This document shows, piece after piece, positions 1 through 46,436 of a DNA stretch of 46,436 nt. This stretch comes from Desulfovibrio sp. (lineage in GTDB: Bacteria > Desulfobacterota > Desulfovibrionia > Desulfovibrionales > Desulfovibrionaceae). The notes under the pieces were generated by a model. That model was given only the letters and a program-made list of their open reading frames with translations. It was not told the DNA's origin and ran no database searches. The stretch lies in the NCBI GenBank assembly GCA_031260965.1, contig JAISKK010000065.1, positions 1 to 46,436 on the forward strand. Reading direction: 5' to 3'. Every line of letters begins with the position of its first letter. Within the stretch, counting starts at the first letter, position 1. The position numbers were made by a program, and so were the translations under genes.

Positions 1-57
1 TTTCGTTTTGCGCTTCCGTCTGCCGTATTCGATGTCGCTCAAGGTGGGACGTTTCAT
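1..57 (-). CDS. IS5-family transposase, N-terminal fragment
   Basis: Nineteen codons are visible on the minus strand, starting at the ATG complementary to 55-57 and beginning MKRPTLSDIEYGRRKRKTK. A strong SD (GGAGGTG) lies a few bases upstream of the start. The basic, Arg/Lys-rich start with a 'SDIEY' segment resembles IS5-group transposases (DUF772 plus DDE_Tnp_1 domains), but none of the catalytic domain is in view. The gene is truncated by the window edge, not visibly by mutation. Family placement rests on N-terminal resemblance alone. Confidence 0.5.
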   Translation of the reverse strand, partial: MKRPTLSDIEYGRRKRKTK

Positions 58-142
58 GCTTTTTCACCTCCAACAGATGGATATTCCTAGCATAAAACTT
101 TAAACTTGACGATCTCTTGAGTGCGATTAAATCAGTGTTTCC
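1..142 (-). mobile_element. End of an IS5-like insertion sequence (cut by the window edge)
   Basis: The window opens inside a mobile element: a transposase N-terminus (1-57) reads leftward off the edge. Its upstream side ends, on the minus strand, with a GGAAACACTGATTTAATC-type terminus near 142. IS5 elements commonly begin with GGAA and insert at YTAR; CTAA at 143-146 would fit that target duplication. The other end and the second target copy lie outside the window, so the exact boundary is inferred. Confidence 0.45.
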
Positions 143-231
143 CTAATTTTCCCTCACCGCCGGTGTAGAAATTTTATGAGAAGCGTATTATTACGCAAGA
201 ACGGGCTTTCATTGAGATGGAGACAACAACC

Positions 232-1476
232 ATGACCGATGAGATTGAAGAAAGACTAAAAAAATTAAAACATCTCCAGGTGCATGAACTTAAAGTCGGC
301 ATGTATGTTGCCGATTCAGGCATAAGCTGGACAAATAGGCCCTACCTATTTGTTAAAACAGGGCTGATTGAATCCGAGGACGACATACGCCAGATCATCA
401 ACGATGGCTATATTGAAGCCTATATTGACCCATCCCACTCGGTCGCTTACACCGACCCCCAGCCTCTTGAACAAAACCCGGACATCGCCGACAGCTCCCC
501 CACTCCCCCATTAAAACCCAAAGTCCCCCTAGCTGAGGAAATCCAAAACGCAGCAGAAGTGCAAAGCGATACCGTCGTCTATGTACGCAGTTTCATGAGC
601 GATATACGGACGGGAAAACTCGATATGGCTCCGGCCTCCGGTTTCATGGAAAAAATCATGGAGAGCGTGGACCGCAACGTAAACGCCATGATGAGCCTTT
701 GCCGACTGCGCAGCGTTGACAGCTACACCTATATGCACTGCGTCAATGTCAGCGTTTTCACAAGCATGTTCGCCCGCTACACGGGCATGAACAAACAGGA
801 GGTGCTCTGTGCGGGACTGGCCGGACTTTTCCACGATCTCGGCAAAGCGCTTGTGCCCACAGAAATCCTTAACGCGCCGCGCCGGCTCAGCCCGCAGGAA
901 CGCACCGTAATGAACTCCCACCCGTCCCTGGGTTATGAGCAGGTTAAAAACATTCCGGGCGTGATTCCGGAAGTGCCTCTGGGGATGTTGCACCACCATG
1001 AAAAATACGATGGTACGGGATACCCCTCCGGGCTATCGGGCGACGCCATATCCGGGACAGGCTATATGGTTGCCCTGGCCGACATCTACGACGCCCTGAC
1101 CAGCAAACGCGTTTACAAGGACGGCATGTCTCCGCACCGGGCGCTGGGCGTCATGTATGAAATGCGGGGCAAAGACCTGCACCCGGAGATGCTGGATCGT
1201 TTTATCCGCATGATTGGAGTTTACCCTGTGGGTAGCGTAGTGGAAATGTCTGACGGCTCCTGGGGCGTTGTAAGCGCCGTCAATCTGGACGAGCCAATCA
1301 AGCCCTCTATCACCCTGATCCGGGATGCCAAAGGCAAGGTACTGCCGGATATCCTCTGCGATCTGGCCAGCCCGGACAACAAATTGAAAATTGCCCGCTG
1401 CGCCCCTGCGGGAACAACCGGCATAAATCCCGCCCAGGTTCTGCAATTACCGCCAAGTGCGGCCGGACACGCGTAG
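232..1476 (+). CDS. HD-GYP domain cyclic-di-GMP phosphodiesterase
   Basis: Probable c-di-GMP hydrolase acting in the cytoplasm. Of two in-frame ATGs (217 and 232), the second has GGAG nine bases upstream and is preferred, giving 414 residues. Residues about 10-70 match the DUF3391 module often found before HD-GYP domains. A proline-rich linker follows. The HD-GYP domain covers about 130-350, with FHDLGK near 200, HHEKYDGTGYP near 254-265 and ALADIYDALTS further on, so the metal ligands and the GYP signature are intact. About 60 residues follow the catalytic domain. There is no signal peptide, membrane segment or receiver domain, so the input signal is unknown. The gene stands alone between an IS end and the convergent modC. 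The family call is secure; the process it controls is not evident. Confidence 0.9.
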   Translation: MTDEIEERLKKLKHLQVHELKVGMYVADSGISWTNRPYLFVKTGLIESEDDIRQIINDGYIEAYIDPSHSVAYTDPQPLEQNPDIADSSPTPPLKPKVPLAEEIQNAAEVQSDTVVYVRSFMSDIRTGKLDMAPASGFMEKIMESVDRNVNAMMSLCRLRSVDSYTYMHCVNVSVFTSMFARYTGMNKQEVLCAGLAGLFHDLGKALVPTEILNAPRRLSPQERTVMNSHPSLGYEQVKNIPGVIPEVPLGMLHHHEKYDGTGYPSGLSGDAISGTGYMVALADIYDALTSKRVYKDGMSPHRALGVMYEMRGKDLHPEMLDRFIRMIGVYPVGSVVEMSDGSWGVVSAVNLDEPIKPSITLIRDAKGKVLPDILCDLASPDNKLKIARCAPAGTTGINPAQVLQLPPSAAGHA

Positions 1477-1481
1477 CAGCA

Positions 1482-1502
1482 GGCTTTTTTGATTTCAAAG
1501 CC
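1482..1502. terminator. Possible weak terminator between convergent genes
   Basis: GGCTTT (1482-1487) pairs with AAAGCC (1497-1502) across a T-rich 9-nt loop in the 29-nt gap between the HD-GYP gene and modC. The stem is short, so this is only a candidate. Confidence 0.3.
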
Positions 1503-1505
1503 AAA

Positions 1506-2288
1506 TCAAGCGAAAAGTCCCCGGTAAGCGCCCCGCCCTTCCATATTTGCCAGAGACAAAGCCAGTCCGCGCAACTGCTCGTTTTCCGAATTCCTGACCA
1601 GAGGAAAATCCTCGGCGGCAACGCTTCCCTTGGCGCGACCACCCTCAAAAATCACCACACGCTCGGCAAAGACGGCCACATCCTCCGGATCATGGGTGAT
1701 TATGATCGCCGGTGCGCCCGCACGGTCGAGAAGACTTTTGCACTGTGCGCGCAAACGCTTGCGCATGAGCGGATCCAAGGCTGAAAAAGGCTCGTCCAGA
1801 AGCAACATGTCCGGACGCACTGCCAGAGCGCGGGCAAGACCAACGCGCTGTTTCTGTCCACCGGAAATGCGGCCCGGATACTGATCCGCCAGATGAGCAA
1901 TTTCAAAAAGCTCCAGCAGCTCGCCGACCCGCGCCAGAACTTTATGGCCCGCCATAAAAAAGGGCCGACCCTGCAAGAGTCCGAAAGCCACATTCTCGCG
2001 CACCGTGAGATGTGGAAAAAGCGCATAGTTCTGGGCGAGATAACCGATCCTGCGCGTTCTAGCTGGCAGGCATATCTTCTTTTCGCTGTCAAAGACCAGA
2101 CGCCCGCCTATGCTGATATGACCGGCGGCAGGTGTGAAAAGACCTGCCACAGCCTGCAGGGTCAGGGTTTTTCCTGACCCTGAATGCCCGAAAAAACACA
2201 AACTTCGCTCGGAAGCGCCAAACGCCACCTTGAGGCTGAAGGCGCCCATGCCCTTTGGAAAACTGTGCTCAATGTTGATTTCTATCAT
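1506..2288 (-). CDS. modC: Molybdate ABC transporter ATP-binding protein
   Basis: ATPase that powers molybdate (possibly tungstate) import together with ModB. Its 260 residues contain Walker A GHSGSGKT near 34-41, the Q-loop in the segment YLAQNYALFPHLTV, the signature SGGQKQRVGLARAL, Walker B LLLDEPFSALD and the switch-region histidine in TITHDPEDV-like sequence (IIITHDPEDV). The KRRIGY-like region before the Q-loop (TRRIGYLAQ) is typical of ModC. At this length it lacks the C-terminal Mop/TOBE molybdate-binding domain of the approximately 350-residue ModC, so it is the short form. It lies 39 bases downstream of modB and is surely cotranscribed. Sulfate or tungstate specificity cannot be excluded. 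Confidence 0.83.
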   Translation of the reverse strand: MIEINIEHSFPKGMGAFSLKVAFGASERSLCFFGHSGSGKTLTLQAVAGLFTPAAGHISIGGRLVFDSEKKICLPARTRRIGYLAQNYALFPHLTVRENVAFGLLQGRPFFMAGHKVLARVGELLELFEIAHLADQYPGRISGGQKQRVGLARALAVRPDMLLLDEPFSALDPLMRKRLRAQCKSLLDRAGAPAIIITHDPEDVAVFAERVVIFEGGRAKGSVAAEDFPLVRNSENEQLRGLALSLANMEGRGAYRGLFA

Positions 2289-2327
2289 GCTCAGCGGTGT
2301 TTACTTGCCAAACGGCAGTTTAACATT

Positions 2328-3041
2328 TCATTTGCCGCCCACATAGCGCGTCCCGGAAAACTTCATTCCGCCAACACTCTCCGCTATCACCAAAAGTGAT
2401 GTGCAAATAACAACGGTCAAAAGAACCAGAACCAGAGCGCGCGAATCGTTCCCGGACTGGAAGGCGTCATAAACGGCCAGGGAGAGGGTTTGGGTTTTAC
2501 CGGGCAGATTGCCGGCAATCATGAGCGTTGCCCCGAATTCCCCCATCCCCCTGGCAAAGGCCAGAGTTATGCCCGCAAAAATACCGCGCCAAGCCAAGGG
2601 TAGGGAAATACGAAAGAAAATACGCGTTTCCGTCGCCCCTAAGGTGCGGGCCGCGTCTTCCAGACCATGGTCCACCATCTCCAAGGCAGCCCTGGACGAA
2701 CGATAACAAAGAGGGAAAATAACCACAGTGGCAGCCACCACAGCGCCCTGCCAGGAAAAGATGAGGTTGATTCCGTATTCATTTAGCCATTGTCCGATAA
2801 GCCCCCGCTTGCCCACAAGCAAAATCAGGCAATAGCCGGTTACGGTGGGCGGCAACACAAGCGGCAGAGCACACAGAGAATCGATAATCCGGAAGACAAA
2901 GCTCCCGGCCGGAGATCGTCTGCCGGACAACAGCCTGGCCATCCCCACGCCGAAAATCCCGGCCAGCACGGTGGCAAATCCCGCCACCTTGAGGGTCAGC
3001 AGGATACAGATCGGCAGCAGGGGATCGTCAAAAGGATTCAT
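2328..3041 (-). CDS. modB: Molybdate ABC transporter permease
   Basis: Inner-membrane channel of the molybdate importer. The open frame extends to 3182, but homology to ModB begins at an internal Met (MNPFDDPLLPICILLTLKVA), start at 3041, giving 237 residues; no good SD is visible there, so the start is uncertain. Several hydrophobic segments are evident. The cytoplasmic EAA-type coupling loop is clear: DAARTLGATETRIFFRISLP followed by GITLAFARGMGEFGATLMIAGN, which is characteristic of ModB. The periplasmic binding protein gene modA is not beside it; the divergent neighbour is panD-like. The binding protein must be encoded elsewhere. Confidence 0.85.
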   Translation of the reverse strand: MNPFDDPLLPICILLTLKVAGFATVLAGIFGVGMARLLSGRRSPAGSFVFRIIDSLCALPLVLPPTVTGYCLILLVGKRGLIGQWLNEYGINLIFSWQGAVVAATVVIFPLCYRSSRAALEMVDHGLEDAARTLGATETRIFFRISLPLAWRGIFAGITLAFARGMGEFGATLMIAGNLPGKTQTLSLAVYDAFQSGNDSRALVLVLLTVVICTSLLVIAESVGGMKFSGTRYVGGK

Positions 3042-3096
3042 GAATTTTATGCTATAATTGCAGGATAGACCCGGCAATCTGGTCACGGATTCATGT

Positions 3097-3114
3097 AGAT
3101 AAGTGATTTTATCT
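3097..3114. promoter_or_regulatory. Inverted repeat AGATAA-N6-TTATCT upstream of modB
   Basis: Perfect 6-bp inverted repeat (3097-3102 and 3109-3114) in the divergent control region between modB and the panD-like gene. Position and symmetry suit a dimeric regulator. It does not match the classical ModE box closely, so the protein that binds, if any, is unknown. Confidence 0.35.
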
Positions 3115-3266
3115 GCGTAAAAAGCCAGACAGGCCGCACAAAGGGCAGGCACACAGAGGATGCGCCCCGGGAGCAGCCGCAAATATTGAAAAACAGATGT
3201 AAAAGTGTTAGAGTTTGTTTTACAGGATTACCCCGCTCCGGCGGACAACATTATAAGGAACTGATA

Positions 3267-3686
3267 ATGATTAAAGTCATAAGAGCAAAACTGCACGGTC
3301 TACGCGTCACAGGATGCGATCTCAATTACCACGGCTGCATTACCCTCGACCCCCTGCTCTGCCGGCAGGCAGGCATATATCCTCTGGAATTTGTGGATAT
3401 CTGGAACAAAAACAACGGCAAACACCTTTCAACCTACGTCATGTTCGGGCCAGAGGGCTCGCGCTGCTGTGTGCTGAACGGCGCGCCAGCCCGCAGTTTC
3501 CAGCTCGGCGACGAGATATCAATCCGCGCCGTGGAATACTTGGACAGCCCTGCGGAATTACCGTCCATAAAGCCGCGCGTCCTGGTTTTCGGCGCGGGCA
3601 ACAGAACCATTGAAAGTCTGCAATACGCGGTGACTGTGAACGACCAACAGGGTCTTGCCCTGTCCATCTCATCTCTGGAGGAATAG
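3267..3686 (+). CDS. panD: Aspartate 1-decarboxylase-like pyruvoyl protein with Gly-Cys processing site
   Basis: Resembles PanD, which makes beta-alanine for coenzyme A by decarboxylating aspartate with a self-generated pyruvoyl group. The ATG at 3267 follows AAGGA by 7 nt and gives 139 residues (family about 115-130). Conserved features are Lys8, the DLNYHG segment, IWNKNNGK, STY (Thr/Tyr of the active site) and LNGAPA with the conserved Asn. Two key differences stand out. The cleavage pair Gly24-Ser25 of E. coli is Gly23-Cys24 here, and the substrate-binding Arg54 equivalent is His (GKHLSTY). The C-terminus also continues about 15 residues beyond the usual end. It may be a divergent PanD that processes through Cys, or a relative with another role. 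Confidence 0.72.
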   Translation: MIKVIRAKLHGLRVTGCDLNYHGCITLDPLLCRQAGIYPLEFVDIWNKNNGKHLSTYVMFGPEGSRCCVLNGAPARSFQLGDEISIRAVEYLDSPAELPSIKPRVLVFGAGNRTIESLQYAVTVNDQQGLALSISSLEE

Positions 3687-3766
3687 CCCCTGCCGGCCAG
3701 CAACCATTTTGCCGACGCGCTCAAACCCTTCCTCGCCGTGTAGTCTCCGCGAAAGGCCTCCGAACC

Positions 3767-4522
3767 ATGCCCAAAAAAAGTCGCGCCGACCAGCTTCTCT
3801 ACGAACAGGGACTGGCGGAAAGCCGGGAACAGGCCCGACGTCTGATCATGACCGGACGCGTATCCTACCTGCAAGACGAAAAAAACCTGCCTGTCGACAA
3901 ACCAGGCAGACAGCTACTCCCGGGGACGCGTTTTTCCATCGTCGCGCCCGAAGCCTTCGTCAGCCGGGGCGCCTATAAGCTCCTGACTGCCCTGGAACAT
4001 TTCTCCATAGATGTCACGGGCTTTATCGCTCTTGATGCCGGAGCCTCCACCGGGGGCTTTACGGATTGTCTGCTGCAACGCGGAGCGGCCAGGGTCTATG
4101 CCGTAGATGTTGGCAAGAATCAGTTGCACGAGCGCCTGAAAAAGGACCCGCGCGTGGTCTCGCTGGAAGGGATCAACCTGCGCCATGCCAACGCCTCTTT
4201 GCTCCCGGAAGATGTTGATATGGTCACTCTCGACCTCTCCTTCATCTCCCTCACTCTCGTCCTTGGCCCATGCACAGCGCGTCTGAAGGACACAGGCCTG
4301 ATCGCCGCCCTGATCAAACCCCAGTTTGAGGCTGGGCCCGGCGGCACAGTTAAGGGGATCGTGCGGGACACAGATCTGCGCGCGGCCGCCGTGGAAAAAA
4401 TTCTGCGTTTCGCCCGCACGGAAATGCAATTTGATTTTTTGGGCCTTGTGCCTTCAAAGCTGAAAGGCTCCAAAGGCAACCAAGAATATATGGCCCTCTG
4501 GCGCAAGCGTGAGACAGCTTAA
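3767..4522 (+). CDS. tlyA: TlyA-family rRNA 2'-O-methyltransferase
   Basis: Predicted S-adenosylmethionine-dependent methylase of ribosomal RNA (TlyA/hemolysin A family; in characterised members it modifies cytidines of 16S and 23S rRNA). The 251 residues begin with an S4 RNA-binding domain (KSRADQLLYEQGLAESREQARRL split around residue 5-27, then IMTGRVSY). An FtsJ-like Rossmann domain follows from about residue 60: LDAGASTGGFTD is the SAM-binding loop, AVDVGKNQL follows, then LDLSFISL and ALIKPQFEAGPG, all typical of the family. Length is normal. It starts 80 bases after the panD-like gene and may share its transcript. The old name 'hemolysin' does not imply a toxin. Confidence 0.88.
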   Translation: MPKKSRADQLLYEQGLAESREQARRLIMTGRVSYLQDEKNLPVDKPGRQLLPGTRFSIVAPEAFVSRGAYKLLTALEHFSIDVTGFIALDAGASTGGFTDCLLQRGAARVYAVDVGKNQLHERLKKDPRVVSLEGINLRHANASLLPEDVDMVTLDLSFISLTLVLGPCTARLKDTGLIAALIKPQFEAGPGGTVKGIVRDTDLRAAAVEKILRFARTEMQFDFLGLVPSKLKGSKGNQEYMALWRKRETA

Positions 4523-4539
4523 AATCGGAGGGGCAAGGG

Positions 4540-4595
4540 CATGATGCTACCCCTGCCGGAGGACTGCAAAGGGGGCTTTGCCCCCTTTGCAGTTG
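4540..4595 (+). repeat. REP-like intergenic hairpin element / terminator
   Basis: A perfect 13-bp stem, CTGCAAAGGGGGC (4564-4576) with its complement at 4580-4592, closes on a TTT loop. It is preceded by CCGGAGGA (4556-4563). No T-tract follows, so if it terminates tlyA and the convergent rubrerythrin it does so without a classic U-run. The design (CCGGAGGA, then GCAA plus G-run, then a TTT loop) recurs at 41695-41738, suggesting a dispersed repeat. Confidence 0.55.
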
Positions 4596-4635
4596 AAATC
4601 AATATTTACAATAATACGGCTCCCGCTGTGATGAT

Positions 4636-5127
4636 TCAGCCTACTTTATAGAAGGCATTAGCGGAGGCGCCACAGATCGGGCACTTGTCAATCGGCCCTT
4701 CGTGGGTATAGCCGCAGGTCTCGCAGAGGTAATAATCGACGTTGTCCAGTTTACCCTTGGCATCAATAGCCTTCTGGTAGAGTTTGGAGTGCACTTCTTC
4801 CACCGCTCCGGCAAAGCCGAAGTAGCGGGCGCTATTTTTTTCGCCTTCGGCTTCGGCATCCTTGAGCATTTCCGGATACATCTTGCCGAACTCGTAGACT
4901 TCCCCGGCCTTGGCGTCTTGCAGGTTATCCAGGGTGCTGCCGATTTTTCCGGCATTGCGCAGATGGGTGTGGGCATGGATTGTTTCCGCCTCGGCCACGG
5001 CCCGGAATAGTTTGGCCACCTGGGGGAGACCATCTTTGTCCGCCTGTTTGGCATAAGCCAGATATTTGCGGTTGGCCTGGGACTCGCCGGCAAAAGCCGC
5101 CATAAGATTTTCTTGAGTTTTAGACAT
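4636..5127 (-). CDS. rbr: Rubrerythrin
   Basis: Cytoplasmic peroxide-reducing diiron protein important for oxygen tolerance of anaerobes. The 163-residue protein has the two parts expected. Residues 1-125 form a four-helix diiron domain with ExxH-type ligands (FAGESQANRKY, EAETIHAHTH, EEVHSKLY). The C-terminal rubredoxin-like Fe(SCys)4 centre shows YYLCETCGYTHEGP and CPICGA. It is shorter than classical approximately 190-residue rubrerythrin and matches the compact form common in Desulfovibrio and clostridia. The SD GAGGTG lies just upstream of the ATG. A near-perfect hairpin at 5151-5179 separates it from the upstream unknown gene, hinting at its own control. Confidence 0.95.
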   Translation of the reverse strand: MSKTQENLMAAFAGESQANRKYLAYAKQADKDGLPQVAKLFRAVAEAETIHAHTHLRNAGKIGSTLDNLQDAKAGEVYEFGKMYPEMLKDAEAEGEKNSARYFGFAGAVEEVHSKLYQKAIDAKGKLDNVDYYLCETCGYTHEGPIDKCPICGASANAFYKVG

Positions 5128-5150
5128 TTTTCACCTCGTGTGAATGTTAT

Positions 5151-5179
5151 GGTGACGTCCACAAATTGCGGACGCCACC
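5151..5179. promoter_or_regulatory. Inverted repeat upstream of rubrerythrin
   Basis: GGTGACGTCC (5151-5160) and GGACGCCACC (5170-5179) are complementary at 9 of 10 positions (the tenth is a possible G-U pair in RNA) with a 9-nt spacer. It lies 24 bases before the rubrerythrin start. The minus-strand flank is not T-rich, so an operator or leader hairpin is more likely than a terminator. Confidence 0.4.
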
Positions 5180-5222
5180 GGTGTAAGGAAAACTTCAAGG
5201 GGACAAGCTGGGAATGTATTTT

Positions 5223-5645
5223 TCAATACAGACGTATATATTCGTCCAGATTCTCCGCACTGCAGGTGCGGCTCACCCAAAAAGCCGCAGCCCAAACCAT
5301 CAGGGCCGTAGCCTGAGTATCATCCAGGCGCTTGATTTTTGTCTCCAGAGCACTTTTACTTGCTCCATGCACCATATGCGCATTGCCGATCTCGCAGGCG
5401 TCCATCACCCGCAGAAGCAGGTAGGATCCACGCGTCGTATCCGGCAAAAGCCGGACATCCTTGTGGGCCTCGACAATAGTTTTAAGCTCGGCCGGACTGA
5501 ACGATCCCTTAAGGGACATGATGGCCCGAAAAAAAGTATCGACGGCCCACGGTAAAATAAACTCCGCCCCGGCGCTTTTTGTACGGAAATAATCCCTAAG
5601 CCAGCGTTCGTGCTCATTATTAATTCTGGCAGCAACCTGAGGCAT
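5223..5645 (-). CDS. Conserved-looking hypothetical protein
   Basis: Not recognised. The open frame begins at 5702, but the Met at 5645 (MPQVAARINNEHERWLRDYF) has GGGGAGA about 5 bases upstream and is preferred, giving 140 residues. The protein is soluble, with no signal peptide or membrane segment. The N-terminal 'ARINNEHERWL' stretch is faintly reminiscent of ribbon-helix-helix DNA-binding proteins, and a helix-rich middle (LPWAVDTFFRAIMSLKG, AELKTIVEAHKD) follows; neither is diagnostic. It precedes rubrerythrin on the same strand with a 95-base gap, so a link to oxidative stress is possible but unproven. Confidence 0.6.
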   Translation of the reverse strand: MPQVAARINNEHERWLRDYFRTKSAGAEFILPWAVDTFFRAIMSLKGSFSPAELKTIVEAHKDVRLLPDTTRGSYLLLRVMDACEIGNAHMVHGASKSALETKIKRLDDTQATALMVWAAAFWVSRTCSAENLDEYIRLY

Positions 5646-5858
5646 AGCGTCTCCCCGAACTTGCGTCTTGATTTTCCTTTTTCTTACGATTATCCTTCGC
5701 AATGATCAAGAGTTAATCTAGAGCAAATTAAAATTGCGCCGTTAATTGCCGCGCCCGGTTCAAAATAAATTTTTCCCGCTAAAAATAATGCTATCCGGAT
5801 TTTCTTTCCCAGGCCTTGCGCGGATATAAAGAAAGACTACCCTCTGAGGAGAAAATAA

Positions 5859-7691
5859 ATGTGTGGAATTATAGGATATAGTGGACACAGACCGGCAGTT
5901 CCTCTAATCATTGAAGGGCTGCACCGCCTGGAATACCGGGGTTATGATTCTTCCGGCGTCTGTTTTGTTCAGAACAAGGAACTCAAGGTTGTGCGCGCCG
6001 AAGGCAAACTCAAACTTCTGGAAGACAAGCTGGCTCGCATGGAAGTCTCCCTTGCCACTACCGGCATGGGGCATACGCGCTGGGCCACGCACGGCGCACC
6101 CACGGAAGACAACGCCCACCCGCACCGCTCCTCGCGCGGGGACCTGGCCATAGTACACAACGGCATTATTGAAAATTACCAGGAATGCAAAGCAGAGTTA
6201 CTCGCCAAGGGCTTCGAATTTTCTTCGCAGACGGACACCGAGGTCCTGGCAAACCTGATCGCGGACGAGCACAGTTCGGAGACATCTCTGCTCAAAGCCT
6301 TTGCCAGCGCCCTGGAAAGGGCCAGGGGGGCCTATGCTGTGGCCCTGCTTTCCAGGCAGGAGCCGGATACGGTTTATGCGGCCAGGCAATCCGCTCCTCT
6401 CCTTCTGGGTCTTGGATCGGGTGAAAATTTTATCGCCTCGGACATCCCGGCCTTTCTACCCTATACGCGCGATGTGGTTTTTCTTGAGGACGGGGAGATT
6501 GCGCGCATAACGCCCACAAGCTGGGAAGTATTCTCTCTGGCAGATTTGAAGCCTATGGAGAAAAAGATCTCCCGCATTGAATGGGATTTGCAAGCGGCGC
6601 AAAAAGGCGGCTACAAACACTTCATGCTCAAGGAAATTTTCGAGCAGCCCATGACCATCTCCGACTGCGCGGCCGGACGGGTCAGCATGAGCCGTTTCGA
6701 AGCGCACCTGCCGGAGCTTGAAGCTATAGCAAAGCCCTCGCGCCTGCGTATTGTGGCCTGCGGCACATCCTATCACGCCGGGATCTGGGCGCAGATTCTT
6801 TTTGAGAACTGGGCCCGCATTCCCACTACGGTCGAGATCGCCTCAGAATTTCGCTATCGCAACGCCCTGCTCAGCCCCGGCGAAACACTGCTGGTTGTCA
6901 GCCAGTCCGGTGAAACCGCCGACACTCTGGCGGCACTGCGCATCGCCAAAGAAAGAGGCTCCCCCATCCTCGGCATCTGTAATGTAATTGGTTCATCTAT
7001 CTCCCGCGAGGCGGACGCGATCATTTTCACCCAGGCCGGGCCGGAAATCAGCGTGGCCTCCACCAAGGCCATGACCGCCCAGATGACCGTGCTCATGCTC
7101 ATGGCCATGCACTGGAGCAAAAACGGCGGATCTTTGAACAGAGACGAGGCGCGCCTCATCCTGAACGGTCTTTCCGATCTTCCGGCCAAACTCTCCGGCA
7201 TCCTGCCCACCCTGAAGTCCGAGGCCGCGACTCTGGCGGCGCGTTTTGCCTCCAGCAAAGGCATGTTCTTCCTGGGGCGGGGGCAGTCTTATCCCCTGGC
7301 TCTGGAAGGCGCCCTGAAGGTCAAAGAGCTTTCCTACATCCACGCCGAAGGCTATGCATCCGGAGAGATGAAACACGGACCTATCGCCCTTATCGATCAG
7401 GATTTTCCCTCTTTCGTACTCTTGCCCAATGACGATCTTTTTGCCAAGACGCGCTCGAACATGGAAGAGGTTGCGGCCCGCAAAGGCCCGGTCATCGCCC
7501 TGACCAACCCGCCGAAGTCCGGACTGGACATAAAAGGCTGCGAGACCTGGCTTATGCCCGAGGCCTTTGGTCCGCTCAATTCTTTTCTCATGCTCCCGGC
7601 TTTACAGCTTTTCAGTTATGAAGCGGCGGCTTACCTGGGCAAAGATGTTGACCAGCCGCGCAACCTGGCAAAAAGTGTTACAGTTGAATAA
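5859..7691 (+). CDS. glmS: Glutamine-fructose-6-phosphate aminotransferase (isomerizing)
   Basis: Makes glucosamine-6-phosphate from fructose-6-phosphate and glutamine, the entry step to UDP-GlcNAc for peptidoglycan and LPS. GAGGAG precedes the ATG. The 610 residues are standard length. Cys2 of the N-terminal MCGIIGYSG becomes the Ntn nucleophile after Met removal. The glutaminase domain (about 1-230) has LEYRGYDSSGV, MGHTRWATHG and HNGIIENY. Two SIS sugar-isomerase domains follow (ACGTSYHAG, SQSGETADT, then GRGQSYPLALEGALKVKE), and the protein ends with PRNLAKSVTVE, the usual catalytic C-terminal tail. It probably forms a short operon with adk, 29 bases downstream. Confidence 0.97.
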   Translation: MCGIIGYSGHRPAVPLIIEGLHRLEYRGYDSSGVCFVQNKELKVVRAEGKLKLLEDKLARMEVSLATTGMGHTRWATHGAPTEDNAHPHRSSRGDLAIVHNGIIENYQECKAELLAKGFEFSSQTDTEVLANLIADEHSSETSLLKAFASALERARGAYAVALLSRQEPDTVYAARQSAPLLLGLGSGENFIASDIPAFLPYTRDVVFLEDGEIARITPTSWEVFSLADLKPMEKKISRIEWDLQAAQKGGYKHFMLKEIFEQPMTISDCAAGRVSMSRFEAHLPELEAIAKPSRLRIVACGTSYHAGIWAQILFENWARIPTTVEIASEFRYRNALLSPGETLLVVSQSGETADTLAALRIAKERGSPILGICNVIGSSISREADAIIFTQAGPEISVASTKAMTAQMTVLMLMAMHWSKNGGSLNRDEARLILNGLSDLPAKLSGILPTLKSEAATLAARFASSKGMFFLGRGQSYPLALEGALKVKELSYIHAEGYASGEMKHGPIALIDQDFPSFVLLPNDDLFAKTRSNMEEVAARKGPVIALTNPPKSGLDIKGCETWLMPEAFGPLNSFLMLPALQLFSYEAAAYLGKDVDQPRNLAKSVTVE

Positions 7692-7720
7692 CATTTTAAC
7701 TTCAACCCCGGAGACGCAGC

Positions 7721-8392
7721 TTGAACATCCTCTTTTTCGGTCCCAACGGAAGCGGCAAAGGCACTCAGGGAGCGTTGCTCAAAGAGAAATATCATCTGGC
7801 CCACATTGAATCCGGCGCAATTTTCCGGGAACATATCGGAGGTGGCACCGATCTCGGCAAAAAGGCCAAGGCCTATATCGATCGCGGCGATCTGGTCCCG
7901 GATGAAATCACCATCCCCATGGTCCTGGAAACTTTGCAGAGCAAGGGCGCAAAGGGCTGGCTTCTGGACGGATTTCCCCGCAACATGATCCAGGCGCAAA
8001 AGCTCTGGGATGAAATTCAAAAAGCGGGTCTCACTCTTGATTATGTGGTCGAGATCGCCTTGCCGCGCGAAAGCGCAAAAAAACGCATTCTCGGCAGGCG
8101 GCTCTGCAAAAACGACAACAATCACCCGAATAACGTCCATATCCCGGCCATAAGGCCCGTGGACGGCAAATGCCGCGTCTGCGGAGGCGAACTGTCCGCC
8201 CGCTCGGACGATCTGGACGAGCAGGCCGTCAATAAACGCCACGACATTTACTATGACGATGAAGACGGAACCCTGGCCGCCGCGCATTTTTACCGGGATC
8301 TGGCCCGGCAGGGCAAAACCCGGTATATTGAGATAGACGGCGCAGGAGAAATTTCCGCCATCAAGGAAAAACTTCTGGCCGCCCTGATCTGA
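7721..8392 (+). CDS. adk: Adenylate kinase, Desulfovibrio-type metal-binding form
   Basis: Interconverts ATP + AMP and 2 ADP in the cytoplasm. Translation appears to begin at TTG (7721), with CGGAG about 7 bases upstream; the 223-residue length equals that of the D. gigas enzyme. The P-loop is GPNGSGKGTQ (residues 7-16), and LLDGFPRN is the AMP-site signature. The lid carries Cys129, His135, Cys151 and Cys154 in the spacing CX5HX15CX2C, identical in spacing and numbering to the Zn/Co/Fe site described for D. gigas adenylate kinase. It faces cusA tail to tail with a 9-base gap. Confidence 0.96.
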   Translation: MNILFFGPNGSGKGTQGALLKEKYHLAHIESGAIFREHIGGGTDLGKKAKAYIDRGDLVPDEITIPMVLETLQSKGAKGWLLDGFPRNMIQAQKLWDEIQKAGLTLDYVVEIALPRESAKKRILGRRLCKNDNNHPNNVHIPAIRPVDGKCRVCGGELSARSDDLDEQAVNKRHDIYYDDEDGTLAAAHFYRDLARQGKTRYIEIDGAGEISAIKEKLLAALI

Positions 8393-8401
8393 TCCGCTTT
8401 T

Positions 8402-11400
8402 TCAGATTGTTTTCACCTCCCGCTTAAAGGCAGAGGCAAGCAACAGCTTGTATGCAGCCGGCACAATAAACATGGAGAGCATAGCCGCGCTCAGCATTCC
8501 GCCGAACATGGGCGCGGCTATTCTGGTCATGATCTCCGACCCCGCCCCGGCCCGCCAGAATATGGGCAAAAGCCCGGCAATGGTGGTAATCACCGTCATG
8601 GCCTTGGGTCGCACCCGCAAAACAGCACCTTCAAAAATGGCCGAGTCCACCCTGCTCCGCAAATCAGCCTCATCTTTGGGCAGATTGCCCCCGCTCGCTC
8701 CCGGCAAAAGACCGGCCTCGCGCGCGGAATTCCTGAGGTAAATCAGCATGATCACCCCGAACTCGGCCGCGAGCCCCGCCAGGGCGATAAAACCCACTCC
8801 GGAGGCTACGGACAGGGCATAGCCCTGGACATACATGAACCAGACCCCGCCAATCAACGAAAAGGGCAGGCAGGCCATGATCAGCAGAGCCTCTTTGACA
8901 TTATTGAATTCCAGAAAGAGCAGAATAAAGATAACCAGCAGGGTGGCAGGGACCATAAGTTCCAGCCGCGCCGCCGCCCGCTCCAGCATTTCATACTGGC
9001 CGGTAAAAGCTATGCTGACTCCGGCCGGCGGCTTGAGATTTTCCCGGATGGAACTTGTCAGGTCTTTCACAATGGAAAGGGTGTCGCGTCCTCGCGCGTC
9101 AATATAAACCCAGGAGGCAGGGCGGGCGTTTTCGCTTTTCAGCATTGAAGGTCCGGCCAGCATACGCACATCCGCCACATCTCCAAGAGTGATCTGCCGC
9201 CCGTCCGGGGCAAGTAGAGGCATAGCGCGCAGAGAGGCCAGACTATCACGGTATTGCTGTGGATAGCGCAAATTTATGGGATAACGCGCCACCCCTTCGA
9301 CTGTTTCGCCGATCATCTCCCCGCCTATGGCCGAGGTGACGAACATCTGCACATCCGCGATACTCAGGCCGTATCGGGCCGCGCTGTCCCGACGGATGTG
9401 CACGTCAACATAGCGCCCGCCGCTCAGGGTCTCCGCCAGGGCCGAGGACACGCCAAGCACTTGCCGCGCCAGCTTTTGCACCTCCAGGGCTGTTTTGTCG
9501 ATCTCCGCCATATTCGAGCCGGAAACCCTGAGTCCTATCGGACTTTTCACCCCGGTCGAAACCATATCTATGCGGCTGCGTATGGGCGGCGCCCACAAAT
9601 TAGCCACCCCAGGCAGACGCACTGCCGCATCCAGGGCTTCGATTATCCCGTCAATAGTCATACCCGGCCGCCATTCGCTTTCCGGCTTAAGACGTATGCT
9701 CGTTTCCATCATCTCTATGGGGGCGGTGTCCGTAGCCGTTTCCGCCCGTCCGGCCTTACCGAAAACACGCTCTACCTCGGGTACGCTTTTGATCAGCTTG
9801 TCGCTGATCTGCAAAATACGCCCCGCTTCGGCTACGGAGATTCCCGGCAGGGTTGAGGGCATATACAGTAAATCACCTTCGTTCATGCGCGGCAAAAACT
9901 CCCCACCCAGGCGCGCCAGAGGCCAGAACGCCGAGACCAGAAACAGAGCGGCGACGCCGAGGGTGGCTTTGGAATGGGACAGGGCCAGTCGAATGGTCGG
10001 GGAATAAATGCGTATGAGGAAACGGTTGATAATATTTTTGTCTTCGGCAGGGATCCGACCCCGCACCCAGAGATCGGTCAACACCGGGATGATCGTGACG
10101 GACAAAAGCGCCGCTCCCCCCATGGCGTAAAGTTTGGTCAAAGCCAGAGGGCGGAAGAGCCTTCCCTCCTCACCCTGCAGGGCAAATACGGGGATGAAGG
10201 ACAAAGTGATGACCAGCAGACTCATAAAAAGACCCGGTCCCACCTCGCCTGCCGCCCGGATCACCAGTTCCCGCCGCTCCCTGCCCTCCAGGACGCGCCC
10301 CGGAAAATCCCTGTGCCACTGTTCAAACTTGCGGTGCGTGTTTTCCACAATGACCACAGAGGCATCGACCATGGCTCCAACGGCTATGGCTATGCCGCCC
10401 AGGGACATGATATTGGCGCTCACCCCCTGGTAGCGCATGATGATGAAAGATATGCACAGGGCCAGGGGCAGGGAGAAAATGGCAACCAGGGCCGAGCGCA
10501 GATGCAGGAGAAAAAGGACGCAGACCACGGCCACAACTATGAATTCCTCCACCAGGTTTTGGGTCAGGTTGTCCACAGCTGCGTCTATAAGCGTAGAGCG
10601 GTCATAGACGTCCACTATTTCCACTCCCTCCGGCAGACTCGGACGCAGGGCCTCCAATTTCTCCTTGACCGTCTTGATCACCGAACGCGCATTTTTGCCG
10701 GAGCGCAGCAGCACAATGCCTCCGGCCACCTCTCCTTCCCCGTCCAGTTCCACTACCCCGCGCCGCATTTCCGGCCCCAGACGGATGTTCGCCACATCTC
10801 TGAGATAAACCGGGGTCCCGCGCGGCGAGGTTTTAAGCAGGATATTGCGGAAGTCCTCCAGACTTTGCAGATAACCGTCCGCCCGAACCATATATTCGGC
10901 TTCCGCCTGCTCGATCACCGACCCGCCGCTTTCCTGATTGGCGGCGCGCACGGCCTCCATGACTTCGCCAAGCCGCACCTGATAGCGGGTCAGCCGGGCC
11001 GGGTCCACTACAATCTGATATTCCTTGACCGCCCCGCCCACGGATGCGACTTCAGCGACATCAGGCAGGGAAGACAGCTCAAATTTCAAAAGCCAGTCCT
11101 GTATGGAACGCAAATCCGCCAGATCGTGTCCGCCGCTTCTGTCCGTCAGGGCATATTCATAAATCCAGCCTATGCCGGTCGCGTCCGGACCAAGGGACGG
11201 AGTCACCCCGGCCGGGAGCCTGCCCTGGGCCTGATTCAGGTATTCCAGTACCCGGCTGCGCGCCCAGTACAAATCCGTACCGTCCTCAAAAATGATATAA
11301 ACATAGGAATCCCCGAAAGCGGAAAATCCGCGCACGGTTTTCGCCCCCGGAACGGAAAGCATGGCCGTGGTCAGGGGATAGGTGATCTGATTTTCCACCA

Positions 11401-11578
11401 GTTGCGGCGCTTTGCCGGGGAAAGGCGTCCTGATGATCACCTGCACGTCGGACAGATCCGGCAAGGCGTCCACCGGGGTGTCGCGTATGGCCCATAACCC
11501 CCAGGCGCTCAGGATTGCTGCGCAGATCAGCACAAAAATGCGGCCTTCCACACAGGCGCGGATCAGACGGGCGATCAT
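8402..11578 (-). CDS. cusA: Cu(I)/Ag(I) RND efflux pump, inner-membrane transporter
   Basis: Proton-driven pump of a tripartite CusCBA-type system that exports copper and silver. The 1058 residues match the CusA/CzcA length and carry the RND topology. TM4 has the proton-relay acidic residues in [17 protein letters not shown]. Copper/silver rather than Co/Zn/Cd specificity is supported by all three Met contexts of Cus[30 protein letters not shown] and [15 protein letters not shown]. It is the last gene of the operon and overlaps cusB by ATGA (start at 11578, cusB stop at 11575-11577), implying translational coupling. Its 3' end abuts adk with almost no spacer. Confidence 0.95.
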
Positions 11579-12882
11579 CGTCCACCTCCAGCAGGATGCC
11601 CCGCATGACCACCACCCTGTTTATCACCCGCAGGATGCCCTGCATGACCGCCCCCCTCATCCCGCCGCATCCGCTCCAGGGCGCCGCGCAGATTGGCTTC
11701 GGAGTCAATCAGAAAAAGCCCTCGAATCACCACCTCTTCGCCTTCCTCAAGTCCGGAGTCCACTACGCTCATCTCCCCGTTATCCCGGCGAATTCGAATG
11801 CGGCGCGGCACGAAAGACCCGTCCGGCGCGCGCAGGATCACCCGCTGCTCCTCACCCAGATCAATAACCGCCAGAGTAGGTATGAGCAGGCTTTCCTCCT
11901 CTGAACCACGAAGACGGATGCCGGCCGTCATACCCGGACGCAACAGGCCCTCGAAATTGTCCAGGCTCACGCGCAAAGGCACAGTGCGCGTTTCCAGGTC
12001 CGCCCTGGGCAGAAGGGTAAAAGAGTCCGAATAAAAAGCCCGCTCCGGATAAGCCGGAATAAAAATTCTGATTCGACCCCGCCCCTTAATCATGGGCAGA
12101 TAGCTCTCCGGCACGTCGGCTGTAATCCAGATCGGGTTTGTGCCCTGGATGGTGGCGATAGTCATGTCTTTGCCGACGTTCATGCCCGGATAAACGTCAA
12201 AGGAAGTCAACACGCCCTCGATGGGGGAAATAAGACTTAATCTGGTCTGCACGGTACCATCGGCGTCCACAGCCCGCAGCATTTCCTCCGGCATCCCGGA
12301 GAGACGCAGCCTTTCCCGGACCCCTTTTATAATCCGGGAGTCCGCCCTCTGGCCTTTTAAAAGCAGATATTCGCTCTGATCCGAGGCCCAGCCGGGCACG
12401 GTGATATCCGCGAGTTCCTGTCCGGCCCGCACTGTATCGCCCACGGTCAGGGAGTAATGTTTTTCCACAAAACCTTCGGCCCGCGGCTGCACCTTGGCCA
12501 GACGGTATTCATTGAATTCAACGTTCGCCGGTATTTCCTTGTTGAAAGACAGATTCCCGCGTTCCACCTTAACCGTGCGCACGGCCAGATTCTGCGTCTG
12601 GACCGGATCAATGCGGATCCCTGCCCCCGCGCCCTCATCGGAGTAACGCGGCACAAGCTGCATATCCATAAAAGGAGATTTACCCGGCTCGTCAAAATGC
12701 GTGCCCGGATACATGGGGTCATACCAGTACAGAACCCTACGCTCGACCCGCTCCACTTCCGTTATGGTCCGCGCATCCCCAAGCTCGTCTCCACCCCGAC
12801 CACCGCCGCGCGTTACCAGATAACCGGCCATAAAAGCCAGAATCGGTAAAACCGCGAAACATGTTATTCTTTTTGCCCACAT
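11575..12882 (-). CDS. cusB: Cu/Ag efflux periplasmic adaptor (membrane fusion protein)
   Basis: Periplasmic adaptor joining CusA to CusC. The 435 residues begin with an uncleaved anchor or signal segment (residues 5-25). A heavy-metal-binding module follows at about 48-80 ([18 protein letters not shown], then [12 protein letters not shown]), as found in CusB-like adaptors. HlyD-type barrel, lipoyl and helical-hairpin regions come next. The C-terminus is unusual: two copies of a [10 protein letters not shown] repeat separated by a short DKQ linker, giving a flexible His-rich tail that may bind metal. It starts 3 bases after cusF and overlaps cusA by 4 bases. Confidence 0.93.
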
Positions 12883-12885
12883 GAG

Positions 12886-13308
12886 TTATCTGCCTTCTTC
12901 TATATCCACAATAATATAGTCCTCGCCCTTACGATGAAAATCAAAACGCACAGCCAGACCGGGTTTGAGGCCCCGCAGCAGATCCGGGGATTCCACGCCG
13001 AAGTTCATACTCATGGCCGGCCATTGCAGTTCCGGAACAGCCCCGTGTTTAATAAGGATTTTGCTTTGCGAGATCTCAATGCTTTCAATCACCCCACGCA
13101 CTGTATAAACCCTGCTTTCAGCGGCATTGTTCATAGCCGTCGCACTGCGGCCGCCCTGTCGGCCGGAGTTCGCGTTGCTCCCCGCGTGCTGCCCGGCTTT
13201 CGCTCCGCCGTGTCCCGCATGATCATTCTGTCCGGCGGCCAGAGAATTGCCGGTGGCGAGAGAAAGTATAAAGATAAGGGCCAGAGTTGAAAAAATACGT
13301 CCGTTCAT
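12886..13308 (-). CDS. cusF: CusF-domain periplasmic copper/silver chaperone
   Basis: Predicted periplasmic metallochaperone that hands Cu(I)/Ag(I) to the CusB adaptor. The 140 residues start with a signal peptide (hydrophobic core about 8-20, cleavage near SLAA). A His/Gly-rich linker follows (HAGHGGAKAGQHAG). The C-terminal CusF barrel at about 65-140 contains ELQWPAMSMNF, supplying the Trp and Met ligands of the family; the family His ligand is likely His89 in ILIKHGAV. The His-rich linker is an addition relative to the approximately 110-residue E. coli CusF and echoes the tail on CusB. Confidence 0.92.
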   Translation of the reverse strand: MNGRIFSTLALIFILSLATGNSLAAGQNDHAGHGGAKAGQHAGSNANSGRQGGRSATAMNNAAESRVYTVRGVIESIEISQSKILIKHGAVPELQWPAMSMNFGVESPDLLRGLKPGLAVRFDFHRKGEDYIIVDIEEGR

Positions 13309-13347
13309 GTCTTTTTCCTCTTTATAGTTTGTTTAAGGTTACAGGGG

Positions 13348-14823
13348 TCAGGAATTATAGGATGCAGAAATTACGCTATCCGCGTTCAGACCGCCGCCCA
13401 GGGCCTTGTAAAGTCTGATCTCGTTAAGTAGCTGCTCCCGGCGGATGGCCAGCAGATCCTGTTCGGTCTGATAGAGGACGCGCTGGGCGTCCAGAACCTC
13501 AAGATAGCTGACGGCGCCATTGACATAGCGGTTCATGGCCAGGTCAAGCACAGTACGTTGCGAGGCCAGATAGCGTTCCTGGGCTTTAAGCTGGCGATCA
13601 AAAGAAGCCCGGCTCTGCAAGGCATCCGCCACCTCGGTGAAAGCTGTCTGCACAACCTTTTCATACGCGGCCACGGAACTTTCCTTACGCGCCTCGGACA
13701 GATCCAGCCCGGCCTCCAGCCCCCCGCCGGCAAAGATCGGCAAGCTGATTTTGGGCAGAAAAGACCAAAGGGCATTGGAACCGACAATCAGACGATTTAA
13801 ATCTTCACTCATGTAGCCGAGGCTACCGGTCAGGTTGACGGAAGGGAAAAAAGCAGCCCGGGCAGCCCCGATATCGGCATTGGCCGCGAGCAGCCTGTGT
13901 TCGACCTCCAAAACGTCCGGGCGTTCCAGCAGCACGGAAGAAGGCAGCCCGGAAGGCAAAGCGGCCAGGCTTTGTTTACGCAGAGGTTGAGCGGGCGGAA
14001 GATTTTGCTGGACAAAACTGCCGCTTAACAGGCGCAGGGCGTTGCCGCTCTGAATAAGCTGCCGCTCCTGCCCCGCTACCGTAGCCGTAGCGAACTCCAC
14101 CATACTGCGCGCCTGTTCAAGGTCCAGCAGGGAGGATTGTCCGGACTGGACGCGCCTCTCGACAAAGGCATAGGATTTTCGCCAGCTTACAAGGTTGTTC
14201 CGGGCCAGTTGCAACTGTTCGCCGGCCAGACATTCATTCAGATAACTTTCCGCCACCTGGGCCACAAGACTGATGCGCATGGTTTTCTCCGCTTCCCGCG
14301 AGGCCAGATAGGCTTGCAGGGCAGACTCGCTCATGCTTTTGATACGTCCGAAAAAATCCAGTTCAAAGGAAGGCATGAGCCCTACTTCCAGAATCTCCAT
14401 ATGCCTCTCCCGGACTTTTCCGGAATAGTCGCCCTGCCCCACGGTCTCAAGACGCGGAAGGCGCTCCGCCCTCTGTATGCCGTATTGCGCCCTCGCCTCT
14501 TCCACGGCCAGAGCGGACATGCGTACGTCCCGGTTATGGCGCAGGCTTATGGCGATCAGTTCCCGTAAACGCGGATCTTTAAAGAAGTCTACCCAGCCGA
14601 TGTGCGCAACATTGGCGGCAGGAGACGCCTGCACATTCCCTGCACCGATAGGCCAAGTCACAACCGGCGTCCCGTCCGCCTGGACAAAATTCCGGATTTC
14701 GGCGCTGATCTGTTCCGGGACCGGCGCTTCCGGACGCGTATAGACCGGGGCCAGGGAACAGGCAGAAAGAAAGACCACCGCAAAACAAAGACCGTTGCGA
14801 ATCAATTTGCAATAAGGGCGCAT
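13348..14823 (-). CDS. cusC: Outer-membrane efflux lipoprotein of the Cus system
   Basis: TolC-like outer-membrane channel of the NodT/CusC family, 491 residues. The N-terminus has a hydrophobic segment ending in the lipobox FLSAC, with Cys22 the predicted lipidated residue. The body shows the duplicated outer-membrane efflux repeats: RHNRDVRMSALAVEEARAQY in the first half, then LLAANADIGAARAAFFPSVN, and YVNGAVSYLEVLDAQR in the second half. It leads the efflux genes on the minus strand, 39 bases ahead of cusF, so the order C-F-B-A matches the E. coli cusCFBA operon. Confidence 0.93.
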   Translation of the reverse strand: MRPYCKLIRNGLCFAVVFLSACSLAPVYTRPEAPVPEQISAEIRNFVQADGTPVVTWPIGAGNVQASPAANVAHIGWVDFFKDPRLRELIAISLRHNRDVRMSALAVEEARAQYGIQRAERLPRLETVGQGDYSGKVRERHMEILEVGLMPSFELDFFGRIKSMSESALQAYLASREAEKTMRISLVAQVAESYLNECLAGEQLQLARNNLVSWRKSYAFVERRVQSGQSSLLDLEQARSMVEFATATVAGQERQLIQSGNALRLLSGSFVQQNLPPAQPLRKQSLAALPSGLPSSVLLERPDVLEVEHRLLAANADIGAARAAFFPSVNLTGSLGYMSEDLNRLIVGSNALWSFLPKISLPIFAGGGLEAGLDLSEARKESSVAAYEKVVQTAFTEVADALQSRASFDRQLKAQERYLASQRTVLDLAMNRYVNGAVSYLEVLDAQRVLYQTEQDLLAIRREQLLNEIRLYKALGGGLNADSVISASYNS

Positions 14824-14963
14824 AAGATACCGCCTGTTGAAGGATCTGCCTCAACCAGCTCCGGACAACGGAAAAATGCCGTCCGGACGGGTGAATCTGC
14901 AAATGCAAAGCGCCTGGACGCGCAAGGCAATCGCGTTAAAACGCCTCAAAGGGGGAAAGAAAA

Positions 14964-15443
14964 TTAAAGCAGCGAAGAAGACGGAGGATGGAAGATTCCG
15001 GAGGGGTACAATGAAAAGGACCACACATAGCGATACTGAGTTGACTGATCCAGACCCGGGAGGGAAGCGACAAGCGTAAACTGCGCACCTGCCGGGGGGG
15101 GATAAAGCTGTCCGCAGGTCTGCATGTCGCAATATTTTACGGAAGCGGCGACATCAGCAACAGTGTCGGCTGGACCGTCCATGCCGGGAACGCCGGCCTG
15201 ATCCAGTCCGGCGGCAGGCTGGTGCGAATCATGGGCAGAATGTTGGGAGGCGCTGGGGGACGAAGCATGGGTATTATGCCCTGACTCGGTCCGGGACGAA
15301 AGAGAAGCGCCGTATCCGCCTTGGGCGGCATCCCGGCAAATCTCCGTCTGTCCGGCAAAAGGGCAGGCAAAGTAGAACATCGGCTGCGACCAGCCGCCGG
15401 CGAACACAAGCGCCAGCATAAGGAGCAGTGCTTTTTTCGCCAT
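14964..15443 (-). CDS. Small secreted hypothetical protein at the head of the cus operon
   Basis: Not recognised as a named family. The frame opens at 15470, but the second Met (15443, MAKKALLLMLALVFAGGW) starts a good signal peptide and lies downstream of the predicted transcription start, so it is preferred (159 residues). The mature part has paired Cys (FACPFAGQTEIC and KYCDMQTCGQLY) and a His/Ser-rich middle (HNTHASSPSASQHSAHDSHQ) similar in flavour to the His-rich parts of CusF and CusB. Its position, 140 bases before cusC on the same strand, suggests a periplasmic copper- or silver-binding accessory. That function is inferred from context only. Confidence 0.6.
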   Translation of the reverse strand: MAKKALLLMLALVFAGGWSQPMFYFACPFAGQTEICRDAAQGGYGASLSSRTESGHNTHASSPSASQHSAHDSHQPAAGLDQAGVPGMDGPADTVADVAASVKYCDMQTCGQLYPPPAGAQFTLVASLPGLDQSTQYRYVWSFSLYPSGIFHPPSSSLL

Positions 15444-15476
15444 TTTTCGTCCCGCTCTGTTAATCAGCATTTCCTA

Positions 15477-15504
15477 TTAATAGCAGAAAGAAAGATCACG
15501 TCAA
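15477..15504 (-). promoter_or_regulatory. Candidate promoter of the cus operon
   Basis: On the minus strand TTGACG (15504-15499) and TATTAA (15482-15477) are separated by 16 bases, a fair sigma-70 match. It would start transcription near 15470, which favours translation from the Met at 15443. No copper-regulator box was recognised. Confidence 0.4.
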
Positions 15505-15776
15505 GAGACAATTCCGGGGGAAAATATGAAAGTTTTTGACATTTCCGTTGATCTGTATTTTTACAATATTTTACTTATAATTAAAGATCTTGTATATCAT
15601 TTGCTAAAAAACAACAGTCGGCCCGCAGGATGTTCCGCCAACACCGCGCTTCTTTTCAACATATTTGTCTAAAATTTAACAGGTCATCATCATCCCGCAC
15701 CGGGTCCATTACTGCCTCAGATAAATTATTTTGTAATTCCAGGATATTATATCTAAATATGGCAATAAGCAAAGTC

Positions 15777-15792
15777 TGGCATCATTTATGCT
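15777..15792 (+). promoter_or_regulatory. Sigma-54-type promoter for amtB-glnK
   Basis: TGGCATCATTTATGCT has the invariant GG (15778-15779) and GC (15790-15791) exactly ten bases apart and agrees with the TGGCA...TTGCW consensus at most positions. A start near 15803 leaves a leader of about 80 bases. Sigma-54 control fits nitrogen-limitation genes. Confidence 0.65.
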
Positions 15793-15816
15793 AATTGAGG
15801 CTGACGGCTCTCCGAA

Positions 15817-15850
15817 GACAGGTAATCGGCTGCAAAGCGACCGACCTGTC
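15817..15850 (+). promoter_or_regulatory. Stem-loop in the amtB leader
   Basis: GACAGGT (15817-15823) pairs perfectly with ACCTGTC (15844-15850), with an inner CGG/CCG extension. It ends about 25 bases before the amtB SD. It could stabilise or control the mRNA; no known riboswitch was recognised. Confidence 0.4.
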
Positions 15851-15885
15851 AGAAACAATGTCGAACTTTAAAAAAAGGTATGCAT

Positions 15886-17103
15886 ATGTCCGCTGTCGAT
15901 ACCACATTCATCATCGTCGCTTCAATGCTTGTTATGCTGATGACCCCCGCTCTGGCCTATTTTTACGGCGGGCTCGTCCGCTCACGCAATGTTCTCTCCA
16001 CCTCCATGCACAGCTTGAGCATGCTCGGCCTCATTTCAATCCTCTGGGCACTGGCGGGCTTCTCCATAGCCTTTGGACCGGATATCGGAGGTCTGGTGGG
16101 AGACTTTACCTACACCTTGCTGCGGGGTGTGACTTCAGAACCGTTAAGCAACGCGGAAAGCATTCCCGGTGTGCTTTTCATGGTCTTCCAGTGCATGTTC
16201 GCGGTTCTCACCGTGGCTCTGGTCTCCGGCGCTTATGCCGAGCGCATTCATTTCCCGGCCATGCTGCTCTTTTCCGCACTCTGGCTCCTCTTCGTCTATT
16301 GTCCCATGGCTCATTGGGTATGGGGCAACGGCTGGCTGGCCAACCTGGGAGCCCTTGACTTCGCGGGCGGAACCGTGGTGCACATGACTTCCGGCGCAGG
16401 CGCTCTGGCTGCGGCCCATGTTCTCGGACCACGCATGGATTTGAGACATGGCGGCGGTGGTCTGATTAGCCCGCACAACCTGCCCATGACCTTGCTGGGC
16501 GGCGGACTGTTGTGGTTCGGCTGGTTCGGATTTAACGCCGGCAGCGCTCTGACCGCCGGCCCCCTGGCTGCTCACGCCCTGGTAACCACCCATATGGCGG
16601 CTTCCGCCGGGATCCTGGGCTGGATATGCGTGGAATGGAAATACACCGGCAAGCCCACCACTCTCGGCGTTGTCTCCGGCGCTTTGGCCGGTCTGGTGGC
16701 CATCACCCCCGGCGCCGGCTTTGTAGGCATTCTGCCCGCAATTTTCATAGGCTTTATGGGCGGCGCAATCTGCTACGGGGCTGTACTTTTAAAAAGCCGC
16801 CTGGGCTATGACGATGCTCTGGACGTGGTCGGCATCCATGGATTTGGCGGCACCTGGGGGGCTCTGGCCACCGGTATTTTCGCCACTGCTGCGGTAAACG
16901 GCGTAGATGGTCTTGCCTACGGAAATGCCGCGCAGATGTGGCCGCAATTTTTATCTGTTGCCGCGGCCTGGATTTACGGTTATCTGATAAGCCGCATCCT
17001 GCTTCATCTTGTGGATATGGTCATCGGTCTTCGCGCCAAACCAGAATCCGAACTCATGGGTCTTGACATCAGCGAACACAACGAGCGCGCCTACCAGATT
17101 TAA
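15886..17103 (+). CDS. amtB: Ammonium transporter
   Basis: Inner-membrane ammonium channel. ATGs exist at 15880 and 15886; the second has AAGG about 7 bases upstream and is preferred, giving 405 residues. About eleven hydrophobic segments are visible. The signature is intact: FAGGTVVHMTSGAGAL carries the first pore His and GIHGFGGTWGALATG the second, forming the twin-His pore. The extreme C-terminus (LDISEHNERAYQI) is the cytoplasmic tail that P-II proteins contact. glnK follows 46 bases downstream, and the sigma-54-type promoter upstream suggests induction by nitrogen limitation. Confidence 0.96.
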   Translation: MSAVDTTFIIVASMLVMLMTPALAYFYGGLVRSRNVLSTSMHSLSMLGLISILWALAGFSIAFGPDIGGLVGDFTYTLLRGVTSEPLSNAESIPGVLFMVFQCMFAVLTVALVSGAYAERIHFPAMLLFSALWLLFVYCPMAHWVWGNGWLANLGALDFAGGTVVHMTSGAGALAAAHVLGPRMDLRHGGGGLISPHNLPMTLLGGGLLWFGWFGFNAGSALTAGPLAAHALVTTHMAASAGILGWICVEWKYTGKPTTLGVVSGALAGLVAITPGAGFVGILPAIFIGFMGGAICYGAVLLKSRLGYDDALDVVGIHGFGGTWGALATGIFATAAVNGVDGLAYGNAAQMWPQFLSVAAAWIYGYLISRILLHLVDMVIGLRAKPESELMGLDISEHNERAYQI

Positions 17104-17149
17104 CAGGCGGATCCAACGGCAAATCTAACGGAAGTTAAAAGGACCAACC

Positions 17150-17488
17150 ATGAAAAAACTCGAAATCATCATCCGCACATCCAAGCTCAATTCGGTCAAA
17201 GCGGCCCTGGAAACGCTCGGAGTACACGGTATGACCATCATTGAGGTCAAAGGTTACGGCCGTCAGAGGGGACACAAGGAAGTCTATCGCGGCGCCACCC
17301 TGGAATCTCAGTTCGTGCCCAAGACGCAAATCAATATCCTGGTGCATGATGAAGGCTTAAAATCCGTGCTTGACGCCGCCATAGCGGCCGCTCAGACGGG
17401 CGAACTCGGTGACGGCAAAATAGCCATTCTGCCGGTTGAAGACGTTATCCGCATCCGCACGGGCGAACGCGGGGACACCGCTTTGTAA
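17150..17488 (+). CDS. glnK: Nitrogen regulatory P-II protein lacking the uridylylation tyrosine
   Basis: Small trimeric signal protein that binds ATP/ADP and 2-oxoglutarate and blocks AmtB when nitrogen is ample. The 112 residues have the full P-II fold: EVKGYGRQRGHKEVYRG leading into the T-loop, TGELGDGKI and VIRIRTGERG with the nucleotide-binding residues. The T-loop is altered. Residue 51, Tyr in uridylylated P-II proteins, is Leu here (ATLESQF), and the cyanobacterial phospho-Ser49 position is Ala. Modification by GlnD at that site is therefore impossible, so sensing probably relies on effectors alone. A good SD (AAGGA) precedes the ATG. Confidence 0.94.
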   Translation: MKKLEIIIRTSKLNSVKAALETLGVHGMTIIEVKGYGRQRGHKEVYRGATLESQFVPKTQINILVHDEGLKSVLDAAIAAAQTGELGDGKIAILPVEDVIRIRTGERGDTAL

Positions 17489-17595
17489 CAAATAGTGCGG
17501 TTAACGTTTCAAATTAGTCGCTTACGGCAGGCGAAGCTCGCCTGCGCCCATTTGGCGGCAAGGGTTTGGGGCAAATCCTTGCGGGAAATAAAAAA

Positions 17596-17643
17596 ACATG
17601 GAAAAGCCGCCCACGCTGAGACGCGCGGGCGGCTTTTCCATGT
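17596..17643. terminator. Strong bidirectional terminator between glnK and rpmB
   Basis: ACATGGAAAAGCCGCCC (17596-17612) is perfectly complementary to 17627-17643, a 17-bp stem, with a further CGC/GCG pairing inside the loop. On the minus strand the stem runs into a long T-tract (complement of 17590-17596), ideal for ending rpmB. On the plus strand it can also end glnK. Confidence 0.8.
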
Positions 17644-17768
17644 TCTGTCTGCTGCCCGGATTGTCGACTGCCAATGCCTGTGCCGACCGCCCGAGATAAA
17701 ATCAGTAAATTTCCGGGAGAGCCTGACCTTTTATTCTGACCCTTTATTCCGCGCTTTATCCAAACGCT

Positions 17769-17984
17769 TTATTCCGGCGCGCCCTTGTGCGCACCCGGCT
17801 TAACCACGGCTCCGGAACGGATGCAACGGGTGCAGAGCAATATTTTACGCACAGACCCGTCCGGGCTCTGGTGACGCACAGACTGAAGGTTGGGTTTAAA
17901 ACGACGTTTTGTCTTGATATTTGAATGACTGACAAGATTGCCCGTCTGGGGCGTTTTCCCGCAGTTTGCGCACTTTCTGGCCAT
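17769..17984 (-). CDS. rpmB: 50S ribosomal protein L28
   Basis: Structural protein of the large ribosomal subunit, 71 residues. It shows [19 protein letters not shown], the core L28 signature. Zinc-ligand pairs are present (Cys5/Cys8 and Cys51/Cys54), so this is the zinc-binding C+ version. An SD (GGAGGA) lies just upstream. It is transcribed alone, divergently from the yceD operon, and ends at the terminator at 17596-17643. Confidence 0.96.
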
Positions 17985-18106
17985 TATGTCCTCCGGCGTC
18001 TCAGTGACAATAAAAAATGAAGCGTCTTACTACCCGCGCCCGCAAAAAAAAGCAAGCTTTTTCTTCCCTCACGCATTTTCGGTACGAAATGGCGCAAAAA
18101 TACGCA

Positions 18107-18129
18107 CCTGAACATTGACAAGGTTCAGG
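18107..18129. promoter_or_regulatory. Palindromic operator candidate over the lipid-operon promoter
   Basis: CCTGAAC (18107-18113) and GTTCAGG (18123-18129) form a perfect 7-bp inverted repeat whose 9-base spacer contains a consensus -35 box TTGACA (18115-18120). TACTTA (18139-18144), 18 bases on, is the best -10 candidate and is weak. A dimer bound here would block RNA polymerase entering yceD-rpmF-plsX-fab. Confidence 0.5.
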
Positions 18130-18190
18130 CATAAGATGTACTTAATCCGGTCTCGGAAATCGTGCCTCAACACGTTGAGACAGGGCAGAC

Positions 18191-18898
18191 ATGGACAGCG
18201 ACTGGATAGGATTGCAAAGCCTGCCCACAGGCGGGGCGACATTCATTTTCGACAATCCGGCTGGATGGCGTACGCCTATTGAGGAATTCGCCATTTCCTG
18301 CACAGTAGTCGACCCCATCCGGGCAGAAATATTTGTTCTGCCCCAAGATGATGGCGTTCTTTTCCGGGGACGCCTCAAAGGACGGGTGACCTTGCCCTGC
18401 GATCGTTGCGCGGGTGAGGCCCTCGTGGACCTTGACTACGCCTTTGACGAGTTTGAGCCCTATCCTCCCGAAGCTTTGTCCCCGCATGCGGACAAAAAAG
18501 GGCGGGCGGCTAAAAAACACGGTCGGGACGTAAGCAACACGCCCTTGAAAGGCATAGCATCGGCCGGAAAGAGCGTGAACCCGATCGAAACCCTTGATGC
18601 GGAAACGGATCAGGCGGTCATCCGCTTTGCCTTGCGCGGGCAGGGCTTTGAAATCAATCCCGCCGCCTTGGCCTGGGAAGAGTTTTCCCTGTCCCTGCCG
18701 GCCAAACCGTTGTGTAAAAATGACTGCCGGGGCCTCTGTCCGGTCTGCGGCGCAAACTTGAATCTGGAACCATGTTCCTGCGCGGACGATGCCGGAGACC
18801 CACGCTTGCGCATCCTGCGCAGTATTAAACTGCAAAAAGAAAAAGCAGGCAACACCGAAAACCCTGTAAGGAAAAAAAATGGCCGTCCAACAAAATAA
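18191..18898 (+). CDS. yceD: YceD/DUF177 family protein
   Basis: Member of the YceD (DUF177) family, which in many bacteria sits directly before rpmF and affects 23S rRNA accumulation. The 235 residues are longer than usual (about 170-180) owing to a low-complexity Lys/Ala insert near 95-135. Two Cys pairs frame the protein: CDRCAGE near 70 and a second cluster (CKNDCRGLCPVCGANL) near 175-192, followed by a basic tail. First gene of the lipid operon, it overlaps rpmF by 20 bases. The molecular function is not established for this version. Confidence 0.82.
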   Translation: MDSDWIGLQSLPTGGATFIFDNPAGWRTPIEEFAISCTVVDPIRAEIFVLPQDDGVLFRGRLKGRVTLPCDRCAGEALVDLDYAFDEFEPYPPEALSPHADKKGRAAKKHGRDVSNTPLKGIASAGKSVNPIETLDAETDQAVIRFALRGQGFEINPAALAWEEFSLSLPAKPLCKNDCRGLCPVCGANLNLEPCSCADDAGDPRLRILRSIKLQKEKAGNTENPVRKKNGRPTK

Positions 18899-19055
18899 AA
18901 AATCAAAATCCAAAAAGGGCATGCGCCGCTCCCACCATCATGTTCCAGTTCCCGCCATTGTGCTCTGCAAATGCGGCAACCCGACCCGACCGCACGCACT
19001 CTGCCCCGTCTGCGGCGCTTATCGTGGTCGGGACTATGCCATTGCCGCGGAATAG
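18879..19055 (+). CDS. rpmF: 50S ribosomal protein L32
   Basis: Large-subunit ribosomal protein, 58 residues, starting at 18879 with TAAGGA six bases upstream. It begins MAVQQNKKSKSKKGMRRSHH, the typical basic L32 N-terminus, and carries a zinc ribbon formed by Cys30, Cys32, Cys42 and Cys45 (CKCG, CPVCG). The first pair is CXC rather than CXXC. It is tightly packed between yceD (20-base overlap) and plsX (3-base gap), which couples ribosome supply to phospholipid synthesis. Confidence 0.95.
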   Translation: MAVQQNKKSKSKKGMRRSHHHVPVPAIVLCKCGNPTRPHALCPVCGAYRGRDYAIAAE

Positions 19056-19058
19056 CAG

Positions 19059-20105
19059 ATGCCGCATGCGTCGCCTGTAATAGCCGTTGACGTGATGGGG
19101 GGCGACTTCGGTCCCCCGGTCGTCATCCCCGGCGCAATCGAGGCCGCCCGCAAAAACGGCTTCACCGTGTTGCTCACAGGCGACAAGGACACTGTAAAGG
19201 CGGAGCTTAAAAAGCACGATTGCGCGGGCGCATCCTTTGATATCGTCCATGCCTCGGAAGTCGCCCTCATGGGTGAGAAGCCCTCGGACATTCTGCGCCG
19301 CAAAAAAAATGCATCCATACAGGTAGCCTGCCGTCTGGTCAAGGAGGGCAAGGCCCACGGAGTGGTCAGTCCCGGGCATTCCGGCGCGAGCGTAGCCTGC
19401 GGCATGTTCACCATGGGCCGCATCCCCGGTATAGACCGCCCTGCCCTGGTTTCCGTTCTGCCCTCGGAAAAGCGGCCCACTGTAGTTCTGGACGTCGGCG
19501 CCAATGTTGACTGCAAGGCTTATCATCTGTTGCAGTTCGGGCTTATGGCCGATGCCTTCACCAAAACCGTTCTGGAACGCGCCAACCCGAGCATCGGCCT
19601 GCTCTCCATCGGAGAGGAGGAAGGCAAGGGCAACACCTTGGTCAAAGAGGCCTATGACCTCTTCAAACACGTCCGCAACGTCAATTTTGTCGGCAACGTG
19701 GAGGGACGTGACATCTTCACCGGAGATGTGGACATCATTGTCTGTGACGGCTTTGTCGGCAATGTGGCCTTAAAGCTCTCGGAAGGTCTTTCCACCTCCC
19801 TGTCGCGCATTCTAAAACGTGAACTTTTAAACAGCACCCTGGCGGCCAAAATCGGCTCCATCCTCTCCAAAGGCGCTTTTTCCCGATTTGCGCGCTTTGT
19901 TGATTATGCGGAATACGGCGGCGCCCCCCTGCTTGGTCTGCAGGGCATTGTAATTGTATGCCACGGGCGCTCCAATTCCAAAGCTGTGGTCAACGCGACC
20001 AAAATGGCTGCCGCCTTTGTGGAAAAGAAAACCAATGAACGCTTGAGCGCCAACATCGCCGCCAATGAAGAATTAAGCCGCTTCTGCAAGGCCATAAAAG
20101 CTTGA
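19059..20105 (+). CDS. plsX: Phosphate acyltransferase
   Basis: Converts acyl-ACP to acyl-phosphate, the donor for PlsY in phosphatidic acid synthesis, at the inner face of the membrane. The 348-residue length is normal. It shows AVDVMGGDFGPPVVIPGA at the start, the central VVSPGHSGASVACGMFTMGR, VLDVGANVDCK, and VCDGFVGNVALKLSEG near the end, all PlsX hallmarks. It follows rpmF by 3 bases and leads into fabH 43 bases on, the classic rpmF-plsX-fabH order. Confidence 0.96.
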   Translation: MPHASPVIAVDVMGGDFGPPVVIPGAIEAARKNGFTVLLTGDKDTVKAELKKHDCAGASFDIVHASEVALMGEKPSDILRRKKNASIQVACRLVKEGKAHGVVSPGHSGASVACGMFTMGRIPGIDRPALVSVLPSEKRPTVVLDVGANVDCKAYHLLQFGLMADAFTKTVLERANPSIGLLSIGEEEGKGNTLVKEAYDLFKHVRNVNFVGNVEGRDIFTGDVDIIVCDGFVGNVALKLSEGLSTSLSRILKRELLNSTLAAKIGSILSKGAFSRFARFVDYAEYGGAPLLGLQGIVIVCHGRSNSKAVVNATKMAAAFVEKKTNERLSANIAANEELSRFCKAIKA

Positions 20106-20148
20106 TGCCTGCCGACGTCCTGCGCAAAATCACCCAAGGAAGAGCACC

Positions 20149-21162
20149 ATGCCCTCGCATTCCTTAATAGGCGGATACGGCTTTGCCCTTCCCCCCAAAA
20201 CAATCCCCAACTCCTATTTCACGGAAATAGCCGGGACCGCTGATGAATGGATAGTCTTGCGCACCGGCATATCCGAGCGCCACGTCCTTGAAGATGGACA
20301 GACCGGGAGCGACCTGGCTGCGCAAGCGTCCCGGATGGCTTTGCACACCTGCGGGCGCGAAGCCTCCGACATCACCCACATCCTTTATGCGACCTGCACA
20401 GCGGATTCCTCCTGTCCATCCAGCGCCTGCGTGCTCGCCGCCAAACTTGACATAAAAAACATCATGGCCGTGGATGTGAACGCGGCCTGCTCCGGATTTA
20501 TAAACTGTCTGGAACTCGCGGACGCCATAACCGCGAGATCTCCCTCGGCCCGCGTGTTGCTGGTGGCGGCGGAAAGCCTCTTTCAGCGCTGCAACCTTGA
20601 AGACCGCTCCACCTCGGTGCTTTTCGGCGACGGCGCGGGCGTGGTTCTGGTTGAAAGAGCAAAGGCGGGGGAGCAGCCATCCTCCTCCCTGCAGCCCAAA
20701 GCCACTCTTGTTGATGTGCAGATCGGCTCGGACGGGAGCCTGGGGAATCTTCTGCTCATGAACGGCGGTTTTGCCTCCGTGCCTTACAAACTCGGCGCAA
20801 CTGTCGGTCCGGAATATTTCATCCGCATGAACGGCGGACTGGTCTTCAAGCACGCCGTCCGGCACATGTGCGCCAGTTGTCTGGAACTTCTGAACCGCAA
20901 TGGGCTTGGGGTCGAAGATGTTGATCTTTTTGTACCGCACCAAGCCAATCTGCGCATCATAGAATCCGTCGGCGCAAAGCTCGGCATTGCGGGGGAAAAA
21001 GTTTTTCTGAATGTGCAGAAATACGGCAACACCTCGGCGGCCTCCGTGCCCATCGCCCTTGGCGAAGCCTTGCTTGAGGGACGCGTCCGCGAAGGCATGC
21101 TGGTGCTTATAACAACTTTCGGCGCCGGTCTGACCTGGGGATCGGCCCTGCTGAAATTTTAA
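20149..21162 (+). CDS. fabH: 3-oxoacyl-ACP synthase III (KAS III)
   Basis: Starts fatty acid chains by condensing acetyl-CoA (or another acyl-CoA) with malonyl-ACP. The 337 residues include the catalytic triad in standard context: Cys114 in NAACSGF, His in FVPHQANLRI and Asn in KYGNTSAASVP. TEIAGTADEWIVLRTGISER near the N-terminus is a KAS III motif. The start has AGGAAGAGCACC upstream. Primer preference (straight or branched) cannot be judged by eye. Confidence 0.96.
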   Translation: MPSHSLIGGYGFALPPKTIPNSYFTEIAGTADEWIVLRTGISERHVLEDGQTGSDLAAQASRMALHTCGREASDITHILYATCTADSSCPSSACVLAAKLDIKNIMAVDVNAACSGFINCLELADAITARSPSARVLLVAAESLFQRCNLEDRSTSVLFGDGAGVVLVERAKAGEQPSSSLQPKATLVDVQIGSDGSLGNLLLMNGGFASVPYKLGATVGPEYFIRMNGGLVFKHAVRHMCASCLELLNRNGLGVEDVDLFVPHQANLRIIESVGAKLGIAGEKVFLNVQKYGNTSAASVPIALGEALLEGRVREGMLVLITTFGAGLTWGSALLKF

Positions 21163-21240
21163 GATGATGCAATTTACGACAATTGAGCATCATCAAGATT
21201 TATAATATAAGAGCGAAGCAACATTTACGCGGGAAGATCC

Positions 21241-21984
21241 ATGAGCGAAAAAACCCTTACTGCCCTTGTCACCGGCGCTTCGCGCGGCATCGGCAAATGT
21301 ATCGCGGAAAGCTTGGCCAAGGCCGGCTATCAGGTCTATCTGACCTATGCGAGCAAAGCGGCCGAGGCCGAAACAGCAGCCGAAGACATCAGGGCTGCCG
21401 GCGGCAAAGCCAGAGCCTTTCATCTGGACGTCAGTGACGCGCATTCCGTCAAAGACTTCTTTGCGACAGAAATCAAGGATAAGACGGATTTGCATATCCT
21501 GGTCAACAATGCCGGCATAACTGCGGACTCCTTGCTGATCAGCATGAAGGACGAAGACTTTGACAAAGTGCTGGATGTTGATTTAAAAGGCGCATTCATA
21601 TGTACACGCGAAGCCGCCAGGATTTTGATCCGGCGCCGCTCCGGTCGTATTGTGAACATAGCCTCGGTAGTGGGACAGACGGGAAATGCCGGGCAGGCAA
21701 ATTACTCCGCCGCCAAAGCCGGTCTCATAGGACTGACCAAAGCAACAGCAAAAGAACTCGCCGGACGCAACGTCACAGTGAACGCCGTGGCCCCGGGATT
21801 TATAGAAACCGATATGACCAGGGCACTGCCGGAAAGCGCGAAGGCGCAGTATCTGATGAACATCCCCTTAAAGCGCTTCGGCGCCCCTGAAGATGTAGCC
21901 GAAGCGGTTCTTTTTCTCGCCTCCGACAAGGCGGGATATATTACTGGACAAGTATTGGCCGTCAACGGCGGCATGTACTGCTGA
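21241..21984 (+). CDS. fabG: 3-oxoacyl-ACP reductase
   Basis: NADPH-dependent reductase of the elongation cycle, short-chain dehydrogenase family, 247 residues. The cofactor loop is TGASRGIGK, followed by [10 protein letters not shown] and the catalytic Ser plus YxxxK in [26 protein letters not shown] and [16 protein letters not shown] complete the FabG pattern. The 78-base gap after fabH contains a perfect TATAAT (21201-21206) with no matching -35, so an extra internal promoter is only a possibility. Confidence 0.96.
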
Positions 21985-22045
21985 GACGGCCGAATTGGCT
22001 GGAACGGCAAAATCGTTTGGCAATCCGAAACAACCTGGAGGAGAC

Positions 22046-22279
22046 ATGTCTGTTGAAGCTAAAGTGCAGAAAATCATTATGGATCAGCTTGGCGTTTCCG
22101 CTGACGAAGTAAAGCCAGAGGCTTCTTTTGTGGAAGACCTGGGGGCGGATTCGCTTGATCTCACCGAACTGATTATGGCTATGGAAGAGGAATTCTCTCT
22201 GGAAATCGACGATGAGGAAGCACAGAAGCTGCTCAAGGTAAAAGACGCCGTTTCCTACGTCGAAAAGCATACGGAATAA
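22046..22279 (+). CDS. acpP: Acyl carrier protein
   Basis: Carries growing acyl chains on a phosphopantetheine arm. The open frame begins at 21995, but the start is the ATG at 22046 directly after GGAGGAG, giving 77 residues. The protein is strongly acidic. The attachment Ser is Ser36 in [12 protein letters not shown], followed by [11 protein letters not shown], as in canonical ACP. It lies between fabG and fabF, the standard order. Confidence 0.97.
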
Positions 22280-22356
22280 TTCCTTGGGAAAGGGGAACGG
22301 GCTCGTGGGTTGCGGCTCCGTTTCGGTTGGTCGCGCCTCCCGCTTATTCCCTGCTG

Positions 22357-22381
22357 TGCCCGGGAGCGAATGCTTCGGGCA
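22357..22381 (+). other. Hairpin in the acpP-fabF gap
   Basis: TGCCCG (22357-22362) and CGGGCA (22376-22381) form a stem, with an inner AGC/GCT pairing around a GAAT loop. It lies 30 bases before the fabF start. No T-tract follows; it may attenuate transcription or set the high acpP to fabF mRNA ratio, which is inference. Confidence 0.35.
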
Positions 22382-22411
22382 GTCATTAACCTTTTTGAAG
22401 GACTTCCGGAT

Positions 22412-23662
22412 ATGACCAAAAAACGCGTGGTGATAACCGGCCTGTCGGCTCTTTCCCCAATTGGCGGGAACCTTGCCGAAACTTGGGACAATCTCCTTGC
22501 CGGCAAGTCCGGTATCGCGCCAATCAGCGCTTTCGACGCCTCAGCCTTCGCCGCGCGCATTGCCGGGGAAGTCAAGGATTTCAATCCCGAGGCCTACGAC
22601 ATTCCGATGAAACAGGCCAGACGCATGGACCGCTTTGTGCAGTTCGCAGTAGCAACATCAATGATGCTGCTTAAGGACGCGGATTTCATAATTGATGATA
22701 AAAACGCGGAAGACGTTTCCGTCCTGCTCGGCGTTGGTCTCGGCGGCCTGAAGACCATTGAGGACTTCCACACCCGGCTGGTGGAAGCGGGACCGAACAA
22801 AATCTCGCCCTTTATGATCCCCATGCTGATATCCAATATGGGACCGGGACAGGTGTCAATTTTCACCGGCGCTCGGGGTCAGAATGCGGTCATCACCAGC
22901 GCCTGCGCCTCGGCCATGCACGCCATCGGCTATGCCTATTCGGAAATTCTTCTTGGAAGAACCGAATTCGCCATTACCGGCGGCGTGGAAGCCGTTGTAA
23001 CCCCTATGGGCATCTCCGGATTTACCGCTTTAAAAGCCCTCAGCACGGCCAATGACACGCCGGAAAAAGCCTCCCGCCCCTTTGATCTGAACCGTAACGG
23101 TTTTGTTATGGGAGAAGGAGCGGGTATACTTTTCATCGAAAGCCTGGAATCCGCGCAAAAACGCGGGGCAAAAATTTATGCGGAAATAGTCGGCTTCGGC
23201 GCAACCGGCGATGCCTATCACATGACTGCGCCCAGGGACGACGGCGAGGGCATGGCCGGGGCTATGCGTAAAGCTGTCCAGGATGCGGGTCTCACGCCGG
23301 ACGCTGTGGACCACATCAACGCCCATGGAACATCCACCTCGCTAAACGACGCTGCCGAAACAAAGGCCATAAAAAAAGTTTTCGGCAAACGTGCCTACGA
23401 CATCCCCATCTGCGCCAATAAAAGTCAGGTTGGACACCTGCTTGGGGCCGCCGGCGGGATTGAAAGCGTGTTTGCCATACTTTCCCTGTACAAGGGCATC
23501 ATTCCCGGCACGATAAATTATGAAACTCCAGACCCGGAGTGTGATTTGAATTACATGGGAAGCGGGCCGCAAAAAATCCAGGCCGAATACGCGCTCTGCA
23601 ATTCTTTCGGCTTCGGCGGCACCAACGCCTGTATCCTTTATAAACATTACCAAGGGTCATAA
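22412..23662 (+). CDS. fabF: 3-oxoacyl-ACP synthase II (KAS II)
   Basis: Elongating condensing enzyme of fatty acid synthesis. The frame extends upstream to 22310, but [18 protein letters not shown] at 22412, with AAGGA nine bases before it, is the true start (416 residues). The active site is complete: Cys165 in TSACASAMH, His in [13 protein letters not shown] and the second His in [26 protein letters not shown] closes the protein. It ends 2 bases before glyA. Confidence 0.97.
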
Positions 23663-23664
23663 TA

Positions 23665-24903
23665 ATGGATGAGCTTTTTCTCAGCGATCCGGCCGTTGCC
23701 AGGGCGATTTATCTGGAAACCCAGCGCCAGTTGAACAGGCTGGAGCTCATAGCCTCGGAAAACTTTGTTTCGCAGGCGGTGCGCGAAGCTCAGGGCAGCG
23801 TTCTCACCCATAAATATGCCGAAGGGTATCCGGGCAAACGCTATTATGGCGGTTGCGAATATGTGGATATAGTGGAAAATCTGGCCCTTGAAAGGGCGAA
23901 AAAACTCTTTCACGCCGAATATGTGAATGTGCAGCCCCACTCCGGCAGTCAGGCCAATATGGCCGCCTATCTGGGCACGGTGGAGATTGGCGCGACCATT
24001 CTCGGCATGGATCTGACCCACGGTGGACATCTGACCCACGGCAGTTCTGTGAATTTTTCCGGTCTCTTGTACAAATTCCATTCTTATGGCGTAAACCGGG
24101 AAACAGGCTACATCGACTATAACGAAGTCTTTGCCCTGGCCCGCAAACACAGACCGGCCCTGATCGTGGCCGGGGCCAGCGCTTATCCCCGCAGCCTTGA
24201 TTTCCAGCGCTTTCGCTCCATAGCTGACGAGGTGGGCGCCAAACTTATGGTGGATATGGCCCATGTCGCCGGGCTGGTGGCCGTTGGCTTGCATCCGACC
24301 CCCATCGGTCAGGCCCATGTGGTGACGACCACCACGCACAAGACCTTACGCGGCCCGCGCGGCGGAATGATCCTGGCTGAGAAGGAGCTTGGGCAAACGC
24401 TTAACAGCAAAATATTCCCCGGCATCCAGGGCGGTCCGCTCATGCATGTGATCGCGGCCAAGGCCGTGGCCCTGGGTGAAGCCTTAAAACCCGAATTTCG
24501 CCGCTATCAGAAAAAAATACTTGAAAATGCATCTGCACTGGCGGCGGAACTCTCCGCCGCCGGCTTTAATCTGGTCTCCGGCGGCACGGACAACCACATG
24601 ATGCTCATTGACCTGAGCAACAAAGACATTACCGGCAAGGACGCGGAAATTGCTCTGGACAAGGCGGGCATTACCGTAAACAAGAATACCGTGCCCTTTG
24701 AAACGCGTTCTCCCTTTGTGACTTCCGGCATCCGCATCGGCACTCCGGCCCTGACCACACGCGGCATGGACGCGCGCGACATGCGCAAAATCGCGGCCTG
24801 GATTAGGGAAATTCTGGATTCCGCCGACAATGAGAGCCGTCTTGCCGCCATCGGCCGCAAAGTGGAAAACTTCGCCTCCTCTTTCCCCCTCTTTGTCTGG
24901 TAA
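23665..24903 (+). CDS. glyA: Serine hydroxymethyltransferase
   Basis: PLP enzyme that turns serine and tetrahydrofolate into glycine and 5,10-methylene-THF. The 412 residues are normal length. Visible landmarks are [35 protein letters not shown]-like sequence ([15 protein letters not shown]), [26 protein letters not shown] and the PLP lysine in [14 protein letters not shown]. It is packed 2 bases after fabF and just before the dCMP deaminase, which links C1 metabolism with thymidylate supply. Confidence 0.97.
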
Positions 24904-24919
24904 TGTTTCGGCAACGCCC

Positions 24920-25411
24920 ATGACGCGCCTGCCCTGGCCGCTTTATTTCATGAACATAACCCGGCTGGTGGCCGAGCGCTCCACCTGTCTGCGCCGCAAG
25001 GTCGGAGCGATAGCGGTCAAGGATAAACGCATTCTGGCCACCGGCTACAACGGCGCGCCGCGCAATATGCGCGACTGTCTGGAAATCGGTTGCCTGCGTA
25101 TACAGGCGCGTGTGCCCTCCGGAGAAAGACATGAACTCTGCCGGGGCATCCACGCCGAACAGAACGTCATCATCCAGGCTGCCGTTCATGGAGTGTCCCT
25201 TGAGAGAGCTGTGATTTACTGTACGCATCAACCCTGTGTCATATGCGCAAAAATGCTCATCAACTGTGGTGTGGAAGCCGTATATTTTGAAAACGCCTAT
25301 CCGGATCCCATGCCCCTGGAACTTTTTGCCGAAGCAGGCATTACCCTGGCCCGCCTTGAGGATTTACCGGAGTTTTCGTGTCCCGATCCGAACAAAACTT
25401 CTCTGAGTTGA
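24920..25411 (+). CDS. dCMP deaminase family protein (ComEB-like)
   Basis: Zinc hydrolase predicted to deaminate dCMP to dUMP for dTMP synthesis. The open frame reaches back to 24830 inside gly[21 protein letters not shown] at 24920 is the likely start (163 residues), although its SD is poor. The zinc site is complete: His and Glu in GIHAEQNVI and the two Cys in [34 protein letters not shown] is the family core. It overlaps ribD by 34 bases, so translation of the two is coupled. A related cytidine-type deaminase role cannot be fully excluded. Confidence 0.88.
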
Positions 25412-26592
25412 TGCTTGCGGCAGTATCCCTGGCCGCAAAACACAAATTCCTCACCCGCCCAAACCCATGCGTGGGCGCCCTGCTGGTCAGAGACGGTCTG
25501 ATCCTGGCCCGGGGCGCGCATAAAGGCGCGGGTCTGCCGCACGCGGAAATTGAAGCCCTGGAAGACGCCCGGCAAAAAGGGGTTGACCCTGCCTCCTGCA
25601 CCCTCGTCGTCACCCTGGAACCCTGCCGCCACCAAGGGAGAACACCGCCCTGCACAAATGCCCTGCTCGCCTCCGGCATAAAGAAAGTGGTGATCGGGGC
25701 ACTGGACCCCAATCCCGAAGCCTCGGGCGGGGCGCAGATCTTGCGTGAGCACGGCCTGTCCGTTGAGACAGGCGTTGCGGAAGACAAATGCCTGGACCTT
25801 ATTGACGATTTCATCACCTGGCAGACGACGGATCTGCCATATACCCTGCTCAAACTGGCCAGCACCCTGGACGGACGCATAGCCACGCGTACCGGGCATT
25901 CAAAATGGATAAGCTCCGTTGAGTCCCGCGCATATACGCACAAACTGCGACAGAGGGTGCAGGCCGTGCTGGTGGGCGGCAACACCTTTTATCAGGATAA
26001 TCCGCGTCTTGACGCCCGTGCAAACTTGCAGGAGGAGACAGAGGCAGAAGGCGATCAAGGGTCTTTTGAACAGCCCCTGGCCGTGGTTGTGACCTCGCGT
26101 CTGCCCGATGCCGAGCAATCCCTGCATCTTCTGCAGGACAGCACGGCCCGCGCAGTTTTCTGGACGACTGCGGCGGCGGCGGCCAGCCCCAAGGCGGAGT
26201 CCCTGCGCCGCAAAGGTGTGAGCATCCTCGGTCTGCCCTCCAGAATCCTGGACCCCGAACACGGCCCCGGCATGCGCGCTGCCCTGGATTTAAGAGCGGG
26301 GCTGGTCTGGCTGCGGAAGAATCTCGGCTGCCACTATATTCTCTGCGAAGGCGGCGGCCGTCTTGGCCTTTCTCTCCTCGACAAAGGACTGATCCGGGAA
26401 TTTATTCTGCACCTGGCGCCAAAAATCTTGGGAGACAACGAAGCCGTTCCTCTTTTTAACGGACTTGCGCCCCTGAACATTGATCAGTCCCTTAAATTAC
26501 GCATTACGCAAAGCGCTCCTTTGGGGCCGGACATGATGCTGGTCATGCGCCCCGAACGTATTGGGGAACAAAACAGCACGAGTTGCCGCTGA
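25378..26592 (+). CDS. ribD: Bifunctional riboflavin deaminase/reductase
   Basis: Carries out the second and third steps of riboflavin synthesis: deamination of the pyrimidine intermediate, then NADPH-dependent reduction of its ribosyl group. The start is GTG (25378) with GGAG five bases upstream. An ATG at 25411, overlapping the preceding stop, is an alternative, but the longer form keeps the usual N-terminal helix. The deaminase half (about 1-145) has [18 protein letters not shown] and [12 protein letters not shown] (zinc). The reductase half (about 150-400) has [22 protein letters not shown] and [12 protein letters not shown]. The total of 404 residues is slightly long, partly from an acidic insert near 215-225. 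Confidence 0.95.
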
Positions 26593-27239
26593 TGTTTACC
26601 GGACTTGTCGCGGGCCTGGGCGAGACACTGGCCGTAGATGCAAAAGATTCCGAAGCGCGTTTTTCCTTTCGCGTCCTTTTCCCTGTAAAGGACTGGAAGA
26701 AAGGTGAAAGCATCGCGATAAACGGGGTCTGTCTGTCCGTGGAGAGTTTCGGGAAAGATTCTTTTTGCGCCTATGCCTCGCGGGAGACCATGCGCCTGAC
26801 CAACTTGAGCGCTCTGCGCCGGGGGGATCGGGTAAATCTTGAGCGCGCGCTCAGCCTCGGGGAACGCCTGGGCGGGCATCTGGTAAGCGGCCATGCGGAC
26901 GGTATGGCCTGGATTGAGTCCATAAAAAAAATCGGGGACTCCAGGGTCATGCGCTTTACTTTCCCGGAGGAATTTTCCTCCCAGGTCGTTGCCAAAGGCT
27001 CAGTGGCCCTTGACGGAGTGAGCCTTACGGTTAACCATTGCGGCATCGGCTTCCTTGAGGTAAACATTATCCCGGAAACATTGCAAAACACAACGATCGG
27101 GTCCTGGAAAAAGGGCTATCGACCCAATTTTGAAACGGATCTGATCGGAAAATATGTGGCCAACATGCTGCAGCCCCTGACCGAAAAAAAATCCACCAGG
27201 GGGCTGGACCTGACTTTTTTGCGCGAAAACGGATTTTAA
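26592..27239 (+). CDS. ribE: Riboflavin synthase alpha chain
   Basis: Dismutates two 6,7-dimethyl-8-ribityllumazine molecules to riboflavin. The ATG at 26592 shares its A with the ribD stop (TGATG), so translation is coupled; 215 residues result. The start [12 protein letters not shown] is the family signature, and the two lumazine-binding repeats are visible: NGVCLSVES and LGGHLVSGHADG in the first, LDGVSLTVN and IPETLQNTTIGSWKKG in the second. Confidence 0.96.
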   Translation: MFTGLVAGLGETLAVDAKDSEARFSFRVLFPVKDWKKGESIAINGVCLSVESFGKDSFCAYASRETMRLTNLSALRRGDRVNLERALSLGERLGGHLVSGHADGMAWIESIKKIGDSRVMRFTFPEEFSSQVVAKGSVALDGVSLTVNHCGIGFLEVNIIPETLQNTTIGSWKKGYRPNFETDLIGKYVANMLQPLTEKKSTRGLDLTFLRENGF

Positions 27240-27248
27240 GGAGAAAGA

Positions 27249-28475
27249 ATGCCCATCTGCACAGCCGAACAGGCCATTGAAGAAATTCGCAAGGGCCGCA
27301 TGATCATCCTGGTGGATGATGAAGACCGTGAAAATGAGGGCGACATCACTATCGCCGCCCAGTTCTGCACCCCGGAAGTCATAAATTTCATGGCCACGCA
27401 CGCGCGCGGTCTGATCTGCCTGCCCATGTCCCCGGAATGGTGCGACAAATTGCAGCTCCCCCTGATGACCCAGCGCAATGAGTCCGGTTTTGGAACCAAT
27501 TTCACGGAATCCATTGAAGCCCGCCACGGCGTGACCACGGGCATCTCCGCCTATGACCGGGCCACGACCATTCAGACCGCCGTGGCCGACGATGTGAAGG
27601 CGGAAGATCTGGTCCGTCCGGGCCATGTTTTTCCCCTGCGCGCCAAAAAAGGCGGTGTTCTGGTGCGGGCCGGACAGACAGAAGGAGGAGTGGATCTGGC
27701 GCGTCTGGCGGGTCTGAAACCGGCGGCGGTAATCTGCGAAGTGCTCAAAGATGACGGCAACATGGCCCGGATGCCGGACCTTGTCCTTTTTGCCAAAAAA
27801 CACGATCTCAAGATCGCCACCATAAAGGATCTTATCCGCTACCGCATGCAGAGCGGACTTCTTTCCGTAAAACGTCTGGCCGAAGCCAGACTGCCAACCC
27901 GCTACGGGGATTTCACCGTCATAGCCTACGAAAATGAACTGCACGACCATACCCATGTGGCCCTGGTCAAAGGCGCGCCAACCCCGGATACGCCCACTCT
28001 GGTGCGGGTCCACAGCGAATGCCTGACAGGAGATGTCTTTGGCTCCCTGCGTTGCGACTGCGGCGGACAAATCGCCGCCGCCCTGACGCGCATTGAGCAG
28101 GAGGGCACAGGGGTTGTGCTGTATATGCGTCAGGAAGGGCGCGGCATCGGTCTGGCCAACAAGATCAAGGCCTATGCCTTACAGGACAAAGGTCTGGATA
28201 CTGTTGAGGCTAACCGGCGGCTCGGCTTTCCTGCGGATCTGCGCGATTACGGCATAGGCGCGCAAATTCTCGTCGATCTGGGCATCCGCAAAATGCGTCT
28301 GATGACCAATAATCCCAAAAAGATCGTCGGTCTCGAAGGTTACGGACTGGAAGTGTCGGAACGCATTCCTTTGGAACTGGAGGCCTGCGAATTCAACTCC
28401 GCCTATCTGCAAACCAAACGGGACAAGATGGGACATCTGCTTTTTCTGAATAACTGCAAAGGCTGTGGCGAATGA
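27249..28475 (+). CDS. ribBA: 3,4-dihydroxy-2-butanone-4-phosphate synthase / GTP cyclohydrolase II fusion
   Basis: Supplies both precursors of riboflavin. The N-terminal RibB domain (about 1-200) has [22 protein letters not shown] and [20 protein letters not shown]. The C-terminal RibA domain (about 205-408) contains [20 protein letters not shown], which includes the zinc-binding Cys residues, then [10 protein letters not shown] and [16 protein letters not shown], so the cyclohydrolase half appears catalytically intact. An SD of AAGGAG precedes the ATG, 9 bases after ribE. Confidence 0.97.
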
Positions 28476-28518
28476 TGATTGTCATCCTGCTTAAAAACGC
28501 ACCGGAGCATATCCTGTT

Positions 28519-28992
28519 ATGAAAAATTCCCTTCTGACCATTGAAGGCCAGCTTTCCGCCGCCGGACTCAAAGTGGCCGTTGCGGCAAGCCGCTTCAACT
28601 CCATAATTGTGGACCGCCTTGTGGACGGGGCTGTGGATTACCTCACGCGTCACGGGCTGGAGCGTGAAAACATCACCCTTGTGCGCCTGCCGGGAGCTTT
28701 CGAGTTGCCTGTGGTCTGCCAGAAACTGGCCCGCAGCGGAAAATTTGACGGCATTGTGGCCTTGGGAGCCGTGATTCGCGGGGCAACGCCGCACTTTGAC
28801 TTTGTGGCCTCCGAAGCGGTCAAGGGCTTGGCCCTTGTAAGCCTCGATACGGGTGTCCCCATCGGCTTCGGGCTGCTGACCACGGACGATGTCGAACAGG
28901 CCGTTGAACGCGCGGGCGCGAAGTCCGGCAACAAGGGCGCTGACGCTGCCTCCGCCATGCTTGAAACCATCCGGGTGCTTGAGCAATTATAA
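28519..28992 (+). CDS. ribH: 6,7-dimethyl-8-ribityllumazine synthase
   Basis: Joins the RibBA and RibD products to form the lumazine that RibE uses, usually as a large icosahedral or pentameric assembly. The 157 residues show [41 protein letters not shown] with the catalytic His, and [15 protein letters not shown]. It completes the ribD-ribE-ribBA-ribH set, and nusB starts on the base after its stop codon. Confidence 0.97.
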
Positions 28993-29457
28993 ATGGCGGG
29001 GGATAAAAAAAAATACCGGGGGGCGGAGCGGGCTTTCGCCTTTAAAGTACTCTACGGAATCAGCTTTTCCCCGGTCCAGGACGAGGAGGCCCTGCGCGCG
29101 GCTTTTCTGAATTTCCCGGAACGCCCGGAAGGTCTGGACCCCGCGGACAGCTACGCCTGGCGTCTGGTTTTGGGCGTCTGGACAGAACAGATCTCTCTGG
29201 ACGCCGACCTGTCCTCGCATTTACGCAACTGGCGCATGGAGCGCATAGGCAGGGTAGAGAGCGCCATCCTGCGTATCGCCCTTTTTGAATTAAGGCGCAA
29301 TGACCCGGATGCTCCGCCCAAGGTCGTCATCAATGAGGCGATTGAACTGTCAAAACAATACTGCGATGATAAATCGAGAATTTTTGTGAACGGGCTGCTG
29401 GATAACGCGGCAAAAATCCTGCGCGAAAAAAAAACTCCACCCGCGCCCGCCCCCTGA
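28993..29457 (+). CDS. nusB: Transcription antitermination protein NusB
   Basis: Binds boxA RNA with NusE (S10) to prevent premature termination, mainly in rRNA operons. The 154-residue all-helical protein has RGAERAFAFKVLYG at the start, then WRMERIGRVESAILRIALFE and VVINEAIELSKQYCDDKSRIFVNGLLD, the strongest NusB signature. It follows ribH with no spacer, a very common pairing across bacteria. Confidence 0.95.
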   Translation: MAGDKKKYRGAERAFAFKVLYGISFSPVQDEEALRAAFLNFPERPEGLDPADSYAWRLVLGVWTEQISLDADLSSHLRNWRMERIGRVESAILRIALFELRRNDPDAPPKVVINEAIELSKQYCDDKSRIFVNGLLDNAAKILREKKTPPAPAP

Positions 29458-29492
29458 AAACCGTGCAGTCCTAAACTGTCAGCAGACGAGCT

Positions 29493-31997
29493 ATGAAATA
29501 CAATCCGCGTGAACTTGAAGGCAAATGGCAAAAATTCTGGGAGGACAAAGGCTCTTTTCAATGCCCGGACGAAAGCCCCAGACCCAAATATTACTGTCTG
29601 GAGATGTTTCCCTATCCTTCAGGCAAAATCCATATGGGGCATGTACGCAATTATTCCATAGCCGATGTCGTGGCTCATTTCAAAAGAATGCAGGGGTACA
29701 ACGTCCTGCACCCCATAGGCTGGGACGCCTTCGGTCTGCCCGCCGAAAACGCGGCCATCCAAAACAATACGCATCCGGCCAAATGGACTTATGCGAATAT
29801 TGAGCATATGCGCTCCCAGTTAAAACGCCTGGGGTTTTCTTATGACTGGCGACGCGAGGTGGCGACCTGTGATCCCGAATATTACCGCTGGGAACAGCTT
29901 TTTTTCATCAAATTTTTTGAGAAGGGACTGCTCTTTCGCAAAAAGGCCGCCCAGAACTGGTGCCCCCGCTGTAATACGGTTCTCGCCAATGAACAGGTTG
30001 AGGAAGGACTCTGCTGGCGTTGTGAATCTCCTGTAGAACAAAAGGAACTTACCCAATGGTTTTTGCGCATCACGGATTACGCGCAGGAGCTACTCGACGA
30101 TCTGGAAAAACTGGAGGGCGGCTGGCCGGAACGGGTCCTCACCATGCAGCGCAACTGGATGGGCAAATCCATAGGCGCGGAGATCCGCTTTAACATTGAG
30201 CAAAGCGACAAATTCCTGCCTGTTTTCACAACCCGGCAGGATACGGTGTTCGGCGCGACCTTTATGAGCATCGCTGCGGCCCATCCCCTGCTTGAGGAAA
30301 TAATCGCCGGAACAGGACAGGAAAGCGCGGTGCGCACTTTCGTCAATCAGCTCCAGAAAACGGATACCCGAGAACAGATCGGCGAAGCCCAGGAAAAAGA
30401 GGGCGTGTTTACCGGTCGTTACTGCACAAACCCCTTCAACGGCGAGCGTATGCCCATCTGGGTGGCCAACTTTGTGCTCTCCGGATACGGGACCGGCGCG
30501 GTCATGGGTGTTCCCGCGCATGACCAGCGCGATTTTGAATTCGCAAAAAAATACTCTCTGCCGATCCGTGTGGCCATTCAGCCGGGGAATATCCCGCCTC
30601 TTGACCCCAAAAGCATGATCGAGGCCGTGCCCGAGGCAGGCGTCATGGTCAATTCCGGGACCTTCAGCGGCCTTAACAACGAGGAAGGCAAGGCGCGCCT
30701 TGCCGCTTACCTGGAAGAAAAAGGTCTCGGCAAAAGAAGCGTGAACTGGCGGCTGCGCGACTGGAACGTCTCGCGCCAGCGTTATTGGGGCACGCCTATC
30801 CCGATTGTCTACTGCGACAAATGCGGGGTGGTTCCGGAAAAAGAAGAAAATCTGCCCATTCGTCTGCCCCTGGATGTGGTCGTCCATCAAGACGGCCGCT
30901 CCCCCCTGCCGGATACCCCGAAATTTTACGAATGCACCTGCCCCCGTTGCGGTGGCAGGGCCAGACGCGAGACAGACACCTTTGACACCTTCGTGGAATC
31001 CTCTTGGTATTTTCTGCGCTACACGGACTCTGCCAACCGCTCCGCCGCCTTCGACAAGGACAAAGTCACCCGTTGGCTGCCGGTGGACCAATATATCGGC
31101 GGCGTGGAACACGCCATTCTTCACCTTTTGTACTCGCGTTTTTTCGTCAAGGCCCTGCGGGATTGCGCTTTTCTCCCCGCTGTTGAAGCCCTGGACGAGC
31201 CTTTCGCCAACCTGCTCACGCAGGGCATGGTGCTTATGGGCGGCAAGAAAATGTCCAAATCCAAGGGCAACACGGTTGACCCCTCGGAAATGATTGACCG
31301 CTACGGCGCCGACACCGTCCGCCTCTTCTGCCTTTTCGCCGCTCCGCCGGAGCGGGACTTTGACTGGACAGAATCCGGCATTGAAGGCGCATACCGTTTT
31401 GTCAACCGCCTCTGGCGTCTGACTGTCGAACTCGCGGGCAAAATTCCGGTCTTAAACGCCTGCGAGGCTTCCCCGGCTGACGCCACCCTGCCCAGGGCGC
31501 GCGAACTGCGCCGCAAGGAACACGCGGCTGTAAAAAAGACCGGGGAAGACATAGCCGACCGTTTCCAGTTCAACACCGCCATTGCCTCCGTTATGGAACT
31601 GGTGAACCTTATTTATCTGGTCAAGGACGAACTTCTTGCGGATGAAGGCGGCAAACGTGTTCTTGGCTCCTCCATCTTTACCACCCTGACTCTGCTCTTT
31701 CCCTTTACTCCCCATATCTGTGAAGAACTGCGGGAGATACTCGGCGCACCCCTGCCCCTTACAGAAAGACCCTGGCCCACTTACAACGAAGACGCGTTGA
31801 GCGCGGAGACGCTGACCATTGTGCTGCAGGTCAACGGAAAACTGCGTGGAAAAATTGAAGTGGCGGCGGATGCGGGCGAAGAGGCCGTCAAAAACGCGGC
31901 TCTGGCAGATCCCAATATACAAAAACACCTGCAGGGACTTACGGTAAAAAAGGTGCTCTATGTCCGGGACAAACTTGTCAATGTGGTCGCGGACTAA
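29493..31997 (+). CDS. leuS: Leucyl-tRNA synthetase
   Basis: Class I synthetase charging tRNA-Leu, with an editing domain. The 834 residues include the HIGH-type motif in [15 protein letters not shown] (near 42-55), a zinc-finger-like segment ([10 protein letters not shown] and CWRCESPV), the CP1 editing domain with [14 protein letters not shown] and [23 protein letters not shown], and [13 protein letters not shown] near 585. A second Cys set ([13 protein letters not shown]) lies before the catalytic second half. A weak SD precedes the ATG, 35 bases after nusB. Confidence 0.97.
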
Positions 31998-32553
31998 GGT
32001 CGCGCGCCTGTCCATCGCAACGGCTTGCAGACTTTGCCTGCAAGCTCTGCCGCGCTCTGCGCTCTTGTTAAGGCTCGGCTTTTGTCTGGTAGCGGCGCTG
32101 TTTTGCGCGGGCTGCGGCTATACTCTGGCCTCGGACTCGCCTTCAGTGATGGGAGAGGGACTAAAAACCCTGAAAGTCAAAGGAGTTGATTACCCGACGC
32201 TGCAACCCTGGCTGCCCAATTCCATCCGTTCCGTCCTGCGGGATGAAGTTGGGGCGCGTTATCTCGCGCAATGGGTTGACAGTGGTCCGGCCGATTATGA
32301 GATCCAGATAAATGTAACCTCTTTTACGAACCGCTCCTGGATCAGCTCGGAAATCGACACCACAGAAATCTTCGCCTCCTCGATGACCATTGTAGCCGTG
32401 CTATACAGCGCCAGCGATAACAAGGAAGTATGGCGCTCAAGGCCGATCAGCTATTCTGAATATGAAAGGGAAGTGGACGAAAAAGTCGTTTCCACAACCA
32501 TTATCCGCCAAATCATACGGCGCTTGTGCGACGAGATGCGTAACAGCTTCTGA
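31981..32553 (+). CDS. lptE: LPS-assembly lipoprotein LptE-like
   Basis: Predicted outer-membrane lipoprotein that plugs LptD during lipopolysaccharide insertion. The frame overlaps the end of leuS; the Met at 31981 is the latest ATG before the signal and gives 190 residues with an unusually long n-region. A later non-ATG start is possible. The hydrophobic segment ends in the lipobox LFCAGC, with GYTLASD after the lipidated Cys, the usual start of Lpt[13 protein letters not shown]-like sequence ([12 protein letters not shown]) and [11 protein letters not shown] match the family fold. Position between leuS and holA is the classic lptE place and supports the call. Confidence 0.85.
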
Positions 32554-32575
32554 TATTGTGAACACAACAACGCCT

Positions 32576-33583
32576 ATGCCCCGCCCGGCCTTTTCCGTCT
32601 GTCTTTGCCCGGACAGCCGTCTTTTGCAGCTCAGGCTGCAAGCCCTGCTCAAGGCGCACCCACCGGCAAAAGACAAGGAATGGCTGCAGACGGTCTTCTG
32701 GGGAGACGAGGGGCTGTCCGCCTCTTTCTGGGAAAACCTCACTCTGCAAAGCCTTTTCGCCCAACCCCGGGCTCTGGTGTTGCGCAAGACCGAAGCCCTG
32801 CCCGCAATACTTCTTGAAAAACAGCTTTCCCCCGCCCTGATCGCCTGCCTGGGGCGAAATGGAGAAGCCGCAAATCCTCTGATCTGGCCGCTCGTTTGCA
32901 TTGAAAGCGCCTTTGACAAGGAAAAAGCCAAAATTCCCGCGCATATTCAGCGCCTGCCTTTTTACACCAAAGCGGAGGCCCTCGGTCTTATAGACATAAA
33001 TCCGCCCCTGACCGGGAAAAAAATTTCCGACTATATCAACGCCGAAACCCGGCGGCTCGGCATAAAACTAACAAGCCGGGAACTCTTCACCTTGGCCGGG
33101 GCCCTGCCTCCGGACGCGGCCCTGATCGACGGCGAACTGGAAAAACTCTCCCTGTGCCGCGATGCCGAAGGCAAGCTGCCGGAGGAGGCCCTGAGTCTGA
33201 TCGGAAATGCGCATGAACTGGGCATTTTTGAAATGCTGCGCATTTTGCAGCAACAAGGTAACAGTCTGGATGCCTGGAAGCGCATTCTTAAAGACCGTCT
33301 GGCCGGAGACAACATGATTTTCGGATTTCTCGCCATTCTCCAACGGGAAGCTCGCCTGCTCTGGCAATGCCTCAAAGGTCCCGCCCCGGCCTTGAGCGAA
33401 TTCGCCCTGCGCCAGAAAAAACAGGCGGCGGCCAAACTTGGGACAGAAGGCACAGCCGCTCTCTGGGATATCGCCATTCAGGCGGAAAAAGGTATAAAAT
33501 CAGGGGCGCGCAGCCCGGATCAAGCTCTGGATATGCTCGCCGCCGACTTGTTTGCGCTTTTCGGAGGCTTTGGCCGGACATAG
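32576..33583 (+). CDS. holA: DNA polymerase III delta subunit
   Basis: Clamp-loader subunit that opens the beta sliding clamp. The 335-residue form starts at the ATG at 32576 (MPRPAFSVCLCPDSRLL); no good SD is seen, and the frame stays open upstream to 32462. The sequence is divergent. Supporting points are the HolA-like second half (DNMIFGFLAILQREARLLWQ) and the leuS-lptE-holA order that is widely conserved. The ATPase P-loop is absent, as expected for delta. Confidence 0.82.
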   Translation: MPRPAFSVCLCPDSRLLQLRLQALLKAHPPAKDKEWLQTVFWGDEGLSASFWENLTLQSLFAQPRALVLRKTEALPAILLEKQLSPALIACLGRNGEAANPLIWPLVCIESAFDKEKAKIPAHIQRLPFYTKAEALGLIDINPPLTGKKISDYINAETRRLGIKLTSRELFTLAGALPPDAALIDGELEKLSLCRDAEGKLPEEALSLIGNAHELGIFEMLRILQQQGNSLDAWKRILKDRLAGDNMIFGFLAILQREARLLWQCLKGPAPALSEFALRQKKQAAAKLGTEGTAALWDIAIQAEKGIKSGARSPDQALDMLAADLFALFGGFGRT

Positions 33584-33619
33584 GCTTTTTGTAGATGCTC
33601 AAGCGTAACTTGCTCCAAT

Positions 33620-33647
33620 TTGACAAAGCGTAAAGCGGACTTATTTG
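33620..33647 (+). promoter_or_regulatory. Possible promoter for lon
   Basis: TTGACA (33620-33625) is followed after 16 bases by TATTTG (33642-33647), a weak -10. The 97-base gap between holA and lon leaves room for separate control. No clear heat-shock consensus or CIRCE element was seen. Confidence 0.3.
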
Positions 33648-33680
33648 TCTGTGAACGTCTATAATCAGCGAGGCCAACTT

Positions 33681-36155
33681 ATGACAGATCGCCCGGATTC
33701 CCCGGATAGCGCAAATCTATCGCCCTCCGCCCCGGATCAGGAGACCAACCCGGCCACACGGCGGGGCGAAAACAGCCATCAGGAATCAGACACTGACAAC
33801 CGCCCGGACCTGCCCGGACAAATTCCGGTTCTGCCGGTCCGCGATGTTGTAATATTCAATTATACCATCCTGCCCCTTTTTGTGGGTCGTGACACCTCGG
33901 TTCAGGCTGTCGAAGCCGCGCTCCAGAGCAACCGTTATCTTCTGATCCTCACCCAGAAAGATGAACAGGTGGAGAAACCCGGTCCCGAAGATCTGCACAA
34001 AATCGGCACGGTGGTCATGATCATGCGCATCCTTAAACTTCCCGACGGCCGCCTCAAACTGCTGGTACAGGGAGTAAGCAGGGCTTGCGCGCTGGCAATT
34101 TCCGAAGACAAACCGTACATGGAAGCTGAAATTGAGCCCCTGCCGGAACCGGAAGACATTCACCCGAGCGTGGAACTGGAAGCCATGATACGCGCCGCGC
34201 GCGAACAGAGCGAACGTATTCTCGCCTTACGCGGCATGGCTTCACCCGATATCATCAATGTCCTGAACTCCATAGAACATCCGGGACGTCTTTCGGATCT
34301 TATTGCCTCAAATCTGCGCCTTAAAATTTCCGAAGCCCAGGAACTGCTCGAATGCCTTGACCCGGTAGAAAGGCTTAAAATAGTCAACGAGCATCTGGCC
34401 AAGGAAGCCGAGGTAGCCTCCATGCAGGCCCACATCCAGGAAACGGCCCGCGAAGGCATGGACAAAGCGCAGCGGGAATACTATCTGCGCGAACAGCTCA
34501 AGGCCATCCGCAAGGAGCTCGGCGAAAAGGCTGTGAACGATGACAGTGACATAGCCGAACTGACGGAAGCCCTGGAAAAGGCCAAGCTTCCGGCGGAGGT
34601 GCAGAAAGAAGCGGACAAACAGCTTAAGAGACTGTCCACAATGCACCCGGAATCTTCCGAAGCCGGGGTGGTGCGCAACTATCTGGAATGGCTGGCCGAA
34701 CTTCCCTGGACCAAAACTTCGCGCGACCGCTTGAACATCCTCAAGGCCAAGACGATTCTGGACGAGGACCACTACGGTCTGGAGAAGGTTAAGGACCGCA
34801 TCCTTGAATTTTTGTCCATACGCAAACTCAACCCCAGATCCAAAGGTCCAATCCTCTGCTTTGTCGGTCCTCCCGGCGTCGGCAAAACCTCGCTCGGACG
34901 GTCCATAGCAAGATCCATAGGCCGGCGCTTTCAGCGCATGTCCCTGGGGGGCATGAAAGATGAAGCGGAAATACGCGGTCACAGGCGCACCTATGTTGGC
35001 GCATTGCCCGGACGCATTATCCAGAGCATCAAGCAGGCCGGGACGCGCAACCCCGTGCTCATGCTGGACGAGGTCGATAAAATCGGTTCCGATTTCAGGG
35101 GCGACCCTTCATCCGCCCTCCTGGAAGTACTGGACCCGGAACAGAACTGCAATTTCAGCGATCATTTTTTGAACCTGCCCTTTGATCTGTCCAAAGTGAC
35201 CTTCATCTGCACGGCCAATTATCTGGAAAACATCCCCGGTCCCCTGCGCGACCGCATGGAAATCATCCGTCTCCCCGGCTATACGATGCAGGAAAAGATC
35301 GGCATCGCCGAGCGTTTTCTGATTGCCCGGCAAAAAAAGGAAAACGGACTTAAGGACAAGGACATAAGTTTCGCCGGTCCGGTCCTGAAAGAAATTATCC
35401 GGGGCTATACCCGCGAAGCCGGGGTGCGTAATCTGGAACGCGAGATAGGCAGTATCTGCCGCAAACTCGCCCGCAAAAAAGCCGAGGGGAACAAAGGACC
35501 ATTTACAGTGACCGAGGATTCCCTAAAGGATCTTCTGGGCGTGCCCAGGTTTCTGGACGATGATCTGGAAAACAAGCCCCTGCCCGGACTGGCCGTGGGC
35601 CTGGCCTGGACCCCCTACGGAGGTGAAGTGCTGAATGTGGAAGTTTCCATCATGCCGGGCAAAGGGGCGCTGACCCTGACCGGACAGCTCGGCGATGTGA
35701 TGAAAGAAAGCGCTCAGGCCGCAGTCACTTACGCCCGCAGTCACGCCTCGGAACTCGGCATAGACCCGAAGTTCAACGCGAAAACGGATCTGCACGTGCA
35801 TGTGCCGGCCGGAGCTACCCCCAAAGACGGCCCCTCGGCCGGTGTTACCCTGGCCGTGGCTCTGGTTTCCGCCTTAAGCGGAAAATCCGTGCGCAACGGC
35901 CTGTGCATGACCGGAGAAATAACCCTGCGCGGACGCGTTCTGCCCGTGGGCGGCATCAAGGAGAAAATCCTGGCCGCCGTTGCCCACGGCTTGTCCGATG
36001 CCCTTATTCCCAAACAGAATAAAAAGGATCTGGAAGAGATCCCGGCGGATTTGCTCAAACAGATCCGGGTGCATACAGTTGACCGGCTTGATGAAGCCCT
36101 GGACTTCGCTTTTTCCGCTCCTGCCCCAAAAAAGACACGAAAGAAAACGGCGTAG
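33681..36155 (+). CDS. lon: ATP-dependent protease Lon
   Basis: Hexameric AAA+ serine protease that degrades misfolded and regulatory proteins. The frame can begin at a TTG at 33645, but ATG 33681 follows GAGG by about 7 bases, giving 824 residues. An approximately 40-residue Pro/Ser/Asp-rich leader precedes the substrate-binding N-domain (PVLPVRDVVIFNYTILPLFVGR). The Walker A GPPGVGKT is near 396, with MLDEVDKIG as Walker B. The protease dyad is Ser in KDGPSAGVT near 718 and Lys in GGIKEKILAAV about 43 residues later. A Lys/Arg-rich tail ends the protein. Lon and the AI-2E permease gene converge with only 19 bases between. Confidence 0.97.
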   Translation: MTDRPDSPDSANLSPSAPDQETNPATRRGENSHQESDTDNRPDLPGQIPVLPVRDVVIFNYTILPLFVGRDTSVQAVEAALQSNRYLLILTQKDEQVEKPGPEDLHKIGTVVMIMRILKLPDGRLKLLVQGVSRACALAISEDKPYMEAEIEPLPEPEDIHPSVELEAMIRAAREQSERILALRGMASPDIINVLNSIEHPGRLSDLIASNLRLKISEAQELLECLDPVERLKIVNEHLAKEAEVASMQAHIQETAREGMDKAQREYYLREQLKAIRKELGEKAVNDDSDIAELTEALEKAKLPAEVQKEADKQLKRLSTMHPESSEAGVVRNYLEWLAELPWTKTSRDRLNILKAKTILDEDHYGLEKVKDRILEFLSIRKLNPRSKGPILCFVGPPGVGKTSLGRSIARSIGRRFQRMSLGGMKDEAEIRGHRRTYVGALPGRIIQSIKQAGTRNPVLMLDEVDKIGSDFRGDPSSALLEVLDPEQNCNFSDHFLNLPFDLSKVTFICTANYLENIPGPLRDRMEIIRLPGYTMQEKIGIAERFLIARQKKENGLKDKDISFAGPVLKEIIRGYTREAGVRNLEREIGSICRKLARKKAEGNKGPFTVTEDSLKDLLGVPRFLDDDLENKPLPGLAVGLAWTPYGGEVLNVEVSIMPGKGALTLTGQLGDVMKESAQAAVTYARSHASELGIDPKFNAKTDLHVHVPAGATPKDGPSAGVTLAVALVSALSGKSVRNGLCMTGEITLRGRVLPVGGIKEKILAAVAHGLSDALIPKQNKKDLEEIPADLLKQIRVHTVDRLDEALDFAFSAPAPKKTRKKTA

Positions 36156-36174
36156 CAGCCTGAACGCATTGATT

Positions 36175-37302
36175 TTATTCCCGATTTCCCTCTTCACTCC
36201 GGCTGCGCAGAATATCGCCGTATTCCTCGGCGTAGATGCCCAGCATAACAGCCACAAAACCCAGAATCATCGGACCGTAAAGCAGTCCGAAGACGCCGAA
36301 GACATTGATGCCGCCCAGGATGGACATAAAAATGAAGATGATCGGCATCTTCGCTCCGCCGCGCAGAAGAATTGGGCGCAGAATACTGTCGATGCCCGTC
36401 ACCAGAATGCCGCACCAGAAAAGCAGGAAAAGCGCGCTTGTCCATTGGTCCGTGATCAACAGGGCGATAACCGCCGGCCCCCAGACCAATCCGGTTCCGA
36501 TCACGGGAACAAAGGCGGCGAAGACCATGACCGCCCCCCAGAAGAGGGCGGGAATCCCGACAATGGCCAGACCCACGCCTCCTGCGATGCCCTGCAGCAC
36601 GGCCACGCAAAAGCCTCCCACGAGTACGGAGCGCGACATTTTACGCAGGCTTTCCATCACCACTTCCGTCTGTGAGGGTTTGAGGGGCAGCAGGTAGGAC
36701 ATGCGCCGGACCAGGGCTTCCCCGTCCAGAAAGAGGAAGAACATAATCAGCAGGACCAGCACCAGATTGCCGAAAAAGGCCAGAGTATTGCCCAGCAGGG
36801 ATGAAGCCTGACGCAACAGGAACTGCCCGGCCTGGCTGGAGAAGCTGGAGAGTTCCTGGCGTATGTCTTCGATATTGATTTTGAATTCCGGGATATACTC
36901 CTGCAGGCTAAGCAACAGCGGCTCGACGCGCGAGTGCAAAACCTCGGTCCAGTGCGCCTCGCCGAGCCATTGATTTACGGCGCTGATACTGCTTTTGGCC
37001 TGGGGGATAAGACCGGCCACAAAAAGCCAGATCAGCGCGGCCAGAAGCAGAGTTATACAGGATAAAACAATGCTGGCGGCCGGAATCTTTCTGCCCCGGG
37101 TCAGGACAAGGGCTCTGCGGTACATGGGGAAACTGATGGCGGTGAACACGCAGGCCATGATGATGCTGTGCAGGAAAGGACGCATGAGGCTGAAAAGCAA
37201 ATAGAAGGCGAAGAGAAGCAGGACAAGGAAGAAGCGGAAAAAGACGCTGCGTCCTTCCGGCTGCATGGCCGCTCTGGGGCTTTCCGGATCTTCCGCGCTC
37301 AC
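36175..37302 (-). CDS. AI-2E family (PerM/YdiK-type) membrane protein
   Basis: Polytopic inner-membrane protein of the AI-2 exporter superfamily; family members have been linked to autoinducer or ion export, and no substrate can be assigned here. The 375 residues show about eight hydrophobic segments, a long soluble stretch between them (about 105-165) and the conserved C-terminal half (FVPVIGTGLVWGPAVIALL, GGINVFGVFGLLYGPMILGF). The start overlaps the mazG stop by ATGA, so the two are coupled. Confidence 0.85.
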   Translation of the reverse strand: MSAEDPESPRAAMQPEGRSVFFRFFLVLLLFAFYLLFSLMRPFLHSIIMACVFTAISFPMYRRALVLTRGRKIPAASIVLSCITLLLAALIWLFVAGLIPQAKSSISAVNQWLGEAHWTEVLHSRVEPLLLSLQEYIPEFKINIEDIRQELSSFSSQAGQFLLRQASSLLGNTLAFFGNLVLVLLIMFFLFLDGEALVRRMSYLLPLKPSQTEVVMESLRKMSRSVLVGGFCVAVLQGIAGGVGLAIVGIPALFWGAVMVFAAFVPVIGTGLVWGPAVIALLITDQWTSALFLLFWCGILVTGIDSILRPILLRGGAKMPIIFIFMSILGGINVFGVFGLLYGPMILGFVAVMLGIYAEEYGDILRSRSEEGNRE

Positions 37303-38117
37303 TGGCCTTTCCTGCTTTTTTCATCCTCTTTGGCTCGCTCCCAGAGGACATTTTTTTCTTCCATGTCCAGGGCTGTGAAATCCTGACCCTTTTTGTACGC
37401 GGCCTCTTCCATAAAGGCGAAGCGTCCAAGAAAACGCCGTGTGGCAGCGTCCAGGGCCGCTCCGGCCTTGATGCCCCTGCGCCTGCCCAGTTCCACCAGG
37501 GTCAAAAGCAGATCGCCGAGTTCATGTTCCTGGGATTCTTTATTGTCGGAGGCAAAGGCGTCCAAAAGTTCCAGCCATTCGGCCTCCACCTGCTGTTCGA
37601 CATCGGAATCCGAATCCCAGGTGAATCCGGCGCTTGCCGCCCTGGAGTTCAGACGGTAGGCCTTGAGCAGGGGGGGAAGGCTGGCGGGCAGGCCGGCGAA
37701 AATCCCGGACGGCTTTTCGGAAGCTTCGGCGTGTTCCTGGCGTTTGATGCGTTCCCAGGTCGCCAGCACATCTTCTTTGGATGCGCACACGGCATCGGAA
37801 AAGACATGGGGGTGGCGGCGGATCATCTTGATTTTACTGCCTTCAAGAACATCCGCCAGGGTGAAGTCCCCTGTCTTCTCATAGAGCAGCCCAATAAATA
37901 TGAGCAGAAAAAACACATCACCCAGTTCTTCGGCCGCATCGGCGCGTCCGCCCTGCCGGATGGCCGCCGCCAGTTCGTGGGCTTCTTCAATCACATAATC
38001 GCAAAGGCTGGCCGGGCTTTGCGCCCGATCCCAGGGGCAGCCTTCCGGGGAAATAAGTTTTTGCAGAACATCCTGCAACGCGGTAAATTTTTCGGCAGAA
38101 GGGTTCACTTCAGTCAC
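37299..38117 (-). CDS. mazG: Nucleoside triphosphate pyrophosphohydrolase MazG
   Basis: All-alpha NTP pyrophosphatase that cleans the nucleotide pool and can modulate stress responses. The 272 residues carry two MazG domains. The first has CPWDRAQSPASL and the metal-binding EExxE (Glu44, 45, 48) followed by ExxD (Glu64, Asp67). The second has EAEWLELLDAF and HELGDLLLTLVELGR. The preserved acidic residues suggest activity. It lies 16 bases after cvpA and overlaps the AI-2E gene, forming a minus-strand trio. Confidence 0.93.
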   Translation of the reverse strand: MTEVNPSAEKFTALQDVLQKLISPEGCPWDRAQSPASLCDYVIEEAHELAAAIRQGGRADAAEELGDVFFLLIFIGLLYEKTGDFTLADVLEGSKIKMIRRHPHVFSDAVCASKEDVLATWERIKRQEHAEASEKPSGIFAGLPASLPPLLKAYRLNSRAASAGFTWDSDSDVEQQVEAEWLELLDAFASDNKESQEHELGDLLLTLVELGRRRGIKAGAALDAATRRFLGRFAFMEEAAYKKGQDFTALDMEEKNVLWERAKEDEKSRKGQ

Positions 38118-38133
38118 CTTTGAGCGGAGGGCT

Positions 38134-38601
38134 TCAGTTTAGGAAGGAGGGGAGAAGGGAGCGGGCGAAAACGACCAGAAAATCCATGTGAACAGCCAAA
38201 ACGGATTTTTTCAGGAAAGGCGAATCCGGCACAAAACGCTGCATCAGGGCAATGGCCACGGCGCAGACAAAAAGACCCTTGCCAAGGCCAATCAGCGCCC
38301 CCAGCAGACTGTCCAGCCGGGCCTCCGGGGTCAGAATCCGGCGGGCGACAAGCGAACACAGGGAAACGACTATCATGGACGCGGCGAAGATCACTGCGTA
38401 GGAAATGCCGTTGGCCCATTTGGGTTCGGATATTATTCCGTCAAACTGCGGAACTACCAGGGGGTAAAAACGTCCGGCCAGGAAAAAACCCAAAAAGATG
38501 CCAGCAAAGCCCGCCATTTCGCTGATAAGGCCGCGCAGCATTCCGCGCACAAGAAAAAGGAGCAGCAATATGCCGAGCCCTATATCCAGGATACTGATCA
38601 C
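38134..38601 (-). CDS. cvpA: CvpA family membrane protein
   Basis: Small inner-membrane protein related to colicin V production protein CvpA; its biochemical role is not settled. The open frame begins at 38631, but a GTG at 38601 has AGGAGG five bases upstream and begins at ISILDIGLGILLLLF, the usual CvpA start, giving 155 residues. Four hydrophobic segments are evident, and RGMLRGLISEMAGFAGIFLG is the conserved first loop. Confidence 0.88.
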   Translation of the reverse strand: MISILDIGLGILLLLFLVRGMLRGLISEMAGFAGIFLGFFLAGRFYPLVVPQFDGIISEPKWANGISYAVIFAASMIVVSLCSLVARRILTPEARLDSLLGALIGLGKGLFVCAVAIALMQRFVPDSPFLKKSVLAVHMDFLVVFARSLLPSFLN

Positions 38602-38730
38602 AAAAGCCTCCTCATACTTCAAGGTAAGCAATCTTCAGCAATACAGCCCCTGTTGTCAACGATAATTTACGGCCTGGGGACGGCGATCCCGATTCGGAAA
38701 AATCTCGCCCGCAATTTGCAAAAAATTCGC

Positions 38731-38758
38731 TTGACTTCGCTTTCGGTATAGGTAAAAC
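38731..38758 (+). promoter_or_regulatory. Candidate promoter for the CoA-transferase operon
   Basis: TTGACT (38731-38736) and TAAAAC (38753-38758) are 16 bases apart. Transcription near 38766 would give a leader of about 385 nt that contains all of the structures described downstream. Confidence 0.4.
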
Positions 38759-38799
38759 AGCTCTAAACTGAATGTGATTAAGCATATCAACTCAAACAG

Positions 38800-38937
38800 G
38801 CAATAAAAAGCAGGCAAGTGCGGAAAGCTTTCTGGATCGAAAACAGCCGGCGAGGCAACGTCAGGCAAACAGTCAGGCCCGCAACCGCTAGGCTGGATCT
38901 TTTCCGCAAACCGGCGCCTTATATATCAGACCTTTTC
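38800..38937 (+). promoter_or_regulatory. Structured RNA resembling a degenerate cobalamin riboswitch
   Basis: TGCGGAAA (38819-38826) pairs with TTTCCGCA (38901-38908). Inside, a bulged hairpin GCCGGCG/CGTCAGGC (38845-38865) resembles the P4 'GGTGA' hairpin, and ACAGTC (38869-38874) plus CCCGCAACCGCTA (38878-38890) resembles the conserved CCCGCAACTGTA core. ATCAGACC (38925-38932) is a poor B12-box candidate. The expected GGGAA is missing. This may be a diverged riboswitch, another RNA class, or chance. Confidence 0.35.
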
Positions 38938-39019
38938 AGGGCGGCATCCATTGTCCGCCGGGGGTTGGCAAAGATATACGTGATGCCCCAAGCCGCATCC
39001 TTGAACAGTTGTTTTTTTA

Positions 39020-39111
39020 AGCATCTAGCGATGCTGTCTCCATAGCAGATTTACCGGCTTAAAATGCGGTAACATGAGGATCCGGTCATCCTCATGCATT
39101 TTATGGACCGG
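39020..39111 (+). promoter_or_regulatory. Cluster of inverted repeats with possible pseudoknot before the CoA-transferase gene
   Basis: In order: AGCATC/GATGCT (39020-39035), TTACCG/CGGTAA (39051-39072) and CATGAGGAT/ATCCTCATG (39073-39096). The last has loop CCGGTC (39082-39087), exactly complementary to GACCGG (39106-39111), allowing an H-type pseudoknot or an alternative helix. The 9-bp repeat could instead be a protein operator. Confidence 0.5.
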
Positions 39112-39149
39112 CCCGGAAACCAGTTAAATCAACATACAGGAGAGAAAGC

Positions 39150-40697
39150 ATGGTTCAATTTATCAGCCTTGAAGAAGCGGCGGCCCTGGTCAAAGACAAT
39201 GACACCATTGCTACGGAAGGCTTTTTGCGCAACGCCTTTCCGGAACAGTTGTCAATCGCCCTCAAGGAACGTTTCCAGAAGACCGCTTCCCCCAAAGGAC
39301 TTACCCTCATCTATGCGGCCGGACAGGGCGGCGGCGCGGGAACCGGACTTGACCACATTGCCCAGGAAGGTCTGTTGAAACGGGTTATCGCCGGGCACTA
39401 CAATTTGAGCCCCAGTCTCGGCAAGCTGATCGCCGAAAACAAAATCGCCGCCTACAACCTCCCCCAGGGAACCATTTCCCAGTTGTACCGCGACACTGCG
39501 GCGGGCAAGGTGGGAACCATTACCCATGTCGGCCTTAAAACTTTTGTGGACCCGCGCGTGGACGGCGGCAAGCTCAACGCCCTGGCCAAGGAAGACGTGG
39601 TCGAAGTCGTCAACGTCGGAGGACGCGAACAACTGCTGTACAAGGCCCAGCCTCTGAACTGCTGCTTCCTGCGCGGCAGCTATGCCGACGAAAAGGGCAA
39701 CATTTCTCTGGACAGAGAAGCTGTAACCCTGAACGGACTGTCCATTGCCCAGGCGGTAAAGAGAAACGGCGGCAAGGTCATTGTCCAGGTCGGGCAGATA
39801 GTGAAGGCCGGCAGCCTTCCGGCCAAGTCCGTGCACATCCCCTTCATTTATGTGGACGCGGTAGTGGAAGTGCCTTTTGAAATCCAGACGGCGGAAGCGG
39901 CCGCCGGCTTTGTTGACGTGTATTCCGGCGAGCGTCGTATTCCGACGAACTCCCTGCCCCCCCTGCCTCTTGATGAACGCAAAATCATCGGCCGGCGCGC
40001 GGCCTTCGCACTTACCCCCAATTCCATCGTCAACCTGGGTATCGGCATGCCGGAATCCGTGGCCATGGTGGCCAACGAAGAAGGCATCGGCGATTACATG
40101 ACCCTGACTGTGGAATCCGGCCCCATAGGTGGCGTTCCCGCCGGTGGTGTTATCTTCGGCGCCGCAGTCAACCCTGACTGCATTCTGGACCAGGCCTATC
40201 AGTTCGACTTCTACGATGGCGGCGGTCTGGATCTGGCCTATCTGGGCCTGGCCGAATGCGATGAGAAAGGCAACATCAACGTCAGCAAAATGGGACCACG
40301 CGTCACCGGCTGCGGCGGTTTCATCAACATCACCCAGAACGCCAAACGCCTCTTCTACTGCGGCACCTTTACCGGCAAGGGCCTGAAAATAAAGGCTGAA
40401 AACGGCAAACTCGTCATCGTGCAGGAAGGTTCCATCAAAAAGTTCGTAAAAAAAGTCGGGCATGTGACCTTCAGCGGCGAATACGCCGCCCAGATCGGTC
40501 AGCCCGTGCTTTATATAACGGAACGCGCCGTGTTCGAGCTACAAAAGGACGGACTGCATCTCATTGAGGTAGCGCCCGGCATCGACGTTGAAAAAGACAT
40601 TCTGAACCAGATGGAGTTCAAACCGATTATCAAAGGTTCGCCCAAGCTGATGGACGCCAGAATTTTCAAAGACGCGGTCATCGGACTCGGCAAATAG
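39150..40697 (+). CDS. Class I acyl-CoA:acetate/propionate CoA-transferase (Pct/YdiF-type)
   Basis: Moves CoA from a donor such as acetyl-CoA to a short carboxylic acid. It is a single-chain fusion of the alpha and beta halves, 515 residues, the size of propionate CoA-transferase and YdiF. The first half has LTLIYAAGQGGGAGTGLDH, NVGGREQLLYKA and NCCFLRGSYADEKGN. The second half has NLGIGMPESVAMVANEEG and the catalytic Glu near 322 in TVESGPIGGVPAGG, followed by GLDLAYLGLAECDEKGN. An SD (AGGAGA) precedes the ATG. It is the first gene after the long leader and the entry step of the proposed catabolic operon. The exact acid cannot be read from the sequence. Confidence 0.9.
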   Translation: MVQFISLEEAAALVKDNDTIATEGFLRNAFPEQLSIALKERFQKTASPKGLTLIYAAGQGGGAGTGLDHIAQEGLLKRVIAGHYNLSPSLGKLIAENKIAAYNLPQGTISQLYRDTAAGKVGTITHVGLKTFVDPRVDGGKLNALAKEDVVEVVNVGGREQLLYKAQPLNCCFLRGSYADEKGNISLDREAVTLNGLSIAQAVKRNGGKVIVQVGQIVKAGSLPAKSVHIPFIYVDAVVEVPFEIQTAEAAAGFVDVYSGERRIPTNSLPPLPLDERKIIGRRAAFALTPNSIVNLGIGMPESVAMVANEEGIGDYMTLTVESGPIGGVPAGGVIFGAAVNPDCILDQAYQFDFYDGGGLDLAYLGLAECDEKGNINVSKMGPRVTGCGGFINITQNAKRLFYCGTFTGKGLKIKAENGKLVIVQEGSIKKFVKKVGHVTFSGEYAAQIGQPVLYITERAVFELQKDGLHLIEVAPGIDVEKDILNQMEFKPIIKGSPKLMDARIFKDAVIGLGK

Positions 40698-40822
40698 CTA
40701 AAACGGCTTTTCCTTGCGCCTCCCCTCTCCTTACGGACCCGAGGCGCAAAAAATATTCTCAGGTTTAAGGGATTGAAAGAGTTATATGTCCAGTCAACCT
40801 CTTGCTATGAAGGAGTTAGAAC

Positions 40823-41599
40823 ATGGCTTATGAGAATCTGCTTTTTGAAGTTGAAGGAAAGATTGCCATCATCACCATGAACCGTCCGAAAGCCCTCAAC
40901 GCGCTGAACGACGGGCTGCTGAAAGACCTGAACTCCGCCCTGGACGAAGTGTCCGGCAACGCGGATATCAAGGGCGCAATCATCACCGGAGCCGGGAAGT
41001 CCTTTGTGGCCGGCGCGGATATCAGCCAGATGGCCGACTATACTCCGGAAGAGTGCCGGGCCTATATGGGATATGCCCAGCAGACCTTCAACCGCATCGA
41101 ATCCATTGAAAAACCGATCATGGCCGCAGTAAACGGCTATGCCCTCGGCGGCGGCAACGAACTGTGCATGGCCTGCGATTTCCGCTATGCCAGTGAAGCG
41201 GCCCTTTTCGGACAGCCCGAAGTGAACCTCGGCATCATGCCCGGTTTCGGCGGCAGTCAGCGTCTGCCCCGGCTTGTGAACCCCGGCGTGGCCAAGGAAA
41301 TTATTTTCTCCGGTCGTAATCTCAAGGCGGATGAAGCCCTGAAGATCGGTCTGGTCAGCAAGGTCACGGCCCCCGACGACCTGCTCCCCGAAGCCAAAAA
41401 AATTATGGCGACCATAGTCTCCAAACCCGCGCATTCCCTGCGCTACTGCAAGGTTTCCATCAACAGGGGCCAGGACACCGACCTGTACAAGGCCATTGAA
41501 CTGGAACTGGATCTGGTGTCTTTGTGCTTCTCCTCACCCGATCAGAAAGAAGGCATGAAAGCCTTCCTGGAAAAACGCCCCGCTCAGTTCAAGAGCTGA
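40823..41599 (+). CDS. Enoyl-CoA hydratase (crotonase family)
   Basis: Adds or removes water at the double bond of a short 2-enoyl-CoA. The 258 residues are normal length. ITGAGKSFVAGADISQM forms the first oxyanion/CoA loop. The two catalytic acids are present: Glu113 in ALGGGNELCMACD and Glu133 in FGQPEVNLGIMPGFGG. The C-terminal EGMKAFLEKRPAQFK is typical of short-chain crotonases. An SD, AAGGAG, lies upstream. The gene follows the CoA-transferase by 125 bases on the same strand, suggesting hydration or dehydration of the acyl-CoA made there (crotonyl-, acryloyl- or similar). Confidence 0.92.
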   Translation: MAYENLLFEVEGKIAIITMNRPKALNALNDGLLKDLNSALDEVSGNADIKGAIITGAGKSFVAGADISQMADYTPEECRAYMGYAQQTFNRIESIEKPIMAAVNGYALGGGNELCMACDFRYASEAALFGQPEVNLGIMPGFGGSQRLPRLVNPGVAKEIIFSGRNLKADEALKIGLVSKVTAPDDLLPEAKKIMATIVSKPAHSLRYCKVSINRGQDTDLYKAIELELDLVSLCFSSPDQKEGMKAFLEKRPAQFKS

Positions 41600-41694
41600 T
41601 TGCAAAAGAAGCGGACAAAGCTGCGGCCGAGGGTTATCCAAGGCATGTCTGCTCGGACGCTGCATAAGCGGCGGTGAATGCTGCCCGCGCCATC

Positions 41695-41738
41695 CGGAGG
41701 AACATATGGCAAGGGGTTGCCGACTTTGTCGGCAACCC
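41695..41738 (+). repeat. REP-like hairpin before the GntP-family gene, containing a tiny ORF
   Basis: An 11-bp perfect stem (GGGTTGCCGAC, 41714-41724; complement 41728-41738) closes on TTT. CCGGAGGA and GCAAGGGG precede it, as in the element at 4540-4595. An ATG at 41706 with GGAGG five bases upstream opens an 11-codon frame (MARGCRLCRQP, stop at 41739-41741) running through the hairpin. Confidence 0.45.
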
Positions 41739-41814
41739 TGAGCGGCCACCGGCAAGGCGAAGGCTAATTGCGTTACACAACACGCCAACTTTATAACTCT
41801 GGAGATGATGTATT

Positions 41815-43260
41815 ATGGTTATCGGCATTCTAGCTTCACTCCTTCTCTTAACGCTCATCGCGTACAGGGGTCTCTCGGTCATCCTGTTCGCCCCGGTCTG
41901 CGCCTTGCTCGCCTGCATAACCGCAGGCTGGCCGCTTCTGCCTTCCTACACGGAAATTTTCATGACCCGCGGCGTTATTTACGTCAAAAACTTCTTCCCC
42001 ATCTTCCTGCTCGGCGCCGTGTTCGGCAAGGTCATGGAAGAAAGCGGCTGCGCCCGCTCCATCGCCAAACTTTTCGCTGAAAAGCTCGGCTCCAAACACG
42101 CCTGCATAGCCGTGGCCACGACCACAGCCGTGCTCACTTACGGCGGCATCAGCATGTTCGTGGCGCCTTTCGCGGTTTATCCTTTCGCCTACGCCCTGTT
42201 CAAGGACGCCGGCATTCCGCGCCGCCTCATTCCCGGCTCCATCTGCATAGGCACCTTTACCTTTGCCATGACCTGCATGCCCGGTTCCCCGCAAATTCAG
42301 AACATGATTCCGGCCAACTACTTCGGCACGACCCTGTATGCCGCCCCCGTATTCGGCATCTGCGGCACCATCCTGCTGGCCGGCATGAGCATGATCTGGA
42401 TCGGCTGGCGTCAAAGGAAACTCATGCACGAGGGTTTCGGCGAACTCGACACGCGGTCCACGACCAACCTGGACGACGGCGTGGAACTGCCCAATCCGGT
42501 ACTGGCCCTGATTCCCTGCGCAGTGGTGCTGGTAGGAAACGTGGTATTCACCACCATACTCGCGGGTCAGGATCCTTTTTACATTATGGGCAAGTTCACG
42601 CCCTTGTTTGATAAATCCGTCCTGGACTTCGTGCCCAAGAAAGGCCTGGAAACCCTGGTCGCGGGCAGAATCCCGGTAGCCAACTGGGCCCTGCTGATCT
42701 CCCTGATCCTCTCCATCATTGCGGCCATAGCCGTCAGCTTCAAACAGTTCTCGATCCGCAAGAACCTTGGCGCCACCCTGAACGCCGGCGCCCTCGGCTC
42801 CCTGCTCGCCATCATGAATACGGCCTCCGAAGTCGGCTACGGCAACGTGGTCAGCTCTCTGCCCGGCTTTAACTCCGTCAAGGAGTTCCTGATGAGCGTC
42901 AGGTTCGGCGACGGCCCGCTGATGTCCGAGTTCCTCACCGTCAACGTGCTGGCCGGCGTTACCGGATCGGCCTCCGGCGGCATGAGCATCGCCCTGGAAG
43001 CCATGGGTAAAACCTTTCTTGACTGGGGCGCCAGCGCCAACCCGGTCATTGGTCCCGAGCTGTTGCACCGTGTCGCGGCCATGGCCTCCGGCGGTCTGGA
43101 CTCCCTGCCGCATAACGGCGCCATCATCACGCTTATGGCCATCACCGGCATGACCCATCGCCAGTCCTATCCGGACTGCGGCATGGTCTCCGTTGTCATG
43201 CCCATAGTGATTACCTTTGTGCTGGTTGTTATCTGGACCATATTCGGATTTACCTCATAA
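41815..43260 (+). CDS. GntP-family carboxylate/hydroxy-acid permease
   Basis: Predicted inner-membrane importer of a small organic acid. The 481 residues contain about twelve hydrophobic segments. Features of the GntP/CitM-type fold include GAVFGKVMEESGCARSIAKL near the N-terminus, TYGGISMFVAPFAVYPFA, the pore-like MPGSPQIQNMIPANYFGT, and near the C-terminus SGGMSIALEAMG, ASGGLDSLPHNGAIITLM. GntP relatives move gluconate, but family members next to CoA-transferases often carry hydroxybutyrate-like acids, so the neighbours favour uptake of the pathway substrate. GGAG lies ten bases upstream of the ATG. A strong hairpin follows the stop. Confidence 0.82.
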   Translation: MVIGILASLLLLTLIAYRGLSVILFAPVCALLACITAGWPLLPSYTEIFMTRGVIYVKNFFPIFLLGAVFGKVMEESGCARSIAKLFAEKLGSKHACIAVATTTAVLTYGGISMFVAPFAVYPFAYALFKDAGIPRRLIPGSICIGTFTFAMTCMPGSPQIQNMIPANYFGTTLYAAPVFGICGTILLAGMSMIWIGWRQRKLMHEGFGELDTRSTTNLDDGVELPNPVLALIPCAVVLVGNVVFTTILAGQDPFYIMGKFTPLFDKSVLDFVPKKGLETLVAGRIPVANWALLISLILSIIAAIAVSFKQFSIRKNLGATLNAGALGSLLAIMNTASEVGYGNVVSSLPGFNSVKEFLMSVRFGDGPLMSEFLTVNVLAGVTGSASGGMSIALEAMGKTFLDWGASANPVIGPELLHRVAAMASGGLDSLPHNGAIITLMAITGMTHRQSYPDCGMVSVVMPIVITFVLVVIWTIFGFTS

Positions 43261-43282
43261 ATCCGTTTTCTCTGGCAAAACG

Positions 43283-43320
43283 CGTCTCCCGTGGGGTTTT
43301 AGCCAACCCCACGGGAGACG
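43283..43320 (+). terminator. 16-bp perfect hairpin between the permease and antiporter genes
   Basis: CGTCTCCCGTGGGGTT (43283-43298) is fully complementary to 43305-43320 with a 6-nt loop. No T-tract follows, so it may be a partial terminator or an mRNA-stabilising stem that lets the two halves of the operon differ in level. Confidence 0.55.
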
Positions 43321-43381
43321 GCGGTTGAAAGGACCCCAGGCATTTTTTAAAAAACCCACGCTAATCCAAGGACAAGAAGAA

Positions 43382-44896
43382 ATGTCTCCTTTAACGGTAC
43401 GCATTCCCGCCGCCCGCGTTGAGGGCAATTTTTCCCGTGCGGCCTTCGCTCTTGCTCTTTTGGGCCTGACTGCAATTTTTCTTTTCTCCTTTCCCGAGGC
43501 CGGGCTGTGCGCGGGGGGGCTGCACGAAGCCAGCGAAAAACTCGGCGCCCAGTTCTCAATATTCTGGATCCTGCCCTTTGTCTGCATGCTGCTCTCCATC
43601 GCCATTGGCCCCTTGGCCGCGCCCCATTTCTGGGAACACCATTACGGCAAGGTAGCCGCATTCTGGGGACTGGCCTTTCTTGTTCCTTTCGCCCTGCTCT
43701 ATGGTTTTTCCCTGGCAGTCTATCAATTTATGCACGCCATGCTGCAGGAATACATTCCCTTCATCATCCTGCTTTTGGCCCTCTTTACCGTAGCCGGCGG
43801 CATCCGCCTGAAAGGAACCCTGGCCGGAACCCCGGCCGTGAACACAGGCCTTTTGGCCGTCGGGACTTTACTCGCAAGCTGGATGGGTACCACGGGCGCG
43901 GCCATGCTTTTAATCCGCCCCCTGCTGCGGGCCAACTCGCACCGCCGCTATAAAGTCCACAGCGTGGTCTTTTTTATTTTCCTGATTGCCAATATCGGCG
44001 GCTCGCTGACCCCGCTCGGAGACCCGCCCCTCTTCCTGGGCTTCTTGCAGGGCGTGGACTTTTTCTGGACCCTGACCCATGTCTTCCAGCCCACGCTGAT
44101 TGCCGCCTGCGTTCTGCTCGCCCTGTACTTCGTCCTTGACACGGTGCTCTACGGCAAAGAAGGCCGTCCGGTGCATCCGGAGGCCAACAGCGGCGAAAAA
44201 CTGGCCCTGGACGGGAAGGTCAACTTCCCCCTGCTGGCCTGCATAGTGCTTCTGGTGCTCATCAGCGGCGTGTGGAATCCGCATGTGGAATTTTCGATCT
44301 ATGAAGTACACCTTGAATTGCAGAACATCATGCGCGATATCCTGCTCCTGGCCGTAGCCTGCGCTTCCTGGAAACTCACTTCACAGGAATGCCGCAAACT
44401 GAATGAATTCAGTTGGGGCCCCATCCAGGAAGTCGGAAAACTTTTCCTGGGCATCTTCATCAGCATGATTCCGGCCCTGGCCATCCTCAAAGCCGGCAGC
44501 AACGGCGCCCTGTCCGGTCTGATCAGCATGGTCAGCGACAACGGGCAACCGAACAACGCCATGTTTTTCTGGCTTACCGGCGCTCTCTCCAGCTTCCTTG
44601 ACAACGCGCCGACCTATCTTGTATTTTTCAACACAGCGGGCGGACTGTCCGGGGTAAGTCCCGACATGTTTGCCGGGCAACTCATGGGGCCCTGGGCACA
44701 AACCCTGACGGCGATTTCCGCCGGAGCGGTCTTTATGGGGGCGAACTCCTATATCGGCAACGCGCCCAACTTCATGGTCCGCTCCATCGCTGAAGAACTC
44801 GGCGTGAAAATGCCCAGCTTTTTCGGTTATATGGTCTGGTCGGTGGGAATACTTATCCCGGTATTCATCCTGCTGACTTTCATCTTTTTTATCTAA
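43382..44896 (+). CDS. NhaD-type sodium:proton antiporter family protein
   Basis: Ion-transporter superfamily membrane protein of the NhaD/ArsB type, probably exchanging Na+ and H+. The frame is open from 43217, but MSPLTVRIPAARVEG at 43382, with AAGGA about nine bases upstream, is the likely start (504 residues). About twelve hydrophobic segments are seen. The two half-sites are clear: NIGGSLTPLGDPPLFLGFLQG and GALSSFLDNAPTYLVFFN, both conserved in NhaD-like proteins. A pathway-linked role, for instance removing Na+ brought in with the substrate, is inference from position. Confidence 0.82.
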   Translation: MSPLTVRIPAARVEGNFSRAAFALALLGLTAIFLFSFPEAGLCAGGLHEASEKLGAQFSIFWILPFVCMLLSIAIGPLAAPHFWEHHYGKVAAFWGLAFLVPFALLYGFSLAVYQFMHAMLQEYIPFIILLLALFTVAGGIRLKGTLAGTPAVNTGLLAVGTLLASWMGTTGAAMLLIRPLLRANSHRRYKVHSVVFFIFLIANIGGSLTPLGDPPLFLGFLQGVDFFWTLTHVFQPTLIAACVLLALYFVLDTVLYGKEGRPVHPEANSGEKLALDGKVNFPLLACIVLLVLISGVWNPHVEFSIYEVHLELQNIMRDILLLAVACASWKLTSQECRKLNEFSWGPIQEVGKLFLGIFISMIPALAILKAGSNGALSGLISMVSDNGQPNNAMFFWLTGALSSFLDNAPTYLVFFNTAGGLSGVSPDMFAGQLMGPWAQTLTAISAGAVFMGANSYIGNAPNFMVRSIAEELGVKMPSFFGYMVWSVGILIPVFILLTFIFFI

Positions 44897-44948
44897 TAGG
44901 AAAAGGCACTTCTTTTTCGTCAACAGCCCAAACCAGTATGAGGAATCC

Positions 44949-45731
44949 ATGAAAAAAATTGCCGTCTGCTACAAATGGGTGCTCTCGGACGCCGACATCC
45001 GCATCAACGAGAGATCCCGCGAACTGGACATGGAAAAATGCAAGCCTCAGGTCAATGAATATGACCGCAATGGAATTGAGTGCGGAGTGAAACTCAAAAG
45101 AGCCACCGAGCGCGAGCTTGTGGGCGTTACCTGCGGTACCGCAACCGCTGCTTCCGCCAAAGACGCCCTGTCCCGCGGACTGGACGCCGTCTATTTTCTT
45201 GACGATGCCGCCCTGGCCTCGGTGGACAAAATCGGCTCTTCCAAAGTACTGGCCGGAATAATAAAAAAAATCGGCGATGTTGATGTTGTCATCTGCTCGG
45301 AAGCCTCCAGCGACGACTTCGGCCAACAGACCGGTCCCCGTATTGCCGCCCTGCTCGGCTGGCCTTCGGTGAGCTATGTTACGAAAGTAGAAGCCGGCGG
45401 AGATTCTTTCTCCCTGGAGCGCAAACTGGAAGACGGCCTTGAATGCGTTACTGTCAACACGCCCGTTGTCATCACCGTATCCCCCGATGTGGGTGAAGCT
45501 CCCATCCCCGGAGTTAAAGACATCCTGGGCGCGAAAAAGAAACCGGCAACCGCATTGAGCCTCGGCGACGCAGGAATCTCGGCCGACGCACTGCAGCCGC
45601 GCTCCAATCGCGTTAGTGTGCTCGCCCCTGTTACCGCCCGTAAAAAACAGCTCCTGAACCCGGACGGGGTGAGCATCGATCAGGCGGCGGTCGCTCTCGT
45701 CAAAGAACTTTCCACAGCCGGAATCTTGTAA
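44949..45731 (+). CDS. etfB: Electron transfer flavoprotein beta subunit
   Basis: Small subunit of the heterodimeric flavoprotein that exchanges electrons with acyl-CoA dehydrogenases. The 260 residues start MKKIAVCYKWVLSDADI. DRNGIECGVKLKRATE, AKDALSRGLDAVYFLDD and CSEASSDDFGQQTGPRIAALLGWPSVSYV match EtfB/FixA, and NTPVVITVSPDVGEAP precedes the C-terminal tail. The start lies 52 bases after the antiporter gene; etfA follows 11 bases after its stop. Whether it is the bifurcating type needs comparison with characterised enzymes. Confidence 0.94.
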   Translation: MKKIAVCYKWVLSDADIRINERSRELDMEKCKPQVNEYDRNGIECGVKLKRATERELVGVTCGTATAASAKDALSRGLDAVYFLDDAALASVDKIGSSKVLAGIIKKIGDVDVVICSEASSDDFGQQTGPRIAALLGWPSVSYVTKVEAGGDSFSLERKLEDGLECVTVNTPVVITVSPDVGEAPIPGVKDILGAKKKPATALSLGDAGISADALQPRSNRVSVLAPVTARKKQLLNPDGVSIDQAAVALVKELSTAGIL

Positions 45732-45742
45732 AGGAGATCATC

Positions 45743-46436
45743 ATGCGAGATATATGGATAATAGCCGAAAATCCCGCCTGGGCCTCGACCCTTGTCAGCG
45801 CCGCCAAAAGCCTGGATACGGCCGCAACGCTTACCGCCTTCGTCAAAGGCGATGAGGCTGCGGCCAAAGAAACAATAAGCTTCGGCGCGGCTTCCGCTTT
45901 TGCCCTGCCTCTGCCTGCGGCCGGAATCTGGGAAGATTATACCCCGGCTCTGGTGGAAAAGGCCAAAGCCGATAAACCTGCCTTTATTCTGGTCAGCGCA
46001 TCCAAACGGGGTCGGGATCTGGCCGCCCGTCTGGCCGCCCTGCTGGACGCTCCCTTCTTCTGCGATGCGAAAAATCTGGCCCTTTCCGGAGACGCTTTCA
46101 GCGCCGAGACCTCAGTCTACGGCGGCGCAGCAGTTCGCACGGACTCCACCAAGGCTCCGACTGTGCTCGTAACTCTTGCCGCCAAAAGCTATGACCCGAC
46201 ACCCGCCAACGCCTCCAACTCCGGCCCTGTCGCCACCCTGCCCTATACTCAGGGCAGCGTTAAGGTTACAGAACGCAAAGCGCGTGCCCAGCAGTCCGTC
46301 AACCTCCCCGAAGCCGCCAAAGTAGTCGCCGTGGGCCGGGGCTTTGCCGAAGAAAAAGACCTCGCCGCCGCCAGAGATCTGGCCGCCGCCCTCGGCGCGG
46401 AGATGGGCTGCTCGCGTCCGATTGCCGAGTTCTTCA
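45743..46436 (+). CDS. etfA: Electron transfer flavoprotein alpha subunit (3' end outside the window)
   Basis: Large Etf subunit, cut by the right edge after 231 codons. The ATG at 45743 has AAGGAG eight bases upstream. The N-terminal domain shows MRDIWIIAENPAWAST, ILVSASKRGRDLAARLAALLDAPF (split here as ILVSASKRGRDLAARL) and SVYGGAAVRT. The last visible residues, VVAVGRGFAEEKDL and ALGAEMGCSRPIAEFF, open the C-terminal FAD-binding domain. An acyl-CoA dehydrogenase or Etf oxidoreductase gene may well follow outside the window. Confidence 0.92.
   Translation, partial: MRDIWIIAENPAWASTLVSAAKSLDTAATLTAFVKGDEAAAKETISFGAASAFALPLPAAGIWEDYTPALVEKAKADKPAFILVSASKRGRDLAARLAALLDAPFFCDAKNLALSGDAFSAETSVYGGAAVRTDSTKAPTVLVTLAAKSYDPTPANASNSGPVATLPYTQGSVKVTERKARAQQSVNLPEAAKVVAVGRGFAEEKDLAAARDLAAALGAEMGCSRPIAEFF

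Follow-up and report, generated by a model that had tools for sequence, protein, structure and literature searches.

An eight-gene operon joining a CoA-transferase, a crotonase and a GntP permease to FixABCX in Desulfovibrio, with a probable role in C4-acid metabolism

Among the described systems that resemble the operon reported here, the Escherichia coli locus ydiF-ydiO-ydiP-ydiQRST-fadK shares with it a YdiF-type CoA-transferase (43.6% identity over 516 aa) and a complete FixABCX set, in which FixA is 30% identical to YdiQ, FixB 37% to YdiR, FixC 55% to YdiS and FixX 46% to YdiT. However, the Desulfovibrio operon lacks the acyl-CoA dehydrogenase (YdiO) and the FadK ligase, and adds a crotonase, a GntP permease and a CitMHS_2 transporter. 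To our knowledge, the ydi locus and its FixABCX relatives are still without a firm substrate or direction of electron flow. Crotonobetaine reduction in E. coli (caiTABCDE together with fixABCX) offers another likeness, since its FixABCX proteins are 34-52% identical to those of the operon and it also combines a crotonase-family hydratase with a quinol-to-enoyl-CoA logic. On the other hand, the transferase of the cai system (CaiB) is of family III, whereas that of the operon is of family I (PF01144); GntP replaces the CaiT antiporter, and the CaiC ligase and CaiE are absent.

Operons of Azospirillum and Cupriavidus that contain GntP and 3-hydroxybutyrate dehydrogenase genes (with HbcR-type sigma-54 regulation) encode permeases 43-47% identical to that of Desulfovibrio, beside CoA-transferase or thiolase genes. 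A paralogous cluster on contig C133 of the Desulfovibrio genome is similar to them in its divergent sigma-54-type regulator. Unlike these operons, the one described here has no 3-hydroxybutyrate dehydrogenase, and the acid would be activated before oxidation. In Clostridium drakei, a butyrate-type cluster (L066) comprises genes for crotonase, CoA-transferase, dehydrogenase, Hbd, thiolase and EtfBA; its transferase and crotonase are 61% and 56% identical to those of the operon and belong to the same acyl-CoA chemistry, but EtfBA of clostridial clusters keeps the signatures of electron bifurcation that are missing from FixABCX here. The operon is a new arrangement of known kinds of genes. Our literature search retrieved no paper joining GntP, 3-hydroxybutyrate and a CoA-transferase, and none combining sulfate reducers with C4 acids.

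The window analysed in this study (46,436 nucleotides) is one entire contig, C69, of a Desulfovibrio sp. assembly of 2.46 Mb in 164 contigs that is 95.7% complete. Six genes of the operon lie in it on the same strand, and the features discussed below are as follows:

38731..38758, + strand: candidate operon promoter, TTGACT-N16-TAAAAC (from orthologue alignments)
39150..40697, + strand: family I CoA-transferase of the YdiF/FadX/Pct kind, 515 aa (PF01144; YdiF structure 2ahu, 455 bits)
40823..41599, + strand: crotonase / short-chain enoyl-CoA hydratase, 258 aa (PF00378; best model NF004475; best PDB match 5z7r)
41714..41738, + strand: 11-bp perfect hairpin in the crotonase-permease gap, without a T-run
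41815..43260, + strand: GntP-family permease, 481 aa, of a subgroup that occurs next to 3-hydroxybutyrate genes (PF02447)
43283..43320, + strand: 16-bp perfect hairpin in the permease-CitMHS_2 gap, without a T-run
43382..44896, + strand: CitMHS_2 transporter, 504 aa (PF16980, 662.7 bits)
44949..45731, + strand: FixA (EtfB), YdiQ-like (PF01012; best model NF008998; alignment)
45743..46436, + strand: FixB (EtfA), YdiR-like, cut at the contig end (PF01012 and PF00766)

For CitMHS_2, the ATG at 43382 was preferred to a TTG farther upstream in the open reading frame. The family profiles match over their full length, and most starts in the operon are preceded by a ribosome-binding-site-like sequence. 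Because the window is a whole contig, etfA is merely cut at its end: the final 21 bases of the window are identical to the first 21 of contig C79 in reverse complement. C79 carries the rest of FixB, which is then 309 aa long, and genes for FixC (427 aa) and FixX (93 aa), after which come yajC, secD and secF. The same order of FixX, YajC and SecD recurs on unbroken contigs of two relatives (L043 and L044), which independently supports the join of C69 and C79. The initial annotation had proposed checking the sequence beyond 46436 for, among others, an Etf-quinone oxidoreductase or an acyl-CoA dehydrogenase. The former is indeed there as FixC/FixX; no gene for the latter was found downstream, where neither an acyl-CoA dehydrogenase nor an acyl-CoA ligase is encoded between 39150 and secDF, and acyl-CoA dehydrogenases are located elsewhere in the genome.

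Five other species of the same genus (G003, G005, G008, G012 and G013) have all eight genes in this order, with protein identities of 65-97%. Together with the full-length family matches and the ribosome-binding-site-like sequences, this puts the gene run beyond chance, and the operon of eight genes from the CoA-transferase through FixX is real and conserved in the genus. The run from CoA-transferase to EtfBA had been correctly read at the outset in place, order and strand, as profile matches and synteny in the five species agree, and its combination of uptake, CoA activation, a crotonase step and flavin-based electron transfer is also kept together in these relatives. A search of 40 related genomes gave a crotonase of at least 78% identity in seven genomes, each belonging to this genus, and the best identity outside the genus was 49%. 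In two of these seven (G007 and G004), the crotonase gene adjoins an acyl-CoA dehydrogenase gene instead of standing in the eight-gene order, and in G007 a GntP permease of 70% identity is present as well. The nearest transferases from named genomes belong to Desulfovibrio MAGs and one genome labelled Deltaproteobacteria; judging from their isolate codes, these isolates are presumably of termite-gut origin.

Both acyl-CoA enzymes of the operon keep their catalytic residues: Glu322 of the transferase aligns with the catalytic Glu of YdiF, and the crotonase retains both catalytic Glu positions in its GGGNE and GQPE motifs. A 3-hydroxypropionyl-CoA dehydratase is among the structural relatives of the crotonase. 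The YdiF-like transferase family accepts several substrates. We examined the neighbourhoods of the 79 nearest named transferase loci, counting within the stretch available for each locus. Crotonase genes were present at 43 of them, GntP at 32, acyl-CoA dehydrogenase at 24, Etf at 23, thiolase at 18, Hbd at 17 and MaoC at 14, and the unrelated control Lon at none. In a quick phylogenetic tree with single-test support, the genus clade was sister to a transferase from a termite-gut Enterobacteriaceae MAG (L057), next to one from Peptococcaceae (L058). The L057 cluster contains genes for transferase, MaoC, acyl-CoA dehydrogenase, FixABCX, GntP and crotonase with a divergent sigma-54 regulator, and that of L058 contains GntP, transferase, MaoC, a thiolase-like gene and crotonase.

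The permease scored 32.4 bits against PF02447 (cut-off 22.5), and its relatives at 43-47% identity (tblastn) are annotated as GntP. Plasmid-borne relatives adjoin scoAB and a 3-hydroxybutyrate dehydrogenase gene, and others adjoin either a sigma-54 regulator with 3-hydroxybutyrate dehydrogenase or a CoA-transferase with thiolase; two of six loci are beside alcohol dehydrogenase genes and one of six is beside a malonate decarboxylase-type gene. The sigma-54 activator HbcR is described in Pseudomonas as responding to (R)-3-hydroxybutyrate (PMC10482368). Relatives of CitMHS_2 are annotated as 'sodium:proton antiporter', and both sodium-proton exchange by this protein and the sodium-coupled import hinted at in the initial annotation are predictions from family annotation.

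Genes for the remaining steps were found on other contigs. Acyl-CoA dehydrogenases are encoded at three places in the genome, all outside the operon. One is the paralogous cluster on C133 and C147, which contains a divergent sigma-54-type regulator, crotonase, CoA-transferase, acyl-CoA dehydrogenase, MaoC hydratase and GntP (crotonase 67%, CoA-transferase 50% and permease 42% identical to those in the window). Its order recurs in four or five relatives; the dehydrogenase is cut at the end of C133 and continues on C147, the two contigs were placed together by synteny, with a few dehydrogenase residues missing between them, and a search for an exact overlap found none. An hbd gene above the curated cut-off and a thiolase gene lie together on C88. 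The genome also has dsrA above the curated cut-off, so that the host is a sulfate/sulfite reducer, as had been supposed. Regarding 2-hydroxyacyl-CoA dehydratase, there is no gene in the operon, and the genome search returned one 59-position PF06050 fragment and no complete member.

RxGV and SPTxV motifs surround the bifurcating flavin in group 2 bifurcating ETFs, which also possess the Arg of RPxFGG; replacement of this Arg in Thermotoga abolished ferredoxin reduction (PMC10734219). In FixA of the window, MEKC stands at the RxGV site, SPTxV is absent, and DDFGQQTG is found where bifurcating ETFs have DGDTAQVG; in FixB, Thr replaces the Arg of RPxFGG. These signatures are also missing from both L057 and the orthologues in the five species, and both E. 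coli FixAB sets depart from them as well. The C. drakei control keeps all of them, and each tested signature was present in C. drakei or CarD; Sinorhizobium FixA was left out as a control, as no fixC was seen beside it in an unannotated record. Since FixAB is without any tested bifurcation signature, it is most likely that FixABCX is a plain, non-bifurcating relay between an acyl-CoA dehydrogenase and quinone. A search of the genome with both ETF families matched solely the genes of this operon, which makes FixABCX the only ETF partner in the assembly for the three acyl-CoA dehydrogenases.

We consider it probable that the operon is a C4-acid module, in which uptake and CoA activation feed a crotonyl-CoA/butyryl-CoA redox step wired to quinone by FixABCX. 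The substrate is assigned by association, from the neighbours of the transferase and permease relatives. The GntP permease would import 3-hydroxybutyrate, crotonate or butyrate, the CoA-transferase would form its CoA ester with acetyl-CoA or a different acyl-CoA as CoA donor, and conversion between crotonyl-CoA and (S)-3-hydroxybutyryl-CoA would fall to the crotonase. Conversion between crotonyl-CoA and butyryl-CoA would be the task of an acyl-CoA dehydrogenase from another place in the genome, for which the AcrC-like enzyme of the paralogous cluster is the most likely candidate. FixAB would shuttle the electrons of this dehydrogenase to or from FixCX without bifurcating them, and FixCX would exchange them with menaquinone. 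Hbd and thiolase could split the oxidised branch to acetyl-CoA. The role of CitMHS_2 is the least certain; it may maintain an ion gradient or exchange an acid.

With sulfate, the acid would serve as electron donor; alternatively, reduction of crotonyl-CoA to butyryl-CoA would be an electron sink fed by menaquinol. The potential of the crotonyl-CoA/butyryl-CoA couple is about -10 mV (PMC5861303) and that of menaquinone about -74 mV (PMC10734219). Hence electron flow from menaquinol to crotonyl-CoA is downhill, and oxidation of butyryl-CoA by menaquinone must be pulled. Respiration of a short-chain enoyl-CoA is a tentative proposal that we regard as possible rather than probable. In it, hydrogen or some other donor would supply menaquinol, and FixCX together with non-bifurcating FixAB would hand the electrons on to a crotonyl-CoA reductase; imported 3-hydroxybutyrate or crotonate would be the acceptor and butyrate the product. 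Run reductively, the pathway would let a gut sulfate reducer respire enoyl-CoA; run oxidatively, it would allow the butyrate-type acids that abound in guts to be used. As the FixABCX set stands together with a crotonase and with a permease whose relatives point to C4 acids, and is the sole ETF of the genome, the test of its substrate becomes concrete.

The initial annotation had named 3-hydroxybutyrate, crotonate, 3-hydroxypropionate and acrylate as possible substrates. The two C4 acids fit the transferase and permease relatives, and the C3 acids are less favoured. A module that imports and activates acrylate, and either reduces it to propionyl-CoA as an electron acceptor or hydrates it to 3-hydroxypropionyl-CoA, appears unlikely to us, even though the transferase family contains propionate/acrylate-type enzymes and the structural relative of the crotonase mentioned above would suit it. 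Two transferase relatives (L111 and L115) adjoin 2-hydroxyacyl-CoA dehydratase genes, a partnership that speaks against a C4 substrate; however, they are distant from the transferase of the window in the tree, and the genome search gave just the dehydratase fragment. The dehydrogenase adjoining the crotonase in G007 and G004 also counts against the C4 assignment, with acryloyl-CoA reductase AcrC as its best model, as for the dehydrogenase of L057 (511 bits in G007 and 548 bits in L057), but these scores are below the curated cut-off of 640 bits. The permease relatives beside alcohol dehydrogenases are a further point against C4 acids. Against the C3 module, C4 genes surround the closest transferases and adjoin permease relatives.

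Two other explanations concern the gene set rather than the acid. FixABCX might bifurcate electrons, forming reduced ferredoxin with NADH and menaquinone, and be beside the acid genes by chance; Azotobacter and Thermotoga have bifurcating enzymes of the same four-subunit composition (PMC5861303, PMC10734219). However, every group-2 signature checked is missing, including the Arg essential in Thermotoga, from the orthologues and L057 as well as from the window, and the co-location with acid genes, which L057 shares with six species of the genus, argues against chance; we regard bifurcation as highly improbable. It is also quite improbable that these are genes of unrelated pathways that happen to be neighbours and have separate transcripts. 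The gaps in the first half of the operon (125, 215 and 121 bases), two of which hold the strong hairpins, would agree with separate transcription, as would the different partner of the crotonase orthologue in G007 and G004. On the other side, the gaps of the second half are short (52, 11, 59 and -1 bases), the hairpins have no T-runs, and the eight-gene order persists in the six species at identities down to 65%. The C4-acid module is our preferred explanation.

A complex RNA-like leader had also been suggested upstream of the CoA-transferase, which our analyses did not bear out. The leader had no match in Rfam at two thresholds, its folding energy was close to that of shuffled sequences (z -0.47), and aligning either six or three orthologues revealed poor conservation (49% mean column identity over the six) and no sign of a conserved RNA. 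On these tests, a riboswitch or structured RNA is not supported. Promoter and terminator scans gave no excess over shuffled sequences. The consensus scanner did not call the candidate promoter at 38731, which is weak in the window; in G005 and G008, the same place carries TTGACC-N16-TATATT.

Elsewhere in the same genome we identified a second, paralogous cluster of the C4 type, located on two contigs (C133 and the reverse end of C147):

L003 (C133) 716-5993 and L140 (C147): crotonase, CoA-transferase, AcrC-like acyl-CoA dehydrogenase, MaoC hydratase and GntP

Here, the crotonase gene is divergent from a gene for a sigma-54-type regulator, and crotonase and MaoC hydratase could jointly carry out (R)-/(S)-3-hydroxybutyryl-CoA epimerisation.

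A single cluster in an Enterobacteriaceae MAG from termite (L057 9941-21119) contains genes for the transferase, MaoC, acyl-CoA dehydrogenase, FixABCX, GntP and crotonase. Its transferase is sister to those of Desulfovibrio, pointing to a likely transfer between phyla. A transferase-crotonase pair was also found at locus L053, without the permease and fix genes. A gene for a beta-keto acid cleavage enzyme (BKACE) lies opposite this pair (12530-13462), and its top-scoring model was 3,5-dioxohexanoate:acetyl-CoA acetone transferase. In Clostridium aestuarii, three consecutive copies of a CoA-transferase and GntP pair were observed (L059 2400-13022).

Within the operon, FixB varies in length: approximately 22 residues near position 40-65 are present in the window and in two same-genus relatives (G005 and G008), and absent from three others (G012, G003 and G013; L042, L043 and L044). 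A hairpin lies between two of the operon genes, and strong hairpins of different sequence are also present in several orthologous gaps:

43283-43320: perfect 16-bp hairpin lacking a T-run, in the gap that separates the permease gene from the CitMHS_2 gene

The window also encodes a heavy-metal-type RND efflux system:

8402-14823, reverse strand: a pump of the AcrB family, an outer-membrane channel, and a CusB-like adaptor that carries a metal-binding domain
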